From: a virus
DNA length: 57,405 bases
Virus record (IMG/VR): IMGVR_UViG_3300044609_000868
Location: 1-57,405 of that record
Strand: one strand, 5' to 3'
In this document: positions 1 through 57,405 of the stretch, piece by piece
Position numbering within the stretch: position 1 is the first letter of the stretch
Layout of the letters: each line of letters starts with the position of its first letter
Program-made: the position numbers and the translations under genes
Notes under the pieces: generated by a model
Databases searched by the model: none
What the model saw: only the letters and a program-made list of their open reading frames with translations
What the model was told of the DNA's origin: nothing

Positions 1-24
1 ATGGCGGGCTTTCGTGTGTTCTAG
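1..24. repeat. Terminal direct repeat, left copy
   Basis: The first 24 bases recur as the last 24 bases of the window (57382-57405) with one mismatch, at position 14 (g here, a there). A near-identical sequence sitting exactly at both ends suggests a circular or terminally redundant molecule opened at this point. The mismatch argues against a simple exact assembly overlap, but a sequencing error or population variant could explain it. Confidence 0.75.
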
Positions 25-331
25 CTCCGGTCCGCAGGCGACCGGCTGGCACTGACGCCATTCGATCAGCCCCGGACCGCATCGCATCACACTAGCGTGA
101 TGCTGCGATCGGGTCCTCCCGGGCCGAGGGACCCGCGGGTTGATTCGAATCCCATTATTTTCCTAGGCACAATTTGTCGAAGTTGGTGCGAGTCTCATGC
201 GTCTCACGCAAAGACACCCCTTTCCCCGTCAACGAGGCAACCAACCAGACTACCCTCTGGGACTACGTTTTGGTCCTTGGTGTCAACCAAGACTGTAAAC
301 CTGTAACCTTGGTTCACAAGCCCGGCAAACC
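25..331. other. Non-coding leader upstream of terminase; candidate packaging (cos/pac) region
   Basis: No convincing gene is seen here. The stretch holds a 7-bp stem with a 6-base loop (84-90 with 97-103), a second GC-rich hairpin (110-118 with 126-135, one bulge), and a cluster of short inverted CTTGG/CCAAG elements (276-280, 287-291, 308-312) just before the terminase small-subunit gene. In lambda-like phages the packaging site lies beside the small terminase gene, so these repeats are candidates for terminase binding. That role is inferred from position only. Confidence 0.45.
42..59. repeat. 18-bp direct repeat, copy 1
   Basis: An 18-base sequence beginning CCGGCTGG and ending GACGCC occurs here in non-coding DNA and again without mismatch at 9158-9175 inside the tail tube gene. 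The significance is unknown. It could be a trace of recombination, a duplicated binding site, or chance in GC-rich DNA. Confidence 0.6.
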
Positions 332-865
332 TTGCCGCTTATCACCAAATCGGAAGCAGCTGACGCGCTCGGGGTGTCCCGAAACGCCGTCTACAAGGCG
401 ATCAAGCAGGGTCGTCTCCCTGTCGTGCGAACCTCTGACGGCAAGGAGCTGATCAAGTCCGAGACGCTGCGCGAGGACTGGTTCGCCAACACCATGGCCA
501 AAATCGGCGTTGGCCCCAAGCCACCCGCTGGTGAGACCGCCTTTCCTCCAGCGCGACCCAAACGAGACCGATCACTCACCGAACCAGAGCCTGGGGACAT
601 TGTCCCGGACTACAACGAGAGCCGCGCCCGCACCGAATACCTGAAGGCCGAGCTGCTCGAGCTCGAGCGCAAGGAAAAGGAGGGCCTACTGGTCCGGGCC
701 GCAGATGTTCAGGCGAAGTGGGTGGAGGTGCTGACCATCAGCCGCACCAAGGTGCTGGGTGTGCCGAGCAAGGCAAAGCAGCGGATCCCCGATCTCACCC
801 AAGACCAGATCGCGATCCTTGAGGACATCATCCGAGAAGCGTTGGAGGAGTTGGCTGATGGCTGA
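332..865 (+). CDS. Terminase small subunit (Nu1-like)
   Basis: 177 aa. The small terminase subunit recognises phage DNA and recruits the large subunit to start packaging. Residues 1-50 form a MerR/Nu1-type winged helix-turn-helix (EAADALGVSRNAVYKAIKQG) typical of lambda Nu1. Residues 95-125 are a charged helix, likely the oligomerisation coiled coil. It lies directly before the large subunit and overlaps it by 8 nt. The start is TTG at 332 with no strong Shine-Dalgarno sequence, so the exact N-terminus is uncertain. The hairpin-rich leader upstream is the expected place for its DNA target. Confidence 0.85.
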   Translation: MPLITKSEAADALGVSRNAVYKAIKQGRLPVVRTSDGKELIKSETLREDWFANTMAKIGVGPKPPAGETAFPPARPKRDRSLTEPEPGDIVPDYNESRARTEYLKAELLELERKEKEGLLVRAADVQAKWVEVLTISRTKVLGVPSKAKQRIPDLTQDQIAILEDIIREALEELADG

Positions 866-2711
866 AGTCGCGGACCTAGCCAAGGAAGCGCTGAAGGCAT
901 GGAAGCCACCAGAGAAGCTGACGCTCAGCGAATGGGCCGATCGGCATTTCTACCTATCGGCCGAAAGCAGCGCCGAGGCTGGCCGGTGGCACACGCTCCC
1001 CTACCAGAAAGGGATCATGGATGCGATCACCGACCCGTCGATCGAGCAGATCTCGGTGATGAAGAGCGCCCGGGTGGGGTACACCAAGTGCCTGAACGCC
1101 TGCATCGCGTTCCACATCCACCAGGATCCCTGCCCGATGATGCTGGTGCAGCCCACGATCGAGGACGCGCAGGGCTATTCCAAGGAGGAAATCGCGCCAA
1201 TGCTGCGCGACGTGCCGGTGCTGCGCGGGCTGGTGAGCGACAGCAAGGCGAAGGACGGCGCCAACACGATCCTGCAGAAGCAGTACCCGGGCGGAACGCT
1301 GGGCCTGGTGGGCGCCAACTCGCCGCGTGGCTTCCGCCGTGTCAGCCGGCGGATCGTGATGTTTGACGAGACGGATGGCTACCCACCGAGTGCCGGCCCT
1401 GAGGGCGACCAGATCAAGCTGGGCATCAGGCGAACCGAGTACTACTGGAACCGCAAAATCGTGGCAGGGTCGACGCCGACCTTGAAGGATGCCAGCCGGA
1501 TCGAGCGGTTGTATGCGCAGGGTGACCAGCGCCGGTATTTCGTGCCCTGCCCTGATTGCGGGCACATGCAATACCTGAAGTGGGCAAACATGCGGTGGGA
1601 GGACCAGATCTCGCCGGTGCATTACGTGTGTGAGAGCTGCGGCGTGCTGATCCCGCACAGCAAGAAGCGTTGGATGGTGGAACGCGGCGCCTGGCGGCCA
1701 ACGGTACCGGGCAACGGTAAGCATGCGTCGTTTCACATCTGGGCGGCGTACAGCTACTCGCCGAACGCGAGCTGGGACAACCTGCGTGATGAATTCCTCG
1801 AGGCGAAGAGCGACCCTGAAGCGCTGAAGACCTTCGTCAACACGGTGCTGGGCGAGAGCTGGGAGGACGATTACGCAGCGAAGGTGGGCGCCGACAGCCT
1901 GCTCGAGCGTGCGGAGTTCTACGAAGCGCAGATGATTCCGGCCGAGGCCTCGGCGGTGACGGTCGGCTGCGACGTGCAGGACAACAGGCTGAGCCTGAGC
2001 ATCTGGGCGTGGGGCCGCGAAGAAGAAGGCTGGTTGATCGATCGCCAGGTGATTCATGGCGACCCGAGCCGGCCGGAGCCGTGGAAGCAGCTGGATGAGA
2101 TTTTGCTGCGGCCGTTCAAACATGCGCTTGGCGCTGAGTTGCGGCCGGATGTGGTTTGCATTGACTCTGGTGGCCACCACACGATGGAGGTGTACCAGTA
2201 CGCCCGCGAACGGCAGAACATGGGCGTGATTGCGATCAAGGGCCAATCGCAGAAGGGCAAGCCACCAATCGGCAAGCCGTCCAAGGTTGATCTGAACTAC
2301 AAGGGCAAGGCGCTGAAGAAAGGTGCCGAGGTCTATCCAGTGGGTGGCGACACGGTGAAGAGCCTGCTGTTCGGCCGACTAAAGCACAACGAGCCGGGGC
2401 CGGGCTACCTGCACTTCTATGCAGAAGCCGGCAAAGAGTATTTCGAGGAGTTGACGGCAGAAAAACAGATTACGCGGTTCGTTCGCGGTTACCCCGAAAG
2501 GGTATGGGTAAAGAAATCAAGCCAGCGAAACGAAGCGTTGGACGAGCTTGTTTATGCGTACGCAGGATTGAATCGGCTGTACCAGCGGTACGACAGGCGA
2601 ACGATCTGGGATCAGCTGGAGAAACGGCTCGAAAAGCCCGTAGAAAGGGAGCGAAAGGCGCCGCTAAGATCGAACAAGGCTCCAAAGCGGAGCTTTGTCC
2701 GCCAATGGTGA
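858..2711 (+). CDS. Terminase large subunit (GpA family)
   Basis: 617 aa packaging motor and nuclease. ATG at 858 is preceded by GGAGGAG and overlaps the small-subunit stop; a longer reading from 759 is in the wrong frame for the family. The ATPase part shows the Walker-A-like SARVGYTK characteristic of GpA (residues about 69-76) and a Walker B FDETDGYP (about 169-176). A Zn-ribbon-like CPDCG...CESCG lies near residues 230-262. The C-terminal nuclease part has the acidic motifs GCDVQDN (about 371) and CIDSGGHH (about 434). Length is close to lambda gpA (641 aa). Confidence 0.95.
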   Translation: MAEVADLAKEALKAWKPPEKLTLSEWADRHFYLSAESSAEAGRWHTLPYQKGIMDAITDPSIEQISVMKSARVGYTKCLNACIAFHIHQDPCPMMLVQPTIEDAQGYSKEEIAPMLRDVPVLRGLVSDSKAKDGANTILQKQYPGGTLGLVGANSPRGFRRVSRRIVMFDETDGYPPSAGPEGDQIKLGIRRTEYYWNRKIVAGSTPTLKDASRIERLYAQGDQRRYFVPCPDCGHMQYLKWANMRWEDQISPVHYVCESCGVLIPHSKKRWMVERGAWRPTVPGNGKHASFHIWAAYSYSPNASWDNLRDEFLEAKSDPEALKTFVNTVLGESWEDDYAAKVGADSLLERAEFYEAQMIPAEASAVTVGCDVQDNRLSLSIWAWGREEEGWLIDRQVIHGDPSRPEPWKQLDEILLRPFKHALGAELRPDVVCIDSGGHHTMEVYQYARERQNMGVIAIKGQSQKGKPPIGKPSKVDLNYKGKALKKGAEVYPVGGDTVKSLLFGRLKHNEPGPGYLHFYAEAGKEYFEELTAEKQITRFVRGYPERVWVKKSSQRNEALDELVYAYAGLNRLYQRYDRRTIWDQLEKRLEKPVERERKAPLRSNKAPKRSFVRQW

Positions 2712-2715
2712 GGCC

Positions 2716-3315
2716 GTGAAGATTCCTTCAACAATCCGAGCTGGCGACACCGTGGTGTGGGTCGATGACCCGACCGTGGATGTGTTTGGCGCACCGATTG
2801 ACGGAAGCAATCACGGGCTGACCTATTACCTGCGCACGAACCACAACCATCAAGGCGCAACGGTCGCCGGCGTGACGGTGGTCGGCACGCCGCAGGGCAG
2901 TGGCTGGACGTTCACGATCCCGGCGGGGACGACGGCAGGCTTCGTCGCTGACACTTGGTACTTCCAGGCGGTCGCGACAGCAAATGCTGGCGGCGCAAAG
3001 ACGACGCTGGGCAGCGGATCGCTGACGGTTGAGGCCAACATGGCCTACGCCGGCAACCCAAGCGCATTCGACGGCCGCAGCCAGGCGCAGAAGGATCTCG
3101 ATGCAGTGCAGGCTGCAATCCGCTCGCTGATGAATGGCGGTGCGGTGCAGGAGTACCGGATCGGAACCCGCAACCTGAAGCGCTATGAGCTGTCGGAGCT
3201 GCTGGCGCTTGAGTCGCGGCTCAAAGCTGTGGTTGCCCGTGAGAACAAGGCGGCGATGATCGCCAATGGGCTGGGCAACCCCCACAACCTGTTTGTCCGC
3301 TTTGGTGGCCGCTGA
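2716..3315 (+). CDS. Head completion (gpW-like) protein with extra N-terminal beta domain
   Basis: 199 aa from GTG 2716 (a TTG at 2695, inside the terminase gene, would add 7 residues). The C-terminal 65 residues, with DLDAVQAAIRSLMNGG followed by a YELSELLALESRL helix, look like lambda gpW, which sits between terminase and portal and completes the head-tail joining surface. Residues 1-110 are Gly/Thr/Val-rich and beta-like, resembling an Ig-like or decoration fold, which lambda gpW (68 aa) lacks. Gene order (terminase, W, portal) is as in lambda. The stop overlaps the portal start. Confidence 0.65.
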   Translation: MKIPSTIRAGDTVVWVDDPTVDVFGAPIDGSNHGLTYYLRTNHNHQGATVAGVTVVGTPQGSGWTFTIPAGTTAGFVADTWYFQAVATANAGGAKTTLGSGSLTVEANMAYAGNPSAFDGRSQAQKDLDAVQAAIRSLMNGGAVQEYRIGTRNLKRYELSELLALESRLKAVVARENKAAMIANGLGNPHNLFVRFGGR

Positions 3316-4931
3316 TGGGCATCCGCACTCGAGTCATGACGGCCCTTGGATTCGGGGCCAAGCCAACACCGGAGCAGCCACGCCGCCGGCGTCGCACCTA
3401 TGCCGGGGCGATCATCAACCGCCTGACCAGCGACTGGATCAGCAACGGCACCAGCGCCGACGCTGAGATCAAGACCAGCCTGCGCAAGCTGCGTGATCGC
3501 AGCCGCCAGATGGTGCGGGACAACCCGTACGCCCGGCAGGCCAAGCGCACGACGCAGATCAACGTGGTGGGCCAGGGCATCAAGCTGCAGTCGCAGGTGA
3601 TGACGCTGCGCGGCAACAAGCGCGACGAGCGGATCAACGCGGCGATCGAGAGCAAGTGGGAGCGCTGGACCCGCAAGGACCACTGCGATGTGGCGGGCAA
3701 GGCCAGCTTCCACATGTTCGAGTGGCTGGCCGTGGGTGCGCTGCCCGAGTCGGGCGAGGTGCTGTTCAGGATCCACCGCAAGCCGTTCGGCGGCAGCAAG
3801 ATCCCACTGGCGCTGGAGATCATCGAGAGCGATCTGCTCGACGATGAGTACAACGGCGCGGTGAGCGCCAAGGGCAACGAATGGCGCATGGGGGTCGAGA
3901 TCGACCGCTACGGCCGGCCGGTGCAGTATGCGTTCCTGACGCGCCACCCGGGTGACTATTGGTTCCAGGGCACACCGGACAGGGCAAACGTCAAGCACGT
4001 CTTCCTACCAGCGAAGGACGTCATCCACCTTTTTGTGCCCGAGCGCCCGAACCAGCACCGAGGCGTGCCCTGGTTCGCGCCGGTGATTACCGATGCCCAC
4101 CAGCTGGCGGGCTACGAAGAGGCCGCGGTAGTGCGCGCTCGTTCGGCGGCATCGCTGATGGGCTTCATCACCAGCCCCGAGGGCGAGCTCGAGGCGGACG
4201 ATGTCGAGAACGGCCAGCGGATCAGCGAGTTTGAGCCTGGGGTGTTCAAGTACCTCGACCCGGGTCAGTCGGTAACGGTGCCGGACATCTCCTCGCCGGA
4301 TGCGCAGTACGAGGACTTCGTGCGCGCCAAGACGCGGCGGTTTGCGTCTGGCTTTGGCTGCTCCTACGAGACGCTGAGCCGTGATTTCAGCGAGACCAAC
4401 TACAGCAGCAGCCGGCTGTCGCTGCTCGAGGACCGCGACCACTGGAAGGTGGTGCAGTCGTACCTGATCGAAAACTTCCACCTGCGGGTGTTCCGCGAGT
4501 GGCTGGACGTGGCAGTGCTGAGCGGTGAGCTGGCACTGCCTGATTACGAGCTGCGGCCTGAGCGCTATGACAGCCCGAAATGGCTGGCGCGCGGCTGGAG
4601 CTGGGTTGATCCGCTGAAGGAGGTGAAGGCCTACCGCGAGATGGAAGCGGCTGGCTACATGACGAAAGCGCAGATCTGCGCGCAACTGGGTGGTGATCTT
4701 GACGAGAACCTGCAGCAGATTGCGCGTGAACGGCAAACGGCGGAAGAGCTTGGAGTGAAGCTTGATGCCGACATGAACCCGGCCGCTCCCGCTCCCCAGG
4801 AGCAGCCGGTAGGCGGGGAGGCTGCGAGCCCGATTCCTGAGCCTCCCCGCCAGCCTGCGAGATCGCGTCGCAAGAAAGCGTCTAAGGTGGGTGAAGTTCA
4901 ATCTGAGCGTCCAGAGGGACCGCTTAACTGA
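3315..4931 (+). CDS. Portal protein (lambda gpB-type)
   Basis: 538 aa. The dodecameric portal forms the unique head vertex through which DNA is packaged. The N-terminal region (RDNPYARQAKRTTQINVVGQ), FHMFEWLAVGALPESGEVLFR and the segment around FSETNYSSSRLSLLEDR are typical of the lambda-B portal family. The C-terminal about 60 residues are Pro/Ala/Lys-rich and probably disordered. The start overlaps the preceding stop (TGATG) and the end overlaps the capsid start, so the head genes are translationally coupled. Confidence 0.93.
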   Translation: MGIRTRVMTALGFGAKPTPEQPRRRRRTYAGAIINRLTSDWISNGTSADAEIKTSLRKLRDRSRQMVRDNPYARQAKRTTQINVVGQGIKLQSQVMTLRGNKRDERINAAIESKWERWTRKDHCDVAGKASFHMFEWLAVGALPESGEVLFRIHRKPFGGSKIPLALEIIESDLLDDEYNGAVSAKGNEWRMGVEIDRYGRPVQYAFLTRHPGDYWFQGTPDRANVKHVFLPAKDVIHLFVPERPNQHRGVPWFAPVITDAHQLAGYEEAAVVRARSAASLMGFITSPEGELEADDVENGQRISEFEPGVFKYLDPGQSVTVPDISSPDAQYEDFVRAKTRRFASGFGCSYETLSRDFSETNYSSSRLSLLEDRDHWKVVQSYLIENFHLRVFREWLDVAVLSGELALPDYELRPERYDSPKWLARGWSWVDPLKEVKAYREMEAAGYMTKAQICAQLGGDLDENLQQIARERQTAEELGVKLDADMNPAAPAPQEQPVGGEAASPIPEPPRQPARSRRKKASKVGEVQSERPEGPLN

Positions 4932-7192
4932 TGGACGAGCTCAAGGAAAAACAACTCGATACCGCAGATGACGAGCGTGCAATGCACGATCTGTCGAATG
5001 AGCAGGTAGCTGCAATCGGCGAAACAGTCGCTGAAGTAGTAGCTGAGCACATGGCTGAGGTGGTCGAGGATGTAATCGAGACGCTGTCCGGCGAGGATCC
5101 CGAAGAGGAGACCGAGGCGGAAGAGGCCGCTGAGGAAGAGGTGATGCCGATGGTCATCGAGCGCGCCAAGCCCGGCGACCTCAAGACCGGTGATTTCGTC
5201 AGCTGGAACAGCTCCGGCGGTCGCGCCCGCGGCCGGATCGAGCACATCATGCGCGAGGGCACGCTTGGTGTGCCGGGCACCGAGTTCAGTATTGATGCAA
5301 CTGAGGACGACCCAGCTGCATTGATCCGCATCTTCAGCGAAGGCGCTGATGGCTGGCAGGCAACTGAGACAATGGTTGGCCACCGCTTCAGCACACTGAG
5401 CAAGATCGATGCGCTCCGATCGATGGAGGGCAAGTACCAGCGCACCGAGGTCACTGCGTTTGCAGAGGTCGAGGATCGCTCCTTTGAGTTTCCTTTCAGT
5501 TCTGAATACCCCGTGGCCCGGTACTTCGGAAACGAAGTACTGAGCCACGAGGGTGAGTCCGCTGATCTGAGCCGTCTTAATGACGGTGCTCCGCTTCTCT
5601 TCAACCACAACCCCGACAAGGTGGTGGGTGTCGTCGAGCGGGCATGGATCGACGGCAAAAAGAAGCGCGGCTACGTCAAGGTCCGCTTCTCACGCAACAG
5701 CTTCGCCAAGGAGGTGATGGCTGATGTCAAGGATGGCGTTCTTCGGGGCGTCAGCTTTGGTTATGCCATCGACAAGATGGAGGAGCGTGGCGACAACTTC
5801 GTAGCCACTCGCTGGAGTCCGTACGAAGTCTCGGTTGTTAGTGTGCCTGCAGATCCGACTATCGGAATCGGCCGGTCGCTTGCGATCGACTCCGCGGCCC
5901 CCGCCGCATCACCAACCCCTCAAGAACCTGAGGTTCACATGGAGAACACCACCCCTGACGTGGAGGTGATCCGGTCCAAGGCCGTCGAGGCCGAGCGCAG
6001 CCGTATCGCTTCCATTACCGCCCTCGGCGACAAGCACGGCATGACCGAGCTTGCACGTGAGCTCATCGACGGTGGCCGCAGCCTCGACGAGGCCCGTGCT
6101 GCCTTCCTCGAAAAAATCGACACCCGCAGCACCAAAGTGGAGCACCGCATCGAATCGACCAAAGAGGTCGGCCTCAACGAGAAGGAGACCCGCAGCTATT
6201 CCTTCCTGCGCGCCCTGAACTATCTCGCCAACCCCGGCGACAAGCAGGCTGCTGAAGCTGCTGCTTTCGAGCGCGAGATCTCCGAGGCTGCATCCAAGGC
6301 TTACGGCAAGCCCGCCAACGGTCTGATGGTGCCCAACGAGGTGCTCCGTCGTGACCTGACTGCCGGCACCAACAGCGCTGGTGGTTTCACCGTCGCAACC
6401 GACCTGCTGGCCGGCTCCTTCATCGAGCTGCTGCGCAACCGCCTGGCTCTGGCCAATGTCGGCGCCACCGTGCTGAACGGCCTGCAGGGCAACGTGGCAA
6501 TCCCCAAGCAGACCGGTGCCGCCACTGCCTACTGGGTGGGTGAAGGCTCTGCTCCTACCGAGAGCCAGGAAACCCTCGGTCAGGTGACTATGTCACCCAA
6601 GACCGTCGGCGCTTTCGTCGACTACAGCCGCCGCCTGCTGCTCCAGTCCTCCGTGGATGTTGAGCAGATGGTCCGCAACGACCTCGCTCGCGTGATCGCC
6701 CTCGAGATCGACCGCGCTGGTCTGTATGGCTCCGGCTCCAGCAACCAGCCTCTGGGTCTGATCAACACCGCTGGCATCAACACCGTGTCCCTGACCGGCT
6801 ACGGCACCTTCGCCGAGCTGGTGAGCATGGAGACCGAGGTGGCCAAGGACAACGCCGACATCGGCGCCATGCGCTACCTGATGAACGCCTCTGCCCGCGG
6901 CGCTCTGAAGACCACCGCCAAGTCCGCCTCCGCCGTAGCCGCCGGCTTCGTGTACGAGGACGACGAGGTGAACGGCTACCCCGTCGTGCTGTCCAACCAG
7001 CTGCTGCTGGACGACATCGTGTTCGGCGCCTTCAACCAGATGATCCTGGGCATGTGGTCTGGTCTCGACCTGACCCTCGATCCCTACGCCGGCGCCACCA
7101 GCGGCACCGTGCGCATCATCGCTCTGCAGGATGTCGACTTCGCTGTGAAGCAGGCCGGCGCCTTCTGCTACGGCACCGGCGCTCTGTCCTGA
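4931..7192 (+). CDS. Fused prohead protease and major capsid protein (HK97 type)
   Basis: 753 aa polyprotein. Residues 1-75 are acidic and helical. Residues about 79-135 (KTGDFVSWNSSGGRARGRIEH) resemble a small Tudor-like barrel. Residues about 165-325 are an S78-type prohead protease, with a catalytic-type His in FNHNPDKVVG (His226), Ser in GVSFGYAID (Ser275) and the SPYEVSVVSVPADP strand. Residues about 337-440 are a helical delta/scaffold-like region and about 465-753 the HK97-fold capsid (GGFTVATDL, PKQTGAATAYWVGE). An internal ATG at 5939 preceded by GAGG could also give a 417-aa capsid precursor lacking the protease. Codon use in the capsid part is strongly C-ending, as for a highly expressed gene. 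Confidence 0.93.
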   Translation: MDELKEKQLDTADDERAMHDLSNEQVAAIGETVAEVVAEHMAEVVEDVIETLSGEDPEEETEAEEAAEEEVMPMVIERAKPGDLKTGDFVSWNSSGGRARGRIEHIMREGTLGVPGTEFSIDATEDDPAALIRIFSEGADGWQATETMVGHRFSTLSKIDALRSMEGKYQRTEVTAFAEVEDRSFEFPFSSEYPVARYFGNEVLSHEGESADLSRLNDGAPLLFNHNPDKVVGVVERAWIDGKKKRGYVKVRFSRNSFAKEVMADVKDGVLRGVSFGYAIDKMEERGDNFVATRWSPYEVSVVSVPADPTIGIGRSLAIDSAAPAASPTPQEPEVHMENTTPDVEVIRSKAVEAERSRIASITALGDKHGMTELARELIDGGRSLDEARAAFLEKIDTRSTKVEHRIESTKEVGLNEKETRSYSFLRALNYLANPGDKQAAEAAAFEREISEAASKAYGKPANGLMVPNEVLRRDLTAGTNSAGGFTVATDLLAGSFIELLRNRLALANVGATVLNGLQGNVAIPKQTGAATAYWVGEGSAPTESQETLGQVTMSPKTVGAFVDYSRRLLLQSSVDVEQMVRNDLARVIALEIDRAGLYGSGSSNQPLGLINTAGINTVSLTGYGTFAELVSMETEVAKDNADIGAMRYLMNASARGALKTTAKSASAVAAGFVYEDDEVNGYPVVLSNQLLLDDIVFGAFNQMILGMWSGLDLTLDPYAGATSGTVRIIALQDVDFAVKQAGAFCYGTGALS
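5930..5941 (+). promoter_or_regulatory. Possible internal ribosome-binding site and start for capsid precursor
   Basis: GAGG at 5930-5933 lies five bases before an in-frame ATG at 5939, exactly at the junction between the protease part and the delta-like region of the fused capsid gene. In-frame internal starts are used by lambda C/Nu3. Use here is inferred. Confidence 0.45.
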
Positions 7193-7194
7193 GC

Positions 7195-8208
7195 ATGATC
7201 GCTGGTCTGATCAAGGCCAAGCGGAACTACAACCCCTCCCTGATTTCGATCGGGGAGGGCTTTCTGTTGGCGTACCGCTCCGAGCCGGAGGATTTCAAGG
7301 TCAGCGAGATCGTGCTCGCTGAGACGGACCGCAACATGAAGGTGCTGAAGAATCAGCGCTTGAAGGTTCCAGGAATTCCAGATGGTTGCTCGCTCGAGGA
7401 TCCGCGGCTGTTCTGGTTTGGCGGCAATCTGCATTTGGCGTTCTCGATCGCCCGGTACGGCGAGGCCGGCGGCTGGAAGTGCGTGCAGGCCTACGGAAAA
7501 CTGAAGAAGGGCAAGGCTTGGACGCTGGCCAACGTGATCGTGCCCAAATACGGCGCGAATGACTGGTCAGGCAAAGAAAAGAACTGGACGTTTTTTGAAG
7601 CCGAAGGTGCGCTGCGGTGCATCTACGACATGGGCACGGCCGGCTGGGTTGTGCTTGAGCTCGACGGTGATGAGGTGGTGCAAGAGTGGCGTCATGCACC
7701 CGTGGCCTGGCAATGGGGCCGACTGAGCGGTGGGTCGCCGGCGGTCGATTGGGAGGGCCAGAAGATCACGATGATGCACAGCTGGGAGAAGCACCCGAGG
7801 CGCCACCGGCTGTATCACATGGGCTTCCTGACGTTTGACTCAGTGGCACCGCATGCGCCGCGGATGATTTCACAGTCGCCGGTGGTGACAGCGCAGGACG
7901 ACTGGGGAGCACCTGAACATGCTGAGCGTTGGCAGCCGCTGTGCGTGTTCCCGGGTGGACTCGAGGTCTACGGCACTAAGGCGCTGGTGAGCTATGGCCG
8001 CAATGATCTCGACTGCGCCACGGGAGTGTTTCGGATCGAGCGGCTGCGGCCGGTGGCAGGGCGGCGGCTTGCGGGCCGCGAGCAGCGGATTCGGCTACTG
8101 GGCAATGTGATGCTGGGTGGCCGGCAAACCTGGGCTGGGACCGAGGTTTCAGTGCTGGCGGCCGACGCGGCTAGCCTGATTGCACGCGGCAAGGCGGTGG
8201 CGCTGTGA
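7195..8208 (+). CDS. GH130-like glycoside phosphorylase/hydrolase (five-bladed beta-propeller)
   Basis: 337 aa. Features recall the GH130/GH43-type five-bladed propeller enzymes, which phosphorylise or hydrolyse beta-mannosides: YNPSLI followed by GFLLAYRSE, then GCSLEDPRLFWFGGNLHLAFS (GH130 proteins carry an EDPR motif) and the later GGSPAV...ITMMHSW strand pair. It sits tightly between the capsid gene (2-nt gap) and the connector gene (4-nt overlap), so it is expressed with virion proteins. It may be a virion-associated glycan-processing enzyme or a non-enzymatic propeller. I cannot confirm the catalytic residues by eye. Confidence 0.6.
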   Translation: MIAGLIKAKRNYNPSLISIGEGFLLAYRSEPEDFKVSEIVLAETDRNMKVLKNQRLKVPGIPDGCSLEDPRLFWFGGNLHLAFSIARYGEAGGWKCVQAYGKLKKGKAWTLANVIVPKYGANDWSGKEKNWTFFEAEGALRCIYDMGTAGWVVLELDGDEVVQEWRHAPVAWQWGRLSGGSPAVDWEGQKITMMHSWEKHPRRHRLYHMGFLTFDSVAPHAPRMISQSPVVTAQDDWGAPEHAERWQPLCVFPGGLEVYGTKALVSYGRNDLDCATGVFRIERLRPVAGRRLAGREQRIRLLGNVMLGGRQTWAGTEVSVLAADAASLIARGKAVAL

Positions 8209-8480
8209 TCACGGAAGACCTGAACCTGTTCCTTGAGGATTTCGGCGTCACGTGCACTGCGGGGGCCGTAACCGCACTTGGCATTCTCGACATGCCATCG
8301 CAGGTGGTCGCTGATGGCATGGTGCTCACCACCGACTACAAGGTGACGTGTCGCGCCTCGGTGTTTGGCGGCCTCAAGTATGGCGACGCAATCACTGTCG
8401 ATGGCGCCGCTTACACAGTGCGCGAGAATATGCTGATCGATGACGGCAAGTTTTGCGAAATCATGCTGCAGAAGTCCTGA
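8205..8480 (+). CDS. Head-tail attachment/connector protein (gpFII-like)
   Basis: 91 aa. Short beta-rich protein with GDAITVDGAAYTVRE near residues 64-78, the fold signature expected of lambda gpFII-type connectors that form the tail-binding surface on the head. GTG start overlaps the upstream stop (GTGA). Its place, after the capsid and before the tail terminator, matches that role. Function is assigned from position plus weak sequence resemblance. Confidence 0.6.
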   Translation: MITEDLNLFLEDFGVTCTAGAVTALGILDMPSQVVADGMVLTTDYKVTCRASVFGGLKYGDAITVDGAAYTVRENMLIDDGKFCEIMLQKS

Positions 8481-8519
8481 TTTCTCACTCCATCCTTCGC
8501 GCCTACCGTGGCGACCCCC

Positions 8520-8529
8520 GCTAATCTGA
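8520..8529 (+). promoter_or_regulatory. Recurrent GCTANNCTGA element (candidate extended -10), copy 1
   Basis: GCTAATCTGA ends five bases before the ATG of the tail terminator gene, in one of the few gaps of the late operon. The core TAATCT fits the cyanobacterial sigma-70 -10 form TANNNT. Related copies lie at 20899, 27807 and 28948, all in intergenic gaps just before a start codon. A promoter role is inferred. Confidence 0.4.
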
Positions 8530-8533
8530 TGCC

Positions 8534-8956
8534 ATGACCAAGCGCGAACAGATCCTTGCCGCCATCCGCACGGCACTAACTGGAACAACCGGTGTTGGCA
8601 CCCGGATTTATCGCAGCAGGGTTGAGCCCATGGCCCGACAGGAGAGCCCTGCAATCGTGGTAGAGCCGCTCAGAGATCGCAGCGAACAGAACACCAGCTT
8701 GCCGACACTCGACTGGAGCCTTCTGGTCCGGGTCGCTGTTGTTGTTCGAGCAAACGTGCCCGATCAGGCGGCGGATCCAGTCATTGAATCGCTGCACTCC
8801 AAGCTCATGGCAGATCTCACCCTCGGAGGTTTGGCCATCGATATTCAACCGGTCCAAGTAGAGTTCCAAGCAGTGGAGGCCGATGTACCTGCGGGTGTCG
8901 CCTTGTGCGATTATCTCGTGAGGTACAGAACCTCCGTCGCAAACCTGGGTGCCTGA
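8534..8956 (+). CDS. Tail terminator/completion protein (gpU-like)
   Basis: 140 aa. An N-terminal helix (REQILAAIRTALTG) is followed by a beta sheet (ESPAIVVEP, WSLLVRVAVVV), a helix (DPVIESLHSKLMADL) and a final strand (DYLVRYRTS), the typical layout of gpU-like tail terminator proteins that cap the tail tube. The gene precedes the tube gene by one small ORF. No clear Shine-Dalgarno sequence; a GCTANNCTGA element lies immediately upstream. Confidence 0.65.
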   Translation: MTKREQILAAIRTALTGTTGVGTRIYRSRVEPMARQESPAIVVEPLRDRSEQNTSLPTLDWSLLVRVAVVVRANVPDQAADPVIESLHSKLMADLTLGGLAIDIQPVQVEFQAVEADVPAGVALCDYLVRYRTSVANLGA

Positions 8957-9132
8957 TGATGGCTGTCACAGTTGATGAATACCATGGGCAAGGAGGGTCG
9001 TACCTCCTTGACCCGAAATCCGGCAAGCGGAAGCTCGTCGAGCGGACTGAGCCGGGCCAGCTCCAACTTCAACCCGAGGTAACCAGCGATGCCGCTCCTG
9101 ACTCGCAAACGCCTGATTCTGGCGAAGACTGA
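8956..9132 (+). CDS. Small conserved tail-operon protein, function unknown
   Basis: 58 aa (second possible ATG at 8959). ATGA overlaps the upstream stop, and its end overlaps the tube gene by 44 nt, so it is translationally coupled to both. The core YLLDPKSGKRKLVERTEP is followed by an acidic, Pro/Ser/Asp-rich tail. I do not recognise a function. Its position between terminator and tube suggests a tail assembly role. Confidence 0.6.
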   Translation: MMAVTVDEYHGQGGSYLLDPKSGKRKLVERTEPGQLQLQPEVTSDAAPDSQTPDSGED

Positions 9133-10021
9133 ATCCACTTACGCAACAGACTCGACGCCGGCTGGCACTGACGCCGTCCTGGTGCGGAATCTGGAAATCA
9201 CGCCGCTTGAAGCCGACACGGTTTCGCGCGACCTGATCCGCCCTTATCTCGGCAACTCCGAGGTCCTGCTGGGCAACATCCGCGTCGGCATCACCTTCCA
9301 GGTGGAGCTCGCCGGTTCTGGCGTGGCTGGAACTGCGCCCAAGTACGGCGCTCTGCTGAAGGCTTGCGGCCTGAGCGAGACCGTTGTTGCAACCACCAGC
9401 GTGACCTATGCGCCGGTATCCAGCAGCTTCAGCTCGGCCACCATCTACTTCAACAACGATGGCGTGCTGCACAAGGCCACTGGCTGCCGCGGCACCTTCA
9501 CGATCAGCGCTGAGCTGGGCCAGATTCCGACCATCGACTTCACGATGACCGGCATCTACAACGCCCCCACCGACACGGCTGCGCCTTCGGTGACCTATGC
9601 CGCCCAGGCCACTCCGCTGATCTTCAAGGAAGGCAACACCTCCAACTTCAGCCTGCTGTCCTACAGCGGCTGCCTGATGTCGGTGAACTTCGACATCGCC
9701 AACGAGGTGGTGTATCGCGAGCTGATCGGCTGCACCAAGCAGGTGCTGATCACTAACCGCGCCCCCGCTGGCGAGTGCGTGATCGAGGCTCCGACCATTG
9801 CAGCGAAGGACTTCTTCGCCGTTGCAGGAAGCAACACAACCGGCAGCCTGACCTTCACCCACGGAACCGCAGCCGGCAACACCGTGGCCTTCACCGCTCA
9901 GAACGTCGACATTGGACAACCCTCGTATAGTGACAGCGACGGCATCCAAATGCTGAACCTGCCCTACGTGGCCATTCCGACCACCGCTGGCAACGACGAG
10001 CTCTCGCTCGTATACACCTGA
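9089..10021 (+). CDS. Major tail tube protein (gpV-like)
   Basis: 310 aa, beta-rich, Thr/Ser/Gly-rich, with a smooth C-ending codon bias like the capsid gene, as expected for an abundant structural protein. It forms the non-contractile tail tube that carries DNA. Residues 1-180 give the tube domain (LILAKTESTYATDSTPAGTDA at the start, then FQVELAGSG). Residues 190-310 may be an Ig-like surface addition. It precedes the tail chaperone pair as in lambda (V, G, GT, H). Confidence 0.75.
   Translation: MPLLTRKRLILAKTESTYATDSTPAGTDAVLVRNLEITPLEADTVSRDLIRPYLGNSEVLLGNIRVGITFQVELAGSGVAGTAPKYGALLKACGLSETVVATTSVTYAPVSSSFSSATIYFNNDGVLHKATGCRGTFTISAELGQIPTIDFTMTGIYNAPTDTAAPSVTYAAQATPLIFKEGNTSNFSLLSYSGCLMSVNFDIANEVVYRELIGCTKQVLITNRAPAGECVIEAPTIAAKDFFAVAGSNTTGSLTFTHGTAAGNTVAFTAQNVDIGQPSYSDSDGIQMLNLPYVAIPTTAGNDELSLVYT
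9158..9175. repeat. 18-bp direct repeat, copy 2
   Basis: Exact copy of the 18 bases at 42-59, here encoding part of the tail tube N-terminus (residues about 24-29). Confidence 0.6.
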
Positions 10022-10038
10022 TTCAGGAGCACCACTGC

Positions 10039-10365
10039 ATGGCCTTTGTCCGCAAGAAGTCATCTACCTTCAAGTGGCCGGTCACTGTTGAATTCCCCGT
10101 CGACGGTGGTCGTTTTGAATCCGAGTCTTTCGACGCTGTGTTTAAGCGCATCGGTCGAAAGGAATTTCAGAAGCTGCTCGACAAAGGTGACCTTGATCTG
10201 ATCGAGGCCGTGCTTGTGGACTGGGAAGGGGTGAAGGACGAGTCCGCCAAGGACATCCCCTTCACCTCCGCCGCTCTCAAGGACATGCTTGATGATCCCT
10301 GCTTCACCAAGGGCATCATCACTGCTTACCTAGCGAGCCTGGAAGGGGCCAAGGTAAAAAACTGA
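10039..10365 (+). CDS. Tail assembly chaperone (gpG-like)
   Basis: 108 aa. AGGAG lies ten bases upstream of the ATG. Like lambda gpG it has a beta-rich start (STFKWPVTVEFP) followed by helices, and it would coat the tape measure during tail assembly. The last codons before the stop are GTA AAA AAC TGA, containing the heptamer A AAA AAC at 10356-10362, where ribosomes can slip to -1 and continue into the downstream frame up to 10691. Confidence 0.8.
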   Translation: MAFVRKKSSTFKWPVTVEFPVDGGRFESESFDAVFKRIGRKEFQKLLDKGDLDLIEAVLVDWEGVKDESAKDIPFTSAALKDMLDDPCFTKGIITAYLASLEGAKVKN

Positions 10366-10390
10366 GTGACGCGGCCCGCTACTGGGTCGC
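10341..10390 (+). promoter_or_regulatory. Programmed -1 ribosomal frameshift site
   Basis: Classic heptamer A AAA AAC (10356-10362) in the correct phase. An SD-like GGAAGGGG lies 7 nt upstream (10341-10348). A hairpin lies 8 nt downstream: 10371-10377 pairs with 10384-10390 (seven pairs, one G-U, loop of six). The -1 frame is open from the heptamer to the stop at 10691. All three parts match known bacterial frameshift signals. Confidence 0.85.
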
Positions 10391-10691
10391 ATCTGGTGGC
10401 GTCAAGGATGAGACGGCGGACGATGCCAAGCTGATGGGCATCGTCCTGCCCGACTCCGACGACAAGCCGGACCATTTTGAGGTGTGGGACGAGAACTGGG
10501 ATGTCGTAACGATGTTCCTGCGCATGCAGACGCAGTGGAACGTCGTGATGGGTGCCTTCACCGGGCTGAAGTACGAGGTGCTGCGGTGGATGTGCGACCT
10601 ATACTCGGTTGAGGATCCCAAGGCACTGCTCGAGGATCTTCAGATCATGGAAGCCGCCGCCCTGGAGGAGCTGAACAAGAGCGATGGCTGA
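10362..10691 (+). CDS. Tail assembly chaperone, frameshift extension (gpT-like part of gpGT)
   Basis: Reading frame open from the slippery site. Fused by -1 frameshifting it gives a G-T protein of about 217 aa. An independent ATG exists at 10434 (85 aa) but has no evident ribosome-binding site, and the 24 codons before it are open and protein-like (DAARYWVASGGVKDE). In lambda the GT product links gpG-coated tape measure to the tube protein. The end overlaps the tape measure start by 8 nt. Confidence 0.78.
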   Translation: MSDAARYWVASGGVKDETADDAKLMGIVLPDSDDKPDHFEVWDENWDVVTMFLRMQTQWNVVMGAFTGLKYEVLRWMCDLYSVEDPKALLEDLQIMEAAALEELNKSDG

Positions 10692-13600
10692 GTCAGTAGC
10701 ACGGGTAAAAGTCCAGGCGACGGCTGATCTGAAGGGGCTTGAAGATGCCAAGAAGGCGCTACAGGACCTTCAGAAGGCCGTCGGCCCGACTGACGCGGCG
10801 CTGGCGCAGGTCCGGCAAGAAATTATTGAATTTGGGAACGTTAATAAGCGCACTGAAGCTGCTATTCAGGCGCAAGTTAACGCCTTCCAGAAACTCCGCC
10901 AGCAAGCGGAAGTAGGCGGGAAAGTTTACAACGATCTTGGCCGCGACATTGAGCGGCTCAAGAGGGTTGCCAACGAATCTGGCGCCGCGATCTCGAAGCT
11001 TGGCCAGGCCACCGCAAGTGCTGGTCGACAGCAAGGTGGTAAAAGCTTCTGGCAGCGGCAGTCCGAGGAGCTAGTAGCGTTCAACCGCCAGGCCGGGCAG
11101 ACCGGCAAAGCGGTCAGCGAACTGGCGGCAGCGTTCGACATGAAGTTCGAGCGCGCCGGCAGCGCCATTCAGGAAGCTGGACGCGAGATTGCCAGGCTGA
11201 AGCAGAACGCCTCCAACATCGGCAGCCTGATGCAAGGGCCCGCCAAGGGTGGCGGCGCCTTTGAAGTGGGCCGCAAAGGCCTCGCCGACATCCAAGCGTT
11301 CTCGCAGCTTGTCACCCGACTGAAGGAGCAGACCGAGACCGCCACCGGCCGCGTCGCCCGCCTGTCAGAGGGCCTGTTTGCCGCCGGCGTGGCGGGCAAG
11401 GGCATCAGTGCCACCGTCACATCACTGGGTGGCGTGGCTGGCGCCGCGGAAAACGTCGCCAAGTTCGCCGCCAACCTGTCGGCCAGCTTTGCCCAGATGG
11501 GTGCTGGCGCTCCGCAGTGGGCCGGCGGCATGAAAGCGGCCCTGAACCAGATTTCGCTGCTGCTGAACCAGCCGGCGAATGGCGTCGCCAACTGGGTCAG
11601 CTCTCTCAACAGCGCTCAGGCGAAGCTTTCCGCCCTGAATGTCCCCCTCGAGGCGTTCAACAACGCCCTGGCGGCGATCGGACCAGAGGGTGCCGCCGTT
11701 GCTGGTGTGCTGGCGGTCTCGTTCGCCGGCTTGCAGGATGCAATCACCCGGGCGTTTCGGGCTGGCGACAAAGAAGCGAGCCAGGCTCTACAGAGCATCA
11801 CCGACGAGACCCAGCGTCTCATCAACAAGCTCGCGCAACTGAGCGAAGCCTTCCGGGGCGCCGCCAGCATGAACGAGCTGCAGGCGCTGCGCGCTGGCGG
11901 TGCTGCACGGTTCAACGAGACCCCGGCCGGCACCGATGCCAGCCGGCGAGCGGCCAACACGATCGCGAATGCTGAGGCGCGGATCAAGGCCGAGGCAGCC
12001 GCTCAGGCTGACGTGCTCGAGCAGGCTCGCCAGCGCTACCGGGGCACCACCGAGAGCGTTGATGCTCTAAGCGAGCGCCTCGCCTACCTGCAGTCGGCGA
12101 TGAAGCTCGTCGACCAGTCCACCACCGAAGGCAAGGCTGAGTTTGCGGCTTTCTCGAGCGAGGCAACTCAGGTCAAGCGTCAGATCGACGCCCTGTCACA
12201 GTCCTACCGGACCGTGGCCGATGCCATTCGGGAGGCGACCGCGGCGCAGGGCGAATACGCCAACAAGGGCACCGTCTCCAACTACCTGAACCGGGCCGCT
12301 GTTCGCCAGCAGGAAGAGCTGGCAGCGGCAGCCAGGACGGCACTGAACCAGCCTCAGGTGTTATCGCTGCCAGCGGCGGGGCAGACATCGTTCTCGGGCA
12401 CCTATGGCCCTAGCGGGATCGGCGGTGGCGCAAGGCTGGGCACCGGAGCCAAGGATTCCCCGTTCACGATTGGCGCCGAACAGGTCGGAGCTGGCGTCAC
12501 CGCGCTCTACAGGGGCGCAGAGCGGTCGGAAATGCAGATTGCTGCAGCCGGCGCCGCCCTTGAGCGTGAATTCAATAATGCGTCAAATGCGATTAACCGA
12601 GCAGAAAAAGAGCTGAATGATGTCCAGAAAGAGCTAAATGAAACCCTGAGAGATGGGCTTCGGGTAGCAGAAGCGCTCACAAAGATTGATTTCGTCAATC
12701 CGAATTCAATCAACGCCCTCAAGGCTCGTCGCGAGCAAATCGATCGCGAACGTAACTCCGTCGACATGCTGTCGAAGGAGTACAAGCAGCTGTCTGGCGA
12801 GCTGGCAAAGGTCGACAGGCAGATCGAAGGCACCCAGGCGGGCGGCCTGCGCGGCAAGGTTGGCTACATCGGCCAAGGCGTCGGCGCCATCGCCTCCGCC
12901 GGCATCTTCGGCGGCCCTGAGGGCGCTATCGGTGGCGCGCTCGGTGGCGGCATCGGCGCCGCGTTAGGCGGCCCTGCTGGCTTTGCGGCTGGCTCGTTCA
13001 TCGGCTCGTCGATCGGCGCCTACGCCGGCATGATTCGGCAGAGCGTCGCCGCAACTGGCGAGTTTTCCGCAGAGGTCAAGCGACTGGAAATTGCCTTGCA
13101 AGGCGTGACCGGTAGCGCTCAGGAATTTGCACGCGCTCAAGAAATCATCAAGCTGGCCGGCGTTGAGCTGAACGTGCCGGTGCTCGAAGCAACCAAGGGC
13201 TTCACCCAGCTCACGGCAGCCGTCAAAGGCGCCGGCGGCAATGTCACTGATGCAGAGATCGTCTTCCGTGGCGTTACTGAGGCCATCAAGGCGACTGGTG
13301 GCGGCGCAGACGAGGTGCAGGCATCGCTCACTGCGATGTCGCAGATCTTCTCAAAAGGCAAGGTTTCGGCGGAAGAACTGCAGGGCCAGCTCGGTGAGCG
13401 CTTGCCTGGTGCTGTCACCTTGTTTGCCGAGGCCACCGGCCGAACCCTGCCCCAACTGCAAAAGGATCTGCAGGACGGAACGGTCGGCCTAGCCGACGTG
13501 ATGAAGTTCGCTGCGTCGCTGAGCGACAAGTACGGCGAACAGGCAGCCAAGATGGCCGCCTCCACCGAGGATTCCACAGCGCGGATGAAGGTGGCGCTGG

Positions 13601-16095
13601 ACGACCTGCGCGTGGCCTTTGGCTCCATCGTCAAACCGATCACGGCTTCAATCCAAAGCGTGATCGCCAGGCTGGCCGAGATGACCACTCGCGCATTGCG
13701 GGCGGTCGGACTGGTCAAGGACAGCATGTCCGAGCTGGGCGCTGTCGGTCGCGGCCGCGATTTGCAGGCACGCGCTGCAGACGCTTACCGGACGCTCGGC
13801 AGCGGCCCGCAGTCTGTGTCGGAAAAACGCGCTGCTTTTAAGTCTGCCAGCGAGCTCGCCAATGCTGCTACTCCGCAAAAGTCGCTGGTTGGCGTTCAGC
13901 AAAACCTGCGCACGCTGCAGCAGTCACGCGACATCGTCAGACAGATCACCGCTGAAGGGCTTAGCGATGTTCAGATCAAGCTGCTGCAGGATTACGGCAC
14001 CAGGCTCGACAAGCGCATCTTTAGCGAACAGCAACTTCTTGACACGTTAAAGAAACAGCGTGAAGTCACTGACTTCAAGGCAGCCAAAACCAATGATGAC
14101 GCTGACAGCAAAAAGGCTGCAAAAGAAGCAGAGAAGCGGGCTCGCGAAGAGCAGCTGCTTCAAGAAGCTGCCGCTCGTGCTCGAATCGCTCTCGACGACA
14201 CGGTTTTCCAGAATCAGATAGAGCTGATTCGGAAGCGCTACGACTACGAAGAAGAGCTCATTCGCCAGCAGCGTGAAGTGTGGGCCGGAACCTTTGAAGG
14301 GATCCGCGGCGACTCTGCTCGCTCTTTCGTTGACCTACAGAACCGCCTGAATGATTTGCGCAAGCGGACATTTGAGTCCGACCTAAACGTCAAGCAGGCC
14401 GAACAGGAGCTCCGCTCGGCCACGCGGATGGAAGCCGTCACATCGCAGGGTGTCGCAACCACGGGCATCGTTGCCCGTACCGGCAGCACAGGCGACAGCA
14501 CCGGCCCTCACCTTGATTTGCGCTGGGGCGACGGGCGCCCGATCACCAAAGCCGATGCCGACAAGTATTTCCTTGTCAACGGGCGGGCGCCGAGTTCCTT
14601 TGGCGTCACCAGCCCCTACGGGCCTCGGAACCTGTTTGGGCGCAGCTTCCACAGCGGCATCGACTTCGGCACTCCAGCCGGCTCCGGCCTCAGCCTCAAA
14701 GGCGGGGCCACCTTCGGCCGCAACCTTGGCAACACCGGCGCTGGCGGTTACGCCATTGAGGTGATGACGCCCCAGGGCACCATGCGCGCCCTGCATTTGA
14801 TGGCCGGCAGCGTCATGCGCACCGCAGGCGGCCCATCCGGCGCTGGCGCTCAAGTGCGACGCGACGTGCGCGCTGAGGGCAATCTCGGCGTTGCTTCGGC
14901 TGACCTTGGTCAGGCCCGCGCAATAGCGGGTCTTGACCGGGCGCAGGTGCAGGGGTTGGAGCAGCTATTGCCCCAGCAGTTTGCTCAGCAGCAGACGCAA
15001 GGGCTGCGCGATCAGGCGAAGGCGCTGGAGGACAACAACGCCCTGTTGGCCAAGCGAATTCAGCTCGAGGCGCAAGGCATGCGACCTGAACTGCTTGACG
15101 CTCAGATGCGGATCGCTGAGCTTGAGCTGCAACGCTCTGACAAGCTGGCTCAGCTCAACGAAAACCTGAAGACCGCCACTGAGCGGCAGGATCCAACCCT
15201 GATCGCTGCCGTCCGGTCTGAGATTGAGCTCACCAACGCCGCTTACGACCGCCAAGTCATCGCAATCAACGCACTGGCTCAGGCGCAAACTGCAGCCGGT
15301 GTAGCGCTTGGCGCCCGCATCGGTCAGCTGCGGCAGGAGCTCGATCAGCTCACCAATTTCGAGAACGTGATCATCAGCGTCTCTCAGCTGATGGAGACCG
15401 AGATCAGCGGTGCAATCAGCTCAGCTGTGACTGGCCTGGTGAGCGGCAGCCAAACGATCAAGGAAACCCTGAGCCAGATGTTCTCCAACATCGGCCAAGC
15501 GTTCCTGAAGATGGCAGCAGACATCATCTCCAAGCAGCTGGTGATGATCACGCTGCAGACGATCCTGAAGGCGCTGGGGGCTGTCGCTGGCGGCGGCGGC
15601 GGTGGCGGTGGCGGTGACCTCGATCTGTCCGGTTTCCGGCAATACTCAATGGAGGGCGCCGGCATGCCGTTTGCGGCGCCGTTCGCTAACGGCGGCGTCA
15701 TGACCGGCCGCGGCCCAGTGCCCCTCAAGAAGTACGCCCGCGGCGGCGTTGCCAACCGCCCACAGTTGGCGCTCTACGGCGAGGGCAGCAAGCCTGAGGC
15801 CTACGTGCCGCTACCTGATGGCCGGCGCATCCCGGTGGCGCTGCAGGGGCAGGACAAGATGCGCGAGGTGATGGGTGCCGGCCCGACGCAGGGCAGTGGC
15901 GCTCCAGTGCTCAACATGAGTTTCCAGAGCACCAACATCGGCGGCGTTGAATATGTCAGCCGTGATCAGCTCGAGGCTGCGATGGCTGAGACCCGCCGGG
16001 CGGCTTCTCGCGATGGCGCCAAGCGTGGCATGACGATGACCCTTGATAGGCTGCAGCAAAGCCCGTCCACCCGTACTCGCGTGGGGCTGCGCTGA
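10684..16095 (+). CDS. Tape measure protein with embedded M23-like peptidase segment
   Basis: 1803 aa, the longest gene here. It sets tail length and passes into the host at DNA ejection. Residues 1-700 are mostly coiled coil. About 720-785 are a Gly-zipper hydrophobic stretch, probably membrane-inserting. About 798-985 are the tape-measure core (FTQLTAAVKGAGG, EELQGQLGERLPGA). About 1273-1375 carry M23 peptidase motifs in unusual order: TGPHLDLRW first, then FHSGIDFG and ALHLM. A run of Gly residues lies near 1640, and the C-terminus has the usual ANGGVMTGRGP / YGEGSKPEAYVPL signature. The coding length predicts a long siphovirus tail. Confidence 0.92.
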   Translation: MAESVARVKVQATADLKGLEDAKKALQDLQKAVGPTDAALAQVRQEIIEFGNVNKRTEAAIQAQVNAFQKLRQQAEVGGKVYNDLGRDIERLKRVANESGAAISKLGQATASAGRQQGGKSFWQRQSEELVAFNRQAGQTGKAVSELAAAFDMKFERAGSAIQEAGREIARLKQNASNIGSLMQGPAKGGGAFEVGRKGLADIQAFSQLVTRLKEQTETATGRVARLSEGLFAAGVAGKGISATVTSLGGVAGAAENVAKFAANLSASFAQMGAGAPQWAGGMKAALNQISLLLNQPANGVANWVSSLNSAQAKLSALNVPLEAFNNALAAIGPEGAAVAGVLAVSFAGLQDAITRAFRAGDKEASQALQSITDETQRLINKLAQLSEAFRGAASMNELQALRAGGAARFNETPAGTDASRRAANTIANAEARIKAEAAAQADVLEQARQRYRGTTESVDALSERLAYLQSAMKLVDQSTTEGKAEFAAFSSEATQVKRQIDALSQSYRTVADAIREATAAQGEYANKGTVSNYLNRAAVRQQEELAAAARTALNQPQVLSLPAAGQTSFSGTYGPSGIGGGARLGTGAKDSPFTIGAEQVGAGVTALYRGAERSEMQIAAAGAALEREFNNASNAINRAEKELNDVQKELNETLRDGLRVAEALTKIDFVNPNSINALKARREQIDRERNSVDMLSKEYKQLSGELAKVDRQIEGTQAGGLRGKVGYIGQGVGAIASAGIFGGPEGAIGGALGGGIGAALGGPAGFAAGSFIGSSIGAYAGMIRQSVAATGEFSAEVKRLEIALQGVTGSAQEFARAQEIIKLAGVELNVPVLEATKGFTQLTAAVKGAGGNVTDAEIVFRGVTEAIKATGGGADEVQASLTAMSQIFSKGKVSAEELQGQLGERLPGAVTLFAEATGRTLPQLQKDLQDGTVGLADVMKFAASLSDKYGEQAAKMAASTEDSTARMKVALDDLRVAFGSIVKPITASIQSVIARLAEMTTRALRAVGLVKDSMSELGAVGRGRDLQARAADAYRTLGSGPQSVSEKRAAFKSASELANAATPQKSLVGVQQNLRTLQQSRDIVRQITAEGLSDVQIKLLQDYGTRLDKRIFSEQQLLDTLKKQREVTDFKAAKTNDDADSKKAAKEAEKRAREEQLLQEAAARARIALDDTVFQNQIELIRKRYDYEEELIRQQREVWAGTFEGIRGDSARSFVDLQNRLNDLRKRTFESDLNVKQAEQELRSATRMEAVTSQGVATTGIVARTGSTGDSTGPHLDLRWGDGRPITKADADKYFLVNGRAPSSFGVTSPYGPRNLFGRSFHSGIDFGTPAGSGLSLKGGATFGRNLGNTGAGGYAIEVMTPQGTMRALHLMAGSVMRTAGGPSGAGAQVRRDVRAEGNLGVASADLGQARAIAGLDRAQVQGLEQLLPQQFAQQQTQGLRDQAKALEDNNALLAKRIQLEAQGMRPELLDAQMRIAELELQRSDKLAQLNENLKTATERQDPTLIAAVRSEIELTNAAYDRQVIAINALAQAQTAAGVALGARIGQLRQELDQLTNFENVIISVSQLMETEISGAISSAVTGLVSGSQTIKETLSQMFSNIGQAFLKMAADIISKQLVMITLQTILKALGAVAGGGGGGGGGDLDLSGFRQYSMEGAGMPFAAPFANGGVMTGRGPVPLKKYARGGVANRPQLALYGEGSKPEAYVPLPDGRRIPVALQGQDKMREVMGAGPTQGSGAPVLNMSFQSTNIGGVEYVSRDQLEAAMAETRRAASRDGAKRGMTMTLDRLQQSPSTRTRVGLR

Positions 16096-16484
16096 TGGCT
16101 GAACAGTTTCCTGGCATCAAGCCCACCACGCGAGCGTTCAAGCTCGGCAGCTTTCCGGTGAAGGTCTACCGGGCGCTCTCGGGTGCAACGGTCAAACGTG
16201 CCTTCGGCAACCGCGCCACCGGCTTCGAGCTGCAGCTCGGTTTCGACAACATCCCTGACGCCACCACCGAGCAGCTGCTTGATCACTACAACAGCACCAG
16301 CGGCGGCTTCGATCGCTTCACGCTGCCGGCTGATCTGTTCGTCGGCATGACCACCGGCCTGCGCGGCTACATCCAGGCGCCCACCAGCATCCGGTGGGAA
16401 TATGCCGGGCCGCCTGAGGTGCAGTCGGTGTTCACCGGCCGCAGCCGCGTCTCGATCACGCTGCTCGGGGAGCTCGACTACTGA
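16095..16484 (+). CDS. Minor tail protein (gpM-like position)
   Basis: 129 aa. Beta-rich small protein (FELQLGFDNIPD, SRVSITLLGELDY at the end) directly after the tape measure, where lambda encodes gpM. Probably part of the distal tail ring. ATGA-type overlap with both neighbours. Assignment is by gene order more than by sequence. Confidence 0.6.
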   Translation: MAEQFPGIKPTTRAFKLGSFPVKVYRALSGATVKRAFGNRATGFELQLGFDNIPDATTEQLLDHYNSTSGGFDRFTLPADLFVGMTTGLRGYIQAPTSIRWEYAGPPEVQSVFTGRSRVSITLLGELDY

Positions 16485-16948
16485 TGGCCGAGCTGCGGAT
16501 TTGCCAGTTCTTCAAGCTCCTGACCACCGATGGCGTCACCCACCGCTACCAGAACTACTTCGTCGGGCAGAACGCCTCGCTGCTGAGCGAGAGCTACAGC
16601 TTCGCGCCGTTCCGCGCCGAGGGTGCGCTGGCCGCGCTCAACGGCGAAAACTCGCAGTTGCAGGTGCTGTTCCCTCACGTTGATTTCGCGCTGGTGCTGG
16701 TGGAGCGCGGCGACGGCAACCGGCTCAGCGAGCTGACGCTCACCACCGCCTGGCTGAATGCCAGCGGCAGTATCACCAACACCGCCACCGACTTCTACAT
16801 CGGGCTCGGCGCCAGCTTCAGCGACACCACCATCGAGCTGCGGTTTCGCTCCGCGATCGACAGCGTGGGTTCATCCTTCCCCGGCCGCAGCTTCACCCGC
16901 GACATGGTGGGGCCGCTGCCGCTTAACTCGGAGCTCTACCTGCGATGA
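16484..16948 (+). CDS. Minor tail protein (gpL-like position)
   Basis: 154 aa, beta-rich, with SFPGRSFTRDMVGPLPL near the C-terminus. It occupies the lambda gpL position between the gpM-like and gpK-like genes, which form the distal tail tip. No cysteine pattern for an iron-sulfur cluster as in lambda gpL is visible, so it may be an analogue and not an orthologue. Confidence 0.55.
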   Translation: MAELRICQFFKLLTTDGVTHRYQNYFVGQNASLLSESYSFAPFRAEGALAALNGENSQLQVLFPHVDFALVLVERGDGNRLSELTLTTAWLNASGSITNTATDFYIGLGASFSDTTIELRFRSAIDSVGSSFPGRSFTRDMVGPLPLNSELYLR

Positions 16949-17322
16949 ACGATCTGGTCGGCCTCCGCTACGGCTGGGGACATCGGCCGGGCGATGGCAG
17001 CGGCTGCACCGACTGCTTCCAGCTGGCGTGCGAGGTGCGCGATCGGCTGCAGCTCAGCGACTACCGCGACCGTTTCGCGTGGGTGTACCGCGACTGGACT
17101 GAGGAGAGCTTTCCGCGATCGATGATCGTGCGCTGGGTGCTCGAGCACGGCAGCAGGCTGGAGAAGCCTCGCCGCGGTGCGATTGCGCTGCTGCCGACTG
17201 AGGCCGGCGCTGCCCTTGGCACCTATCTCGGTAGGGCGCTGCTGTTCATCGGGCCGGGGCAGAATGTAGTGCAGGCGCCGCTACCTGATGGCGTGGCGCG
17301 CTTCTTCTGGATGGATCGATGA
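16945..17322 (+). CDS. NlpC/P60-like tail tip protein (gpK-like)
   Basis: 125 aa. The segment GWGHRPGDGSGCTDCFQLACEV (here split: GWGHRPGDG then SGCTDCFQLACEV) resembles the NlpC/P60 Cys motif of the C-terminal half of lambda gpK, a tail peptidase thought to act on host peptidoglycan. The usual His that follows in the HVGI strand is not visible: the equivalent region reads GTYLGRALLFIGPGQNVVQAP. It may therefore be inactive or use another residue. Overlaps both neighbours by 4 nt. The JAMM domain of gpK is absent. Confidence 0.65.
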   Translation: MNDLVGLRYGWGHRPGDGSGCTDCFQLACEVRDRLQLSDYRDRFAWVYRDWTEESFPRSMIVRWVLEHGSRLEKPRRGAIALLPTEAGAALGTYLGRALLFIGPGQNVVQAPLPDGVARFFWMDR

Positions 17323-20300
17323 CGCGGAAGCTGCTGCCCTACGAGCACGAGCTGATCGAGATCCTGAAGATCAGCAAGGAGGAGTATCTCGACTTCCTCG
17401 CGGTGCAGCACGACTTCACGCGATCACGTGAGGACAAGCTGCAGGAGCTGCGCGCTGAGCCCGTGTCGATCATCCTCGCGGTGGTCGGCATCATCCTGCA
17501 GGCGGTCAGTTACCTGCTCGCACCGAAGCCGGAGCTACCGGAGCAGAAGAACCAGCGCCAGCGCCGTGATCAGACCTTTGCGCCGCGCTTCGGCTTCAAT
17601 TCGCAGCAAGAGCTCGCCAAGTACGGCGACACGGTGAACCTGGTCTATTGCAACACCGACCAGAACCCGACCGGTGGCGTGCGCGTGGCTACCTCACTGA
17701 TCTGGTCAGCCGTGCACAGCGAAGGCTCCAGCCAATTCATGCAGATGCTGGTGGCGGTGGGCGCATCCGACATTCAGCGCATCGGACCCGCCCGCATCGC
17801 CTTCGGCCAGACCCCGATTCGCCAGCTGGCAGCCGGCAAGACATGGGCGTATTGGGGCGCCAACCGGCCGCTGCAGTTTTCGGACCTGATCCGCGGCGAT
17901 CAGAACGATCCGACCCGCATTGGCGAGGCGGCAAGCAGCTTCGCCTACCGCGCGACACTGATCGGCGACCAGCACACCGATGGCTTCAGCCAAGCCTTCT
18001 CACCCAGCACCATGACCCGGTTTGGCGTGTTCGCGCCGATCCCGATCAACGTGAACTACATCGACCGCGATGAGGACGGCGACGAGCGCGATGCACCGGT
18101 CGGCGTCGAAATCGACGGGCTGAGCGCCTACTGGCCAACCAGCGTGTTCAACGACGCGCGCCCGGTGGTGCCTGTGGGGCAGAGCATGACGCTGATCTTC
18201 CGGCGCATCACATCGACCCAGAGCGACACCGCACGGGCAGCGCGTGAGCTGCGCCGCACCCTGTCGAGCTACATCGATGCAGCCAGCACCTACAAGCTGG
18301 GCAGCGCCAAGTTCCGCGTGGCGGCACCGATCAAGAACGTCGAGCTCGATGACGGCTCCATGCGCGTGGCGATGGAGTGCATCGAGGCCGGCGTGATGCC
18401 GACTGAGGACTACAACACCAAGGACTTCAAGGACAACGGCAAGGAAGCCAGCCGCGAGATCGTGCTTCTCAAAAAGCGGGTCACAGAACTGAATGAACAG
18501 CTGCTGAAGAACGAGCCAATCTTGAAGCCTGGCATCGGCGAGAACGTCCGGGCAAGGCTTGCCGAGATCCGATTCCTGAAGGATCTGCTGGTTGATCTTG
18601 AAGATCGCCAGTGGAGTGCAGCTGAAATCGACACACTGGTCGAAAACGCAGAATACTTTGATCCTGTCGTCAACAACTTTGCGCGGCAGGTTGATGACAT
18701 CCAAGAGCATCGCAAGAACCTGCGCGATGCGATTGAAGATGAACTGGACAAGCCCAGCAACCAGCGAAATCGCGCGGCGATTCGCAACTGGCGCAGCCAG
18801 CTGCAGGACGCCAACCGCAGGTTCAGGCGTCTCACCGGCAAGCTGAACCAAGCGCTGCGTCAATACGGCCTTGCGACCAATGGCAACCTCAAGCAAGACA
18901 AGCGGCGCCTGAACTCAAGAGAAGAAAACCTAAATCAGGAAATCGCAAATCTCACCGCTGATGCCAACAACCTTGACCTGAACGCGATGGAATCGCGTGA
19001 CGCCAGCCTGCGCAGCCAAATCAGCACAACGCAAAACCGCATCACATTCCTCGAGGACTACCTATCGCGGCCCGAAGCGTGGAACGACTTCTTCAACACC
19101 AAGTGCCTAGTGAAGATGGAGGAGGCCGGCTACGAAACAATCACCGAGTGCCGCGTGGTCGATTTTGCGATCAAGGCCAAGGTGTTCAAGCGCATCCAAG
19201 GCCGCGCCAAGAAGTACGGCGAGGAGAAGGTCAAGAATTACCGCGACAGCGACAACGGCACAAAAGTGCGCTCTGCCTTCTTCTGGGTGCGTTACTGCCG
19301 CACCGGGCAGCAGTGGAGCCGGCTGCCCTACATCTTTGCCGTGCGCCGCGGCGCTGATGTTGATAACTTCGTGTCGCTGAAGTTCATCGCAGGCGACAAC
19401 ATCGGCAACTGGCAGTTCCGCTTCGATCCGATTGCGGAAACTGCAGCCGAGATGCGCACCCACGGGTTCGCTGACTTCGCCTACATCGAGAACAGCGGCG
19501 ACACCGTGGTGCTCCCCGGCCCGGCCGGTGGTCAGTTCACGTTTGTGGGATCGGTGCGCGCGCGGATGGGGCTCCGCCCGCCGCTCAACGTCAACCCGTC
19601 AGAGGTGGATGAGTGGGGCCTGTTCTCGGTGCGCTCGGACACGCAGGCCAGCTTCAGCTTTGAGGGTGGCCCCGAGTTTGCGATCACCGCTGTGACCGAG
19701 CAGCGCGTCGAGCCTTTCACCAACTACCCCAACCTCTACAACGGCCTCCACCTGATGGGCTTCAACGCCTACAGCGGCCAGGGCATTCAGGATCTGCGCT
19801 CGCTGTCGGTGTTTGTGCTCGAGGGCAAGAAGCTGCGCCGCCTGCGTGATGACGGCACCTACCCCAGTCAGCCGGACGGCTCGAGCAGCTACGCGCCCGA
19901 CATCTTCCTCGACACCATCCTCGATCCACAGAACGGCATCGGCCGCTTCGCCAAAATCGGCGGCGTGGATCTTGAGGCGCTGGCGCTGGCGAAACGCTTC
20001 TGCCAGCGGAACAACCTCTTTATGGATGGCGTGATCGCAGACAAAGCGCCATGGCGTCAGTTCTGGGCTGAGGTGGCGCCGTTCTCGCTGCTCGAGCTCG
20101 GCCGAGTCGGCGGCCGCGAAACGCTGGTGCCGGCCGTGCCATGCGACAACGCCGGCAACATCACGCGCGAGGTGACGATCACCGCGCTCTTCAACCAAGG
20201 CAACATCTTGGAAGACAGCTACCGCGAGGAGTTCATCGATTTCGGCAGCAACGTCCAGGATCTGATCGCATCCGTGATCTACCGCGACACCGAGATCGAC

Positions 20301-20903
20301 GGCACCTTCCCGCGCAACCGCAGCGTGGAGGTGAGCCGAGCCGATGCGACCGAAGCGAACGCCGTGCGGCAGACCTTCGATCTCTCCCAGTACGTGACCA
20401 ACCGCAGCCAGGCGATCCTGTTCGGCAAGCTGCTGTGCAACCAGCGCCGCCACATCCGCCGCGCGATCGACTTCTCGACCTTCCCCACCGACAGCGTGCT
20501 GGAGCCCGGCTCCTACATCTACGTGGCGATTGGCGAGAACCAATGGGACCAGGTGACCACCGGCGTGGTGGAGGCTGGCGGCGTGCTCAACACACCGATC
20601 GGGCAGGTGCCAAACGGCAGCGGCCTGAAGGCGCTGGTCTACCAGTCCGGCAGCGCCGTGATCCAGGTGGACAGCGTGACGGTGAGCAACGGCACCGCCG
20701 CAGCCTTGACGCCGTATGTCGGCCGCCTCTTTGTGCTCGGGCAGACGATCACCCGCAAGCGGGTGTTCCGCGTAACCGAAGTGCAGATGGATGAAGAGGG
20801 GCAAGTATCCGTGAGCGCCATTGAACATCCGTGCGTGCAATCGGGCGCCCAGACCTTGAGCCTGATCGCATCCTTCGCGGATAGTGGGTTCAACATTCGC
20901 TAG
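17319..20903 (+). CDS. Tail tip/host specificity protein (gpJ-like)
   Basis: 1194 aa. Central tail-tip protein contacting the host receptor. A hydrophobic segment (PVSIILAVVGIILQAVSYLL) at residues 48-67 may insert in a membrane, as seen in many J-like proteins. After it come FAPRFGFNSQQELAKYGDTVNLVY and IRQLAAGKTWAYWGA, typical of this family. Residues about 378-585 are a long Lys/Glu/Asn/Arg-rich coiled coil that interrupts the beta-rich body and has less GC-biased codons, so it may be an insertion. The C-terminal third is beta-rich. No separate lambda gpI homologue is present between K and J. Confidence 0.82.
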   Translation: MTRKLLPYEHELIEILKISKEEYLDFLAVQHDFTRSREDKLQELRAEPVSIILAVVGIILQAVSYLLAPKPELPEQKNQRQRRDQTFAPRFGFNSQQELAKYGDTVNLVYCNTDQNPTGGVRVATSLIWSAVHSEGSSQFMQMLVAVGASDIQRIGPARIAFGQTPIRQLAAGKTWAYWGANRPLQFSDLIRGDQNDPTRIGEAASSFAYRATLIGDQHTDGFSQAFSPSTMTRFGVFAPIPINVNYIDRDEDGDERDAPVGVEIDGLSAYWPTSVFNDARPVVPVGQSMTLIFRRITSTQSDTARAARELRRTLSSYIDAASTYKLGSAKFRVAAPIKNVELDDGSMRVAMECIEAGVMPTEDYNTKDFKDNGKEASREIVLLKKRVTELNEQLLKNEPILKPGIGENVRARLAEIRFLKDLLVDLEDRQWSAAEIDTLVENAEYFDPVVNNFARQVDDIQEHRKNLRDAIEDELDKPSNQRNRAAIRNWRSQLQDANRRFRRLTGKLNQALRQYGLATNGNLKQDKRRLNSREENLNQEIANLTADANNLDLNAMESRDASLRSQISTTQNRITFLEDYLSRPEAWNDFFNTKCLVKMEEAGYETITECRVVDFAIKAKVFKRIQGRAKKYGEEKVKNYRDSDNGTKVRSAFFWVRYCRTGQQWSRLPYIFAVRRGADVDNFVSLKFIAGDNIGNWQFRFDPIAETAAEMRTHGFADFAYIENSGDTVVLPGPAGGQFTFVGSVRARMGLRPPLNVNPSEVDEWGLFSVRSDTQASFSFEGGPEFAITAVTEQRVEPFTNYPNLYNGLHLMGFNAYSGQGIQDLRSLSVFVLEGKKLRRLRDDGTYPSQPDGSSSYAPDIFLDTILDPQNGIGRFAKIGGVDLEALALAKRFCQRNNLFMDGVIADKAPWRQFWAEVAPFSLLELGRVGGRETLVPAVPCDNAGNITREVTITALFNQGNILEDSYREEFIDFGSNVQDLIASVIYRDTEIDGTFPRNRSVEVSRADATEANAVRQTFDLSQYVTNRSQAILFGKLLCNQRRHIRRAIDFSTFPTDSVLEPGSYIYVAIGENQWDQVTTGVVEAGGVLNTPIGQVPNGSGLKALVYQSGSAVIQVDSVTVSNGTAAALTPYVGRLFVLGQTITRKRVFRVTEVQMDEEGQVSVSAIEHPCVQSGAQTLSLIASFADSGFNIR

Positions 20904-20908
20904 CCTGA
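20899..20908 (+). promoter_or_regulatory. Recurrent GCTANNCTGA element, copy 2
   Basis: GCTAGCCTGA includes the TAG stop codon of the gpJ-like gene and lies 22 nt before the next ATG (20930). The core TAGCCT fits a TANNNT -10 box. A promoter for the fibre genes is plausible but not shown. Confidence 0.4.
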
Positions 20909-20929
20909 CTTCAGACTGGGCCGCTGTTC

Positions 20930-21379
20930 ATGGGCTTCTACACGGGCCGCACCGGCAAACTCGAGTTCTGGGATGGCTCGGCCTACAAGCCCGTGGCCAA
21001 AATCCGTGACTGGTCGCTCGAGACCAGCGTGGAGCTGCTGAGCACCACCGCGATCGACAGCACAGCGGCCACCTACACGCCTGGCCTGAAGTCGGCATCG
21101 GGCAGCGCCACGCTGCTCTACTACCGCCTTGAGGCTGGCGAGTCGGCGACCCTGACCGAGTTCACGGCGCTGCTCAGCAAAATCCAGAAGGTCGGCGCCG
21201 TCACCGAATCCGATCGCGTGAAGCTGAAGCTGCGCGTCGCAGATAGCGTCGCCGACGACATCGAGTTCTTTGCCTACGTCACCTCTGCGCAGGTGGGCGT
21301 CAGCACCGGCGAGCTGGTGGTGGTGCCGATCCAGTTCACTGTCGACGGCGACTTCGTAGCTGGCGGCGTGATCGCATGA
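20930..21379 (+). CDS. Tail tube-like structural protein, accessory
   Basis: 149 aa beta-rich protein beginning GFYTGRTGKLEFWDG and with WSLETSVELLSTTAIDST, a pattern found in small tail-tube-like proteins. It follows the tip protein and precedes another structural gene, so it may form a ring or collar near the fibre attachment site. The exact role is unknown. Overlaps the next gene by 4 nt. Confidence 0.55.
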   Translation: MGFYTGRTGKLEFWDGSAYKPVAKIRDWSLETSVELLSTTAIDSTAATYTPGLKSASGSATLLYYRLEAGESATLTEFTALLSKIQKVGAVTESDRVKLKLRVADSVADDIEFFAYVTSAQVGVSTGELVVVPIQFTVDGDFVAGGVIA

Positions 21380-22251
21380 CCTTCTTCCTTGGCACCAAGG
21401 GCAACGTCAGGCTGCGGCGCGCCACGTCGGTGCTGATCAGCGCGCTGCAGGATCAGATCGATCCGGCTGACGTGAACACCAGCCTCAACCGGCTGAGCTT
21501 TGACGGCGCCGGCGAGAACCTGCTCACCGGTGACCGGGTGGACATCTCGACCACCGACGCGCGCGGCATGGTCTGCTTCACCGGCGCAGCATGGAGCAGC
21601 GGCGCCGTCGAGCCGAGCATCTCGGCCTACGTGAACGTGAACGCAGCCGGCGGCCTGCGCTTCTTCCCGACCTTCGCCGATGCGGTGAACAACACCCGCG
21701 CGAACGAGTTGGCGCTCTACGCCTTCTCCGGTGAGCCGATTCCGATCGAGTGCCGCGTGCGCGACGTGTCCTACAGCGTGCTGGGCAACGTGATTGACTA
21801 CACGCTGGCCACCGATCGTGAGGCGATCGACACCACCACGCTCAGCGACAAGTTCCGGCAGATGTATTCCGCCGGCATTCTGAGCGGCAGCGGCTCGATC
21901 ACATGCGCTTTCGACTACACCACGACCGGCGCCACTGAGTCGCCGCTGCTGATGCTGCAGCTGATCCAGCGCCTCGAGCTCGGCAGCGCCTTCGATTGCG
22001 CGCTCTACCTCACCGACAAGACGGTGGATGCTGGAGTGAACAACGTTTTCTACCAGTTCGATGCGATGGTCGCAAAGGCGGGCGTGGAAGTAAGGGCTGG
22101 AGACATCATCAATTGCACGATCGATTTCGTGACTACTGGTGAAATCAAGCTGCTGATCGGTTCGATCGAGGATTACATCCTCAAGGAGGACAACGATCGG
22201 ATCACGGTGGAGCAGTCGCTCGACTTCCTGCTGAAAGAAACTGAGGACTAA
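21376..22251 (+). CDS. Tail structural protein, unknown role
   Basis: 291 aa, beta-rich with few charged helices; starts FFLGTKGNVRLRRAT and contains LLTGDRVDISTTD. No catalytic motif is recognised. Repeated strand patterns and codon bias like the tail tube gene suggest an abundant virion protein. Together with the preceding gene it may be a distal-tail or fibre-anchoring pair. Confidence 0.5.
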   Translation: MTFFLGTKGNVRLRRATSVLISALQDQIDPADVNTSLNRLSFDGAGENLLTGDRVDISTTDARGMVCFTGAAWSSGAVEPSISAYVNVNAAGGLRFFPTFADAVNNTRANELALYAFSGEPIPIECRVRDVSYSVLGNVIDYTLATDREAIDTTTLSDKFRQMYSAGILSGSGSITCAFDYTTTGATESPLLMLQLIQRLELGSAFDCALYLTDKTVDAGVNNVFYQFDAMVAKAGVEVRAGDIINCTIDFVTTGEIKLLIGSIEDYILKEDNDRITVEQSLDFLLKETED

Positions 22252-22288
22252 CATGGTCCTGAGCAGTGGTGCCCCTGGAGGCTGAGCC

Positions 22289-25200
22289 TTGGCAGACCAA
22301 CGCATAACCCAGCTGACGGCGCTGCCCAAGGCATCGGTGGCTGCCACCGACGTGCTGCCGATCGCGGACGTTTCGGCATCGCAGACCAAGAAGGTCACCG
22401 CCAAGGATCTGGTGGATGCCGGTCTCGATCTGGTGGATGCCAGTTCGATCGACCTGGACAAGCTTGATCAGGCCAGCACCACGAAGCTCGGCACCGCAGC
22501 GCTTGCTGATGACGCAATCACCGCGGCCAAGCTCGCCGACAGCAGCTCGGTGGCGATCAGCAGCACTGCACCGACCACCAACAACTTCGACGGTCGCGGC
22601 TGGCTGAACAGCAGCACCGGCGAGCTGCAGGTCTACCGCTCCGGCGCCTATGCCGCTGTGGCGCCAGCGCTGGCTGATGGCTCGGTGACTACGGCCAAGC
22701 TGGCTGATGGTGCAGTGACCACCGCCAAGGCCAGCAACCTAGGCACCGCAGCGCTGGCGGATGGTGCTGTCACCTACGCCAAGCTTCAGGACACCAGCGG
22801 CAGCAACGTGCTGCTGGGCCGCGCAACAGCCGGCGCCGGTGATGTCGAGGAGATCACCTGCACTGCACAAGGCCGTGCGCTGCTCGATGACGCAGACGCT
22901 GCAGCACAGCGCGCCACGCTGGGGCTCGGCACACTCGCGACGCAGAACGGCACGTTCTCGGGCACACACAGCGGCACCACGTCCGGCACCAACACCGGCG
23001 ACCAGACGATCACCCTCACCGGTGATGTCACGGGCTCCGGCACCGGATCGTTCGCGGCAACTATCGCAACCGGTGCTGTGGTTGAGGCCAAGCTGGCCAG
23101 CGATGCAGTCACTACCGCCAAGGTGGCTGATGACGCCATCACTGGCGCCAAGCTTGCCGACCAGTCGGCCGCCGTGGTCGCCGCATCCACACCGGCTGGC
23201 TCGGGTGCCTTTATCGGCCAGCAGTGGCTGAACACCAACACCGGCATCGAGTACACCTGGGACGGCAGCACGTGGGTGCGCCAAGCATCGCTGAGCACGA
23301 TCAGCTTCAGCGACTCGAGCCCGCTCGCGTTCTCCGTCGCCTACCCCGACAACTACAGCGCCACGATCACCACCACGCTCGACACTCAGAGCGCGGCGCG
23401 TGTGTTCGCGGGTCCGGCCACCGGCGCCGACGCAGCGCCCACCTTCCGCGCGCTGGTGCCCGGTGATCTGCCTGATGCCACGGCCAGCACCAAGGGCATC
23501 GTGCAACCCGGTACCGGCCTGTCGGTCAGCAGCGGCACGCTGAACCACAGCAACAGCGCGACGGCCGGCACTTACACCAAGCTGACGATCGACGCGCAGG
23601 GCCACGTCACCACCGGCTCCACGCTGTCGGCTTCTGACGTGCCTGCGCTGGACGCGAGCAAGATCACCAGCGGCACCTTCGGCACGTCGTTCATCACTGA
23701 CGACGCGGTGACGGCAGCCAAGCTGGCGAACTATTCGACCGCCAAGTTCGGCGAGGCGCTGCCGGTTGCCGACTTCATCGGTCAGATCTTCTTCAATCCT
23801 CTCGACGAAGCCTTTTTCCTGTGGGACGGCAACGTCTGGCAGCCGCTGGGCATCTCGGCCGGCTCGGTGATCTTCGCCGGCACCTACAACGCCACCACCA
23901 ACCAGATCGCAACCGTAACGACCGAGGGATCCTCGATCGGTCTGACGGTTGGCAACGCTCTGCCGACCGCCAGCAGCAGCAACAACGGCTATTACGTGGT
24001 GGTTTCCACCGGTGGCACCGGTACCGCTCCGGCACCGACCACATCGCTGTCCCCGCCTGACTTGATCCTGTCCAACGGCTCAAGCTGGACGGAGATCGAC
24101 GTTTCTTCCACCTACGTCGCGCAGGCAGCCAACAACGTCAGTTTCTCGCCGGCCGCCAACATCGGCAGCACCAACGTGCAGGCGGCGATCGAGGAGGTGT
24201 CCAACGAGTGCCGCAACGCCGACAACATCACCAGCGGCACGCTGCTGGCCAGCAAGGGCGGCACCGGCAACACCAGCTACACCAAAGGTGACCTGCTGGT
24301 GGCCTCCAGCAGCACAGCGCTGAGCAAGCTCGGCGTGGGCACCAACGGCCAGGTGCTGCGCGCTAACAGCTCGACAGCCACCGGCCTCGAGTGGGGCGCC
24401 GATTACGTGGGCACCGTCACCAACGTGTCGGGCTCCGGCGCCATCTCGGTCACCGATGGCACCACCACGCCTGCGATCAGCGTGGCAACAGCCTCCACAA
24501 GCGTGGCCGGTGTGGTGCAGCTGAGTGATTCCACCGGCACCACCAGCTCGGTGCTGGCTGCCACGCCCACCGCGGTGAAGTCGGCGTATGACCTGGCTGC
24601 TGCGGCGATGCCCAAGGCGGGCGGCACTTTCACCGGTGACATCACGCTCGGCGCGAACGTCGGCATGGTGTTCGAGGGCAGCACCGACGACGCGAACGAA
24701 ACGCGGCTACTGGCGGCAGACCCCACCGCCGATCGCCTGATCTATCTGCCGAACGCAGACGGCACGCTGGTGCTCTCCGGCACGATCGTCAACGCCGACA
24801 TCGCGGCCGGTGCTGCGATCAGCGGCAGCAAGATCGTGGCAGGCACCACCAGCGTGGTGGGCGTGGTGCAGCTGACGGACTCGACCAGCTCGACTAGCAC
24901 CAGCACCGCGGCGACACCGAACGCGGTGAAGTCGGCTTACGACTTGGCGAACGCAGCGCTGCCGAAGTCCGGCGGCACGATGACCGGTGCCATCACGTTC
25001 GCGGCTGGGCAGACGATCACCGGCTACGCGGCACTGGCAACAGCGCAGAGCTTCACCGCAGCACAGCGGGGCAGCGTGGTGGCGCTCACCGATGGCGCGA
25101 CGATCACACCGGACTTCGCGGCCGGCAACAACTTCTCAGTCACGCTCGGCGGCAACCGCACACTGGCCAACCCCAGCAACCTCACTGCTGGCCAGGCCGG

Positions 25201-25381
25201 CACGATCGTGATCACGCAGGATGGCACCGGCAGCCGCACGCTGGCCTACGGCAGCCAGTGGAAGTTCCCAGGTGGCACCGCACCTACACTCACCACAACG
25301 GCCTCTGCTGTGGACGTGATCGCCTACTACGTCGAGAGCGCCACCCGCATCACCGCCCGCCTGATCTCGGACGTTAAATGA
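22289..25381 (+). CDS. Tail fibre with repeated AKLAD-type motifs
   Basis: 1030 aa. GGAGG seven bases before a TTG start. The body is built from short degenerate repeats such as DDAITAAKLADSS, DGSVTTAKLADGAVTTAKAS and DDAITGAKLADQ, followed by Gly/Thr/Ser-rich SGTNTGDQTITLTGDVTGSG blocks and GVVQLSDSTGTTSS / GVVQLTDSTSSTS repeats of the kind found in trimeric tail fibres. The N-terminus (RITQLTALPKASVAATDVLPIAD) is a common fibre start. Its end overlaps the next gene (ATGA). Confidence 0.8.
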   Translation: MADQRITQLTALPKASVAATDVLPIADVSASQTKKVTAKDLVDAGLDLVDASSIDLDKLDQASTTKLGTAALADDAITAAKLADSSSVAISSTAPTTNNFDGRGWLNSSTGELQVYRSGAYAAVAPALADGSVTTAKLADGAVTTAKASNLGTAALADGAVTYAKLQDTSGSNVLLGRATAGAGDVEEITCTAQGRALLDDADAAAQRATLGLGTLATQNGTFSGTHSGTTSGTNTGDQTITLTGDVTGSGTGSFAATIATGAVVEAKLASDAVTTAKVADDAITGAKLADQSAAVVAASTPAGSGAFIGQQWLNTNTGIEYTWDGSTWVRQASLSTISFSDSSPLAFSVAYPDNYSATITTTLDTQSAARVFAGPATGADAAPTFRALVPGDLPDATASTKGIVQPGTGLSVSSGTLNHSNSATAGTYTKLTIDAQGHVTTGSTLSASDVPALDASKITSGTFGTSFITDDAVTAAKLANYSTAKFGEALPVADFIGQIFFNPLDEAFFLWDGNVWQPLGISAGSVIFAGTYNATTNQIATVTTEGSSIGLTVGNALPTASSSNNGYYVVVSTGGTGTAPAPTTSLSPPDLILSNGSSWTEIDVSSTYVAQAANNVSFSPAANIGSTNVQAAIEEVSNECRNADNITSGTLLASKGGTGNTSYTKGDLLVASSSTALSKLGVGTNGQVLRANSSTATGLEWGADYVGTVTNVSGSGAISVTDGTTTPAISVATASTSVAGVVQLSDSTGTTSSVLAATPTAVKSAYDLAAAAMPKAGGTFTGDITLGANVGMVFEGSTDDANETRLLAADPTADRLIYLPNADGTLVLSGTIVNADIAAGAAISGSKIVAGTTSVVGVVQLTDSTSSTSTSTAATPNAVKSAYDLANAALPKSGGTMTGAITFAAGQTITGYAALATAQSFTAAQRGSVVALTDGATITPDFAAGNNFSVTLGGNRTLANPSNLTAGQAGTIVITQDGTGSRTLAYGSQWKFPGGTAPTLTTTASAVDVIAYYVESATRITARLISDVK

Positions 25382-27783
25382 GCATCCTGAACAACAGCCT
25401 GCTACTGGGCGCTGACGCGGGCGGTTATCAGATCAGCAGGTCGCTGCGGTTCAACAGCGCAGACTCGGCCTATCTCAGCCGCACACCTGCATCAGCGGGC
25501 AACAGGAAGACCTTTACCTTTAGCTGCTGGATCAAGCGAAGCAAGGCGGGAGATTTTCGGACTATTTTTTCCGCGGCGACTGATACCTCAAATCTTTTTA
25601 TTATCAGATTCACAGATGCGGATTTGCTGGAAATTCGGTCTGCCACAGGCGGGAGCACCGTTTTTCAGCTTATTACGACACAGGTTTTTCGTGATTTCTC
25701 TGCGTGGTATCACATTGTTGTGGCTGTTGACACTACTAATGCAACAGGTGGCGACCGAGTAAGGCTTTACATCAACGGATCGGAGATTACTGTTTTCAAT
25801 ACAGACACTGTCCCAACTCAAAACGCCGACAGTTGGGCCAATAACAATGTTCTCCATGAAATCTGCAGGCAAGCCAACAACCCCAGCAACTACTATCAAG
25901 ATGGATATTTGGCCGATGTTCACTTGATTGATGGCCAGCAACTAACCCCATCAAGCTTCGCCGAAACCAACGCCACCACCGGCCAGTGGGTGCCCAAGGC
26001 TTACACCGGCAGCTACGGCACCAACGGCTTCCGCCTCGACTTCAGCGATAACAGCGCCGCGACAGCGACCACACTCGGCAAGGATCGAGCGGGCTCAAAC
26101 AACTGGACACCGAATAACCTCAGCGTCACCGCTGGTGCAGGCAACGATTCCCTCGTAGACACCCCGACTTCTTACGGCACCGACACCGGCGCTGGTGGGC
26201 AGGTGAGGGGGAATTACTGCACTTGGAATTCTCTGCGTAATGATCAGGCCGCTACGTTAAGCAACGGCAATTTAGAATTGAGCACCGCTGGCTCCACTAA
26301 CCGCAACGGAACATACGCGACAATCGGAGTCACTACTGGAAAGTGGTATTGGGAGATTACTGCCGGCTCATTGTCAACAGATGGCTACAACATCGGGATA
26401 GCGTCCTCTAATAAAGGCTTAACAGATTCACTTGGTTCAACCGCTGAAAGCTATATCTACCTTAGCGACGCCAGTAAGCGTTTTAACGGTGTTTCAAGTT
26501 CTTATGGCGCTACATACACTGCCGGCGATGTTATAGGAGTGGCTCTTGATTTGGATGCGGCGTCTTTAACTTTCTATAAAAACGGAGCGAGTCAAGGAAC
26601 TGCCTTCACAGGTATTCCTGTTAGATATTGGTTCCCAACTGTTTCTGATGACTCAGGAGGCGGTACATCCGGGTCAAGTGTTATCGCCAACTTCGGCCAA
26701 CGCTCCTTTGCTTACACCGCTCCCAGCGGCTTCAAGGCGCTGTGCGATACCAACCTGCCAGCGCCCACGATTGCGCGTCCGAGCACGGTGATGGATGTGA
26801 AGCTCTACACCGGCAATAACTCCACCAACGCAATCACTGGGCTGGGATTCTCTCCTGATTTTATATGGATCAAAGCTAGGTCCAGCGCTCTTAATCACAT
26901 CCTGTTTGATACAGTACGCACGCGAGCCTACGGATTGTATTCAAACCTTACCAATGCAGAACCTACTGCTAGCGCTGCAAACACAGATTTAGCAAGTTTT
27001 GATTCTGCTGGTTTTACGCTAGGTGGGAACTATAACTTTAACGTCAACGACAGTGGAGTATCCTTTGCCGCCTGGACCTGGGACGCCGGCTCATCAACAG
27101 TCACCAACACCAGCGGGTCGATTAGCTCGCAGGTGAGGGCTAATGCCAGTGCTGGGTTCTCGATTGTTACTTATACGGGGAATGGAAGCACTGGCGCCAC
27201 TGTAGGCCACGGGCTTGGCGTTTCTCCTGGGATGGTGATCGTTAAGCGTAGAAACGCAGCGGGGGATCATTGGCCCGTTTGGCACACTAGCCTTGGAAAC
27301 AATGCGGGTGCTTATCTTGACTTGACCAACGCATCATATTCGTCATCCGCTCATGTTCAGTCGGTTACTTCTACAACATTCATAGTTGGAACTGATACGG
27401 ATGCAAATGCAAGTGGTGGCACCTACGTCGCCTACTGCTTCGCCCCAGTAGCCGGCTACAGCGCGTTCGGCAGCTACACCGGCAATGGCAGCACGGATGG
27501 GCCGTTTGTTTATACCGGGTTTAGGCCAAGGTGGATCATGGTTAAGCGAAGCGACGCAGCTTATGAATGGTGGGTATTCGATACCGCTCGAAACACTTTC
27601 AACGTGGTCGATAAGTATATCTCACCAAATAGCAGTGCATCTGAGTACACATTTAATATCCTTGACATTAACGCTAATGGCTTCAAGCTAAGAGATGGTA
27701 GTCAGGGTTGGAATGGATCTAGCGGAACGATCATTTGGGCGGCATTTGCTGAATCACCCTTCCAATACGCCCGCGCCCGCTAG
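25378..27783 (+). CDS. Receptor-binding fibre with LamG-like, SPRY-like and repeated C-terminal modules
   Basis: 801 aa. Residues about 15-200 form a LamG/concanavalin-like jelly roll (FTFSCWIKRSKAGDFRTIFS, RLYINGSEI, YLADVHLIDG). About 300-445 look like a SPRY domain (GKWYWEITAGS, NIGIASS, DVIGVALDLDAASLTFYKNG, IANFGQ). Three C-terminal repeats share a GFSPDFIWIKAR / GVSPGMVIVKRR / GFRPRWIMVKRS strand. AT-richer stretches (about 25560-25930, 26220-26660, 26840-27400) alternate with GC-rich connectors, a mosaic pattern expected for a receptor-binding protein that exchanges modules. Confidence 0.78.
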   Translation: MSILNNSLLLGADAGGYQISRSLRFNSADSAYLSRTPASAGNRKTFTFSCWIKRSKAGDFRTIFSAATDTSNLFIIRFTDADLLEIRSATGGSTVFQLITTQVFRDFSAWYHIVVAVDTTNATGGDRVRLYINGSEITVFNTDTVPTQNADSWANNNVLHEICRQANNPSNYYQDGYLADVHLIDGQQLTPSSFAETNATTGQWVPKAYTGSYGTNGFRLDFSDNSAATATTLGKDRAGSNNWTPNNLSVTAGAGNDSLVDTPTSYGTDTGAGGQVRGNYCTWNSLRNDQAATLSNGNLELSTAGSTNRNGTYATIGVTTGKWYWEITAGSLSTDGYNIGIASSNKGLTDSLGSTAESYIYLSDASKRFNGVSSSYGATYTAGDVIGVALDLDAASLTFYKNGASQGTAFTGIPVRYWFPTVSDDSGGGTSGSSVIANFGQRSFAYTAPSGFKALCDTNLPAPTIARPSTVMDVKLYTGNNSTNAITGLGFSPDFIWIKARSSALNHILFDTVRTRAYGLYSNLTNAEPTASAANTDLASFDSAGFTLGGNYNFNVNDSGVSFAAWTWDAGSSTVTNTSGSISSQVRANASAGFSIVTYTGNGSTGATVGHGLGVSPGMVIVKRRNAAGDHWPVWHTSLGNNAGAYLDLTNASYSSSAHVQSVTSTTFIVGTDTDANASGGTYVAYCFAPVAGYSAFGSYTGNGSTDGPFVYTGFRPRWIMVKRSDAAYEWWVFDTARNTFNVVDKYISPNSSASEYTFNILDINANGFKLRDGSQGWNGSSGTIIWAAFAESPFQYARAR

Positions 27784-27806
27784 TAGTGAACACGACTTCT
27801 GCCCCC

Positions 27807-27816
27807 GCTAACCTGA
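27807..27816 (+). promoter_or_regulatory. Recurrent GCTANNCTGA element, copy 3
   Basis: GCTAACCTGA in the 52-nt gap between the second fibre gene and its chaperone, 20 nt before ATG 27836. The core TAACCT fits TANNNT. Confidence 0.4.
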
Positions 27817-27835
27817 CCACACGGACCTGATCGCC

Positions 27836-28354
27836 ATGTTCATCCTCGACGGCCGCCCGCTGAGTCCTGATGTGCCCTTCGAGCACGATGGCATCAGCTA
27901 CCCAGCCAACTGGCTCCGGCTTGCCACTCCCGAAGAGCGTGCAGCGATCGGCATCACTGAAGTGCCAGATCCTGCTCCCTACGACCAGCGCTTCTACTGG
28001 GGCTACACCGAAGACGGTGAGCTGATTCCCAAAGACCACACCCAGCTGGTGGAGCAGTGGACCCAGCAGACACGCACTACGGCCGGCACCATGCTCACCC
28101 CCACCGACTGGCTGGTGGTCCGCGAGCTCGACAACGGCACCGCGGTCCCCGGGGCATGGAAGACCTGGCGCCAAGCCGTCCGAGATGCTTCCGAGCTCAA
28201 AGTCAGCGAGATCGAACAGACCGTCACCACCGAAGAGCTGGCGGCATACATTACGGGCGCCGACTATCCGGTTTGGCCGCGTGATCCCAATGCTCCTCCT
28301 GAGCCTGCTCCTGCTGATGGGGTTCAGCCTGCTGTCGATGGCGAGGCAGTCTGA
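27836..28354 (+). CDS. Tail fibre assembly chaperone-like protein
   Basis: 172 aa. Central segment LTPTDWLVVRELDNGTAVPG followed by a WKTWRQAVRD helix matches the tail-assembly-chaperone pattern (SDW...R...vP..W..yR..lR) seen in proteins encoded right after fibres, which help fold or attach them. The C-terminus is Pro/Ala-rich. Function is inferred from motif and position. Confidence 0.6.
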   Translation: MFILDGRPLSPDVPFEHDGISYPANWLRLATPEERAAIGITEVPDPAPYDQRFYWGYTEDGELIPKDHTQLVEQWTQQTRTTAGTMLTPTDWLVVRELDNGTAVPGAWKTWRQAVRDASELKVSEIEQTVTTEELAAYITGADYPVWPRDPNAPPEPAPADGVQPAVDGEAV

Positions 28355-28506
28355 TGGCGGTTAAGTCGAAGGCCGGCGTCGCTCGCGTCGAGCATCAGCC
28401 AGGCAAGCCCAAGCGGACCCGGCAAGGCCGATCGCTGCGCACCAAGCTCAGCGGCACCAGTCGGAACCCAAGACGAGCCAAGCGTTATCGCGGGCAGGGT
28501 CGGTAA
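28354..28506 (+). CDS. Small, highly basic conserved cyanophage-type protein
   Basis: 50 aa, start overlapping the upstream stop (TGATG) and stop overlapping the next start (TAATG). It is rich in Lys/Arg: AVKSKAGVARVEHQPGKPKR then TRQGRSLRTKLSG. Small basic proteins of this type are familiar to me from diverse cyanophages, function unknown; nucleic-acid or virion binding is possible. Coding is supported by overlaps at both ends. Confidence 0.7.
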   Translation: MAVKSKAGVARVEHQPGKPKRTRQGRSLRTKLSGTSRNPRRAKRYRGQGR

Positions 28507-28658
28507 TGACGGCCCACGAGCGGGAAAACTGGCGCAAGATCAAGGAAGCGCTGGAAGCCGCGGGCAAAACCGACAACTGGTACTACAAGCGCGCCGTTGC
28601 AATCCTCGCCGGCGCGCCCGATCCTCTCGGCGATGGACCCAGCATCCCTGCTGGTTAG
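28506..28658 (+). CDS. Small conserved cyanophage-type protein
   Basis: 50 aa: an amphipathic N-terminal helix (HERENWRKIKEALEAAGKTD) followed by WYYKRAVAILAG and a short Pro/Gly tail. TAATG overlap with the preceding gene. I recall similar small proteins from cyanophages but know no function. Confidence 0.68.
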   Translation: MTAHERENWRKIKEALEAAGKTDNWYYKRAVAILAGAPDPLGDGPSIPAG

Positions 28659-28664
28659 GATCCT

Positions 28665-28946
28665 TTGGTTGCAGGGCAACGCATGGAGCGAGAGGTTTCC
28701 CACGCTGAGATCTACAGAGAGCTTGGTGTGCTCCAAGGCAAGATGGACGCCATCCTGCTGAGCCAGACGCGAGATGATGACGAAAAGAAGAACATTTTCG
28801 ATCGTCTTGGGAAGCTCGAAACACGCATGGCGCAGGTCGTACTTGTAGCTGTCATCGCAAGCCTGGTGCTGCCGCCCTTGGCGTCATTTATGGGCCAGCA
28901 CTTACAGCTCAACCTCAGGCCAACGACTGCCGTCATCAACAGATAG
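28665..28946 (+). CDS. Putative holin-like membrane protein
   Basis: 93 aa from TTG (AGGA five bases upstream); an ATG at 28683 would give 87 aa. An N-terminal coiled coil (EIYRELGVLQGKMDAILLS) is followed by one transmembrane helix (QVVLVAVIASLVLPPLASF) and a short tail. The arrangement, in front of the endolysin, suits a class III holin or holin regulator that permeabilises the inner membrane for lysis. Assignment is by topology and position. Confidence 0.55.
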   Translation: MVAGQRMEREVSHAEIYRELGVLQGKMDAILLSQTRDDDEKKNIFDRLGKLETRMAQVVLVAVIASLVLPPLASFMGQHLQLNLRPTTAVINR

Positions 28947-28947
28947 G

Positions 28948-28957
28948 GCTAGCCTGA
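28948..28957 (+). promoter_or_regulatory. Recurrent GCTANNCTGA element, copy 4
   Basis: GCTAGCCTGA 12 nt before ATG 28970, partly overlapping the AAGGAG ribosome-binding site at 28957-28962. The core TAGCCT fits TANNNT; possible promoter for the last lysis genes. Confidence 0.4.
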
Positions 28958-28969
28958 AGGAGACCAGCC

Positions 28970-29122
28970 ATGCCCGGCAACATGGACCCCGATACCGTGG
29001 CGATCATCGCGATCGTCGTCGCTGCAGCCTCTGAAGCCATTGCGCTCAGCCCGCTGCGCGCCAACAGCATTGTTCAACTGGTGCTGCAGTTTCTGCGCCT
29101 TGCCTTCCCAAAAAAGCGCTGA
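28970..29122 (+). CDS. Small membrane protein, possible second holin
   Basis: 50 aa with a good AAGGAG ribosome-binding site. One hydrophobic helix (TVAIIAIVVAAASEAIALS) is followed by an amphipathic helix (SIVQLVLQFLRLAF) and a basic PKKR tail. It sits directly before the endolysin. Topology and place suggest a holin or antiholin partner of the 28665 gene. Confidence 0.6.
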   Translation: MPGNMDPDTVAIIAIVVAAASEAIALSPLRANSIVQLVLQFLRLAFPKKR

Positions 29123-29128
29123 GCGCCC

Positions 29129-30304
29129 GTGAGCAACGCCTCTCCGATCAGCCTCGAGCAGCTGTTCCGCTACTACAAAGCCCTGCCCCATCAGGCCGCG
29201 GCAATCGCAGAACTGCAGAACGACTTGCGCGCAAACGGCTACGACGACGCAATGCGTCGCGATAGGCCGTGGTTCAACACCTGGAGCCAAGACGGCAAGC
29301 AAGCTGATCTGGCGCCAGCGCTGAAGCTGATCAAGGAGTTTGAGGGTTGTCATCTCGAGGCGTACCCAGACCCGCTGCACGGGTGGGACGTGGCCACGAT
29401 CGGCTACGGCACCACCCGTTACGGCGACGGCCGCAAGGTGCAGAAGGGCGACAAGATCAACGCCGTCGAAGCTGACATGCTTCTGCGCCAAGAGATCGAC
29501 CGGATTGCGGCCAAGCTTGGCAGCACCGTGCCGCATTGGAAAGAGATGGGCGACTGTCAGAAGTCGGCGCTGATCTCGTTCAGCTACAACCTTGGGTCAG
29601 GTTTCTACGGCACCTCAGGGTTCAAGACCATCAGCGCTGCGCTGGCTGAGAAGCGCTGGAAGGATGTGCCGGCGGCCATGCTGCTCTATCGCAACCCCGG
29701 CACCAACGTCGAGGCCGGCCTCAAGCGCCGCCGCGAAGCCGAAGGCAAGCTCTGGCTGCAAGACATGGCCGAGATGCCCGCAGATCCGGTGCGCATCGCT
29801 GTGCCCTACTTCAGCCAGCGTGACAACGCTTCCGGCACCGGCTACCGCGAGTGCTTCTCCTCCAGCTGCGCCATGGTCTCGGCCTTCTACGGCAAGGTGA
29901 AGACCGACGACGAGTACAACAAGATCCGCTCGCAGTTCGGTGACACCATCGAGCCCACTGCCCAGCTGAAAACGCTGCAGTCGATGGGCCTCAAGGCACG
30001 CTTCATCCAGAACTGCACCGTCACGATGCTCGAGACTGAGCTGCGTGCTGGCAAGCCGGTCGCGGTCGGCTGGTTGCACCAGGGCACAGCAGCCAAGCCC
30101 ACCGGTGGCGGGCACTGGTCGGTGGCGATCGGGTTCAACCCGACGCAGATCGTGCACAACGACCCCTACGGCGAGTGCGACATGATCAACGGCGGCTACA
30201 TCAACAGCAACGGTGCTGCGATCGGTTACAGCCGCAAGAACTGGCTGCGCAGGTGGGAAGCTGATGGCGCAGGCACCGGCTGGGCGATGCTGATCTCACG
30301 GTGA
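29129..30304 (+). CDS. Two-domain endolysin: GH24 lysozyme plus C39-like peptidase
   Basis: 391 aa from GTG. Residues about 60-215 are a T4-type lysozyme: catalytic Glu72 in KEFEG, Asp81 in YPDP and Thr90 before IGYG, then the SFSYNLGSG helix. Residues about 220-391 are a papain-like C39_2 domain: VPYFSQRDN, Cys242 in ECFSSSCAMV, GGGHWSVAIGF with the catalytic His, and HNDPYGE with the Asp. The first domain cuts glycan strands. The second could cleave peptide cross-links. No signal peptide, so export needs the holin. Confidence 0.88.
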   Translation: MSNASPISLEQLFRYYKALPHQAAAIAELQNDLRANGYDDAMRRDRPWFNTWSQDGKQADLAPALKLIKEFEGCHLEAYPDPLHGWDVATIGYGTTRYGDGRKVQKGDKINAVEADMLLRQEIDRIAAKLGSTVPHWKEMGDCQKSALISFSYNLGSGFYGTSGFKTISAALAEKRWKDVPAAMLLYRNPGTNVEAGLKRRREAEGKLWLQDMAEMPADPVRIAVPYFSQRDNASGTGYRECFSSSCAMVSAFYGKVKTDDEYNKIRSQFGDTIEPTAQLKTLQSMGLKARFIQNCTVTMLETELRAGKPVAVGWLHQGTAAKPTGGGHWSVAIGFNPTQIVHNDPYGECDMINGGYINSNGAAIGYSRKNWLRRWEADGAGTGWAMLISR

Positions 30305-30371
30305 CGTTTTGCGACTGAATCTGCCGGCGGTGGAGGCCGGTCGGTAATTTGGGCCATCACCTGCAAGCCGC

Positions 30372-30899
30372 ATGATTCTCCACGACCGCGAAATCCGCCG
30401 CTTCTGCGAAGAAGAGCGGATGATCGTTCCCTTCGATCTCGATCAGCTCAACCCAGCCAGTTATGACCTGCTGCTGGGCAACGAGATCATGATCGAAAGC
30501 GCCACCACCGATGAGCTGGTGCGTGTCGACATCAGTGAGCACAGCAAGGACACCCCCTACCTGCTGAAGCCCGGCCAGTGGATCCTTGCGGAGACATGGG
30601 AGACTTTCAACATGCCCGACGATGTGGCTGGATTGTTCTTCCTGAAGTCGAGCCGTGCCCGCGAAGGCCTCGAGCACAGCCACGCAGGATTTGCGGATCC
30701 GCAATGGAATGGCTCCAAGCTGACGCTTGAGCTCACCAATGCCCGTCAGCTGCGGCCGCTAAAGCTCTGGCCCGGCCTGAAGATCGGACAGATGGTGTTC
30801 CACCTGATGGCTGGCATTCCAGACATCTCCTATGCCGAAAAAGGGCATTATAATGGACAGGCCAGAGTGATGCCTTCGTATGAGATGGGCGGTGGTTGA
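30372..30899 (+). CDS. dcd: dCTP deaminase
   Basis: 175 aa trimeric deaminase converting dCTP to dUTP (or dUMP in bifunctional forms) as a precursor of dTMP. Family signature SSRAREGLEHSHAGFADPQW followed by GSKLTLELTNA contains the conserved Arg/Ser cluster and the catalytic Glu in the LEL strand. Near the usual 170-195 aa. With thyX two genes downstream it makes a phage-encoded dTMP supply route. Its last 20 bases overlap the inserted HNH gene. Confidence 0.88.
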   Translation: MILHDREIRRFCEEERMIVPFDLDQLNPASYDLLLGNEIMIESATTDELVRVDISEHSKDTPYLLKPGQWILAETWETFNMPDDVAGLFFLKSSRAREGLEHSHAGFADPQWNGSKLTLELTNARQLRPLKLWPGLKIGQMVFHLMAGIPDISYAEKGHYNGQARVMPSYEMGGG

Positions 30900-31410
30900 G
30901 ACCTCTCCCTCGCTAATAGTGAGCGAAAGCGGTGAGGTCGTAAGGCTCGCGAGCTCGCGCCGTGTTCAGGCCGGTGACGGCAGGCTGTACTGGGTCTCTA
31001 TCAGTGAGAAGCGACTGCAAGCTCGTGTGACCGGTGCTGGCTACATGGCCGTGCAGACGAAAGAGCGAGGCAAGCGCAAGACCTTGTATGTTCACCGCTT
31101 AATAGCGCAAGCGTTTATCCCAAAGCCCCCTGACTGCAATGAGATCAACCACAAGGATGGAAACAAGACCAACAACGCCATTGAGAATTTGGAGTGGACA
31201 ACTCACTCCGCGAATCTTCGGCATGCTTACGCAACTGGCCTGCACCCGGGCGCTTCAATGACCGCTGAACTCGTGCGAGAGATCAAGGCGCGGCTAAAAG
31301 CAGGCGACTCTGTTGCTGCGCTTGCAAGGGAATTTGGCCTCAACTACCAGGCCGTCAGGGGCGTCAAGTCTGGACGGAGCTGGGCTTGGCTATCGGAATC
31401 TGAAGCATGA
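30880..31410 (+). CDS. HNH homing endonuclease (HNH_3 type)
   Basis: 176 aa. A beta-rich N-terminal part is followed by the HNH_3 motif HRLIAQAFIPKPPDC / EINHKDGNKTNNAIENLEW with His, Asn and His ligands, then a helix-turn-helix (DSVAALAREFGLNYQAVRG) that would aid DNA binding. It lies between dcd and thyX, overlapping both by a few bases. Homing endonucleases commonly invade nucleotide-metabolism genes. The start at 30880 inside dcd is the first ATG; a later start is possible. Confidence 0.85.
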   Translation: MRWAVVETSPSLIVSESGEVVRLASSRRVQAGDGRLYWVSISEKRLQARVTGAGYMAVQTKERGKRKTLYVHRLIAQAFIPKPPDCNEINHKDGNKTNNAIENLEWTTHSANLRHAYATGLHPGASMTAELVREIKARLKAGDSVAALAREFGLNYQAVRGVKSGRSWAWLSESEA

Positions 31411-32033
31411 ACGTCAAACTCGTCCACCGCACCGACAACGCCGAGGCCCTGATCGTCCGCATGGCGCGGGTGTCGGCGCCGGAGAACGCCGACAACATGG
31501 AGACAGGGCCGCGGCTGCTGCGCTATTTGATCAGCCATAAGCACTGGTCACCGCTGGAGATGGCGTCCCTGTGCGTCCAGATTGAGACCGAGCGCGACAT
31601 TGCGGCCCAGCTGCTGCGCCACCGGTCGTTCAGCTTCCAGGAGTTCAGCACCCGCTACGCGGTCGCTCAGCACCCGGTGATACCTGATTACCGTCGGCAG
31701 GACACCAGGAATCGGCAAAACAGCTTTGACGATCTTGACCACGAGCTGAAGCTTGCATTCGACAAGCGAACGCTCAACCTGTTTGGCGAGGTGCAGGAGC
31801 TCTATAGCGACATGATCGACGCCGGCGTAGCCAAGGAAACGGCTCGCCGGATTCTGCCCCTCAGCACCGCCAGCACCTTGTTCATGCATGGAACCTTGCG
31901 GTCGTGGGTGCATTACATCGAGCTGCGCACCGACGCTGGCACGCAGCTTGAGCACCGCTTGATCGCTGAAGAGATCAAAAGCATTTTCATGGAGCAGTTC
32001 CCCATAATCGGGGAAGCAGCCTTCGGGAAATGA
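31407..32033 (+). CDS. thyX: Flavin-dependent thymidylate synthase
   Basis: 208 aa. Makes dTMP from dUMP using methylene-tetrahydrofolate and FAD/NADPH. The ThyX signature RHRxxSxxxxSxRY is intact as RHRSFSFQEFSTRY, and LRSWVHYIELRTDAGTQLEHR near the end carries the conserved Arg/Gln/His residues. Length is normal. Overlaps the upstream HNH gene and the downstream small gene by 4 nt each. Confidence 0.95.
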   Translation: MNVKLVHRTDNAEALIVRMARVSAPENADNMETGPRLLRYLISHKHWSPLEMASLCVQIETERDIAAQLLRHRSFSFQEFSTRYAVAQHPVIPDYRRQDTRNRQNSFDDLDHELKLAFDKRTLNLFGEVQELYSDMIDAGVAKETARRILPLSTASTLFMHGTLRSWVHYIELRTDAGTQLEHRLIAEEIKSIFMEQFPIIGEAAFGK

Positions 32034-32323
32034 GATTCGCCTCTCGCGACGGCAGTGTCACGTACGACGAGGGCCTCGAGACTGCCTTTGAGCTGTTTCG
32101 CGATGGTCGCATTCAGGATGCGGCCATGATGTTCCTCGTCTACGCCGACCCCGACGCGATTGGCATCGTCGGCGAGAGTGAATACAACGCTCTCGCCGCT
32201 CACTTCAAAGAAATGATGGCGTTTGTGAAGCTCTACGAAATGATCTGCGACGAGCTTGCGCAGCCACTGCTTAGCGAAGACGGGAAGCCGGCGTACAAGG
32301 TTGGTCCTGCTGCCGAGGGGTAG
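32030..32323 (+). CDS. Hypothetical protein coupled to thyX
   Basis: 97 aa, helical (YDEGLETAFELFRDGRIQDA and FKEMMAFVKLYEMICDEL). ATGA overlap with thyX. Its 3' end runs convergently over the last 53 bases of the integrase gene. No function recognised. Confidence 0.65.
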   Translation: MRFASRDGSVTYDEGLETAFELFRDGRIQDAAMMFLVYADPDAIGIVGESEYNALAAHFKEMMAFVKLYEMICDELAQPLLSEDGKPAYKVGPAAEG

Positions 32324-33419
32324 CGACAGCTTCGCCGATGCGCGCCACGGCAGCCTTAGCGGCGTCGTCGATCAGGAAGGCGTAGCGCGCCGTCGTCTGC
32401 GGTGATGTGTGCCCCAGGAGCTGACCGATCTGGCTGAGCGACACGCCCACCGACAGTCCGATCGAGGCGTAGGAGCGGCGCAGATCATGCACCAGCAGGC
32501 CCTGAATGCCGGCCAGCTGCAGCAGCTCCTGCCAGAGCTTCTGGTAGCCCACCAAATGCCCGCCGTTGTCGCCTGCGATAATCCATTCAGTGTTTGAGTT
32601 GCGTCTCAGCTCTCTCAAGATGCGAATCGCTGCAGGAGGAAGATGCACTACGCGATCTTTGCCGGTGCTGTTGCCGGTCTTGTGAGCATCAATCGGGATC
32701 ACCAGCAGACCTGCTTCCTCGTTGATCCAGTCCCATCGGCCGCGGCATATCTCACCTACTCGGCAGCCAGTCAGCAACAGCAGCCGTATCAACTGGGCAA
32801 ATCGCCAGCGCAGTGGCGTGGTGGCTATCGCGTCCAATGCGGCCTCCAGCCGCTGCCGCTCTTCGCCTGACAGGTAACGCTGCCGCTTGCGCTCGCCGTT
32901 GCCCGGCACGTTGGCGCAGGGGTTGGTGGGGCATAGGCCCCAGAGGATGGCGAGGTTGAATGCCTTGCGCAGAACGGCCAGCGTCCGGTTGGCCTGGGTG
33001 CGGGCGATGCCGTTGATCAGTTGCATCACCTGCGCGCTGGTGACGGCCTGGAGCTTGGTGGTGCCGAGCTTTGGCAGCAGGTGCGTCCGCCAGATGCTTT
33101 CGTAGCCGGCCCGGGTGGTTGCTCGCAGCTTGACGTAGTGGGCCGCTTGCAGTCGCTGGTACAGATCGGCCACGGTTGGCCCGCTGCGCAGCTCCTGTCG
33201 CTTGCTGGTGGGTGCCTCGCCACGAGCGACGGCTGCAAGCAGCTTGTAGGCCTCCTCTCGGGCCAGCGTGCGGCTGATGATGCCCACCCGGCCGATCTTG
33301 TGATGCTGCTGCTTGCCGCTGGGCTCGCGGTAGCGCAGGTACCAAGTTTCAACACCGCTGGGCAGCCTCAGGATGCCAAGGCCGGTAACTTTTGAGTCTG
33401 CAATCCATTCGCGCGCCAT
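32271..33419 (-). CDS. int: Tyrosine integrase
   Basis: 382 aa from the ATG at 33419, preceded by GGAG. The open frame continues upstream through the tRNA fragment (its translation contains the familiar CPRTDSNRRPTDYKS artefact), so the longer reading is rejected. Catalytic residues are all present: Arg220 in TGCRVGEI, His311 and Arg314 in HDLRRSYAS, His337 in LGHTS and Tyr346 in TTARYAF. The N-terminal DUF4102-like arm-binding part and the SAM-like core-binding part are visible. It catalyses integration into the tRNA-Thr gene at attP, 120 bp upstream of its start. Confidence 0.95.
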   Translation of the reverse strand: MAREWIADSKVTGLGILRLPSGVETWYLRYREPSGKQQHHKIGRVGIISRTLAREEAYKLLAAVARGEAPTSKRQELRSGPTVADLYQRLQAAHYVKLRATTRAGYESIWRTHLLPKLGTTKLQAVTSAQVMQLINGIARTQANRTLAVLRKAFNLAILWGLCPTNPCANVPGNGERKRQRYLSGEERQRLEAALDAIATTPLRWRFAQLIRLLLLTGCRVGEICRGRWDWINEEAGLLVIPIDAHKTGNSTGKDRVVHLPPAAIRILRELRRNSNTEWIIAGDNGGHLVGYQKLWQELLQLAGIQGLLVHDLRRSYASIGLSVGVSLSQIGQLLGHTSPQTTARYAFLIDDAAKAAVARIGEAVATPRQQDQPCTPASRLR

Positions 33420-33460
33420 TCGCGCAGATCTCCGTGATTTCGCGCGACTCTGCGCGAACG
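33405..33460. promoter_or_regulatory. Arm-type integrase sites, left group (WTTCGCGC repeats)
   Basis: CCATTCGCGC occurs at 33405 and again 11 bp later at 33416. GATTTCGCGC lies at 33436 and an inverted copy (CGTTCGCGCA on the minus strand) at 33451-33460. The first two overlap the integrase start codon. Spacing of one helical turn and the position beside attP fit arm-type binding sites of a lambda-like integrase, which could also let integrase repress its own gene. Confidence 0.7.
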
Positions 33461-33540
33461 AGCGGTAAAGCGCAAGAGCGGATAGATGTAATGAATCAAG
33501 ACTTTGGGTAAGTTGCGGTAAAAAGCGTGAGATACTAAAA

Positions 33541-33590
33541 GTTGATTTGTAATCAGTAGGTCGGCGGTTCGAGTCCGTCCGGGGGCACCA
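33541..33590 (+). tRNA. attP core: 3' part of a tRNA-Thr(UGU) gene (partial)
   Basis: Fifty bases match tRNA positions 27-76: anticodon arm with TTTGTAA loop (anticodon TGT), variable loop AGGTC, T arm GGCGG-TTCGAGT-CCGTC, acceptor strand CGGGGGC, discriminator A and CCA. The D arm and 5' acceptor strand are missing, so this is not a working tRNA. It is the identity segment that rebuilds the host tRNA gene after integration. The core probably starts near 33544. Confidence 0.92.
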
Positions 33591-33654
33591 TTTAACCCAA
33601 TAAAAACAACGCACTGCAGGCAGGCTGCCTGTAGCCAGCAACACCCAGTGGTGC

Positions 33655-33675
33655 CGTTCGCGCACTATTCGCGCA
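33655..33675. promoter_or_regulatory. Arm-type integrase sites, right group
   Basis: CGTTCGCGCA at 33655 and TATTCGCGCA at 33666, again 11 bp apart, on the other side of attP. Same consensus as the left group. A 6-bp inverted repeat (CAGGCA/TGCCTG, 33617-33631) lies between core and these sites. Confidence 0.7.
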
Positions 33676-33762
33676 GCGGCAAATCCCGCAGTGATCCCAA
33701 AGAAAACCTTGCCCCACGGTGCGTCTCGCTACCGTCTGTGAAGACTTGGCCCGGTTCCACCG

Positions 33763-33996
33763 ATGGCGAGCTACCTGCTTGAGGTGTCGGCCAAGGTCGT
33801 GGTGCATGCGGATGAGGACGATCTCGAGGAATTCATCGAGAACACCTACGCCCGCATAACTGAGTTCATCCCGTCGGACGAGCACATCGTCCACATCGAG
33901 CTGGATGCCTTTCCCCTACCCCAGGAGCCAGGTGGATCATCAGATCTCGGAGACGGAGCTGATTCCGAGGAAGGAGGCGAAGCTACGGTTTCGTGA
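33763..33996 (+). CDS. Hypothetical acidic protein
   Basis: 77 aa. N-terminal half is a compact beta-alpha pattern (SYLLEVSAKVVVHADEDD, FIENTYARITEFI); C-terminal half is acidic and Gly/Ser-rich, probably disordered. A GCTACCGTCTG element resembling the recurrent -10-like motif lies at 33728. Overlaps the HNH gene by 92 nt in another frame. Confidence 0.55.
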   Translation: MASYLLEVSAKVVVHADEDDLEEFIENTYARITEFIPSDEHIVHIELDAFPLPQEPGGSSDLGDGADSEEGGEATVS

Positions 33997-34249
33997 TCAG
34001 ATCCTCCTGCGGTGGGACTACAAGTGCGCCTACTGCGATGAGCCACTGGGTCGATCAGCCACGCTGGATCACGTTGTGCCCAAGGTGAAAGGTGGCACCA
34101 CTGAGAAGCGGAATCTGGTGGCCTGCTGCCTTGCGTGCAACAGCCTGAAATCGGGTCAGGACTGGCAAGAGTTCTTCCGGGCTCAACCGTTTCATTGCGG
34201 CCTTCGGGAGCAGGCAATCCTCGACTGGATCAGTCAAGGCAGGCAATAG
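33905..34249 (+). CDS. HNH endonuclease
   Basis: 114 aa. Typical small HNH nuclease: Cys41 and Cys44 (CAYC), Asp55-His56 (LDHVVPK), GGTTEKRNLVACCLACN with Asn70, Cys75, Cys78 and Asn79, followed by a helix. Such proteins either assist terminase or act as stand-alone nickases. Lying beside attP and away from the terminase, this one is more likely an accessory nuclease. The N-terminal start inside the upstream gene is the first ATG. Confidence 0.8.
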   Translation: MPFPYPRSQVDHQISETELIPRKEAKLRFRDQILLRWDYKCAYCDEPLGRSATLDHVVPKVKGGTTEKRNLVACCLACNSLKSGQDWQEFFRAQPFHCGLREQAILDWISQGRQ

Positions 34250-34440
34250 CTGCTACGCTTGCGCCCTAGACCTTCTTCTGGAGAGTCTGGGCGTTCCCGT
34301 AGCGGCCGGCTGCGGGCAAAAGGCCAGTGGTGCGTGAGCCCTGGCCACCGGTCAACCTTTACAGTGACCACGTTCCCGCTCTGCTTCGGCATCGGGCAGT
34401 GCAGCGGTTGCAGGTGGCCTGTAACTGCCGCAGTAGCCGG

Positions 34441-34458
34441 CCCTCGGGAAACCGGGGG
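34441..34458. terminator. Possible terminator hairpin between convergent units
   Basis: 34441-34447 pairs with 34452-34458 (seven pairs, one G-U) around a GAAA tetraloop, in the 219-bp space between the rightward HNH gene and the end of the leftward operon. No strong T-run follows on either strand, so termination is uncertain. The rest of 34250-34468 shows no convincing gene. Confidence 0.35.
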
Positions 34459-34468
34459 CTTGGTGCTG

Positions 34469-34639
34469 TCACTGCGCCAGCAGGTGATCAAGATAGAGCT
34501 CTGCCTGCCACATATCGCTCGAATACCGGCAGTAGCCGTGAGCGCAGCTGCGGTAGTAAATCTCGAATCCCGGCCGATCGAGCGTCTCGATGTAGCCGCC
34601 GTCGCGGTCGGTGCGGCTGATCACTTCCGGGTCGGACAT
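34469..34639 (-). CDS. Hypothetical protein, last gene of the leftward operon
   Basis: 56 aa from ATG 34639, overlapping the upstream gene by 19 nt. Contains DRPGFEIYYRSCAHGYCRYS and a helical end. A start at 34711 would add 24 residues that only mirror the upstream Cys-motif region, so the shorter form is preferred. Function unknown. Confidence 0.5.
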   Translation of the reverse strand: MSDPEVISRTDRDGGYIETLDRPGFEIYYRSCAHGYCRYSSDMWQAELYLDHLLAQ

Positions 34640-34959
34640 GCCTTGAAGACCGAGCACTGCGCGGCGAATCTCCCACCAGTCTGCCGGGCCTCCGGCCAGC
34701 CGAACCCGCATTGTGCGTTAATCCCCTCCCAGTGGATGCACTGCCAGCACATCGGGCGATCGTCGACACGCTTGCTCAGCTTGCGCTTGAGGTCGGAGTA
34801 GATCCGCTCAGCCCTGAAGATCGCCTCTTCGGCGTTGCTGGTCTCAAGACTGGCTTTTATCTGCTGTTCTGGGCTGCCACCAAGCTTGATGCGGACATGC
34901 CAGACGGAGCGCTCAAGGTTGAGCACCATCCGCCCGGCATGAAACCGCATCATCCCCAT
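34621..34959 (-). CDS. Small Cys-motif protein (C..C.HW family)
   Basis: 112 aa. N-terminal part (RSVWHVRIKLGGSPEQQ) plus a helix (AEEAIFRAERIYSDLKRKL), then MCWQCIHWEGINAQCGFG and RFAAQCSVF. The pattern C-x2-C-x-HW ... C-x-x-GF/GW ... FAA-C-x-x-F/Y recurs at the C-terminus of the 38756-39238 product, so four cysteines probably bind a metal. Overlaps the dNMP kinase gene by 10 nt. Confidence 0.65.
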   Translation of the reverse strand: MGMMRFHAGRMVLNLERSVWHVRIKLGGSPEQQIKASLETSNAEEAIFRAERIYSDLKRKLSKRVDDRPMCWQCIHWEGINAQCGFGWPEARQTGGRFAAQCSVFKACPTRK

Positions 34960-35516
34960 AAGGCTGCGTCGATCTTGCGACGGAATTCTTCAAGGTTGCC
35001 ATCATTTTGAATGACGACATCAAATCCGCCCCAGTCGTCGAGCGCACCTTCCGAAATGTGGTCGGTGTCGCGTACAGCTGATGTCCGTACAACCTTCCAC
35101 ATCTGACCGCCAGCCCCCTTGACCGCCTGCGCCTCGTTGAGGAAGCGCACGTCGTCGGTCACCACCGTGTCAAACGTCTTGATCCGAGCTTCCCAGCACC
35201 GGATCCAAATGTCGTCAGCGATGCACTGGCGACCGAACTCGGTGCCGAGGCGCTGCAGCAGCTCGCGAGCCGTGCAGCCGATCTCTGGCACGTGGCGATG
35301 CTTGTCGACCCACACCAGCTTCAGGGCTTCATCCTCCCGGTAGCCAAAGCTGCCGAGAAAGGTCACCGCCATCCGCTTCAGTGGCTCGGCAAACGACACC
35401 GGCTGGAAGCCTTGGTGAACGAGCACAGTGGCGGCATGCGTCTTGCCGGATTGCGGTGCCGGGCTGTAGATCCCGATCAGCTGCTGCGGCCGGTCGCGGT
35501 CGTAGTCGTTGTTCAT
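34950..35516 (-). CDS. Deoxynucleoside monophosphate kinase-like protein
   Basis: 188 aa. P-loop SPAPQSGKTHAA at residues about 18-29, LQRLGTEFGRQCIADDIWIR in the middle and VVTDDVRFLNEAQAV later are typical of phage dNMP kinases (T4 gp1 type), which phosphorylate dNMPs for phage DNA synthesis. It complements dcd and thyX at the other side of the integrase. ATGA overlap with the upstream gene. Confidence 0.8.
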   Translation of the reverse strand: MNNDYDRDRPQQLIGIYSPAPQSGKTHAATVLVHQGFQPVSFAEPLKRMAVTFLGSFGYREDEALKLVWVDKHRHVPEIGCTARELLQRLGTEFGRQCIADDIWIRCWEARIKTFDTVVTDDVRFLNEAQAVKGAGGQMWKVVRTSAVRDTDHISEGALDDWGGFDVVIQNDGNLEEFRRKIDAALWG

Positions 35517-35725
35517 CGATCGAATGCTTCTGGGTCAACTTGGCGCGCATGCCACCAAGCGTCACGGGCCTGCTCAGCACCGCGCTGGGCGAATTCCTGC
35601 CAAAGGCCGGTGTAGGTCATGCGCAACGGGTGGCCGGCGGGCAGGTTGTCGCGACCACTCTGTTCGTAGAGGTAGTCGAGATAGTCGGCCTTCTTCTGTT
35701 CTTCGCGGGGGTGGCAGTCAAACAT
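35513..35725 (-). CDS. Small conserved cyanobacterial/phage-type protein
   Basis: 70 aa from ATG 35725, which overlaps the upstream stop by 8 nt (longer starts at 35749 and 35809 exist). Sequence FDCHPREEQKKADYLDYLYE with GTYTGLW-like MTYTGLWQEF, then ARDAWWHARQ. I have a recollection of related small proteins in cyanobacterial phages, function unknown. Confidence 0.6.
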   Translation of the reverse strand: MFDCHPREEQKKADYLDYLYEQSGRDNLPAGHPLRMTYTGLWQEFAQRGAEQARDAWWHARQVDPEAFDR

Positions 35726-35915
35726 CGTGTCCAGCAAGCGAGCGTGCATAGGCCATCGCCTCCGAGTGTGTCTCGAAGGTTGGCCCCCAGGTAACAATGG
35801 CGCCGTCAAAGCACCACGGCTGGAACGCTAACCCCAGTCCGCGATCAACAGGATGAGCGCCGTAACAGGGATGGTTCTGGCCTCTCCAGGGTCCTTGCTC
35901 AGAGTGAATCACCAT
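35718..35915 (-). CDS. Hypothetical small protein
   Basis: 65 aa, Trp/His-rich (GPWRGQNHPCYGAHP, WGPTFETHSEAMAYARSL). Start overlaps the preceding gene by 7 nt and its end overlaps the next. Function unknown. Confidence 0.55.
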   Translation of the reverse strand: MVIHSEQGPWRGQNHPCYGAHPVDRGLGLAFQPWCFDGAIVTWGPTFETHSEAMAYARSLAGHDV

Positions 35916-36067
35916 TGTCCCTCTAGGCCAAGCACTTCAACGTGGCATGTCGGGTGCAATTCGGTCGCCATCCAATGGGCGTTGGTGGCGGAGACGGCAT
36001 AAGTCAGCCAGATCCACGTCGAGCCATCTTGGCGAGTGAGGCGGATCCGGTAGTAGCCAACGGTCAT
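35909..36067 (-). CDS. Hypothetical small protein
   Basis: 52 aa from ATG 36067 in an ATGA overlap with the microprotein upstream (TTG 36091 would add 8 residues). Beta-alpha pattern: YYRIRLTRQDGSTWIWLTYAV then ATNAHWMATEL, like small nucleic-acid or peptide binders. Function unknown. Confidence 0.55.
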   Translation of the reverse strand: MTVGYYRIRLTRQDGSTWIWLTYAVSATNAHWMATELHPTCHVEVLGLEGQW

Positions 36068-36153
36068 GGCAGGATCTTTTTGCAGAGACAAATGATCGCG
36101 ATGCAGATCAGCCAGTAGGCACCGGCGAGGTAGAGAGCTGTTGAAAGAGTCAC
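36064..36153 (-). CDS. 29-residue single-span membrane microprotein
   Basis: 29 aa from GTG 36153. Almost all of it is one transmembrane helix (LYLAGAYWLICIAIICL) with a CKKILP tail. It overlaps both neighbours by exactly 4 nt (GTGA at the start, ATGA at the end), which is good evidence for translation despite the length. Confidence 0.6.
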   Translation of the reverse strand: MTLSTALYLAGAYWLICIAIICLCKKILP

Positions 36154-36329
36154 CACAGATGCCGGTTTGCCCAGCTGATGAGTTCGGATCGGATGAATGG
36201 TCCCTGCGGTTCTGCTCCCGGCAGCTGCAGGGTGTAGGTCGGCATGTCGCCAGGTTGGCGCTCGAGCTGGCTGCCGCGGCGCCTGACGGCGTAGGCGATC
36301 AGCTTGATGGTGCGGAAGCGGGTGGGCAT
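36150..36329 (-). CDS. Hypothetical small basic protein
   Basis: 59 aa from ATG 36329, one base after the upstream stop. RFRTIKLIAYAVRRRGSQLE then PTYTLQLPGAEPQGPFIRSE and a Trp-containing C-terminus. Function unknown. Confidence 0.55.
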   Translation of the reverse strand: MPTRFRTIKLIAYAVRRRGSQLERQPGDMPTYTLQLPGAEPQGPFIRSELISWANRHLW

Positions 36330-36330
36330 G

Positions 36331-36618
36331 TCAGTGTTGGGCTCCCCAGCGGGCAAGGACATTGCGGGCGAACACGATCAGCGCGGCGTTGGCCGGTGAG
36401 CAGATCTCCTCGAGCTTGATCTTGTCCGGGTGGCAGGCGGCGGCCAGCCTGATATGGGTGATGAGACCGGAGGCGATGGCTTCCTCAAAGAGTTGGGCGT
36501 CGCTCGGAGATGTGGCAAGCGGCCGCCACTCTGCGCCGTCAAACACCTCTATTTCGGTGAGCCAGTCAAAGCCGGGCCGCTTGACGGTACGCATCTCACC
36601 GATGATGGGCTCAGTCAT
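36331..36618 (-). CDS. Hypothetical protein
   Basis: 95 aa from ATG 36618, overlapping the upstream stop by 8 nt (a longer reading to 36684 is not needed). N-terminal beta part (IGEMRTVKRPGFDW, EIEVFDGAEWRPL), C-terminal helices (IKLEEICSPANAALIVFARNVL). Function unknown. Confidence 0.55.
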   Translation of the reverse strand: MTEPIIGEMRTVKRPGFDWLTEIEVFDGAEWRPLATSPSDAQLFEEAIASGLITHIRLAAACHPDKIKLEEICSPANAALIVFARNVLARWGAQH

Positions 36619-36940
36619 CGGGCGGAGCCTCCAGAGCGCGGCGGATGATGCCGTCAGGGTCGATGTAGTCGTTGCACCGATCAAGCGCCTGCTCCTTTAA
36701 GGACAGCGGCTTCGGACGCATTGCCTCCCGCAAGGCATTACCAGGAGGCGCAATAGTCAGACTTTGAGTAAACAGCGAGTGAGCGTCAAGCCATTTTGCA
36801 TCCTGTTCTAACTGTTGATCAGCACCGGCGGCGTAAGCGCGAGCAAGAGCCTCGCTCGTACTAATTTCATACTGATCAATGCCTAATTCAAGTTGTTCTA
36901 TTAAGTCACTTAATGCAGTAACTGAGTGCTGGTTAGTCAA
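36611..36940 (-). CDS. RPKPxSLKE-family small protein, copy 1
   Basis: 109 aa from TTG 36940 (GGAG seven bases upstream, overlapping the previous stop). Helical; ends with RPKPLSLKEQALDRCNDY and IIRRALEAPPDD. The 37473-37808 product shares RPKPPSLKERAL, a central GADQ-E-WL/V segment and the IRRALEA end, so the two are diverged paralogues. This copy is AT-richer than its neighbours. Function unknown. Confidence 0.55.
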   Translation of the reverse strand: MTNQHSVTALSDLIEQLELGIDQYEISTSEALARAYAAGADQQLEQDAKWLDAHSLFTQSLTIAPPGNALREAMRPKPLSLKEQALDRCNDYIDPDGIIRRALEAPPDD

Positions 36941-37295
36941 TGAGCTGCTCCATTTGTTTTTCCATGTGATCTGCCCATGCCAGCAAATCACTGGCGCGGA
37001 CAAGTTGCTCGCCGGTATCAGCCACCCGCCAGTGGACTGATGCAGTGTCACGAAGGGCTTGATCGATCACCTTGCGAACAAGAAGGATTGTTGCTCGACG
37101 ATGAAGCTGATGAGTTACCGTGTCAGTGACAGAGGCCGGTTCCCTGTCATCGGACACAGCCGGTCCATCTGGCTCAGCTAAGGCGGCATGGGCAATGTCA
37201 GTCCACTGCTGAAACACAACTTTGTAGCGGTGCGGCCAGTCGGCTTTTTTAAGGCAGTCGGTTAATTCGACGCACAGTGCTCGGAAGTCGGTCAT
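36933..37295 (-). CDS. Hypothetical protein
   Basis: 120 aa. N-terminus DFRALCVELTDCLKKADW, a Trp-containing helix (FQQWTDIAHAALAEPDGPA) and a C-terminal helix (LLAWADHMEKQMEQL). 4-nt overlap upstream. No recognised domain. Confidence 0.55.
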   Translation of the reverse strand: MTDFRALCVELTDCLKKADWPHRYKVVFQQWTDIAHAALAEPDGPAVSDDREPASVTDTVTHQLHRRATILLVRKVIDQALRDTASVHWRVADTGEQLVRASDLLAWADHMEKQMEQLID

Positions 37296-37480
37296 CGGTT
37301 AGTGCTGCGTCGGAGGTTAAGCGGCGGCGGTCCGCTTGGGCGGTTGGTGTTCTCGTGGTTGATGCTGCGGCGCCAGTCGGGGTCTTGGTTGCGAGGCTTG
37401 GTCAAGACCCAACAAATGCGAGCGCCGAAGACGATGCCCGTGGCGAATCCCACGGCCCATGACATCACGGGGTCAGTCAT
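37292..37480 (-). CDS. Small membrane protein
   Basis: 62 aa from ATG 37480 (8-nt overlap with the upstream gene). One N-terminal transmembrane helix (MSWAVGFATGIVFGARICWVL), then a basic, Asn/Pro-rich cytoplasmic-type tail. One of several single-span proteins in this operon. Confidence 0.55.
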   Translation of the reverse strand: MTDPVMSWAVGFATGIVFGARICWVLTKPRNQDPDWRRSINHENTNRPSGPPPLNLRRSTNR

Positions 37481-37808
37481 CGAGCGCCTCCAGTGCGCGG
37501 CGGATGACTGCCATGGCCGTCTGATCATCCGTGCCAGCCTCAACGGCAGCCCAAGCCTGCAAGGCTCGCTCCTTCAAGCTCGGCGGCTTGGGGCGGCGGA
37601 GGCGGCGTAGTTCAGCGCCCCACTCTCTGCCGTGCCCGATCTCACGCTCAACCCACTCACAGCACGCCTCCAGCTCTTGATCAGCACCCCAGCGGGCAAA
37701 GCGCGTGGCGATGAACTGCTCATAAGTCATTTCCGCCGGGGTGGATGGATTGCTGCGCAGAAAAGCCTGCACTAGCTGCGGCGGCGGAGTGATCAGGTGG
37801 TCAGTCAC
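37473..37808 (-). CDS. RPKPxSLKE-family small protein, copy 2
   Basis: 111 aa. YEQFIATRFARWGADQELEA, then CCEWVEREIG, then RRPKPPSLKERALQAW and AVIRRALEALDD. Paralogue of the 36611 product (see shared motifs there). ATGA overlap with the alpha-CTD-like gene upstream. Function unknown. Confidence 0.6.
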   Translation of the reverse strand: MTDHLITPPPQLVQAFLRSNPSTPAEMTYEQFIATRFARWGADQELEACCEWVEREIGHGREWGAELRRLRRPKPPSLKERALQAWAAVEAGTDDQTAMAVIRRALEALDD

Positions 37809-38194
37809 GCCTCCACCTCCGACGGCATCAACATCTGCCGGATCCGGGCAGCGGTAAACGGCCCGCGGGAGATCCGATTCCAGATCACCTTCATGGCCAC
37901 CACGGCCTCCTGGTCAGCCATGCAGCTGCCGCATTCGTCCAACGCCCTGCTGACGGCCTCATGCGTCTCGCGGTAGAGCACCGGGTCGGTCTGCATCAGT
38001 GCATCGCGCCAGGTGGCAACCTCGCTCAGCGCCTGCATGCCGAAATTCTTCAGCTGCATCAGCTCTGCCGAGCTGGCCATCATGACCTGCTCAGCAGTGA
38101 ACAGGCCACCACGAAGCAGTGCGTTCTGCGTGCGGACTGACATGTACTTGGCAGTCTCCGGCACCAGCCGGAAGTCGTCTTCAGTTGGGTGCAT
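37805..38194 (-). CDS. Protein with RNA polymerase alpha-CTD-like helix-hairpin-helix
   Basis: 129 aa. Residues about 17-58 (MSVRTQNALLRGGLFTAEQV then SSAELMQLKNFGMQALSEV) closely follow the helix-hairpin-helix pattern of the RNA polymerase alpha C-terminal domain, which reads LSVRxxNxLxRxxIxTxxDL...LLxIxNFGxKSxxEV. In host RNAP this domain binds UP elements and activators. A free phage copy might compete for or redirect these contacts. The C-terminal half (ECGSCMADQEAVVAMKVIWN) is unknown. Confidence 0.65.
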   Translation of the reverse strand: MHPTEDDFRLVPETAKYMSVRTQNALLRGGLFTAEQVMMASSAELMQLKNFGMQALSEVATWRDALMQTDPVLYRETHEAVSRALDECGSCMADQEAVVAMKVIWNRISRGPFTAARIRQMLMPSEVEA

Positions 38195-38402
38195 TGATCG
38201 AATTCAGGTGATCGATGAGGTCTTGGCGGGTGGGCCACATCGGGCGGCCGTCGATCTTGCGCTCCATCTCGGCAACGGCGCGATGGATCCCTTTCAGGAA
38301 CCAAAACCGGCTGATCGCGGCCACCTTTGGGGCCTGGCTGAGCAGCTGGTCCCAGATCCTGTCCGGGCAGCTGTCCCAGTCAATGTCATCACGCACGGTC
38401 AT
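38181..38402 (-). CDS. Hypothetical protein
   Basis: 73 aa from ATG 38402; ATG 38432 (83 aa) is an alternative. DDIDWDSCPDRIWDQLLSQ, a helix FWFLKGIHRAVAEMERKIDG and PTRQDLIDHLNS. Overlaps both neighbours by 14 nt. Function unknown. Confidence 0.5.
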   Translation of the reverse strand: MTVRDDIDWDSCPDRIWDQLLSQAPKVAAISRFWFLKGIHRAVAEMERKIDGRPMWPTRQDLIDHLNSINAPN

Positions 38403-38577
38403 CCACGGGCTCAGTGTTTCGTTCAGTGTCATCGCCCGGATCGAGCCATTCGATGAGGTTCCAGAAGGGGCCGTATTCGGCAAATGCTTTGGATTTGGCA
38501 TCAGCGAAGCTTGTGGCGGTGACGAAGTCGTAGACGTTCGACTGAGGGATGGTGAAGTGGTAGTGGCGTTCAGTCAT
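38389..38577 (-). CDS. Hypothetical small protein
   Basis: 62 aa in an ATGA overlap with the upstream gene. TERHYHFTIPQSNVYDFVTA, then SFADAKSKAFAEYG and an acidic tail. The pattern recalls small beta-alpha proteins; function unknown. Confidence 0.55.
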   Translation of the reverse strand: MTERHYHFTIPQSNVYDFVTATSFADAKSKAFAEYGPFWNLIEWLDPGDDTERNTEPVDDRA

Positions 38578-38696
38578 TCGCAAACAGGGAACGATCCAGC
38601 AGCAGGGTGATGGGCGATCTTGCAGCTGGTGGCATGGTCGTGAACGATCAGCGCGATCGTGGCGACGGGGAGCAAGAACAGGAGAAGGCGCTTCAT
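38574..38696 (-). CDS. 40-residue membrane or secreted microprotein
   Basis: 40 aa from ATG 38696. KR at the N-terminus, a hydrophobic core (LLLFLLPVATIALIV), then a short His/Cys-containing tail. It could be a signal peptide with a tiny mature product or a single-span membrane protein. ATGA overlap downstream. Confidence 0.5.
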   Translation of the reverse strand: MKRLLLFLLPVATIALIVHDHATSCKIAHHPAAGSFPVCE

Positions 38697-38755
38697 TTGA
38701 AGTGGGTTGGACAGGTCAATGATGCCGGGCGGCCCGGCGCAAAGCGTGAGGGTTG

Positions 38756-39238
38756 TCACACTTCGTAAAAACTGCAGTCAGCCGCGAAGCTGGTGCCCTC
38801 GTCGAGCGGGTCCGGGAAGCCCAGTTCGCAGCCGACACCGCCCCAGTGCTGGCATTCGGTGCAATCGCGCCACTGCGGCCGCCGCTTCAAGCTCGGGAAC
38901 ACCTTCGTCCAGGTCTTGCCAGCTCGGATCTGCTGAATCGCCTGGCGCGACACACCGAGCTCGGCGGCCAGAGCAACGTCCGAGGTTTGCCGATCGGTCA
39001 GCGCGCGGCGGACGTGCGCCAGATCAAGCTTCTTTCGTCTTGGCTTGCCAGGCCCGCGTCGCCGCCGGCGCTTCTTTCTGTCAGGCCCGAACACAGTCCA
39101 GCGCTCACCGCAGTCACTGCACTCCCACCGGCGACGGATCAAGCCATCGGCGCGGGTACGTGTTTCACGGACAAAACGGTTGTTGTGCTCACAGACAGGC
39201 GTGTCTAGCGTTGATGAATCATCGCTGTTGAACTCCAT
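38756..39238 (-). CDS. DNA-binding protein with Zn-finger, HTH and C..C.HW motif
   Basis: 160 aa. Zn-ribbon-like Cys/His pairs near the start (VCEH...WECSDCGERW), then a strongly basic linker (RKKRRRRRGPGKPRRKK), a helix-turn-helix (DVALAAELGVSRQAIQQIRAG) and a C-terminal CTECQHWGGVGCELGFP...FAADCSFYEV module like that of the 34621 product. A transcription or DNA-maintenance role is likely. Its start codon shares the palindrome CATG (39236-39239) with a gene on the other strand. Confidence 0.65.
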   Translation of the reverse strand: MEFNSDDSSTLDTPVCEHNNRFVRETRTRADGLIRRRWECSDCGERWTVFGPDRKKRRRRRGPGKPRRKKLDLAHVRRALTDRQTSDVALAAELGVSRQAIQQIRAGKTWTKVFPSLKRRPQWRDCTECQHWGGVGCELGFPDPLDEGTSFAADCSFYEV

Positions 39239-39431
39239 GACGTTTGGTAAATGGCTTCAAGCTGAAATGACAACGGAAGAAAAGTGGGCAGTAGAGACAG
39301 TTGCGCGCAAAGAAGACGCTCGCACTGCAATGCTTTACCGCCTGTGCTGCCAGCAGCAATTTCAGCTTCAGCAGGCGGTCAATGAGATCGCCCGCTTAGA
39401 GCTGATGCTGATGGATCACTCAAAGAGCTGA
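39237..39431 (+). CDS. Hypothetical small helical protein, only rightward gene in the leftward operon
   Basis: 64 aa: FGKWLQAEMTTEEKWAVETV, DARTAMLYRLCCQQQFQLQQ and a helical end. Sequence is protein-like and AT-richer than the flanks. Its ATG shares CATG with the divergent gene on the minus strand, and it ends 15 bp inside the next leftward gene. No ribosome-binding site is evident. Confidence 0.5.
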   Translation: MTFGKWLQAEMTTEEKWAVETVARKEDARTAMLYRLCCQQQFQLQQAVNEIARLELMLMDHSKS

Positions 39432-39724
39432 ACGGCCTGCTCGTAGGTGGGTGCCTGGACGTGCCGGCTGAGCACCGTGCCATCTGGCTGCGGCATCTCC
39501 ACGACAAAGGTCGGCAGCTCGTCGCGCCAGAGGCGCATCAGCTCGTTGACTTCATCCACCAGCGTTCCAGCTTGCTCATAGGTCCAGCCGCGGCGGGCGA
39601 CGTTGAAATGGGCCAGTGTCTCGATGCGATCACACCAGCGGATCAGCGTTACGGCATCCGGCGTCACTGGCGGCGACAGTTGCTCGCGATAGATCTCGCG
39701 CAGGCGGGTTTCGGGGTAGGTCAT
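39416..39724 (-). CDS. Hypothetical protein
   Basis: 102 aa, mostly helical (LIRWCDRIETLAHFNVARRG, LVDEVNELMRLWRDEL) with a beta C-terminus (VVEMPQPDGTVLSRHVQAPT). 4-nt overlap with the upstream gene. Function unknown. Confidence 0.55.
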   Translation of the reverse strand: MTYPETRLREIYREQLSPPVTPDAVTLIRWCDRIETLAHFNVARRGWTYEQAGTLVDEVNELMRLWRDELPTFVVEMPQPDGTVLSRHVQAPTYEQAVQLFE

Positions 39725-39927
39725 TTGCGGTTCAGGTAGTAGGTCCAGTCCTTCTTCAGGCCGCCGAATTCGTTCAGATCACCAACGGCAGTCTTCTTGC
39801 CGCACACATCACAGCAGCGCAGCGTGTAGGTGGCAATGTGCGTCGCAGGACCGACGAAGCGCTCGTCGATGTAAAAGCCACCCAGCTTGCGGCCGCAGGG
39901 TTGGCAGAGTTTCTTGGGAGTCTTCAT
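39721..39927 (-). CDS. Small two-CxxC zinc-ribbon-like protein
   Basis: 68 aa from ATG 39927 (ATGA overlap upstream). Two Cys pairs, CQPCGRK and CCDVCGKK, separated by about 30 residues, suggest a zinc ribbon. Possible DNA- or protein-binding adaptor. Confidence 0.6.
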   Translation of the reverse strand: MKTPKKLCQPCGRKLGGFYIDERFVGPATHIATYTLRCCDVCGKKTAVGDLNEFGGLKKDWTYYLNRK

Positions 39928-40067
39928 TGCTTGGCTTGGTTGTAGCCCCACTCTGCAGCCTGGAAGGCGACATGAAATGGGATGGCTTCGGCGTCAATCA
40001 CGCCTTCATGCACCATGTCGACTGCATCTTCGACCCAGTGCTCAATCAGTTCGAGGGGTGGTTCCAT
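39924..40067 (-). CDS. Hypothetical microprotein
   Basis: 47 aa from ATG 40067: acidic helical start (LELIEHWVEDAVDMVHEG), then FHVAFQAAEWGYNQAKQ. A TTG at 40106 in a TTGA overlap with the previous stop would add 13 residues. Function unknown. Confidence 0.5.
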   Translation of the reverse strand: MEPPLELIEHWVEDAVDMVHEGVIDAEAIPFHVAFQAAEWGYNQAKQ

Positions 40068-40102
40068 GGTCAAGGGGTGGGAGTGGGTCTGCCTACTGGG
40101 CT

Positions 40103-40408
40103 TCAAGCACGCAACCTGGCTAGCAGGTCTGCCGTTTTCTCAGCCAGCTTGCAGTAGCTGGTTCCCTCATCGCTGGAAACGATGTGCGGGCAAGTGGAGT
40201 TGGGTTGTTCAATCCAGTTGTCTAAAGCCTGTTGCAAAGCTGTGAATTCTTCCCAGGTCATGGAAAGGGACTGGTGGCCTCGGCTTAGATGAATGTCGAA
40301 GCCTTCACTATTTGTCCATTCTGTGACTTCGAGGAAGTCATCACCCTTTCTATCAATGTTGTAGTTCTTGAGTTCGACAAAGCGGCAGGTGCGCTGAGAT
40401 TCTTTCAT
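40103..40408 (-). CDS. Hypothetical protein
   Basis: 101 aa from ATG 40408, four bases after the upstream stop. FVELKNYNIDRKGDDFLEVT, DIHLSRGHQSLSMTWEEFTA and a C-terminal Cys/His-containing helix. Function unknown. Confidence 0.55.
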   Translation of the reverse strand: MKESQRTCRFVELKNYNIDRKGDDFLEVTEWTNSEGFDIHLSRGHQSLSMTWEEFTALQQALDNWIEQPNSTCPHIVSSDEGTSYCKLAEKTADLLARLRA

Positions 40409-40412
40409 GGCG

Positions 40413-40619
40413 TTACTGGGCTTCAAGTTCATTAGCGATGGCGTCTATGAAGTCCATCGCAGCACGCCAACCAGTGTCGTACTCATCGGTGGTGTTGCCA
40501 GCGGCACCGTGACCTGCAGCAGCACGCAGGGCAGCGATGAGCGCTTGATGCCTAGTGCCTGCCCATTTGGAATCAAAGGCATCTTTGACTGCCTGAGCAG
40601 CAGGTGAAAGTTCACTCAT
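40413..40619 (-). CDS. Small conserved helical protein (LSPAAQAV type)
   Basis: 68 aa. SELSPAAQAVKDAFDSKWA, HQALIAALRAAAGHG and a helical end. The LSPAAQAV...ALRAAA pattern is familiar from cyanobacterial and cyanophage small proteins, function unknown. 8-nt overlap with the upstream gene. Confidence 0.6.
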   Translation of the reverse strand: MSELSPAAQAVKDAFDSKWAGTRHQALIAALRAAAGHGAAGNTTDEYDTGWRAAMDFIDAIANELEAQ

Positions 40620-40800
40620 CGGCGTGCTTCCAGAAACCCTCTGGCTGATGCTTGCGCAGAAACTCCACTAGCAAGCGGTGCGCTTCTCCTGCATCCTCGA
40701 TGAATTGCCCTCGGTAGTGGAAGCCTTCGGCGTCGATGCGGATGACTTCATCGGGAGCAGGGCCTGAGCGAAAGATGATGCTGTTGGTTGGTAGGGTCAT
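40612..40800 (-). CDS. Hypothetical small protein
   Basis: 62 aa. IIFRSGPAPDEVIRIDAEGF, then YRGQFIEDAGEAHRLLVEFL. The pattern is typical of small conserved cyanobacterial-phage proteins. Function unknown. Confidence 0.6.
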   Translation of the reverse strand: MTLPTNSIIFRSGPAPDEVIRIDAEGFHYRGQFIEDAGEAHRLLVEFLRKHQPEGFWKHADE

Positions 40801-40830
40801 CAGGGGAGATCAGTTGATCGGACTACTGGG

Positions 40831-40977
40831 TTAGCGGCGGAAGCGGTTCTGCATATCAATCCAAACCAATAAAGCAAACCGTGTGGCTGCTGAAAGCATG
40901 ACAATAGAGAGTGTCAAAACAAGCGACCAAGCAAGAACAGCGGTGGCAAGTCCTGGTCCGGTAAGTGTTTCAGTCAT
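40831..40977 (-). CDS. 48-residue single-span membrane microprotein
   Basis: 48 aa. A short Thr/Gly-rich N-terminus, one long hydrophobic helix (ATAVLAWSLVLTLSIVML), then FALLVWIDMQNRFRR. Probably an inner-membrane peptide. AT-richer than neighbours. Confidence 0.5.
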   Translation of the reverse strand: MTETLTGPGLATAVLAWSLVLTLSIVMLSAATRFALLVWIDMQNRFRR

Positions 40978-40994
40978 GGCGGTAGTGGGATGGA

Positions 40995-41093
40995 CTAAGA
41001 AGCCGAGCGAATTGCGTGAATAGCAACCGCAAGGCCGAAAGAAATCCACACGAAGTAGATGGCTGCCCAGTACGGAGGGCCGGAGCGGTTCAT
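40995..41093 (-). CDS. 32-residue membrane microprotein
   Basis: 32 aa, starting in an ATGA overlap with the upstream stop. PPYWAAIYFVWISFGLAVAI is one membrane span; the tail is short and basic. Confidence 0.5.
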   Translation of the reverse strand: MNRSGPPYWAAIYFVWISFGLAVAIHAIRSAS

Positions 41094-41317
41094 GCCGCCA
41101 CCTCCACCTCAGCGCCAGGCCAGCGCGCCTGCGCATAACGCACTGCCAGCTTCTGGCTTTCGGCCATCAGCGTGACCTTCATTGGCCGGCTTTTGCCCTG
41201 CCTCACCAATAGCGCCACCGGCTTGGCGCGTTCCGGCTTGGCCGGCCGGCTTACGCCCGGGCCGAAGCTGCCAGCTGGGTGTTCATGCCACTGGAAAGTG
41301 AGTGGTTCGCCTTTCAT
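41090..41317 (-). CDS. Hypothetical small basic protein
   Basis: 75 aa. FQWHEHPAGSFGPGVSRPAK, then PVALLVRQGKSRPMKVTLMA and a helical end (KLAVRYAQARWPGAEVEV). Overlaps its two neighbours by 4 nt each. Function unknown. Confidence 0.55.
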   Translation of the reverse strand: MKGEPLTFQWHEHPAGSFGPGVSRPAKPERAKPVALLVRQGKSRPMKVTLMAESQKLAVRYAQARWPGAEVEVAA

Positions 41318-41451
41318 AATCTTGAGAGTCCAACGATGAGATTGATGAGCTGGATTGCAATGATCGCGATCAAGATCAGCTCGTGACGGCGAAGCATGCG
41401 CTTCACTTCTATCACCTGCCGCAACAGCACCAGTGACTGATTAACGTCCAT
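41314..41451 (-). CDS. 45-residue membrane microprotein
   Basis: 45 aa. An amphipathic helix (QSLVLLRQVIEVKRMLRRH) is followed by one membrane span (LILIAIIAIQLINLIVGL). ATGA overlap at its end with the next gene and 11-nt overlap with the previous one. Confidence 0.55.
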   Translation of the reverse strand: MDVNQSLVLLRQVIEVKRMLRRHELILIAIIAIQLINLIVGLSRL

Positions 41452-41677
41452 CGCTTTTTCGCACATTCGCGACAGCCTTGCGCATGTTGCCCGCTAGCTC
41501 CTCTTGGCCGTCAATCGTGGCCATGTCGGCCGCGGCGAGGATGCCGGCTTCGAAAGCGTCGCGGATCATGCGCTTCTCTATTTCAGTGGGGCGCTTGGCC
41601 CGGCTGAACAGCCACACAACCAGCTGCCCCGCGACCGAGCCGGCAATCGCAGCGCCAAAAATTTCAAGGGGTGTCAT
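41441..41677 (-). CDS. Small membrane-anchored protein
   Basis: 78 aa. Strong AGGAGG ribosome-binding site five bases before ATG 41677. An N-terminal membrane span (IFGAAIAGSVAGQLVVWLF) is followed by a charged helical cytoplasmic part (EIEKRMIRDAFEAGILAAAD). Probably the head of the microprotein sub-operon, because this is the best ribosome-binding site in the region. Confidence 0.6.
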   Translation of the reverse strand: MTPLEIFGAAIAGSVAGQLVVWLFSRAKRPTEIEKRMIRDAFEAGILAAADMATIDGQEELAGNMRKAVANVRKSDGR

Positions 41678-41750
41678 CAAGTCCTCCTGTGTGGGACGGG
41701 CCTATCAAAGCAAGCCGGGCGCCATTGCACCCGACCACTGTTGCAAATCT

Positions 41751-42230
41751 TCATGGTTGGTAGATCTGCTCGAACTTTTCGCGCTTCAGCCACGCCTGAA
41801 GGTCGGCCTCAGCTGCCTCGTGTGCGTCGTTTTCGACTTCCTCAAGCACACCAGGCCCCAGCTCCTCCTTCAGCAGCTCCCGCAGCCGGTCGTGCCGCAG
41901 CTGCTGAAACTTCTCGCGCTGCTTCTCGTACAGCGACTTGCGCACCTTCAAATCCTCGACGCCCTCCAGCTTGAACAGCCGACGGCGGGCCTCACTGGCA
42001 AACACGATCGTGATCCGGCGCTTCTTCCGTGCCTTGTGCATCCAGTCCCGATCGAACGGAATGCCGGCGTCGTACTCGAGCCGCTGCGCTTCTTGGATGG
42101 CGTCATCCATGCCCTGGACGGCCATCGTCAGCTCAACGTGCAGCTGCCGGACCTCGTCGAGCTCCATGTCCCAGATCTGCTTCAGCGTGATCTGCCGGTC
42201 GAGCTCACGGCTCGGAAAAATCAGTGTCAT
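41751..42230 (-). CDS. Hypothetical charged coiled-coil protein
   Basis: 159 aa, highly charged and helical throughout (LDEVRQLHVELTMAVQGMDD, KVRKSLYEKQREKFQQLRHD). Located between a DNA-binding protein and the microprotein genes. It might be a recombination or replication accessory; no motif recognised. Confidence 0.55.
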   Translation of the reverse strand: MTLIFPSRELDRQITLKQIWDMELDEVRQLHVELTMAVQGMDDAIQEAQRLEYDAGIPFDRDWMHKARKKRRITIVFASEARRRLFKLEGVEDLKVRKSLYEKQREKFQQLRHDRLRELLKEELGPGVLEEVENDAHEAAEADLQAWLKREKFEQIYQP

Positions 42231-42694
42231 GAGGTAACGAATTGAACGGGATCAAGTTGGACCTGCCACTCGCCCAGTAGTCGGTGGTGGCTGGTGCGGC
42301 GGCCCAGGAAGTTTTGGAGCGACCTCTTGTCGACGCCAAACCGCTTGGCTGCTTCCTGCTCCTTGCCAAGCAGCACCTCCACTCGGCGGGCAGCGTTGGC
42401 GCGCAACACCCACCGCGGAAATTGTGTCGCTGGATCTGGTGATCGGTTGTCCCAGTCGGCGACCCACCAGATCAGCCGACCCTTCTTTTTCCAGCCCTCG
42501 TACTGAACTAGCCCAAGGGCCTGTAGCCGCGAGAACGACTGGACGGTCGCCCTGTCGCTAAGGCCGAGCCAGCCTTGAAGGTCGTCGCCGGTGTAAAGGC
42601 CCGGCCCGAGTGCCTGCAGCTGCAAGAGCGTCAGGACAGTCTCAGGCCGGTGCTGCCGGCGTAGATCAGCGATCCATGCCAGGCGGCTGCTCAT
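42227..42694 (-). CDS. Winged-helix DNA-binding protein
   Basis: 155 aa. Residues about 15-75 (TLLQLQALGPGLYTGDDLQG, then SDRATVQSFSRLQALGLVQY) form a winged helix-turn-helix with a basic wing (WKKKGRLIWW). The C-terminal part is basic and helical with FGVDKRSLQNFLG, a second helix-turn-helix-like segment. It may regulate the operon or assist replication. 4-nt overlap with the next gene. Confidence 0.55.
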   Translation of the reverse strand: MSSRLAWIADLRRQHRPETVLTLLQLQALGPGLYTGDDLQGWLGLSDRATVQSFSRLQALGLVQYEGWKKKGRLIWWVADWDNRSPDPATQFPRWVLRANAARRVEVLLGKEQEAAKRFGVDKRSLQNFLGRRTSHHRLLGEWQVQLDPVQFVTS

Positions 42695-42696
42695 GC

Positions 42697-43170
42697 CTAG
42701 AACGGGATCGAGTCGTCATAGACAGGTGCAGGCGGCGCCATCTGCTGCTGGAGCGGAGCAGGCGGCATCTGCTGGGGCACCTGGGCGTAGCCCTGGCTGG
42801 CCTGCGCATAGCTGTTCTGCTGCTGCATGGGCGCGGCGGCCGGCTGGTCGTCACCGCGGGACTGCCAGCTCTCCACCGAAGCGTTGCGAATCACAACAGC
42901 CTTCTTCAGCTCGCCGGTCTGCTTGTCGTTCCAGCTTTCCTCTGCCACCTGGCCAGTGACGCAGACACTGGCGCCCTTCTTCAGGTAGTTGGCGACATAC
43001 TCAGCCTGCTTGCCCCAGATCTCCACCTTCACCCAGAAGGCGGGCTGATCTTGGCCCTGCTTCTTGGGCTGGCGGACGGCCAGCGAGAACTTCGCGACCA
43101 TTTGGCCAGACTGCGTGGTCTGAAACTCGGGGTCGCGGCCGAGATTGCCAGTAAGGGTTCCGTTGAACAT
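42697..43170 (-). CDS. ssb: Single-stranded DNA-binding protein
   Basis: 157 aa. OB-fold residues 1-108 (GTLTGNLGRDPEFQTTQSGQ, FSLAVRQPKK, FWVKVEIWGKQAEYV, KGASVCVTGQV), then a Gln/Pro-rich linker and the acidic tip DDSIPF that binds replication partners. It protects single-stranded DNA and acts with the RecT-like annealer encoded upstream in the same operon. Confidence 0.93.
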   Translation of the reverse strand: MFNGTLTGNLGRDPEFQTTQSGQMVAKFSLAVRQPKKQGQDQPAFWVKVEIWGKQAEYVANYLKKGASVCVTGQVAEESWNDKQTGELKKAVVIRNASVESWQSRGDDQPAAAPMQQQNSYAQASQGYAQVPQQMPPAPLQQQMAPPAPVYDDSIPF

Positions 43171-43172
43171 GA

Positions 43173-43424
43173 TCAGTTCGCTTTGGGTTGGCAGATGATG
43201 AAGCAGCCCAGGCCGTCGCGACGCTTGCGCACCGAATAACGGCGGCTCAGCTCACGGCGGCTCAGATTGCCCACCACCTGGGTGATGGTGCCGGGCTTGT
43301 ACTCGTCGAATCCGACTTCGACGGCCTCGCCAGGCTCGAGATCAAGAATCTCGCTTCGCAGCGGTGCAGTCTTCGACTGACGGCCAGCCTTGGCGAGTGC
43401 TTCTTCAGCGGTGATGCGGTTCAT
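43173..43424 (-). CDS. Hypothetical small protein of the recombination operon
   Basis: 83 aa. EEALAKAGRQSKTAPLRSEI, then EPGEAVEVGFDEYKPGTITQ and a basic segment (RRELSRRYSVRKRRDG) likely to touch nucleic acid. Sits between SSB and the excisionase-like gene. Function unknown. Confidence 0.6.
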   Translation of the reverse strand: MNRITAEEALAKAGRQSKTAPLRSEILDLEPGEAVEVGFDEYKPGTITQVVGNLSRRELSRRYSVRKRRDGLGCFIICQPKAN

Positions 43425-43639
43425 TTGTCCTGTCGTGGGTTGTTGGGAAAGCCGCGCATGTTGCGCTGCTCGAATTGAACAATCTCATGGATTGGATAGA
43501 GCACTCGACCGCCGGCTTTGAACCAGCGCGGACCACGTTGCTGCGAACGCCAGTTGTCCAGCGTGCTGAGACTGACGACATTGCGCCAGCGCTCAGCGAG
43601 CTCACGTGGGGTCAAGTACGTCTCACCAGACTGCATCAT
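43421..43639 (-). CDS. Excisionase/AlpA-like helix-turn-helix protein
   Basis: 72 aa. YLTPRELAERWRNVVSLSTL, then DNWRSQQRGPRWFKAGGRVL and YPIHEIVQFEQRN are the MerR-type winged helix of the AlpA/HTH_17 family, which includes recombination directionality factors. It is the best candidate for the excisionase matching the integrase, although it lies in the recombination operon and not beside int. Overlaps RecT by 17 nt. Confidence 0.7.
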   Translation of the reverse strand: MMQSGETYLTPRELAERWRNVVSLSTLDNWRSQQRGPRWFKAGGRVLYPIHEIVQFEQRNMRGFPNNPRQDK

Positions 43640-44285
43640 CTACCACCTCCTCAGATGCCTTTATTTCCTGGATTTTGCCGTTCAGGTCTTCAACGATCGA
43701 CGGCTGTTCGGTTACTTGCACTTCTTCAATTTCAACGACTTCTTCTTGAGTCTTCATGCCAACCAGGAATTCAGGCACATAGAGGCGTCCCCAAAACGCA
43801 GCAGCACGATACCGGATCATGAGATCCGGCATTGTCTGCCACTTAGACCCTGATTTCGTCGCCCATCCTTCGCGCTTGGCCATAGCCATGGTCACAGCAG
43901 GACCGCGCAGCTCCTTCCCTGTTGCGATCTCGGTCGCGTAGGCAAAGCAGCTCAAAGAATCACCTTCTCCGCTGATTGTGTAATCCAGCGGAGTGAATCT
44001 CCCGCACCCATTGATCATCGCGATGATGAACTGGGACGACCAGCTAGGGCGGCCATGAATAATGTGCAAGTTTTGCATTACCTGCAGGGGCGATAAATTC
44101 ATTCGCCCGGCAATCTCCATTGCTACCAGCGTGTTTGCCAGTCCTTGTTGTCCTTGGTATTCCTTGGGCACTAAAGCGCTGCTCGCCAAAGCTTTCGCAA
44201 TGCGCTGAGCGTTCTCGAACTGTCGAATCCCAGTAAAGACACCTTCCGACTGGGTTACCGCAAGGGAAGTTGACTGTTCAGGCAT
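43623..44285 (-). CDS. RecT-like single-strand annealing protein
   Basis: 220 aa. RIAKALASSALVPKEYQGQQ, then GLANTLVAMEIAGRMNLSPL and NLHIIHGRPSWSSQFIIAMI are characteristic of the RecT/Redbeta superfamily. It anneals complementary single strands during phage recombination, with the exonuclease upstream and SSB downstream. The acidic C-terminus (EEVVEIEEVQVTEQPS) may be regulatory. Confidence 0.88.
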   Translation of the reverse strand: MPEQSTSLAVTQSEGVFTGIRQFENAQRIAKALASSALVPKEYQGQQGLANTLVAMEIAGRMNLSPLQVMQNLHIIHGRPSWSSQFIIAMINGCGRFTPLDYTISGEGDSLSCFAYATEIATGKELRGPAVTMAMAKREGWATKSGSKWQTMPDLMIRYRAAAFWGRLYVPEFLVGMKTQEEVVEIEEVQVTEQPSIVEDLNGKIQEIKASEEVVDDAVW

Positions 44286-44287
44286 AA

Positions 44288-45109
44288 TCAGAAGCCTTCA
44301 ATTTCAGTGATGGGTTGGTCAGAATCGTCTTGCAGCCATGTCGGAACTGCTAGCGATTGGATTTCGTCGCCGTAGCCGGGCCACTGATTCGCAGCACGAC
44401 ATGTGGCGAGTTGACGCAGGTCTTCCTGCGCCTCCCGCAGGCCGCGTTCGAGCAGTTCCGCCGGCGTAGCGTACACCGCCACTGCATAGGGCGGCTTCTT
44501 CTCGACAGCCAAAAACAAGAACTGCTCAGCCTGCAGTGACTGACTGTAGAACGCAGCCTGCACGTGGTAGCGATACTTCATCACCGAGCGCAGGAACCCA
44601 CGAGGGCTTGCGTCGTCGGTGGTCTTCACGTCAGCGATCAGCCGGCGATCGTCGCTGTGCCAGTCAGGCCGGCACTTGCAGTTCTCGCCAGTGGTCTCAT
44701 CAGTCCAGAAGTAAGACTGCTCGCACTTGCCCGGCAGCCGCAGGATCGTCCGCGCCGCAGGGTGGCGATGCACCGCCTGGGCCATCGCCTCGATGTGAGC
44801 AGCGTCCTCGGCCTTCAGCACGGTCTTGCCGCCGGCTTCGTCCTCGAAATCAGCCCACCGCAGCTTGCCCTCCTTGGTCCGGCGGTCGATGCCTTCCGGC
44901 GCCACGATGTACTCGTCGTTGAACAGGTGAGGTTCCAGCACCCGCGTGTGCAGCGCTGAACCCAGCACCATGGCCGGGGTCGGTGGCTCGATGATCCGGT
45001 CTGGATTCAGGTACCGATTCCAGAAGTGCAGCGGTGAACGCCGGATCTGGTCGAGACCTGATTTCGAGACCTCTGGCCGAGCGTGATACTCCGCGTTGGT
45101 CAGTCCCAT
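44288..45109 (-). CDS. RecE-like exonuclease (PD-(D/E)XK)
   Basis: 273 aa from ATG 45109; GTG 45193 would add 28 residues, but the shorter start (MGLTNAEYHARPEVSKSGLD) matches the usual family start. SPLHFWNRYLNP, LGSALHTRVLEP, then CKCRPDW / RLIADVKTTDDASP contain the PD-(D/E)XK residues (Asp, Asp-x-Lys) and the QAAFYSQ helix completes the exonuclease VIII-type nuclease. It resects double-strand ends for RecT. Confidence 0.85.
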   Translation of the reverse strand: MGLTNAEYHARPEVSKSGLDQIRRSPLHFWNRYLNPDRIIEPPTPAMVLGSALHTRVLEPHLFNDEYIVAPEGIDRRTKEGKLRWADFEDEAGGKTVLKAEDAAHIEAMAQAVHRHPAARTILRLPGKCEQSYFWTDETTGENCKCRPDWHSDDRRLIADVKTTDDASPRGFLRSVMKYRYHVQAAFYSQSLQAEQFLFLAVEKKPPYAVAVYATPAELLERGLREAQEDLRQLATCRAANQWPGYGDEIQSLAVPTWLQDDSDQPITEIEGF

Positions 45110-45267
45110 AGGCTTAACTTGCGTCTGTGGATCGAAGCTTACCGCTGTTTCCCGCACCTTCACGCCTCCCTGTCGCACTTCTTCACACTTCACGGGAATT
45201 CCCGGCTAAGTGCTTATTATTGCTGTGTTTTTTCACTTATCCCTTGCGGACCACTTAGGTCAAGACG
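45110..45267. promoter_or_regulatory. Divergent early control region with operator-like repeats
   Basis: Space between the leftward recombination operon and the rightward helicase operon. TAAGTG (45207) and CACTTA (45234) form an inverted pair, with a further CACTTA at 45252 next to the helicase start. A 12-bp perfect palindrome centred on GAATTC spans 45193-45204. An AT-rich TATTAT (45215-45220) could be a -10 box. This is the most likely site of the lysis-lysogeny switch or early promoters. Confidence 0.55.
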
Positions 45268-46635
45268 ATGCTTCGACCCCGTCAACAAAAAGCGATTCAG
45301 GATGTCCGGCAGGCTTATCGGGCCGGCTACAGGGCGCCGCTCCTTTGCGCAGCAACCGGTTTCGGCAAAACCCACACCGCTGCCGAAATCATCAAATCAG
45401 CCGTTGAACGCGGCAACGATGTCTGGTTCCTCGCTCACCTGCGCGAGATCCTCGACGACACCGCCCGCCGTCTGGACAGCGCCGGCATCGAGCACGGCTT
45501 TGTCATGGCCGGCATGCCACGCAATCCGTTCAAGCCGGTGCAGGTGGTCTCCGTTCAAACGGCCGTTCGCCGGCCTGTCGTGCGCAAGCCCGGGCTCATC
45601 ATCATTGATGAGTGCCACCTAGCCGTGGCTGAGACGTACCAAAAGGTGCTCGATGCAGCTGGTCGCCCGCCGGTGCTCGGTCTTACTGGCACGCCCTGTC
45701 GCCTTGATGGCCGCGGCCTTGGCGAGCTCTTCGACACCATCATCCCCACCTGCTCCACCGGTGATCTCATCGCCGAGGGGCTTCTCGCTCCCGTCCGCTA
45801 TTACGCCCCGACCAAGCCAGACTTAACCGGCATCCGCTCCCAAGCGGGTGACTTCGCCCTCAACCAGCTGGCCGAGGCCGTCGACAAGCCCTCCATTATT
45901 GGTGACGCCGTTGCTCACTACCGCAAATACGCCCACGGTCGCCGCGCAGTCGCCTTCTGCGTCAACATCAAGCACGCAGAACACACAGCTGCTGCCTTTG
46001 CTCAGGCCGGCTACCGCGCTGTCGCAATCTCCGGCAAGTCGACCCGCGAAGAGCGGCAAACCGCGCTAACCGGGCTCCGCCAGGGCACCATCGACATCGT
46101 GTGCAACTGCGCGCTATGGGTCGCCGGTGTCGACTGCCCCGAGATCGGCTGCGTCATCCTGCTCAGGCCGACCAAGAGCCTGACGATGTACCTGCAGTCC
46201 GTTGGCCGCGGCCTGCGCACCGCGCCGGGCAAGCCCGACCTCATCGTTCTCGATCACGCCTCTTGTGTGTTCACCCACGGCATGCCGCAGGATCCACGCG
46301 AGTGGACGCTCGATGCCAAGCCCAAGAAATCAAGCAAGGCCCCAGCTGTCACCGAGTGCCCCAGCTGCTACGCCTGCCACCCGCCGGCGCCGGTCTGCCC
46401 TTGCTGCGGCCATGAGTACCGCCGCGAAACGGTGGCACGTGGCCCTGAGCAGGTGGACGGCGAGCTGGTGGAGCTTGATGCCGAAACACTCCGCCGCGAA
46501 CAGCGCCGCGAACAAGGCAAGGCGCAAACGCTCGAGGAGCTCATTGAGATCGGGCGGCGGCGCGGAATGAAAAGTCCCCACGGGTGGGCAAAGCATGTGC
46601 TGGCCGCCCGGCAACGCAAGCAGAGGGCAGCATGA
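45268..46635 (+). CDS. SF2 DNA/RNA helicase (DEAD/DEAH-type) with Zn-ribbon
   Basis: 455 aa. Walker A ATGFGKT (residues 29-35), DECH box (114-117), TGT in GLTGTPCRLDGRG, motif V/VI in ALWVAGVDCP and YLQSVGRGLRTAPGK. After the helicase core lies a Cys cluster (ECPSCYACHPPAPVC, then PCCGH) suited to a zinc ribbon. Related helicases act in phage replication or recombination. First gene of the rightward early operon. Confidence 0.92.
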   Translation: MLRPRQQKAIQDVRQAYRAGYRAPLLCAATGFGKTHTAAEIIKSAVERGNDVWFLAHLREILDDTARRLDSAGIEHGFVMAGMPRNPFKPVQVVSVQTAVRRPVVRKPGLIIIDECHLAVAETYQKVLDAAGRPPVLGLTGTPCRLDGRGLGELFDTIIPTCSTGDLIAEGLLAPVRYYAPTKPDLTGIRSQAGDFALNQLAEAVDKPSIIGDAVAHYRKYAHGRRAVAFCVNIKHAEHTAAAFAQAGYRAVAISGKSTREERQTALTGLRQGTIDIVCNCALWVAGVDCPEIGCVILLRPTKSLTMYLQSVGRGLRTAPGKPDLIVLDHASCVFTHGMPQDPREWTLDAKPKKSSKAPAVTECPSCYACHPPAPVCPCCGHEYRRETVARGPEQVDGELVELDAETLRREQRREQGKAQTLEELIEIGRRRGMKSPHGWAKHVLAARQRKQRAA

Positions 46636-46868
46636 CCATCGGCGATCCCAACCTCACCGAGCGCGACTGGCATACGCATCCGGGCCAAGCGCATTTCGCT
46701 GACCCGTCCATCGGCGCCACCTGTAAGCAGTGCGAGTTTCTGACACCTCGCCCCTACGTGCAGATCAAGCGCTTCTACTGCGCCAAGGCCAAGGCCATGG
46801 CCGGCAACTGGCTCAAGCCGATCCCTCAGAACGCCATCGCCTGCAAGTATTTCTCGCGGCGCTCATGA
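46632..46868 (+). CDS. Small Cys-containing protein
   Basis: 78 aa in an ATGA overlap with the helicase. GATCKQCEFLTP, then FYCAKAKAMAGN and AIACKYFSRRS give a C-x2-C...C...C pattern, likely metal-binding, loosely like the C..C.HW proteins of the other operon. Function unknown. Confidence 0.65.
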   Translation: MTIGDPNLTERDWHTHPGQAHFADPSIGATCKQCEFLTPRPYVQIKRFYCAKAKAMAGNWLKPIPQNAIACKYFSRRS

Positions 46869-46893
46869 TGGACCCAGCGCCCTGCCCCGAGAC

Positions 46894-47265
46894 GTGTCCA
46901 ACCAGGAAACCGAAGTCCAGCAGCGAATCCGCCTCGCAGTTGGCACTCTTCCCGGTTTCCGCGTCTGGCGAAACAATTCCGGCAAGCTCCCCGACCCTCG
47001 CACCGGCAGGTGGGTGCAATTCGGGGTCGCATCACCAGGGGGGTCGGATCTCATCGGCTACAGGTCCATCACCATCACGCCCGACATGGTCGGACGCACC
47101 GTCGCCGTCTTCACAGCCATTGAAGTCAAGACGGCCACTGGCCGAGCCACGCCAGAGCAGCGTCGCTTCATCGATCACATCCGCACCGCCGGCGGAATCT
47201 CTGCCATCGTCCGCACCACAGCTGAAGCGCTGCGAATCGCAACAGAGCCCTTCCGAGGTGTCTGA
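46894..47265 (+). CDS. VRR-NUC domain nuclease
   Basis: 123 aa from GTG. ETEVQQRIRLAVG, then VASPGGSDLIGY (Asp52) and AIEVKTATGRATPEQRRFID (Glu77-x-Lys79) are the VRR-NUC signature, the stand-alone PD-(D/E)XK form common in phages. It probably acts as a structure-specific nuclease in replication or recombination. The start lies 25 nt after the previous gene. Confidence 0.88.
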   Translation: MSNQETEVQQRIRLAVGTLPGFRVWRNNSGKLPDPRTGRWVQFGVASPGGSDLIGYRSITITPDMVGRTVAVFTAIEVKTATGRATPEQRRFIDHIRTAGGISAIVRTTAEALRIATEPFRGV

Positions 47266-47347
47266 CGAACTGCAACGCTTCTTCCGCAAACTCGTCGAGT
47301 GGTTCCCGGAGCCGACCGACGAGGAGATGCTCCGCTGTCGCCAATGA
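47258..47347 (+). CDS. 29-residue hypothetical microprotein
   Basis: 29 aa from GTG 47258: SDELQRFFRKLVEWFPEP then TDEEMLRCRQ. It overlaps the nuclease stop by 8 nt and the next start by 4 nt (ATGA), which supports translation. An amphipathic helix is the only visible structure. Confidence 0.5.
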   Translation: MSDELQRFFRKLVEWFPEPTDEEMLRCRQ

Positions 47348-48111
47348 CTGCTATGCTTCGACCGTTCACACACAGTGACAAGACTGTGACAATCAGACCG
47401 ATTGAGACCCGCTACGCCGGGCATCGCTTCAGGTCGAGGCTCGAGGCTCGCTGGGCGGTGCTGCTCGACAGGCTCAACATCCGTTGGCTTTACGAGCATC
47501 AAGGCTTTGAAACACCTCTTGGCCCCTACCTGCCCGACTTTTGGCTACCGGAGCTCAACACGTTCCTGGAGGTAAAGCCGGGCATCTGGAGCTCGGATGA
47601 GGCCTACAAACTCGAGCAGCTCATAAGGGCCCAGAAGGCTTATGGCGCCTTCGGACTTCCGTTTGACAGCGACCAGATTGTTTCCAGCCTTTATCCAGTT
47701 GACGAAAACTTTGAGCGCCTGCACCCATGGCCAGCCGCTCTGCCTCGGCCCGCGTCTTGGGATTCGTTTCCATTACCAAAAGCCGCATCGATCGGGTGGG
47801 ACAACATTTGTTGTCCTGCTTGCGGTGAAGATAACGTCCATTTCAAGCCGCCTCAATACCTGACTGGCGACTATCCACACCGCCACGTTCGAGATCGCGG
47901 GCCTATTACAGCAATTCCCATGTGGAGCGAGAACTGCGACCACCAATGGGAGCTGGTGATCGCCTTCCATAAGGGTTCAACGTCGATGCAGTTTTGCCTA
48001 CCTCACGATCGCAACACATCGCCGCTTGAGCTAGCCCTTGAGGGACCTGGTGGTGCCGCTGCTGTCGCGGCCGCACGCACAGCCCGCTTTGAACACGGCG
48101 AAACCCCATGA
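47344..48111 (+). CDS. PD-(D/E)XK endonuclease-like protein
   Basis: 255 aa. YAGHRFRSRLEARWAVLLDR (Glu34), YLPDFWLPELNTFLEVKPG (Asp65, Glu76-x-Lys78) is a typical restriction-type nuclease core. The C-terminal half has CCPACGEDNVHF, suggesting one zinc-binding end. It could be a host-DNA-degrading or recombination nuclease; related ORFs are common in cyanobacterial mobile DNA. Confidence 0.75.
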   Translation: MTAMLRPFTHSDKTVTIRPIETRYAGHRFRSRLEARWAVLLDRLNIRWLYEHQGFETPLGPYLPDFWLPELNTFLEVKPGIWSSDEAYKLEQLIRAQKAYGAFGLPFDSDQIVSSLYPVDENFERLHPWPAALPRPASWDSFPLPKAASIGWDNICCPACGEDNVHFKPPQYLTGDYPHRHVRDRGPITAIPMWSENCDHQWELVIAFHKGSTSMQFCLPHDRNTSPLELALEGPGGAAAVAAARTARFEHGETP

Positions 48112-48263
48112 CCACCCCCAACCACCAGCGCCTCGTAGCGCTCGTTCGCGCCGATCAAAAGGCCTGGCTCCAGTCCAAAGTCACACCGCTTAGTTCGCTT
48201 GCAGACGTGGTCCGCGAAATCATCGATCAAGCCATTGAAAATGACATCCGCAAACAATCCTGA
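48108..48263 (+). CDS. Ribbon-helix-helix-like small protein
   Basis: 51 aa in an ATGA overlap upstream. HQRLVALVRADQKAWLQSKV, then SLADVVREIIDQAIEND follows the beta-helix-helix pattern of CopG/Arc regulators. It is placed directly before the primase and overlaps it by 23 nt. It may autoregulate the operon or bind the repeats downstream. Confidence 0.65.
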   Translation: MTTPNHQRLVALVRADQKAWLQSKVTPLSSLADVVREIIDQAIENDIRKQS

Positions 48264-50883
48264 TTTTGACGCCGCACGCCAGTTCCTAGCTGCGCTCGGC
48301 AAACCCAAGGGCGCTATCCGCTTGCGTGGCTTCTACGCGAAGACCGATCCACGCAAGGCCGACGACAAAGGTCGAAAAGGCGCCCCCACTAAATCCCTAA
48401 TGGAAGAATGGGTCGCGGATCGTCGCGGCGTCTATGTCGTGATCAACAACGGCGGCGACAACGACGCCGACATCACTGAGTGCATTGCGTTTTTCATCGA
48501 GTGGGACGACAGACCCAAGGACTGGCAGGTCACCGCTTGGCGTGAATACGGCCTCCCCGAACCAAGTCTTCAGGTCGACACCGGCGGTAAGTCGATCCAT
48601 AACTATTGGATCCTTTCTGAGCCCGTGGACGCGGTGCGCTGGAGAGCTGTTCAAACGCGGCTGATTGATTACACCAAAAGCGACGCACAGCTGAAAAATC
48701 CTTCGCGGGTCATGCGCTTGCCCGGCATGCCAAACGCCGCGACCGGGGTGCCCGTAGCAATCATCCATCAAACAGAGGAGCGCTACACCGTTGACCAGAT
48801 TGAGGCTTGCATCCCTGAACCAGATCCGGTCTTGGCGGCATCGCCAGACCCCCGCATCGAACGAGCCCGGTCCTTCACCGATTACGAAGCCCAAGGGCTC
48901 GACGAGATCCAGAAGGCCCTCTCCTGCATCCCGCCTCGGGTGCCAGGTAGTGGCACCTACCCGATGTACCGCAACATCCTCTGGGGTCTGATGAAGGCCT
49001 GCGAGGAGGCCGGCAGCTCAGAGCAAACCGCCATCTTGATGATGGCCGGCCACTCCCCGCAGTGGGGCGGTATCGATCAGGTGGCTCGATCAGGTGGCGC
49101 AGAAGTCACTGCTGGCACCTTCTGGTACTGGGCGAAGGAACACGGCTACCGGGCGCCACGGCGGATCATGCCTGGGCCGCCAGAGCTGCGCAGCTTGCCT
49201 ACCGCATCCGTCAGGCAAGTCGAGCCTGAGCCAGTCGTGGAGCCGGATGTCGAGGACGACACTCCTGCGGTTTCCCTACCATTTCGCCCCCTTGGCTTCG
49301 ACCACGGCATCTACTACTACCTGCCCGCAGCTGCCTGTCAGGTCGTCGCCCTCACCGCTGCCCAGCACAACAAGAGCCACTTTCTGACACTTGCTCCCCT
49401 CGAATGGTGGGCAAACGGCTTCGGTAATGAGCGCGGTCGCATCGACTGGGATTCAGCCGTCAACGCCATCCTCGGCTCCTGCATCTCGCAGGGCGTCTAC
49501 GACCCATCCCGGGTGCGTGGCCGCGGCGCCTGGGCTGATGCCTCCCGCGTCATCCTGCATCTCGGCAATCGCCTCGTGATCAACGGGCGCTCGCACCCGA
49601 TCACCAAGCTGCCTCGCGACTTCGACAGCTACTACTTCTACGAAAACGCCAAGGCGATTGACGGCCCCGGCGGCGAGATCCTCTCCGACGACCTTTGCGC
49701 CCGGGTGCGCCTGATCGCTGAGCGCTTCCGCTGGGAGACGCCCGCCTCCGCCAACTTGCTGCTCGGCTGGATCGTGCTGGCGCCGGTCTGCGGCTCCCTC
49801 GACTGGCGGCCGCATATCTGGGTCACCGGTGGTGCCGGCACGGGCAAGACCACCATCCTCAAATCCTTTATGAAGCCGCTCCTCGGAGGCATGTTCGAGG
49901 GCGCGACTGGCGGCACCACCGAGGCCGGCTTGCGCGGTCAGCTGCGCTCCGACGCCATCCCCGTCGTGTTCGACGAGCTGGAGCAGAACGAGCACAAGGA
50001 CAAGCAAACCGTTCAAAACATCCTCGCCCTTGCCCGCATCGCATCGTCCGAGGGCGGAAAAATTTACAAGGGCACAACATCTGGCGGGTCCAACTCCTTT
50101 GAAATCCGCTCAATGTTCTGCTGCTCGTCGATCAATGTTGCCCTGATTCAACGCGCTGACCTCGATCGTTTTTGCGTCCTAAGCCTGCGCAAGGATCACA
50201 TGGACAAGGACGACTGGAACGAATTTGAGCAGGAAATCTTGAGCGCCTGCACTGAAGAAAACGGCCGGCGTCTTGTCGCCCGCACGCTCCAGCAGATCCC
50301 GACGATTCGCAAGAACGCCAAGACCCTTGCAGCTGCTTTGTCTCGGCGCTTCGGGCAGCGTTTCGGTGATCAGTACGGCACGCTGCTGGCTGGCGCCTGG
50401 ACGCTAGAGCCCGGCGGGGGTGGCGAGCTGTCGCTTCAGCAGGCCATCGAGTGGATCAACATGATGGACTGGGAAAGCCGGGAGGTTGATGCCGCTGACG
50501 CCGATGAGGTCAAGTGCATCAACCACATCCTGCAGACCCTGATCCAGGTGGATGGTGGCAAGCGCATGTCGGTGCTGGAGCTTGTCCAGATGGCTCAGCG
50601 CGGCGTGATCTTCGCCATCCCCGGCCGTGACCACCCCTCAGACGAGATCGAGACGATCCTCGGCCGCTACGGCCTCAAAGTGACCGGTGGGCTGCTGGCG
50701 GTCGCCAACAACAGCACCAACCTGCAGGGCTTGCTCAAGGACACCCCATGGGCCGGCAATGCCTATCGGCAGGCTCTGAGGCGGCTCACCGGTGCCACGA
50801 CCAGTAACAACACGATGCGATTCAAGGGCAGCGGCGTTGCACGTGCAACGTTGGTCCCACTTGAGACGCTTGAGACTCTGTAA
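48241..50883 (+). CDS. Primase-helicase (replication initiator)
   Basis: 880 aa from ATG 48241. Residues 1-200 look like an archaeo-eukaryotic-type primase domain (AIRLRGFYAKTDPRK, VYVVINNGGDNDADI, FFIEWDDRPKD, QVDTGGKSIHNYWI). The middle is a linker of helices. From about residue 400 comes a D5/SF3-like NTPase with Walker A GGAGTGKTTIL near 530, PVVFDELEQNE as Walker B, and SSINVALIQRADLDRFCVLS. It probably unwinds and primes phage DNA and may bind the repeat array directly after its stop codon. Confidence 0.88.
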   Translation: MTSANNPDFDAARQFLAALGKPKGAIRLRGFYAKTDPRKADDKGRKGAPTKSLMEEWVADRRGVYVVINNGGDNDADITECIAFFIEWDDRPKDWQVTAWREYGLPEPSLQVDTGGKSIHNYWILSEPVDAVRWRAVQTRLIDYTKSDAQLKNPSRVMRLPGMPNAATGVPVAIIHQTEERYTVDQIEACIPEPDPVLAASPDPRIERARSFTDYEAQGLDEIQKALSCIPPRVPGSGTYPMYRNILWGLMKACEEAGSSEQTAILMMAGHSPQWGGIDQVARSGGAEVTAGTFWYWAKEHGYRAPRRIMPGPPELRSLPTASVRQVEPEPVVEPDVEDDTPAVSLPFRPLGFDHGIYYYLPAAACQVVALTAAQHNKSHFLTLAPLEWWANGFGNERGRIDWDSAVNAILGSCISQGVYDPSRVRGRGAWADASRVILHLGNRLVINGRSHPITKLPRDFDSYYFYENAKAIDGPGGEILSDDLCARVRLIAERFRWETPASANLLLGWIVLAPVCGSLDWRPHIWVTGGAGTGKTTILKSFMKPLLGGMFEGATGGTTEAGLRGQLRSDAIPVVFDELEQNEHKDKQTVQNILALARIASSEGGKIYKGTTSGGSNSFEIRSMFCCSSINVALIQRADLDRFCVLSLRKDHMDKDDWNEFEQEILSACTEENGRRLVARTLQQIPTIRKNAKTLAAALSRRFGQRFGDQYGTLLAGAWTLEPGGGGELSLQQAIEWINMMDWESREVDAADADEVKCINHILQTLIQVDGGKRMSVLELVQMAQRGVIFAIPGRDHPSDEIETILGRYGLKVTGGLLAVANNSTNLQGLLKDTPWAGNAYRQALRRLTGATTSNNTMRFKGSGVARATLVPLETLETL

Positions 50884-51132
50884 CGGTTTGGGGCTTCCTG
50901 AAACGGTGGGTGTTACAGCGAGATCCCTTGCGGCGCAACGGATGTAACGTTTGAAACGCTTGTAACGCTTTTTCCCGGGAAAGCCCCATAGAGATATATG
51001 GCCCCAGAGACCCCCTTACCCCCTACTACTACTATCTCTATTTATAGAAATAGTTGTTACAACGTTACAACCCAGTCCCTGCAAGGGGTTTGGCTGTAAC
51101 GGTGACCGTTACAAGACCGTTACAGCGTTACA
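50879..51132. repeat. Iteron-like TGTAACG/CGTTACA array; candidate replication origin
   Basis: Ten copies of TGTAACG or its complement (or TGTTACA) at 50879, 50911, 50943, 50961, 51055, 51063, 51095, 51107, 51118 and 51126, plus a degenerate TGAAACG at 50952. The 50943-50967 group is spaced 9 bp; 51055/51063 and 51118/51126 are spaced 8 bp; 51095-51113 is a perfect 19-bp palindrome. An AT-rich stretch (51022-51056) with an inverted CTATTT/AAATAG lies inside. Position after the primase-helicase supports an origin. Confidence 0.75.
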
Positions 51133-51137
51133 AGACC

Positions 51138-51347
51138 ATGCCGACCACTCCCGACCACCACCGCCTCGCCCTATCCCCCACCAGATGGCCCTCCCTGCCC
51201 CGTGGAGCGGCCGTGAAGGTCTACATGGGCTCTCGGTGGGCCTCAGGCACCTGGCAGGGCTTCCAGGGCGATCGTGGGGCTATCTGGCTGGGCAGGGAGC
51301 AGCGACTGGTGCTTTGCGGGGATGCGCGCAATGTCAGAACGGCCTAG
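51138..51347 (+). CDS. Small SH3-like hypothetical protein
   Basis: 69 aa from ATG 51138, directly after the last iteron. GAAVKVYMGSRWASGTWQGF, GAIWLGREQRLVLCGDARNV suggests a small beta barrel. Function unknown. A start further 5' would run through the repeat array and is rejected. Confidence 0.55.
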   Translation: MPTTPDHHRLALSPTRWPSLPRGAAVKVYMGSRWASGTWQGFQGDRGAIWLGREQRLVLCGDARNVRTA

Positions 51348-51370
51348 AGTGCTCCTGAGATGGATCACCG

Positions 51371-51396
51371 ACCCCTGCGGCATGGCGGGGGTTTTC
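51371..51396 (+). terminator. Rho-independent terminator
   Basis: Stem 51371-51378 with 51385-51392 (eight pairs, one G-U), loop of six, followed by TTTT at 51392-51395. It lies between the small SH3-like gene and the displaced tail gene, and separates the early operon from what follows. Confidence 0.6.
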
Positions 51397-51410
51397 TGTA
51401 GGAGGCGCCA

Positions 51411-52193
51411 GTGGCTGGCCGCACGATCACCTTCGATGCCGATGACCTGATCTCGAACCTGACATCGCTCGAGCGGGTCCAGATGCCGTTTGTGGCTTCT
51501 TGGGCGCTGAACCAGCTGGCGCCAAAGATCCGCAAGCTGCACCAGAGCGAGATGGCGCGGGACTTCAACAACCCGGTGCCGTTCACGGTCAACAGCCCGC
51601 GGTGGGGCGCCAGCGGTTACCAGCCTTGGGTCCGGTCGACGAAGCAGAACCTTGAGATGGGGTTCTGGATTTCGGAGGACGGCGCAAAGGGTCAGGACCC
51701 AGCGCGTTACCTGTTCCCGCAGGTGCAAGAGTCTGGCCGCGGCCGCAAGCCGATCTACGTCACCCGGTTCAGCAAGGCGCTGCGGCGCAAAGGTGTGCTG
51801 GAAGGTGTCGAATATGCGTTGCCGATTCGCGAGAGCAGCGCCGCTCGGCGGAACAGCTACGGCAACATTTCGCCGGGGCAATACACGCAGGTTTTGTATT
51901 CAATCGGTGCGATGACAGATTTCACCGACCGTCGCTACGGGCAAGCAAAGAAGGCGCCGTCAAGAGAGTATTTTGTCGTGCCCAGCTCTGCACCCGTCAG
52001 CGGCCGCCGGAGCACGCTGACGCCTGGTATTTATCGGCGCAAGAGTAACAATATCGCGATGTTGTTCAAGTTCCTGCCTGAGGCGCCAGATGTGACGCCG
52101 AAGTATGACTTCTATGGCAACACGATTGAGTGGGCAGAGGATTACTTCCCTGAGCTGGTGGAGAAGAAACTGCGCGAGGTGATGGGAGGCTGA
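51411..52193 (+). CDS. Tail completion-like protein (gpZ type), displaced
   Basis: 260 aa from GTG with TAGGAGG seven bases upstream. FDADDLISNLTSLERVQMPF, ASWALNQLAPKIRKLHQSEM, NNPVPFTVNSPRW and FPQVQESGRGRKP recall lambda gpZ-type tail completion proteins. In lambda this gene lies between the connector and the tail terminator. Here that place (8481-8533) is empty and the gene is about 43 kb away, after its own terminator. Confidence 0.6.
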   Translation: MAGRTITFDADDLISNLTSLERVQMPFVASWALNQLAPKIRKLHQSEMARDFNNPVPFTVNSPRWGASGYQPWVRSTKQNLEMGFWISEDGAKGQDPARYLFPQVQESGRGRKPIYVTRFSKALRRKGVLEGVEYALPIRESSAARRNSYGNISPGQYTQVLYSIGAMTDFTDRRYGQAKKAPSREYFVVPSSAPVSGRRSTLTPGIYRRKSNNIAMLFKFLPEAPDVTPKYDFYGNTIEWAEDYFPELVEKKLREVMGG

Positions 52194-52257
52194 GCGGCCT
52201 ACTGTTTCGGTTTGTAACGATGCGAGGATTTTGGGGTGGGCGGCGGCCTACTGTTTC
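52194..52257. repeat. 15-bp direct repeats
   Basis: GCGGCCTACTGTTTC occurs at 52194-52208 and 52243-52257, 49 bp apart, in a 94-bp gap. A further iteron-like TGTAACG lies between them at 52213. Possible regulatory sites or a duplicated junction. Confidence 0.6.
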
Positions 52258-52287
52258 ATCGGACAAGCGCCACTTATCACCTGAACC

Positions 52288-52488
52288 ATGGCCACCACCT
52301 ACATCACTCGAGCAGCTCGGGTGCGGATCATCGACAGCATGCTTGATGCCATGCTCGAGGTCGGCGACATCACCGACAAGCAGATCGCCGAGACCGAGGC
52401 GTGGCTCGCCGGCCTGAGCAACAGCGAGCTCCGGCGTGAGTGCGACGATCGTTGCCCCGAAGAGTGGAGCCGTTTGGTATGCGACTAA
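52288..52488 (+). CDS. Hypothetical small protein, tandem paralogue 1
   Basis: 66 aa helical protein: ARVRIIDSMLDAMLEVGDIT, QIAETEAWLAGLSNSELRRE and CPEEWSRLVCD. Its end (SNSELRRECDDRCPEEW) parallels that of the next gene (SDEDLHEVCEELAPEAW), so the two look like diverged tandem copies. Confidence 0.6.
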   Translation: MATTYITRAARVRIIDSMLDAMLEVGDITDKQIAETEAWLAGLSNSELRRECDDRCPEEWSRLVCD

Positions 52489-52655
52489 AAGCACTCACCG
52501 AAGACCAGCGCATCAACATCGTGGCGGCCCTGGTGAAGCGCAGGCACATCGTTGAAGACCAGATGCTGCAGGCTCGTGACGACCTGATGGAGGCGAGCGA
52601 CGAAGACCTGCACGAGGTCTGCGAGGAGCTCGCACCGGAGGCGTGGCCGACTTGA
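52479..52655 (+). CDS. Hypothetical small protein, tandem paralogue 2
   Basis: 58 aa from ATG 52479, overlapping the previous stop by 10 nt. LTEDQRINIVAALVKRRHIV, then DDLMEASDEDLHEVCEELAP. Helical and acidic, related to the upstream product in its C-terminal half. Function unknown. Confidence 0.6.
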   Translation: MRLKALTEDQRINIVAALVKRRHIVEDQMLQARDDLMEASDEDLHEVCEELAPEAWPT

Positions 52656-52656
52656 G

Positions 52657-52706
52657 GGGACCCGCGGCATGCCGGCTTTTAGGGACTCGCAGGGGGTCGG
52701 CTTTTA
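52657..52706. repeat. Tandem imperfect 25-bp repeats
   Basis: Two 25-bp units (52657-52681 and 52682-52706) each start GGGAC and end CGGCTTTTA. The first includes the palindrome CGGCATGCCG followed by TTTT, so it may act as a weak terminator of the preceding genes. Confidence 0.5.
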
Positions 52707-52834
52707 AAGGGGGTATTTAGAAATGTTTTTACACACACAAATCGAACCTTTTCAAAGCTCGTTTGCCGCCGTAGTCATATAAGGCTGCGGCGCATTACTA
52801 TAGTGTAGTGCTGCAAAAAAAAACAGATAGACCC

Positions 52835-52914
52835 GTACATATGTACTACAGTAGTACAAATGTACTATAGTGCTGATGTACTAGAGTACATGCGTACTAT
52901 TGGTACTGATGTAC
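52835..52914. repeat. GTAC array, nine copies phased near 8 bp
   Basis: GTAC begins at 52835, 52843, 52854, 52862, 52878, 52886, 52894, 52903 and 52911 (steps 8, 11, 8, 16, 8, 8, 9, 8). Five neighbouring pairs give GTAC-N4-GTAC, a short palindromic form. About 0.3 copies would be expected by chance in 80 bp. Function unknown; options include operator, origin, partition or methylation site. Confidence 0.8.
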
Positions 52915-52933
52915 CAATGCGGCCATGCCGCTG

Positions 52934-52955
52934 CCGTTATGGGTTGCCATAACGG
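52934..52955. repeat. Perfect 9-bp inverted repeat (hairpin)
   Basis: CCGTTATGG and CCATAACGG separated by GTTG, 20 bp after the GTAC array. No T-run follows, so a binding site or cruciform is likelier than a terminator. Confidence 0.65.
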
Positions 52956-53310
52956 TATTGTTGTGGGCAGTTAGCTACTCAAACTGTTGCTACCAAAGCT
53001 ACAAAAAAACAGCGCGGCCGGTTTGAGATGCGCAGCGCGGCTACGGTGCGGGACCGTTAGCGCAACCCTGCGCAGCGTTTGCTACTGCTACTGTTCGCCG
53101 CTGTTTGTGATGCAAACTGCGCGGTGCGGCTGGCGGCCGGTGTGCGGTGCGCCCCATGCAGGGCGACCTGTGCGCACGGTGCCTGGGGTGCATGTGCCGG
53201 CAGCAACCGGGCCGCCCGGATATCTGGCACAGCCGCCCAGGAGATGGGTTGCCTAGTGGCGGGGGCGCTACCTATAAAGGGCGGGTATCACTCTTTATCT
53301 GTTACCTGCC

Positions 53311-54921
53311 ATGGCCAAGACCCGCACGATCGTTGCCATCGATCCCGCAACGGGCGCCCGCGTCACCCGTCGCACCGCGCGCACCTATTACGCGGCCATC
53401 GTTTGCACCCTGAGCAGCGGAGCCCCATACGCATATGCGTGGGCGGGCCGCGCTGATCTCGCCGCCGCTCAGCTGGCTAAATATCAGCGCTGCTGCCCTG
53501 ATGGTGGCGCCCGGCTTGCCCTCGTGACTGAGGATCCCTGGGCTGAGGCCCCGGCCGCCGCCGCTGTGGCGGCTGAGCCTGAGGCTGCCCCGGTCGCGGT
53601 TGCTGAGCCTGAGGCCGCACCGGTTAACGGCTGCCGCCTGGCTGGCGATGCTCGCCACCTGTTTGCCCTGTTCGCCCGCCGCTACAGCCTGACGACTCCC
53701 CAGTGCTTTGCCTTGCAATCCGAGGCCCTGGGCTGGGCGCGGCGTGTGGCCCTGTGGTGCAACGGTCAGCCCCTGGCCGGCCCGTTCGGTGCGCTCACCC
53801 CTGGCCTGGCCCGCAGGGGTGTGATCACGCTGCAGGGCGCCCGCCGTTCCTGGGCGCCTGATGCCTTGGCTGAGCTTTGGGCGGTTGCTCAGGCTCAGGC
53901 CGCGGCCGAGGGGTTGCGCCCCCTGGCTGCCGTTGCTGAGGCTTGCCCCTCGTCTGCTCTGCCGGTTGAGGCTGAGCTGAGCCCCGCTGTGGTTGCTGAG
54001 CCTGAGGCTGTGGCTCAGCTGGGGTTCGCCACCCTCAACCCTGAAACCGAAAGCTGGGCGGAGGATCTGCCGGCAGACTGCTACCCGCCCGCCCGCTCCC
54101 GGCCCGCGCTGCCGGTTGAGGCCCGCCCAGCCGCCACACCTGAACCCCTCGCCCAGGTGGAGATTGACCCTTACAAGCGGGGCCACTGGCAGCGAACAGC
54201 GATCGGTCCCGACCCTGTGGCGGTTGCTGAGCGCAGGGCAGCCAGGTGGGCTGAGCGCAACCCTGAGCACTCCTACCGGGTGGTGGCGGTGCCTGCCCGC
54301 CCGGTGCTGCAGGGTGAGACTGAGCCCCCGGCCTCGGTTGCGCAGGATGGCCCGGCCCCTGAGCTGCCCCGCCTGCGCGCTGATGCCGCAGCCGGCCGGC
54401 CTGTCAGCCTCACCGCCCTTGCCCGCGCCTTGGCTGCCGACCTGGCCACACCAGCGCCCACCCCTGACGGCCTGCGCGCAAGGGCAGCGGTGCGGGGTGC
54501 CGAGGCTGAGCGGGTGGCCGGTGCTGAGCCATCCCGCGCCCAGGCTGCCGCTGATCAGGCCAGCACTCTGACCGCATGGGCTGACAGCCTGAGCCCCTCG
54601 CCCACGGGCGACGCCTGGGCGGGGCAACCGTGGGACCCTGGCACCCCTGACGCCCGCGCGCGGGTAGCGCTGCAGGGTGAGCGTGTGGCGACCCTGTGGC
54701 CGATTGCGCAGGCTGCCAGGGGCGCTGGGTTTGATCTGCCACCCGTGTGGTGGGCGGATGGCCCGATCCTGGCCGGTGAGCGAACCTATGGGGAGGCCCT
54801 GGCTGCTCTGCCCCTGGGCGCAATTGCGGCAGCCGCTGCCGCCCTGGCTGCCCTGCCGCCCGTCACGACTGCGCAGGATCGCGCGCTCAGGCTGTGCCGG
54901 GGCGACCTGGCCGCAGTGTGA
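53311..54921 (+). CDS. Ala/Pro-rich protein of unknown function
   Basis: 536 aa. Residues 1-70 are a compact-looking domain (TIVAIDPATGARVTRRTART, YYAAIVCTLSSGAPYAYAWA). Then Ala/Pro/Glu-rich linkers with AEPEAAPV and LPVEA repeats alternate with helical blocks (HLFALFARRYSLTTPQCFAL, WARRVALWCNGQPLAGPFGA). Codons are extremely GC-rich, and the opposite strand is open too. It shares a TTACCTG...CCATG leader with the 55034 gene. I recognise no family. It heads the right-end cassette. Confidence 0.6.
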   Translation: MAKTRTIVAIDPATGARVTRRTARTYYAAIVCTLSSGAPYAYAWAGRADLAAAQLAKYQRCCPDGGARLALVTEDPWAEAPAAAAVAAEPEAAPVAVAEPEAAPVNGCRLAGDARHLFALFARRYSLTTPQCFALQSEALGWARRVALWCNGQPLAGPFGALTPGLARRGVITLQGARRSWAPDALAELWAVAQAQAAAEGLRPLAAVAEACPSSALPVEAELSPAVVAEPEAVAQLGFATLNPETESWAEDLPADCYPPARSRPALPVEARPAATPEPLAQVEIDPYKRGHWQRTAIGPDPVAVAERRAARWAERNPEHSYRVVAVPARPVLQGETEPPASVAQDGPAPELPRLRADAAAGRPVSLTALARALAADLATPAPTPDGLRARAAVRGAEAERVAGAEPSRAQAAADQASTLTAWADSLSPSPTGDAWAGQPWDPGTPDARARVALQGERVATLWPIAQAARGAGFDLPPVWWADGPILAGERTYGEALAALPLGAIAAAAAALAALPPVTTAQDRALRLCRGDLAAV

Positions 54922-55033
54922 CAATCCAGAATCCGCCCACTAGCTAAGAGATCCTGCGCCCACCCGGCCCGATATTTGGTGGGCGCCCGGCGGTGGGCGC
55001 GCTTTACCTGCTACCCGTTACCTGTTGCCTGCC
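54922..55033. other. Intergenic leader of the right-end cassette
   Basis: 112 bp with a GC-rich hairpin-like CACCCGGCC...GGTGGGCGCC and the repeated element GTTACCTGTTGCCTGCCATG, which matches GTTACCTGCCATG before the 53311 gene. Likely 5' leader or promoter. Confidence 0.35.
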
Positions 55034-55213
55034 ATGCCTACCCGCCTTCTCAACCGTTCCGCTGCCGCCGCGCTTGCCGCCGGCCTGGCCTTCGGTTCCT
55101 GTGCCCTGACCGTGGTGTTCTGTGCTGGCGTTAACCGCGCGCTCGCCCTACAGGCTTGCCGTGACGAGGCCGCGCTAGCCCGTATCCCGGCTGATCACTG
55201 CACCCTGCGCTGA
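55034..55213 (+). CDS. Small exported or membrane protein
   Basis: 59 aa. Basic start (PTRLLNRS), a hydrophobic stretch (AAAALAAGLAFGSCALTVVF), then a Cys-containing tail (LQACRDEAALARIPADHC). Either a signal peptide with a short mature part or a single-span protein with two cysteines outside. Confidence 0.6.
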   Translation: MPTRLLNRSAAAALAAGLAFGSCALTVVFCAGVNRALALQACRDEAALARIPADHCTLR

Positions 55214-55229
55214 TCGCCATTCCCGTCCT

Positions 55230-55236
55230 ATCGCAC
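55230..55236 (+). promoter_or_regulatory. ATYGCAC leader element, copy 1
   Basis: ATCGCAC starts 14 bases before ATG 55244. The related ATTGCAC and ATCGCAC lie 15 bases before the starts at 55661 and 56251. None of the three genes has a clear Shine-Dalgarno sequence. Confidence 0.45.
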
Positions 55237-55243
55237 CCTTGAA

Positions 55244-55474
55244 ATGACCCGCAACACCCCAAACCAGCTGCACGCCGCCGCTGAGCGTGCCAGCCGCGCG
55301 CTGTTCGGCGCTGATCGCCCGGGTGAACTGTTTTGCCAGCGCTCAGCTACTGGCTGGCACGTTTTCCGTCAGTTCGGCGCCGGCGCTCAGTCTTTGGGCG
55401 AATGCCTGACGCCGGGCGAATGCCGCGCCATGTTGCGCGGTCTTGAGATCGGCGCCGACCTGGCGCGGCCGTGA
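55244..55474 (+). CDS. Hypothetical protein of right-end cassette
   Basis: 76 aa. LHAAAERASRALFGADRPGE, LFCQRSATGWHVFRQFGAGA then LTPGECRAMLRGLEIG. Mixed helix and strand. Preceded by the ATYGCAC element and overlapping the next gene (GTGA). Function unknown. Confidence 0.55.
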   Translation: MTRNTPNQLHAAAERASRALFGADRPGELFCQRSATGWHVFRQFGAGAQSLGECLTPGECRAMLRGLEIGADLARP

Positions 55475-55638
55475 CCCGGCCCGATCCGGCGCCATTGCGT
55501 CGCGTAGCCGGCGGCTGGGTTGCCGCATCCGATCCGGCCATGGCTGCCATGCTGGCGGCCGTGCTGGCACGGTATGCGGCCGCGGCCGGCCGCCATGCCC
55601 CATCAGGCGACCGCTGGACAATCAGCGATCGCCACTAG
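55471..55638 (+). CDS. Hypothetical microprotein of right-end cassette
   Basis: 55 aa from GTG in a 4-nt overlap with the previous stop. RPDPAPLRRVAGGWVAASDP, a helix AMAAMLAAVLARYAAAAG, then SGDRWTISDRH. Coding is supported by the coupling; function unknown. Confidence 0.5.
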   Translation: MTRPDPAPLRRVAGGWVAASDPAMAAMLAAVLARYAAAAGRHAPSGDRWTISDRH

Positions 55639-55645
55639 CTCACCT

Positions 55646-55652
55646 ATTGCAC
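55646..55652 (+). promoter_or_regulatory. ATYGCAC leader element, copy 2
   Basis: ATTGCAC starts 15 bases before ATG 55661 (see copy 1). Confidence 0.45.
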
Positions 55653-55660
55653 TTAGTCCT

Positions 55661-56221
55661 ATGTCTTTACCTCTTTGCCGCGTCGCCACCAACGCAGGCG
55701 ACGCTATGGCGCCGGCCCATTGGGTTGGCCAGCATGTTGCCGTCACTCCGCCGTGTGATCAGGCACGGCGCTTCCCTGTTGTTCGCGGCCAATGGGTGAT
55801 CACCCATAAAGGCTGCGGTCTGCAGGCTGCCACGTTGCTTTGCAGCAAGCGGCAAGCCGTGGCCATCGCCCGGGAGTGGGATCAGCGGATTGGGCTGATC
55901 GATCCCGCGGACGCCCGTTCCTGGCCATGGTGCGAGCAATGGGGCGCCTTAGTGGCGTCGATCAATCGCCCGTGGCAGGCCGCCGCAGAACCCGCCGCCG
56001 ATTCCGCCGATACGGCCGGCGAACTAGCGGCCCGGGCCGGCCTGCCGATTGATCAGGCCGGCGGCGTTCTCCGGATCTGGTGGCGCGGCAAATTCTGGCC
56101 GGCGCCATCCGATGTGGAGCTCGATCTCTGGACCCTGGATTCTGTGGCTGAAACGCCGGACGGCCGAACTGTTGAGCCGGACGCGCCAGATTCTTGGCTG
56201 CGGATTCTCCGCCTGATCTGA
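55661..56221 (+). CDS. Hypothetical protein of right-end cassette
   Basis: 186 aa from ATG 55661; longer frames upstream run through the neighbouring microprotein and are rejected. FPVVRGQWVITHKGCGLQAA then TLLCSKRQAVAIAREWDQRI, SWPWCEQWGALVASINRPW and a C-terminal beta part (GGVLRIWWRGKFWPAPSDVE). Trp-rich, with several cysteines. No recognised family. Confidence 0.6.
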   Translation: MSLPLCRVATNAGDAMAPAHWVGQHVAVTPPCDQARRFPVVRGQWVITHKGCGLQAATLLCSKRQAVAIAREWDQRIGLIDPADARSWPWCEQWGALVASINRPWQAAAEPAADSADTAGELAARAGLPIDQAGGVLRIWWRGKFWPAPSDVELDLWTLDSVAETPDGRTVEPDAPDSWLRILRLI

Positions 56222-56235
56222 TCCCATCTCACACC

Positions 56236-56242
56236 ATCGCAC
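56236..56242 (+). promoter_or_regulatory. ATYGCAC leader element, copy 3
   Basis: ATCGCAC starts 15 bases before ATG 56251 (see copy 1). Confidence 0.45.
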
Positions 56243-56250
56243 TCTTACCA

Positions 56251-57315
56251 ATGCCCGCACTGATTCGCTCCAATGCCCGCGTCGCCCTGCCGTCTGACGT
56301 GGCTGCTCACCTATGCCGGTTCGGCCTGACGCTGGCGGACGTGTTGACCGATAACAATCCGAAGCTTGGCAAGGGTGCCACGATCGCCCGGGCCGTGATT
56401 CATCACGGCTTGCCGGGCCGTGCCTTGGCTGCCGCGATCAATCCCGCTAATCAGGCGACCGTGGCGCCACGTGGCCACCTAGCGGCCTTGGCAGCCTTGG
56501 CTGAGCGAGAAGGCATGGCAGCCACGGCCCGCGCCTTTAATGCTTGCCCCTGGGCCACGGATGGCTGTTCTTCCGCGTGCCTTGCCTGGGCTGGCCACGG
56601 CGGATTGTCGCCAGCCGTGGCAGCCGCACGCGGTCGACGGACGCTAGCCATGATCGCGGACCCCGCTCTGTACGGTCGAGCGATCCTATGGGCCATCGCC
56701 CGCCAATGGGTGCGCGCGCAAGCCGACGGCCTGCCGCTGGCTGTTCGCTTGCGCGGCACTGATGACCAGCCTTGGCACGTCCGCCGCCTGACGGTCAGTC
56801 TCCCGGAAGCCATCGCGATCCGGCGCCGGTTCGGTCTGCTGATCAGTAATGGCGAGGGGCAGACTCTGGCCGAACTGCTGGCGCCCGCCACGGCTGACGT
56901 GTCAGTGCAGTTGTACGAATACAGCAAAGCACCGGTCGACGGCCCGCTAGGGCTAATCGCTCAGCGCGATGCCGGATGGGACGTAACCGCCAGCCTGGCA
57001 GGCGACCGATCTACGGCCGCGGCAGACGCCATCGCTGCTGTTCGCGCAGGCTTCCGGCTGGCCGTTCCGGTCGATCTGCCCAAAGGCGCACCGATCCCGG
57101 GCCGTGTGCTGATCAGCCATGGCGGGCAGACGCTGCCCCTACCCACGGTTGATGGCGACACCACCGATCACCGATGGCAGGATCCCTCGGCCGTGGCCGT
57201 GATTCTGCGCGGCAAGCGGTCCCGCGGTGCTAATCCGAATCTGGCGGGCTTCATCCTGCCGAATGCTCCGCTGATCCGATTGGCCGATGGCATTGTGCAA
57301 TTGCTGCCGACATAA
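56251..57315 (+). CDS. Gp88-like protein
   Basis: 354 aa. TDNNPKLGKGATIARAVIHH, then FNACPWATDGCSSACLAWAG (Cys-x6-Cys-x3-Cys), then AARGRRTLAMIADPALYGRA and LPLAVRLRGTDDQPW follow the layout of the phage 'gene product 88' family known from actinobacteriophages and plasmids, in which a Cys cluster follows an NPKL-type motif. Biochemical role of that family is unknown to me. The gene ends the cassette and is followed by a strong terminator. Confidence 0.6.
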   Translation: MPALIRSNARVALPSDVAAHLCRFGLTLADVLTDNNPKLGKGATIARAVIHHGLPGRALAAAINPANQATVAPRGHLAALAALAEREGMAATARAFNACPWATDGCSSACLAWAGHGGLSPAVAAARGRRTLAMIADPALYGRAILWAIARQWVRAQADGLPLAVRLRGTDDQPWHVRRLTVSLPEAIAIRRRFGLLISNGEGQTLAELLAPATADVSVQLYEYSKAPVDGPLGLIAQRDAGWDVTASLAGDRSTAAADAIAAVRAGFRLAVPVDLPKGAPIPGRVLISHGGQTLPLPTVDGDTTDHRWQDPSAVAVILRGKRSRGANPNLAGFILPNAPLIRLADGIVQLLPT

Positions 57316-57337
57316 TCGGCGGCAGATAAAGAGAATC

Positions 57338-57361
57338 GGCGGCCAATCGGCCGCCTTTTTT
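57338..57361 (+). terminator. Strong Rho-independent terminator
   Basis: Perfect stem GGCGGCC (57338-57344) and GGCCGCC (57349-57355), loop AATC, then six T. It ends the rightward cassette 23 bp after the Gp88-like gene and insulates it from the terminase operon across the junction. Confidence 0.9.
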
Positions 57362-57381
57362 ATTGCTCGCACGATCAAATC

Positions 57382-57405
57382 ATGGCGGGCTTTCATGTGT
57401 TCTAG
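57382..57405. repeat. Terminal direct repeat, right copy
   Basis: Matches bases 1-24 except at one position (57395). See the left copy. Confidence 0.75.

Follow-up and report, generated by a model that had tools for sequence, protein, structure and literature searches.

The window analysed here, the whole 57,405-bp IMG/VR virus record IMGVR_UViG_3300044609_000868, comes from an uncultivated tailed phage. Pfam domain searches indicated that it encodes a lambda-type terminase (GpA), a portal, an HK97-type capsid with protease and a tape measure protein, and recombination and replication genes are also encoded. A complete ORF for a tyrosine integrase runs on the minus strand from an ATG at 33419-33417 to a stop at 32271, and its product carries three separate domains, an Arm-DNA-bind_3 (arm-binding), a SAM-like (core-binding) and a catalytic domain. 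Alignment of 18 sequences revealed that the catalytic R...K...HxxR...H...Y residues are invariant, and profile comparison matched the protein to the lambda Int chains 1z1b and 5j0n. The nearest named integrases are encoded on plasmids of Rhodobacterales and other alphaproteobacteria. The features of the locus are listed below, with offsets in bp from the near arm and conservation counted over 62 distinct attP segments.

32271..33419, minus strand: tyrosine integrase, 382 aa (Pfam PF13356, PF14659, PF00589; PHROG integrase)
33408..33414, plus strand: near-arm site 1, TTCGCGC, within int codons 2-4; near pair exact in 59 of 62 attPs
33419..33425, plus strand: near-arm site 2, TTCGCGC, in contact with the start codon of int; spaced 11 bp from site 1; near pair conserved
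33439..33445, plus strand: extra direct TTCGCGC copy, found in this phage only (1 of 62)
33452..33458, minus strand: single inverted arm-type site (GCGCGAA on the plus strand), offset 44; exact in 54 of 62
33494..33506, plus strand: IHF-like site AATCAAGACTTTG, matching WATCAANNNNTTR at all 9 fixed letters; offset 86, shared across the family
33506..33530, plus strand: three repeats phased at about 10 bp, GGGTAA at 33506, GCGGTA at 33515 and GCGTGA at 33525; family consensus there CGTGAAc...CgtGAg
33544..33590, plus strand: 3' half of tRNA-Thr(UGU) including a templated CCA; 94% identical to a Rhodobacterales plasmid tRNA
33546..33552, plus strand: predicted crossover region, the anticodon loop TTTGTAA with anticodon TGT at 33548-33550, as indicated by the fixed core offset and the short-core relatives
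33657..33663, plus strand: far-arm site 1, TTCGCGC; far pair exact in 52 of 62
33668..33674, plus strand: far-arm site 2, TTCGCGC, 11 bp from far-arm site 1; far pair conserved

The six TTCGCGC copies of the locus fall within 271 bp, a number that did not exceed four in any of 200 dinucleotide shuffles, and the far pair lies 249 bp from the near pair. Two pairs spaced by exactly 11 bp were found in the window, where shuffles gave 0.005 on average and never more than 1. Over the entire window the motif is not enriched (20 copies, 21.5 expected), and two other 7-mers cluster equally densely elsewhere in it, so that clustering alone is no proof of an attP; the proof comes from comparison with relatives. 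The initial annotation had described the same helically spaced pairs of sites to either side of a tRNA core, with a binding consensus that was not recognised; with integrases of this type the arm consensus is commonly unfamiliar, and this is not surprising in itself. Its repeat coordinates began about 3 bp too early, flanking letters having been included, and the two single copies that it gave fared differently, the inverted one (33451, here 33452) being conserved and the direct one (33436, here 33439) private to this phage.

The tRNA-Thr half is 47 bp long and extends from the anticodon stem to the CCA, with an intact T arm and the 3' strand of the acceptor, at 124 bp from the int start codon (33419). 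Since only half of the gene is present, ARAGORN found no complete tRNA in the window, as expected. Two further kinds of site had been missed in the first listing of the module. IHF-like sites, defined as matching 8 or 9 of the 9 fixed letters of the consensus, recur in the family on one strand at offsets 86 and 175 or 195-197 (79 observed; mean 6.7 and maximum 19 in mononucleotide shuffles), and the far-side site of the window scores under this threshold. In the family, the repeats phased at about 10 bp occupy the stretch from the near IHF-like site to the core, and are probably excisionase (RDF) sites. The Xis sites of lambda lie on that same side. No excisionase gene was recognised in the gene searches of the window.

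Protein searches, DNA searches with the arm pair and profile searches of viral contigs yielded about 80 related IMG/VR contigs that carry the same arm-site layout and integrases 55-80% identical to that of the window. Both the far GCGCGAA pair and the near pair, each spaced by 11 bp, were identified in every full-module contig with the exception of L172, in which the near pair has diverged, and of L149 and L175, in which the module is cut by the contig end. The near pair lies over or just before the int start throughout. Among the attPs of the four commonest tRNA targets the offset of the anticodon loop of the core is 138 ± 1 in 57 of 57, being exactly 138 in 54 and 137 or 139 in the other three. 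The distance between near and far arms ranges across the family from 207 to 251 bp: it is 207-209 bp in the short-core phages described below, 215-229 bp where the tRNA has the opposite orientation and also in one group with long Lys cores (L168/L169), 239-240 bp in some of the fMet phages and 249-251 bp in most others. The common distances are approximately one helical turn apart, with 215 and 225 fitting less well. The arms are thus nearly invariant and the core offset is fixed while the tRNA target changes. Every contig that spans the full module holds an intact attP.

Partial modules were also observed. Six contigs (L053 at 7205, L073 at 5384, L107 at 473, L110 at 2156, L111 at 3556 and L121 at 482) keep the far arm pair and have lost the core and nearly all of int, the sequence resuming in most of them at the apparent last integrase codons, which suggests that the integration module has been lost more than once. 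In L060 (5832-6311), L061 (8276-8755) and L118 (3206-3668) the far arm pair is followed by an internal integrase fragment covering residues 184-295 only; read from their sequences, these are decayed modules. Two Ruegeria plasmids, L211 and L212, encode integrases about 38% identical to that of the window, directly preceded by the 3' half of a tRNA (Thr or fMet), and carry before the int start 7-bp repeats of their own, GCTTACC and GCTTCCA, 11 bp apart.

The site in the window is a real and complete attachment site for insertion into a bacterial tRNA gene, and we are highly confident that a temperate siphovirus-like phage has its attP at 33408-33674. The proposals that a complete attP with a tRNA-Thr(UGU) core lies here, that paired arm sites flank it and that the leftmost of them cover the integrase start (the sites at 33408 and 33419 against the ATG at 33419-33417) were all borne out by the layout kept in the family. 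Taken by itself the window attP is an ordinary lambda-like one; what makes it of interest is chiefly the family to which it belongs. Features in common with the lambda Int intasome (PDB 1z1b, 5j0n) are an N-terminal domain that binds the arms, pairs of arm sites flanking the core, IHF-like sites between arms and core and, on one side only, candidate Xis repeats. Unlike in lambda, the core is the anticodon arm and 3' half of a tRNA, the arm motif is TTCGCGC and the near arm covers the start of int, whereas the lambda attP is situated at the opposite end of int.

On this reading, the N-terminal arm domain of the integrase would bind the inverted site as well as the TTCGCGC pairs flanking the core, and the core-binding and catalytic domains would bind the anticodon-stem sequence. 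IHF or a related protein would probably bend the DNA at the WATCAANNNNTTR sites, so that the arms fold over the core in the manner of the lambda intasome. An exchange of strands in the anticodon loop would then join attP to a host tRNA-Thr(UGU) gene, and the full 3' half provided by the phage, CCA included, would restore the host tRNA at one junction. Integrase at the near arm probably also limits its own synthesis, a plausible reading because the leader and start codon of int lie under arm sites and because the KplE1 prophage integrase IntS offers a close precedent, with arm sites over the int promoter or leader at a tRNA-borne site (PMC2951348). The divergent tRNA and int layout found in the window is the one predicted to be autoregulated in that work; the regulation was measured for KplE1, whereas for the window it is inferred from site positions alone. 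A standard scan found no sigma-70 promoter for the window int (best upstream match 6 of 12), and sigma-70-like matches of 8 or 9 of 12 occur upstream of int in about half of the family.

Assignment of the cores from their anticodon loops indicated that the family targets at least six kinds of tRNA, namely Thr, Lys, Phe, initiator fMet, Arg and Gly. Core and tRNA vary together: Thr(UGU) was found in the window and L158, Lys(UUU), Phe(GAA) and initiator fMet(CAU) in others, and Arg(UCU), Gly(CCC) and Thr(UGU) among the cores in the opposite orientation. An integrase tree, built by a quick method and with long branches, required a minimum of seven changes for the target and five for the mode of tRNA handling. 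The window and L158 have acquired Thr separately on this tree, each standing beside Lys-targeting relatives.

Thirteen contigs have a short core, in which only 9-13 bp are common to attP and to the phage's own tRNA. A complete tRNA of the same isotype adjoins the far arm in 13 of 13 of these contigs and in 0 of 66 long-core contigs (Fisher P 4e-15, a value that ignores shared ancestry, the five mode changes on the tree being the safer guide). Twelve of these tRNAs are Lys-UUU and one is Met-CAU, the latter (L191) with initiator features (C1-A72, CGCGGGG...CCCCGCAACCA). The constant presence of a complete cognate tRNA is most easily explained if integration breaks the host gene, and the thirteen short-core relatives carry the sequence signature of tRNA-dependent lysogeny, as published for the actinobacteriophages Fionnbharth, Cain and Gaia (PMC10865867). 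As in those phages, a 9-13 bp core goes together with an entire phage-borne tRNA that shares its isotype, most often Lys-TTT here too, and short-core contigs stand beside long-core relatives with related integrases. They differ from the actinophage cases in that the tRNA adjoins the far arm, and the initiator tRNA-fMet of one relative is absent from the tRNA-dependent cases of Table 2 in PMC10865867. The window itself was considered as a tRNA-dependent phage and rejected, the 47-bp 3' half being present and a tRNA gene absent from the window; it would restore the tRNA, unlike the actinophage cases, and is of the usual tRNA-restoring type.

Integrases 95% identical are found in L142, which restores the tRNA, and L144, which replaces it. 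We therefore regard it as reasonably probable that a single module of arm sites and integrase has been swapped among at least six tRNA isotypes, the initiator tRNA-fMet included, with the distance from near arm to core held fixed, and has toggled repeatedly between restoring and replacing the host tRNA. If so, tRNA-dependent lysogeny occurs well outside the actinophages, how commonly being a question asked by the authors of PMC10865867, and may be gained or lost between phages with integrases as close as those of L142 and L144. The pattern would extend to phages that show here no sign of being actinophages and would add the initiator tRNA as a target. The family separates a constant arm recognition from a changing core recognition, and it contains natural before-and-after pairs of tRNA restoration and replacement, such as L142/L144.

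Complete tRNAs were detected by ARAGORN inside the attP itself, in the orientation opposite to the other cores, as tRNA-Gly(CCC) or tRNA-Arg(TCT) in L208 (int offset -206 to -134) and in L170 and L095 (-213 to -136). They may be pseudo-tRNAs or a third way to handle the target.

Among the other readings of the locus, the one that survives best is that the site works but the phage rarely integrates and is essentially lytic, so that the site would be no lysogeny module of the usual kind, as reported for T7-like cyanophages, which integrate at a tRNA-Leu gene and do not form stable lysogens (PMC8776855). Neither a lysogen nor an attL, attR or host attB sequence turned up, and a scan of genome_contigs, with one genome each of about 85,000 species, contained no prophage with a close integrase relative. 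The replacement tRNAs of the short-core relatives, on the other hand, would be needed only if the integrated state lasts long enough for the lost tRNA to matter, and we consider a rarely integrating phage improbable. The T7-like cyanophages P-SSP7 and S-TIP37 share with the window an aquatic phage integrase and a tRNA-borne attP (PMC8776855), and differ in that P-SSP7 carries the 5' part of tRNA-Leu downstream of int; for this reason P-SSP7 was unusable as a control for templated CCA.

The TTCGCGC repeats could instead be operators of a transcription regulator, either a repressor or the integrase acting as a regulator only, since the leader and start of int lie beneath the near pair and the inverted site, and the sigma-70-like match upstream of int occurs in about half of the family. 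An operator function would leave unexplained that the far pair, 207-251 bp off across the tRNA core, is also conserved, and that the arm spacing varies only with the tRNA part while the distance from near arm to core stays constant, and it is very unlikely. Still less credible is that the tRNA piece is a captured host gene or the remnant of an imprecisely excised prophage at a site no longer working. In its favour, the tRNA is incomplete, no lysogen was found and some relatives have kept nothing but the far arm, so that the module does decay. Against it, all elements of the site in the window are undamaged, the integrase frame is open with every catalytic residue in place, and the half from anticodon to CCA is complete and structurally sound.

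The host may be of the Synechococcus type or belong to the Alphaproteobacteria, and the evidence leans to the latter. Structural genes of the window are colinear with those of the Synechococcus siphophages S-CBS1, S-CBS3 and S-LBS1, many head and neck proteins being 40-67% identical and one other product up to 69.5%. The cyanobacterial host proposed in the initial annotation is not established, and several features of the tRNA fragments point to Alphaproteobacteria instead. The best bacterial match of the tRNA-Thr half was to Ruegeria (94%, none exact), and the fMet core of relatives is identical over 47/47 positions in 13 alphaproteobacterial plasmid records and over 46/46 in one more, both comparisons being one-sided because the plasmid collection, judging by the hits, is nearly devoid of cyanobacterial tRNA genes. 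IHF, the candidate bending protein, is mainly proteobacterial. CCA is encoded in the elongator cores of the family, a feature usual in Proteobacteria but rare in Synechococcus and Prochlorococcus (PMC5143459). A sigma factor is annotated in all three of S-CBS1, S-CBS3 and S-LBS1; no match to a cyanobacterial sigma factor was found in the window or related loci, and neither sigma-70 region 2 nor photosystem genes were found in 39 related records. Comparison of the tRNA-Thr core with phages gave general tRNA similarity only, and the viral contigs with an exact 32-base match (L034-L040) carry tRNA gene clusters and were likewise uninformative. The sequence GCGCGAATRSTGCGCGAAYGG is a searchable tag for integrated copies, and finding them would settle the host.

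Three further observations concern the window outside the attachment site. At and just past the end of the primase ORF, eight copies of CGTTACA/TGTAACG lie within 254 bp (50879-51132), out of nine in the whole window where two are expected; the cluster is iteron-like and could be a replication origin. On the minus strand, 37805-38194 encodes a small protein matching the RNA polymerase alpha C-terminal domain (Pfam E 5e-7), and 38756-39238 encodes a product with an NrdR-like zinc ribbon and a weak helix-turn-helix match, possibly a regulator.

Follow-up and report, generated by a model that had tools for sequence, protein, structure and literature searches.

Why does a temperate phage carry a long run of tiny genes, several of them apparently coding for membrane peptides, and are those genes real? 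The locus lies between positions 41677 and 34469 of the window, by which we mean the whole stretch of viral DNA analyzed (57,405 nucleotides; IMG/VR record IMGVR_UViG_3300044609_000868). A first-pass annotation had described it as a leftward operon of overlapping small genes with a dense battery of seven early membrane products that could remodel the host envelope, block superinfection, or serve lysogeny, and it knew of no earlier description. The dense leftward run is there: we found about 28 small open reading frames (ORFs), most of them overlapping their neighbors by 4 to 14 nt. The small sizes also hold, all products being at most 129 aa apart from g15 (160 aa) and the deoxynucleoside monophosphate kinase g30 (188 aa). 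The run is not purely leftward, as the conserved gene gA interrupts it in the rightward direction at 39238 to 39416, and overlap is not universal, as there are gaps at several junctions (g07/g08, g08/g09, and g15/g16). We regard it as probable that the locus is an early leftward accessory operon of temperate cyanobacterial siphoviruses, with a core and slots, that acts in host takeover and in the modulation of lysogeny.

The window represents a temperate siphovirus that is uncultured and has the Synechococcus phages S-LBS1, S-CBS1, and S-CBS3 as relatives. Its portal protein is 51% to 54% similar to theirs, and a cyanobacterial host would be read off this similarity alone. Upstream of the operon and co-directional with it are genes for a DUF3799 PDDEXK nuclease, a RecT-like protein, an HTH_17 protein, and SSB (42697 to 45193, minus strand). 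On the other side lie an attP-like 3′ half of tRNA-Thr(TGT), read by eye (33540 to 33590, plus strand), and a tyrosine integrase (32271 to 33446, minus strand; PF00589, E = 1.8 × 10−18). The tRNA scan and Rfam gave zero matches across the region, the tRNA half being too short for ARAGORN; relatives carry other tRNA halves close to the corresponding place. The framework of helicase, exo-RecT-SSB, small-gene operon, opposite HNH gene, and integrase recurs in more than 20 IMG/VR contigs, and the order in relatives is invariant: helicase, exo-RecT-SSB-g03 through to g32, HNH (opposite), int, and thyX-dcd (opposite). The operon's place beside exo/RecT/SSB and int, together with an attachment site formed by a tRNA half, supports the early and lysogeny-related placement that had been proposed.

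Comparison across relatives confirms, at the level of sequence, that the core small genes are more than chance ORFs. Most of them have 10 to 18 non-redundant relatives and pN/pS of 0.17 to 0.6, with changes dominated by third positions. The fixed core comprises g04, g06, g12 to g19, and g26 to g32 plus the opposite-strand gA; accessory genes turn over in slots, a layout seen across 13 operons. Stop/start overlaps are conserved as well, with CGAATGA at g16/g17 in 18 of 18 sequences and CCATGA at the g26 stop in 12 of 16. Small frames broken beside intact larger neighbors were not seen: where a relative has g26, g16, g04, or g05, the frame is whole, and otherwise the gene is missing altogether. 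On both points the relatives side with the first-pass annotation.

The seven membrane candidates all exist as ORFs, with a best 19-residue hydropathy of 1.6 to 2.6, but they do not stand on an equal footing: three belong to the core, a fourth (g05) is confined to some of the relatives, g21 is an accessory that travels, and g07 and g08 are unsupported, so that the term "dense battery" was an overstatement. Purifying selection indicates that at least three membrane peptides, of 29, 40, and 78 aa, are real (g26, g16, and g04), and because they are conserved in many uncultured relatives, we take these tiny genes to be genuine. The smallest, g26 (36064 to 36153, minus strand), has 16 non-redundant sequences with pN/pS of 0.30 and an end, KK[IL]LP, that is invariant within the operon family; it occurs in 30 contigs and in several gene orders. 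The product of g16 (38574 to 38696, minus strand) has 40 aa rather than the 61 of the full ORF, since it starts at the ATG at 38696 and the additional N-terminus of the longer ORF is not conserved. It has an N-terminal membrane span, a conserved H21, and a short tail that holds two cysteines in most members and ends in P[VI]CE (PVCE in its own case); its 18 non-redundant sequences are 36 to 40 aa long with pN/pS of 0.41. Both g26 and g16 have fixed lengths and fixed ends among relatives. Neither gave a Pfam, PHROG, or NCBIfam match worth keeping, and identification as a small photosystem subunit or a known small family was rejected. The third core gene, g04 (41441 to 41677, minus strand), follows an AGGAGG site and encodes an N-terminal membrane span with a conserved soluble tail (pN/pS 0.48; 11 non-redundant relatives).

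Among the others, the single-span g05 (45 aa; 41314 to 41451, minus strand) has five relatives at 71% to 74% or 36% identity, four of which gave its pN/pS of 0.36. A membrane span plus a NHENTNRPSGPPP motif characterizes g21 (37292 to 37480, minus strand), which has relatives in 13 other contigs; the span of this travelling accessory varies and the motif is invariant. Among phage isolates the motif had a single, weak counterpart in S-CRM01 gp39 (E = 0.3), which we did not count. The 32-aa ORF g07 (40995 to 41093, minus strand) is uncertain: its start overlaps the g06 stop and its codon score is 3.9, it has no relative among the related operons, and some of these carry unrelated single-span ORFs directly after g06. 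A dedicated scan found no relative of the 48-aa g08 (40831 to 40977, minus strand), which has a negative codon score (−9.6) and is probably not a gene. Codon-usage chaining also overlooked the conserved g16 in the window; the score therefore misses some membrane peptides, and we relied on it only alongside other evidence. Nor is the membrane share exceptional by the standard of this phage's small genes: the operon has about 7 in 27, and the rest of the genome has 2 in 20 (Fisher P = 0.27), although among arbitrary ORFs of 25 to 130 aa elsewhere 22 of 447 are membrane-like.

The remaining core genes of the minus strand include the small soluble genes g06 (75 aa; 41090 to 41317; 13 relatives at 56% to 83%, pN/pS 0.35), g12 to g14 (47, 68, and 102 aa; 39416 to 40067; 10 to 16 relatives, pN/pS 0.17 to 0.42), and g27 to g29 (35513 to 36067; 13 to 18 relatives, pN/pS 0.24 to 0.42). 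The 62-aa g17 (38389 to 38577; 17 relatives at 69% to 87%) belongs to PHROG 22131, a family of unknown function. The 73-aa g18 (38181 to 38402; 13 relatives) has an alternative start at 38432, and its pN/pS of 0.24 was computed with this longer form. A deoxynucleoside monophosphate kinase is encoded by g30 (34950 to 35516; PF21448, E = 2.5 × 10−12; PHROG 139, E = 3 × 10−41), followed by g31 (112 aa; 34621 to 34959; 18 relatives at 63% to 92%) with a zinc-type motif, CWQCIHW...C. The last core gene, g32 (34469 to 34711; 18 relatives), possibly starts further downstream, as its first 91 nt overlap g31, an overlap that lowers its pS. The accessory genes occupy slot A, where g07 lies beside the cassette g09 to g11 (62, 68, and 101 aa; 40103 to 40800), and slot D (g20 to g25, including g21; 36150 to 37808), in which g20 and g23 form a paralogous family. 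For slot A, g09 occurs in two relatives, the g10 family in seven, and g11 in none, and the slot is empty in contig 021963.

Two neighboring genes suggest transcriptional control. The 129-aa core protein g19 (37805 to 38194, minus strand) resembles a stand-alone RNA polymerase alpha-CTD: residues 18 to 61 match PF03118 with 29.8 bits, above the curated cutoff of 23.8, and a PDB profile search returned alpha-CTDs with E values down to 1.7 × 10−6. In fold comparison alpha-CTDs came top (Z = 9.8, 1.3 Å over 57 residues), although RAD51-type helix-hairpin-helix domains also score 8 to 9. The profile matches and the predicted fold together show the alpha-CTD relationship. Of the residues that contact the UP element, the conserved R21 (nearly invariant), N24, and G52 (invariant) correspond to R265, N268, and G296 in E. 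coli numbering, and the K298 equivalent is usually Q. Unlike the polymerase alpha subunit, this phage protein lacks the alpha N-terminal domain and shares the CTD-like part only, and it has a C-terminal part of its own (residues 70 to 129). Sub-threshold NCBIfam matches of g19 to long unrelated profiles (12 to 14 bits against cutoffs of 600 to 720) were dismissed as chance. Its neighbor g15 (38756 to 39238, minus strand) has an NrdR-type zinc ribbon (PF22811, E = 8.5 × 10−8) and a weak HTH_3 match; it is similar to g31, with which it shares a Cys motif.

The opposite-strand gA (39237 to 39431, plus strand; 16 relatives at 64% to 89%, pN/pS 0.19) encodes a 64-aa helical protein whose predicted model has two helices (pLDDT 89). 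Its start codon overlaps the g15 start and its 3′ end overlaps g14, and it remains on the opposite strand in distant lineages, breaking a single-transcript reading along its stretch. A genome scan with gA found a single contig, assigned to a gammaproteobacterial MAG. Because this contig holds the phage operon, it was probably mis-binned; its genes match at the same identities as those of contig 021963. A genome scan with the g31 alignment found nothing. The operon DNA, gA, g26, and g31 had no match among phage records, and g16 had one, at chance level.

From the gene content, conservation, selection, and position shown above, we infer timing, translational coupling, and all membrane functions as follows. 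Transcription of the operon would begin at a promoter near 45.2 kb, with translation coupled through the overlapping stop and start codons. A sigma-70 scan picked out no strong promoter around that position and fewer sites than in shuffled sequences, and no convincing leftward terminator was found inside the operon; with both scans at or below shuffle level, we do not take them as promoter evidence. The products may redirect host functions and influence the choice between lysis and lysogeny: at promoters, g19 would partner with RNA polymerase or with DNA in the manner of an alpha-CTD, g15 and gA could be regulators, and g30 would supply nucleotide synthesis. MgtR, KdpF, and AcrZ are single-span peptides of 29 to 49 residues, each of which works by attaching to a larger protein of the membrane. 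By analogy in size and single span, with no sequence relation claimed, the constant g26 and g16 might bind and retune host membrane proteins. We consider it rather unlikely that g26 is a broadly required cyanophage host-takeover factor, working alongside the regulator gA and a g19 that diverts the RNA polymerase of the host.

The operon was said to be undescribed, which is fair where these gene families are concerned; as a kind, however, accessory early operons of this sort are already known from phage lambda. The lambda exo-xis region of the PL operon (orf60a, orf63, orf61, orf73, ea22, and ea8.5) has the same placement, from the recombination genes to int, and is likewise a co-directional series of small genes in a temperate siphovirus. 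It affects lysogenization and induction (PMC3824215), and its Orf73 acts on RNA polymerase (PMC9239242), a possible parallel to the alpha-CTD-like g19. However, there are about 28 genes in the cyanophage operon and about 8 in exo-xis, and the cyanophage core has membrane peptides, whereas only ea10 of 12 lambda PL-region proteins passed the same hydropathy cutoff. Unlike lambda, the cyanophage operon also contains an opposite-strand gene and is separated from int by the opposite HNH gene and attP. Pfam scans of the operon proteins found no Orf60a, Orf63, Orf73, or Ea22 family; thus, we say that the operon "works like" exo-xis and not that it "is" exo-xis. Closer by, in S-LBS1, a few small genes come after leftward genes for SSB, an annealing protein, VRR-NUC, and a helicase, with three annotated at that place compared with about 28 here.

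The best surviving alternative, still improbable, is that g04, g16, g26, and g21 are superinfection-exclusion or immunity factors of the lysogen, sitting in the inner membrane and blocking DNA entry by related phages. Single membrane spans close to the integrase of a temperate phage would suit this role, and both the slots with rotating membrane accessories and the variable span of g21 beside its constant motif resemble diversification against changing partners. However, the sequence of g26 hardly varies instead of diversifying, the location downstream of the recombination genes points to early expression in the lytic cycle, and g26 also occurs in contigs L093 to L095 and L110 with no integrase match, although these are fragments. 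The membrane peptides matched no described exclusion or defense family in Pfam, PHROGs, PADLOC, or NCBIfam, collections in which proteins this short are thinly represented. Lysis proteins (holin, antiholin, or spanin) could also be small and single-span, and the two-cysteine tail of g16 would fit, but we rejected this role as very unlikely: the membrane ORFs are not located with the endolysin gene and lie on the opposite strand among replication genes, and a separate lysis cassette has two hydrophobic small genes (28683 to 29122) immediately ahead of the lysozyme gene at 29129. Least credible is that most tiny ORFs are frame-statistics by-products of GC-rich phage DNA with only the larger genes translated, which holds for g08, possibly holds for g07, and draws on the membrane-like frames among arbitrary ORFs, but is refuted for the core, whose small genes, those of 29 and 40 aa among them, have constant lengths across many relatives and are under purifying selection.

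Few studies deal with temperate cyanophages, and most small genes of their early regions lack annotation. The accessory operon described here adds new protein families of 29, 40, 64, and 78 aa under clear selection, small enough to be synthesized or expressed singly, together with a phage alpha-CTD-like protein and an explicit map of core versus slot genes. Such "dark" small genes thereby become candidates that can be tested in the ordinary way for roles in shutting off the host, choosing lysogeny, and targeting the membrane.

We listed all open reading frames (ORFs) and reconstructed the leftward gene chain across the operon, obtaining about 28 genes from 41677 to 34469 (the small leftward ones numbered g04 to g32 in that order) with overlaps mostly of 4 to 14 nt and short gaps instead at g07/g08, g08/g09, g11/g12, and g15/g16. 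The first-pass annotation had described a leftward run of tiny overlapping genes rich in membrane microproteins. Its seven membrane ORFs (g04 at 41441, g05 at 41314, g07 at 40995, g08 at 40831, g16 at 38574, g21 at 37292, and g26 at 36064) were found in place, with hydropathy maxima of 1.6 to 2.6. It had missed gA (39237-39431, + strand), a 64-codon opposite-strand frame lying where the leftward frames are broken between g14 and g15. gA was found in 16 relatives and starts with ATG in each; its start codon overlaps that of g15 on the other strand, and distant lineages, with 43% identity, also carry it on the opposite strand. Its pN/pS, pooled like those below over comparisons with non-redundant relatives, was 0.19 (16 relatives), among the most constrained in the region, and its model has two predicted helices (pLDDT 89). 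The operon is therefore not purely leftward.

Scanning IMG/VR with the dNMP kinase, g03 (the gene upstream of g04), g19, and g31 gave about 24 operon-bearing contigs. Mapped on these, the window genes form a constant core (g04, g06, g12 to g19, and g26 to g32) interrupted by variable slots after g06 and at g16/g17, g19/g26, and g26/g27. The first slot is empty in contig 021963, where g12 directly follows g06, and accessory families g10, g20/g23, and g22 turn up in differing slots. Gene order in the relatives is helicase; exo, RecT, SSB, and g03 to g32 in the same direction; an opposite HNH gene; integrase; and opposite thyX/dcd. A 22-residue membrane ORF, MI[ST][MI][VI]VAFIAVFLIGLFVGSLR, is near-identical in L048 and L034, otherwise divergent relatives, and is followed in both by the same 48-aa ORF.

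We conclude that the tiny genes are genuine. pN/pS was 0.30 for g26 and 0.41 for g16 (15 relatives each), 0.48 for g04 (11 relatives), and 0.36 for g05 (4 relatives), and third codon positions vary most in the comparisons of these genes and gA. Losses among the relatives were clean absences; disrupted small frames beside intact larger genes, the pattern that would have counted against the first-pass annotation, were not seen. The g16 product is 36 to 40 residues long, ends in P[VI]CE in every member, and has its stop linked to the following start by CGAATGA (18/18 members); since the upstream portion of a 61-aa version is not conserved among relatives, we place the start at ATG 38696. As for the membrane candidates as a set, three of the seven are core genes of an uncultured cyanophage family; g07 had no match among operon relatives, and a search for relatives of g08, which has a negative codon score, found none. 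We infer that the membrane peptides function at the membrane.

The g26 peptide is 29 residues long in all but one of 16 non-redundant members (26 in that one), ending in KK or RK plus [IL]LP, and its stop is CCATGA in 12 of the 16. An alignment scan matched 30 contigs, and phage isolates gave no match. Gene order differs in several of the 13 contigs inspected outside the first set: for example, g26 ends the operon after g32, directly before the opposite HNH gene, in L093-L095 and L110, and adjoins a g29-like gene in L096-L099, L103, and L105. Where gene order is altered its stop is TAG or TAA, so it is the peptide, rather than an overlapping start codon, that accounts for the retention of the KK[IL]LP end. 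In L030 (12219) the 26-aa version follows g32 rather than preceding g27, so g26 has shifted position inside the operon.

No relative of g21 (37292-37480, - strand) was found within the operon family. Its relatives lie in 13 other viral contigs and combine widely differing membrane spans with a common tail, RDxDPDWRRSxNHENTNRPSGPPP, which, extended by LxxRRS, is nearly invariant in 14 viral contigs (including L059-L071). The 48-aa gp39 of Synechococcus phage S-CRM01, encoded between portal and protease genes, has a weakly similar end, YENTNKPTTPRPLKLKRSK.

Two neighbors may relate to transcription. The g19 product (37805-38194, - strand), a stand-alone RNA polymerase alpha-CTD-like protein, is found in every relative covering its place and passes the Pfam cut-off for the alpha C-terminal domain; a profile of 17 family members matched PDB alpha subunits over residues 18-61 (E down to 1.7e-6). 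Its predicted structure matches alpha-CTDs with Z up to 9.8; because RAD51-type helix-hairpin-helix domains come close to that score, it is the sequence match that supports the assignment. The g19 product keeps the equivalents of E. coli R265, N268, and G296. Mycobacterium phage Zenteno07 gp68 matches a 44-residue stretch of g19 (E 4e-3). The g15 product (38756-39238, - strand) matches an NrdR-type zinc ribbon above cut-off and, weakly, an HTH; it shares a C-terminal CxxCxHW...C...GFP/GWP...C motif with g31 (34621-34959, - strand) at about 30% identity, suggesting from sequence a putative zinc-binding module duplicated within one operon.

The 57,405-base record is a temperate phage, as indicated by a tRNA-Thr(TGT) 3' half (33540-33590, + strand; read by eye) between integrase and operon, the probable attachment core. 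Other tRNA halves occur near the corresponding place in relatives, so the integration site differs within the family. The host is probably a Synechococcus-type cyanobacterium. The portal protein is 51-54% identical to those of Synechococcus phages S-LBS1, S-CBS3, and S-CBS1, the first described as a freshwater cyanosiphovirus bearing an integrase (PMC6157547). Also encoded are a gpA-type terminase, a lysozyme cassette, dCTP deaminase, ThyX, and a tyrosine integrase; the lysozyme/C39-peptidase gene is immediately preceded by two small hydrophobic genes (28683-29122, + strand), likely candidates for holins. Contig L072 (JAURHQ010000068.1), assigned to a GTDB "Gammaproteobacteria" MAG, is a cyanophage of this kind, probably mis-binned.

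The operon occupies the same point of the genome plan as the lambda exo-xis region, whose small genes share their orientation with exo and xis-int and are situated between them, and by this analogy its role is likely the same. However, no common gene family was found in this analysis, and we therefore do not file it as an exo-xis member. In lambda, lysogenisation is impaired and prophage induction altered when the exo-xis region is present in extra copies (PMC3824215), and Orf73 increases phage yield and binds RNA polymerase (PMC9239242). Small phage proteins that influence host expression or the choice of lifestyle form a recognised topic (PMC11323111). The dense early accessory operon is already known as a kind; what is new here are the families of g26, g16, gA, and g04, the phage alpha-CTD-like g19, and the slot structure.

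Follow-up and report, generated by a model that had tools for sequence, protein, structure and literature searches.

The window analysed here is the whole 57,405-nt stretch of virus record IMGVR_UViG_3300044609_000868. It carries a gene for a fused primase-helicase (48199–50883, plus strand), which we propose as a replication initiator. The 894-residue protein reads from a TTG start at 48199, with an ATG at 48241. Its N-terminal region (48241–49281, plus strand) is a probable archaeo-eukaryotic primase in which FIEWD and GGKSIH motifs can be picked out by eye; this region matches phrog_36873 at 27–176 and has no match in Pfam. The helicase part (49282–50508, plus strand) contains the motifs GAGTGKT and VVFDE. 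Next comes a C-terminal domain (residues 771–894; 50509–50880, plus strand) that is predicted to be winged-helix-like and is our candidate for the part that reads DNA repeats. Within it, the CGA codon at 50818–50820 (plus strand) specifies Arg874, a residue in a predicted wing hairpin that tracks letters 1 and 2 of the repeat.

A small ORF lies on either side. A 51-aa ORF (48108–48263, plus strand), termed RHH in the preliminary description and without a Pfam match, precedes and overlaps the primase-helicase gene. Downstream of the repeats is a short ORF beginning MPTTPDHHRL (51138–51347, plus strand), which is conserved beside the array in several relatives, including one with an altered repeat (L014). 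The ORF at 51411 encodes a minor tail protein, and the array lies between early-type and structural genes. Next to each other on the minus strand are a DUF3799 nuclease (44288–45193) and a weak RecT match (43623–44285), a recombination pair near the replication genes.

An iteron array with an AT-rich core follows the gene

The interval 50879–51132 holds an array of short repeats (iterons) that we propose as a replication origin. The window contains nine copies of TGTAACG, and eight of these fall in this interval, far above chance: in 100 shuffles of the window the mean was 2.1 and the maximum 5. Two TGTTACA copies (50911 and 51055) bring the array to ten sites, the count that had been given earlier for these 254 bp, and the first site does include the primase stop codon, the TAA of the 48199–50883 ORF. 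The ninth TGTAACG, at 52213, had also been pointed out. It is present but lies outside the array, and we rejected it as a member because a lone copy of this kind matches chance expectation.

The array unit in the window is 9 bp long, with consensus TGTAACGST, and is arranged in two inward-facing sets with an AT-rich core between them. The left set (50879–50967, plus strand) comprises exact TGTAACG at 50879, 50943 and 50961, TGTTACA at 50911, and degenerate TGAAACG copies at 50899 and 50952. The right set (51055–51132, minus strand) comprises CGTTACA at 51063, 51107, 51118 and 51126 and TGTTACA at 51055, with a single opposed TGTAACG at 51095. Start-to-start spacings along the array are 32, 32, 18, 94, 8, 32, 12, 11 and 8 bp. 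Of the 8- and 9-bp spacings described before, the 8-bp spacing is thus there, but a 9-bp period depends on counting the degenerate copy at 50952 (50943–50952–50961). Similarly, the reported perfect 19-bp palindrome (51095–51113) is an inverted iteron pair, TGTAACGGT-G-ACCGTTACA, whose 9-bp arms are perfect but are separated by a single central base.

The AT-rich element noted inside the array corresponds to the core at 51024–51053 (plus strand), a putative unwinding element in which TACTACTACTATCT precedes an AT-rich imperfect inverted repeat. Its TATCT is invariant among 12 near relatives. The TAC triplet run itself (TACTACTACTATCT, 51024–51037) occurs in 10 of 79 systems, several near relatives among them. 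It resembles the complement of the bacterial DnaA-trio element. We set this reading aside because the run is limited to those 10 systems and has no DnaA box nearby: none lies at the array, and the window's single TTWTNCACA, at 52727, matches the chance rate. Adjoining the core is the nearly invariant box TTGTTACAACGTTACAA (51054–51070), made of two adjacent iterons. A spacer element, GAGATCCCTTGC (50920–50931, plus strand), has its inverse, GCAAGGGG, near 51081–51088, and the two pair with each other in a predicted hairpin of the whole array.

The array recurs in more than 80 relatives

The helicase half of the ORF, used as query, returned 17 viral relatives. In all those with downstream sequence, the array directly follows the 3' end of the helicase gene, almost always with TGTAACG-type units. 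Wider searches found an array in more than 80 non-redundant relatives, and triple-TGTAACG arrays were common among the matches listed in a DNA pattern scan. Many relatives are cyanobacterial phages and prophages; hosts in the genome records are frequently Cyanobium and Synechococcus, with proteobacteria and others among the more distant ones.

The layout is shared along with the repeats. Across 79 systems, inward-facing iterons outnumber outward-facing ones in both the left set (302 versus 157) and the right set (310 versus 105). The core gap is mostly 94–107 bp, and the most frequent iteron spacings are 9 and 8 bp. The family unit is best given as T-S-T-N-A-C-G-S-T, in which letters 1–4 vary and letters 5–7 are constant, the latter partly through how sites were picked. 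Variants include TGTAACG, TGTTACG, TGTCACG, TCTTACG, TCTAACG, CCTAACG, CATTACG, TCATACG and others; TGTAACGGT, TCATACGGT, CCATACGGT and TCTAACGGT are examples of the iteron duplex. In L014 the units are TCATACGGT and ACCGTATGA, with the arrangement unchanged and the flanking genes conserved.

The positional link between array and helicase gene is not universal, since some relatives lack the array and several isolates have it elsewhere. We found no array 3' of the helicase gene in L239, L247, L250 or L254. In Acjo_20 (L145, ~3050–3450) a TGTAACA array lies upstream of the helicase gene, and the residue at position 874 is Arg. Arrays lie away from the helicase 3' end in ZRG1 (L143, ~11000–11600; GCTAACG, Gln at 874) and MQ-4 (L146, ~8150–8600; TGTTACC, Lys at 874).

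The primase half differs among relatives. In L009, L014 and L015 the window type is replaced by a zinc-ribbon primase domain, which gives a weak Toprim signal. One helicase half thus appears joined to either of two unrelated and exchangeable primase types, the probable archaeo-eukaryotic one or the zinc-ribbon/Toprim one.

A single helicase residue tracks the first two letters of the repeat

Relatives carry different repeat types, and the reader of the repeat should therefore vary along with it. Similarity of helicase residues 771–894 followed repeat similarity when helicase-core similarity was taken into account (partial r −0.37, reached by none of 999 permutations), and sliding windows over the other helicase segments detected no covariation with the repeat. 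An RHH protein lies upstream in 8 of 54 array-bearing relatives, two of the eight being weak matches. It is almost identical in the window, with TGTAACG repeats, and in L158, with TCATACG, and similar copies accompany TGTAACG, TGTTACG, TCATACG and TCTCACG repeats. We rejected it as the general iteron binder, since it is missing from most relatives and stays almost unchanged when the repeat changes; perhaps this ORF, which overlaps the start of the primase-helicase gene, regulates the operon. The binder had previously been put as either the primase-helicase or the RHH protein, and the comparison favours the former.

The covariation can be traced to one position. In a training set of 54 systems, Arg874 occurs in all 34 with G at letter 2, and His, Tyr or Trp in all 18 with C or A there; Arg874 also occurs in two systems where the repeat reads with its register shifted by one letter. 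Among all alignment columns, residue 874 is the one that divides letter-2 G from the rest in every case. Loci collected after the rule had been found served to check it: 31 new systems, non-redundant and each with four copies or more. Twenty-nine had a readable register, and all 29 obey it. Of the remaining pair, L418 conforms by its second repeat (Tyr, TCTTACG), whereas L432 gives no clear reading.

Residue 874 matches letters 1–2 in 83 of 83 systems, a set that leaves out systems with ambiguous repeats and includes two (L266 and L271) re-registered by hand. Arg goes with TG (45 systems) or CG (1), Trp with CC (13), Tyr with TC (13), and His with TC (7) or CA (4). Position 874 is Tyr in L158, Trp in L157 and His in L231. 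The next best column reaches 84%. Blind repeat calling, strictly 3' of the stop codon, agreed in 80 of the 83 and missed L266, L271 and L353, the last with a mixed array. When both traits were placed on a helicase-core tree, nine changes were inferred in letter 2 and nine in residue 874, and the two switch on identical branches. A coding artefact does not explain the link, because an iteron overlaps the residue-874 codon in only two of the 83 systems. Letter 4 changes 15 times, and a search among the helicase columns gave no clear partner residue for it.

That letters 1–2 can be read off one residue of the helicase tail points to the helicase as the recogniser. We lean, by a little over even odds, towards a code in which one wing residue (Arg, Tyr, Trp or His) sets letters 1–2, such that origin specificity would switch through one amino acid change together with the rewriting of about ten repeats. 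If this holds, the code would create replication compatibility groups among co-infecting phages. Searches of the open-access literature found no report of the array or of the residue rule.

The predicted fold and the arrangement resemble SaPI Rep and SCCmec Cch

An AlphaFold2 model of the helicase, built from an 85-sequence alignment, has a pLDDT of 90.2 (model number + 361 = protein number). In model numbering its C-terminal part contains a helix (494–500), a strand (512–514) and further strands (518–526). Residue 874 (513 in the model) lies in the first strand of a hairpin that we read as the wing of a winged-helix-like domain. The top ranks in Foldseek and VIA-align 2 were taken by the NrS-1 primase-polymerase, SCCmec Cch, SaPI PriRep, poxvirus D5/E5 and MCM proteins, the last matching in the AAA+ core only. 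The best whole-length match was SCCmec Cch (5dgk; Z 15.2, rmsd 8.9, 429 residues aligned, model 1–531), and SaPI5 (7ola) gave Z 13.7 over 302 aligned residues (model 1–402). By these matches the window helicase is predicted to share the overall Rep/Cch fold, an AAA+ fold. A profile search of the PDB sequences, covering solved chains only, returned no SaPI Rep or Cch match and only weak AAV Rep and P-loop ones.

In SaPI origins, iterons flank an AT-rich stretch, as they do in the window. The staphylococcal SaPI rep-ori and SCCmec Cch/Cch2 modules, like the window with its putative origin, have short iterons directly behind the helicase gene. In related SaPI Rep helicases the C-terminal domain recognises the iterons directly downstream of the gene (PMC7581432); in the window, it is the covariation of residues 771–894 with the repeat that suggests the same reader. 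Unlike the SaPI and SCCmec systems, the window system is phage-borne and its helicase is fused to one of two primases, and no sequence match to any related solved chain has a significant E-value. It also differs in its 9-bp units, whose letters 1–2 follow one wing residue, a feature for which we found no description. The window system most likely represents a SaPI-like arrangement, with iterons 3' of the gene for a self-loading AAA+/SF3-type primase-helicase.

A close parallel comes from the Synechococcus phage S-H1 (MK105819), in which a hypothetical protein (AZB50552) is 41% identical in its helicase part. An array of CCTAACGGT and CCGAACGGT lies directly behind its gene, with no origin annotation in the record. 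The repeat differs from that of the window, and position 874 holds the matching Trp.

Phage P4 depends on crr, a second site at a distance from ori; the window repeat forms no further array within the window. P4 also has a bacterial-type primase only, unlike the window family. Its alpha protein unites primase, helicase and an iteron-binding winged helix in a single chain (PMC4234260). The pRN1 system combines a small regulator gene, a PrimPol-SF3 protein with a C-terminal winged helix, and an essential stem-loop behind it, and stem-loop origins have been put forward both for pRN1 and for phages of Bordetella whose proteins are similar (PMC4234260). The pRN1 order (orf56–orf904–stem-loop) recurs in the window as a small gene, a primase with an SF3-type helicase, and an array region behind with a large predicted stem-loop. 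pRN1 is, however, described as lacking iterons, where the window has ten, and several window relatives have a zinc-ribbon/Toprim rather than an archaeo-eukaryotic primase.

A proposed origin and its alternatives

We consider the array to be a replication origin, most likely of the SaPI-like kind, at which the helicase C-terminal domain would bind the iterons, residue 874 would read letters 1–2 and the core would melt; we put the probability of this reading at roughly 0.8. An initiator-dependent origin had been suggested for this interval before, and its position, the AT-rich core, the dual arrays in more than 80 relatives and the helicase covariation all speak for it. The cumulative GC skew of the window has its minimum at 51201, beside the array, and two related contigs have theirs approximately near it, but in S-H1 and three other phages the minimum is not at the array. 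The skew check proposed earlier is thus suggestive in the window's own clade only, and we rejected skew as proof of an origin given the absence of the signal in other clades.

From sequence comparison we infer origin activity, iteron binding, residue–base contact, ring assembly, core melting and priming as follows. The primase-helicase, made from a gene that ends in the array, would use its C-terminal domain to bind the 9-bp iterons. Letters 1–2 would be read by residue 874 in the wing hairpin, with Arg for TG, and the constant ACG half by other parts of the protein. On the inward-facing arrays, which flank the AT-rich core and are separated by about 95 bp, two opposed sets of subunits may then assemble and form rings or a double ring. 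The assembled helicase would melt the core, and the attached primase domain would start synthesis.

Many phage repeat arrays are operators, and the array does sit between early-type and structural genes. It could therefore be an operator or silencer through which the helicase or another protein regulates the late genes behind it, with replication beginning elsewhere. We regard this as unlikely: an AT-rich core framed by two sets of inward-facing repeats, ten sites in all, is an origin-like anatomy that is kept in distant relatives, it is the replicative helicase that covaries with the repeat, and no further iteron cluster lies at any promoter within the window. A partition (centromere) site for the small RHH protein, comparable to the heptad repeats of plasmid omega/ParG, would suit both the 51-aa ORF ahead of the gene and the repeat length, as 7–9-bp repeats suit RHH proteins. 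The scarcity of that protein among array-bearing relatives and its similar copies beside differing repeats leave this reading with hardly any credence.

Further observations bear on a stem-loop origin of the pRN1 type, in which extrusion of a large dyad hairpin would matter and the iterons would be a by-product of the inverted symmetry. The 262-nt array region folds far better than its shuffles (z −4.46, 0 of 200 shuffles), z falls below −2 in 69% of arrays versus 3% of control segments, and 39% of arrays stay below −2 when the spacers alone are shuffled; pRN1 itself has the comparable set of small regulator gene, PrimPol-SF3 protein and essential stem-loop (PMC4234260). Against it, some iterons stand as direct tandem copies or are oriented so that they do not pair, and the repeat covaries letter by letter with the wing residue, which calls for sequence reading of duplex sites. 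We judge a purely structural origin very improbable.

The iteron-bound origin that we favour would give a widespread and poorly annotated phage group, much of it cyanobacterial, an origin and an initiator that can be tested; the helicase of this group is often listed as hypothetical. With more than 80 natural initiator–repeat pairs, and specificity seemingly resting on one residue, it would offer a rare view of how an initiator and ten sites change together, and origin type may be predictable from protein sequence.

Two relatives carry further repeats of other kinds. L273 has, beside a TGTAACC array, a second and different array of ~16 copies of CCCGATCG no more than 700 bp behind the helicase gene. 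At 11330–11455 in L158, tandem AGTACATTTGTACT palindromes are flanked by GATAATCRTTCTCA repeats resembling Fur boxes; the palindromes fit the cyanobacterial LexA box.

Follow-up and report, generated by a model that had tools for sequence, protein, structure and literature searches.

The window, that is, the whole stretch of DNA analysed here, is the viral IMG/VR record IMGVR_UViG_3300044609_000868, positions 1–57,405, with a length of 57,405 bp. It codes for terminase, portal, capsid and tail proteins, an endolysin and a thymidylate synthase and, in addition, for a tyrosine integrase, RecT-like and exonuclease VIII-like proteins, an SSB, a helicase and a primase. By protein comparison, the nearest isolates include the Synechococcus phages S-LBS1 (terminase, 45% identity) and S-H1 (primase, 41%). 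We infer a host of the picocyanobacterial type, with the nearest isolates at just 41–45% protein identity. In a search for the phage as a prophage, the tail protein of the window found no match in 386 Cyanobacteriota genomes, and its integrase found only distant ones. Two genes on the minus strand may encode phage transcription factors: a small protein whose domain resembles the C-terminal one of RNA polymerase alpha (37805–38194) and a protein that combines an NrdR-like zinc ribbon with a helix-turn-helix (38756–39238).

The region of interest lies near the right end of the record. Its features are as follows; ranks and bit scores of the boxes refer to a published LexA matrix applied to the window.

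52288..52488, plus strand: gene for a small acidic protein of 66 aa with four helices, upstream of the array (AF2 pLDDT 85)
52479..52655, plus strand: gene for a related small protein of 58 aa
52658..52706, plus strand: two direct repeats of the GGGACYYGC...YCGGYTTTTA type before the array, which the aligned relatives retain whether or not they have the array
52815–52823: A9 run
52834..52847, plus strand: LexA-type box 1, CGTACATATGTACT, rank 2, 22.3 bits
52853..52866, plus strand: LexA-type box 2, AGTACAAATGTACT, intact AGTAC/GTACT, rank 1, 23.7 bits
52869..52882, plus strand: LexA-type box 3, AGTGCTGATGTACT, one half damaged, rank 5, 13.5 bits
52885..52898, minus strand: LexA-type box 4, AGTACATGCGTACT (plus-strand reading), rank 3, 20.5 bits
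52902..52915, plus strand: LexA-type box 5, GGTACTGATGTACC, rank 4, 14.5 bits
52932..52957, plus strand: terminator-like hairpin after the array, with a 9-bp stem at 52934–52955, scored as an 11-pair stem
53311..54921, plus strand: first gene of a variable GC-rich downstream cassette (536 aa), with a homologue after the array in locus L005
56194..57315, plus strand: GP88-like gene (PF17338, 1.3e-10), followed in relatives by terS and terL

The interval 52656–53310 contains no convincing gene, in agreement with the preliminary description, which had placed nine GTAC motifs in a long non-coding region. The recount reproduced these motifs exactly, with starts at 52835, 52843, 52854, 52862, 52878, 52886, 52894, 52903 and 52911 and steps of 8, 11, 8, 16, 8, 8, 9 and 8. 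Their density is indeed far above chance: 60 simulated 57-kb sequences with the dinucleotide statistics of the window gave a maximum of three GTAC per 80 bp. Only the cluster is unusual, as GTAC is not clearly enriched across the window (86 observed versus 74 expected). The palindromic GTAC-N4-GTAC pairs noted before are real, but GTAC is not the unit; the true unit is a 14-bp dyad, AGTAC-N4-GTACT. The array comprises four intact dyads with the consensus AGTACA-N2-TGTACT and one damaged dyad, in which one half reads GTGC, and the dyad centres are, in array order, 19, 16, 16 and 17 bp apart. The 8-bp step is thus the half-site distance inside a dyad and also, where dyads are 16 bp apart, the distance between neighbours. 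The damaged box 3 is weak taken alone and stands in register with its neighbours at 16 bp. The idea of a protein-binding array in a non-coding region therefore stands, whereas the proposed wrapping or filament-forming protein, a reading that arose because GTAC was taken as the unit, was rejected: a 14-bp dyad is an ordinary dimer site, and a spacing of 16 bp is simple dimer packing.

A cluster of GTAC sites for methylation or restriction, or a chance or low-complexity repeat, has in its favour that GTAC is a possible modification site and that 16-bp units can grow by slippage. These explanations are extremely improbable. Chance is excluded by the simulations, and the boxes diverge between phages yet keep the dyad. 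The suggested methylation cluster also found no backing in the scanned open reading frames, none of which encodes a methyltransferase, or in the rest of the window, where GTAC is neither clearly enriched nor depleted. Moreover, conservation goes past GTAC to the flanking A/T and to the inner A..T positions.

The NtcA site is GTA-N8-TAC, a spacing that does not fit the array, which has GTA-N6-TAC. RNA hairpins were rejected as well; the dyad takes in positions 6/9 and would leave a loop of 2 nt, and therefore a DNA symmetry fits better. The published LexA (SOS) box of cyanobacteria is RGTACNNNDGTWCB as determined experimentally in Nostoc and AGTACWNWTGTACT as derived from phylogenetic footprints (PMC3091678). 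When 48 published LexA boxes of cyanobacteria (PMC3091678) were turned into a scoring matrix, the five dyads of the array took ranks 1–5 in the 57-kb window, and the top three (23.7, 22.3 and 20.5 bits) scored above any site in the 60 simulated genomes (at most 17.7) and above the median of the known boxes (18.7). Inspection by eye shows that four of the five agree with the strict experimental consensus on at least one strand, and box 1 differs by one base from the recA box of Synechococcus WH7803, CGTACATCTGTACT (PMC3091678). The inner N4 bases, which no search imposed, correlated with those of the published LexA boxes at r = 0.97 in the clade of the window and at 0.84 in other cyanophage arrays, compared with 0.34 for the tandem AGTACN4GTACT matches in a set of prophages of isolate genomes and −0.11 for those in Bacteroidota and other bacterial genomes. 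Bacteroidota dominated the pattern matches in genome contigs (L103–L220; e.g., Phocaeicola, Bacteroides and Prevotella): many of their genomes have such tandem dyads about 22 bp apart at several loci each, with other inner bases, and these represent a separate motif.

On these sequence criteria, the array dyads are five back-to-back copies of the cyanobacterial LexA box, with which they share the 14-bp dyad, the half-site and the inner A..T preference. The view that no phage element of such a form had been described was hence too strong. Published host genes are listed with single boxes (PMC3091678), whereas the viral array has five, 16–19 bp apart. Cyanophage arrays of this size appear to be undescribed in the literature searched, although the use of host LexA by a phage is known (GIL01).

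Boxes of the same type are found in host-type genomes. In many of 30 Cyanobacteriota loci, they lie directly in front of lexA, and the boxes GGTACGCTTGTACT, GGTACGTCTGTACT and AGTACGAGCGTACT are located upstream of recA in three genomes of the picocyanobacterial type (56–62% GC, 2.4–2.5 Mb). In all three, the best match near lexA sits just upstream of that gene, and in two, boxes precede umuD-like genes by 113–117 bp. Genomes G328 and G207 thus have boxes at recA, lexA and umuD-like genes, and G270 at recA and lexA. Exact boxes number just two to five per whole genome in this set of 56–62% GC. Many other genomes sampled for recA were of low GC and lacked a box at this gene; they probably do not belong to the picocyanobacteria, and therefore the host evidence comes from few genomes. 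In marine Synechococcus, mitomycin C induces recA, lexA and umuC (PMC3744912).

Conservation in related phages was assessed in several ways. The array was present in the same interval in two loci found by the tail protein (L002 and L003) and in one found by the pattern (L005). A primase search, which is independent of the array, yielded 22 loci, in nine of which (L378, L379, L382, L383, L384, L386, L391, L392 and L394) an array follows the primase by 2.4–4.8 kb. Each of the nine contains 2–10 boxes above threshold; box number and spacing vary, and the dyads persist. Where primase identity is 73% or higher and the flanks are long enough, every relative (seven of seven) has the array, which bears out the expected conservation; two relatives below 73% have it as well. 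When neutral drift was simulated from the boxes of the window, at least two strong boxes survived in 0.3% of the runs for a divergence of 34% and in 5% for one of 20%. The array is absent from six more distant primase-found loci with enough sequence (L380, L381, L385, L396, L397 and L398). The preliminary description had held that relatives with the same flanking genes but no array would count against it. Such relatives exist in part: the close clade keeps the array, whereas the more distant L099, L100, L102, L380 and L398 have the flanking genes without it.

In one relative (L386), a 64-bp unit with three boxes is repeated 2.9 times. The largest array seen, on the viral contig L036 (575–849), consists of about 17 LexA-like dyads, mostly 16 bp apart and many of them degenerate.

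Loci L099, L100 and L102 share the cassette genes with the window, and other repeats, e.g., dyads of the TGCGATTGCA type, replace the array. These TGCGATTGCA-like repeated dyads are located as follows.

L099, 4980–5060: repeated dyads in place of the array
L102, 4010–4100: repeated dyads in place of the array
L100, 5130–5250: repeated dyads in place of the array

Because the array and other repeats alternate at one place, the interval gives the impression of an exchangeable regulatory module. This exchange, as if the specificity of a repressor had been swapped, would also suit a different reading, namely that the array is bound by a protein of the phage (a repressor, a late activator or a mimic of LexA) and resembles LexA boxes through convergence or through a captured LexA-type domain. 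The position of the array and its co-direction with the genes suit a phage operator, and the phage encodes small proteins without assignment as well as helix-turn-helix proteins (the one at 38756–39238 and an HTH_17 protein). Yet the box recurs with its inner bases in unrelated cyanophages (S-CBS4-like, S-CRES3-like and S-LBS1-like) and at host recA, lexA and umuD-like genes, and none of the phage proteins scanned showed a LexA-type domain, so that we regard a phage-encoded binding protein as improbable.

The gene order in four relatives (L379, L391, L392 and L394) places the array in a wider context. There, the primase, a tail-completion gene, the array, the variable cassette, the GP88-like gene and the terminase genes follow each other on one strand; therefore, the end of the window probably joins its start. 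The array is probably the entry point of a cassette-packaging block, as judged from this arrangement. The 536-aa protein encoded by the first cassette gene had no Pfam, PHROG or NCBIfam match. A sequence CTTTATC...CCTGCCATG recurs before cassette genes (L002, 7960–8440; window, about 53290–53311) and is perhaps a common leader or promoter.

The remaining elements around the array are less constant. The A9 run before the array and the perfect 9-bp hairpin after it both exist as previously described, but neither is conserved in relatives, and the hairpin is probably incidental. One to three direct repeats of the GGGACTTGCAAGGGGTCGGTTTTTA type precede the array or its replacement in the window and in L002, L003, L005, L088, L092, L044, L099, L100 and L102; the 25-bp direct-repeat pattern, as tested, had a single match in the window. 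Just downstream of the array, a second dyad, AAACAG-N2-CTGTTT, occurs in L002, L003, L088, L092 and L044 and is perhaps another operator. In the loci given below, but not in the window, the array or its replacement is followed by tandem repeats with a unit of about 26 bp (longer in L100), whose sequences differ from phage to phage.

L386, 13132–13385: tandem repeats
L003, about 9665–9843: tandem repeats
L099, about 5150–5400: tandem repeats
L100, about 5290–5450: tandem repeats

The tandem repeats that some relatives have behind the array (as at L386 13132–13385), together with the long non-coding region, the AT-rich array and the primase a few kilobases upstream, could indicate part of a replication origin or of a partition site, with the boxes as iterons or as a centromere. 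Such a role is very unlikely. No ParA, ParB, RHH or initiator protein was found among the scanned window proteins, the units are dyads identical to sites of a host regulator rather than direct iterons, and box number (2–10) and spacing vary freely.

As for the two small genes upstream of the array, close homologues of the 66-aa protein adjoin the array in other array phages, and the 58-aa protein accompanies it in the window, L003, L005, L088, L092 and L044. The AF2 model of the 66-aa protein gave no fold match. The pair as a LexA cofactor is a weak lead, because distant homologues of the 66-aa protein are not near arrays and the fold search was uninformative.

The distribution of the arrays was explored with a two-box pattern search, which returned 90 viral stretches. 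Of 89 loci, 59 matched six cyanophage reference genomes, compared with 16 for an equal amount of non-cyanophage reference DNA; for strong matches, the numbers were 42 and 9, respectively. Three loci checked by DNA matched almost only cyanophages. In the isolate S-CRES3, four exact boxes and one more strong box lie in and beside two stretches that are sparsely coding or hold short open reading frames; no exact box was present in the isolates S-CBS2, S-CBS4, S-LBS1 and S-H1. A tandem box pair was found in only one of 386 Cyanobacteriota genomes, and therefore the arrangement is chiefly viral. Among long array records, a tyrosine integrase is encoded by the window, G003, G397, G398, G401 and G407; this enzyme, the sole integrase type searched, was not detected in G392–G396, G402–G406 or S-CRES3. 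The records without it include cyanophage-like ones of 65–75 kb.

These numbers bear on the possibility that the array is a LexA decoy, or sponge: the boxes of replicating phage genomes would titrate LexA and thereby activate repair genes of the host, recA and umuDC among them, to the benefit of phage replication or repair, and no promoter at the array would be needed. A complete host genome has two to five exact boxes, a number that the five of the window rival; segmental duplication adds boxes (the 64-bp unit of L386); tandem boxes are a viral trait; and in some phage records with an array no integrase was detected. A decoy, on the other hand, has no need of a conserved position between two gene blocks, which the array holds throughout the clade, and some relatives have only two or three boxes. 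We consider a decoy possible but rather unlikely; the excess of boxes, their viral distribution and the phages without a detected integrase keep it alive. In its broader form, according to which lytic and temperate cyanophages alike carry expandable LexA-box arrays as a DNA decoy, with replication titrating LexA and hijacking the SOS response, the proposal is unlikely as well. If true, the host damage response would be controlled by DNA-based rather than protein-based means.

The reading that we favour, with slightly better than even confidence, is that the array is a multi-site operator for host LexA in a temperate cyanophage and places the late/accessory block downstream under SOS control. 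From the sequence comparisons we infer that LexA binds, that a promoter is present, which way control runs and what purpose it serves. In an undamaged host, LexA dimers on neighbouring boxes would silence a promoter at the array, which would read rightward through the variable cassette and the GP88-like gene and then, across the record ends, into the terminase/late block. Upon DNA damage or infection, RecA would be activated, LexA would cleave itself, the array would empty and the block would be transcribed, so that phage expression would follow the damage alarm of the host. Several close-packed boxes would provide tight repression and a switch-like release, as is the case for the two overlapping SOS boxes of colicins.

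No genes for LexA, CI/S24 or Par proteins were found among the phage proteins scanned, many of which are without assignment; an integrase is present. A consensus sigma-70 promoter was not found at the array (promoters of cyanobacterial phages may differ), promoter-like elements near it are not conserved, and boxes are missing from the divergent early region at 45.2 kb. Arrays occur in records without a detected tyrosine integrase, so prophage control cannot explain everything. In addition, box counts of up to 10 (L386) or about 17 weak ones (L036) exceed the needs of an operator, and it counts against a LexA operator that distant relatives have different repeats in this position instead.

The closest parallel is promoter P1 of the Bacillus phage GIL01, controlled by host LexA and gp7: this phage, as we propose for the present one, is temperate and uses host LexA sites with more than one box; it has no recognised repressor of its own, none having been found among the scanned proteins of the window either, and encodes small proteins nearby (PMC4551915). 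GIL01 differs in having two boxes, a mapped promoter and a proven cofactor (PMC4551915), compared with up to ten predicted boxes here. Colicin operators likewise contain adjacent SOS boxes, which bind two LexA dimers and tightly repress costly genes, but their box is of the E. coli type and there are two overlapping sites only (PMC2994835).

Taken together, the results suggest that this virus and many of its relatives are coupled to the DNA-damage alarm of the host via unusually large clusters of host repressor sites. Cyanophages are among the most abundant viruses, and it is poorly known how they sense damage and time their expression; for prophage induction in picocyanobacteria, a molecular handle has been missing. 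LexA arrays with multiple boxes, which occur in temperate and in apparently non-temperate cyanophages and are nearly absent from the sampled cyanobacterial genomes, offer a testable link between DNA damage by light or UV, the SOS response and phage expression.
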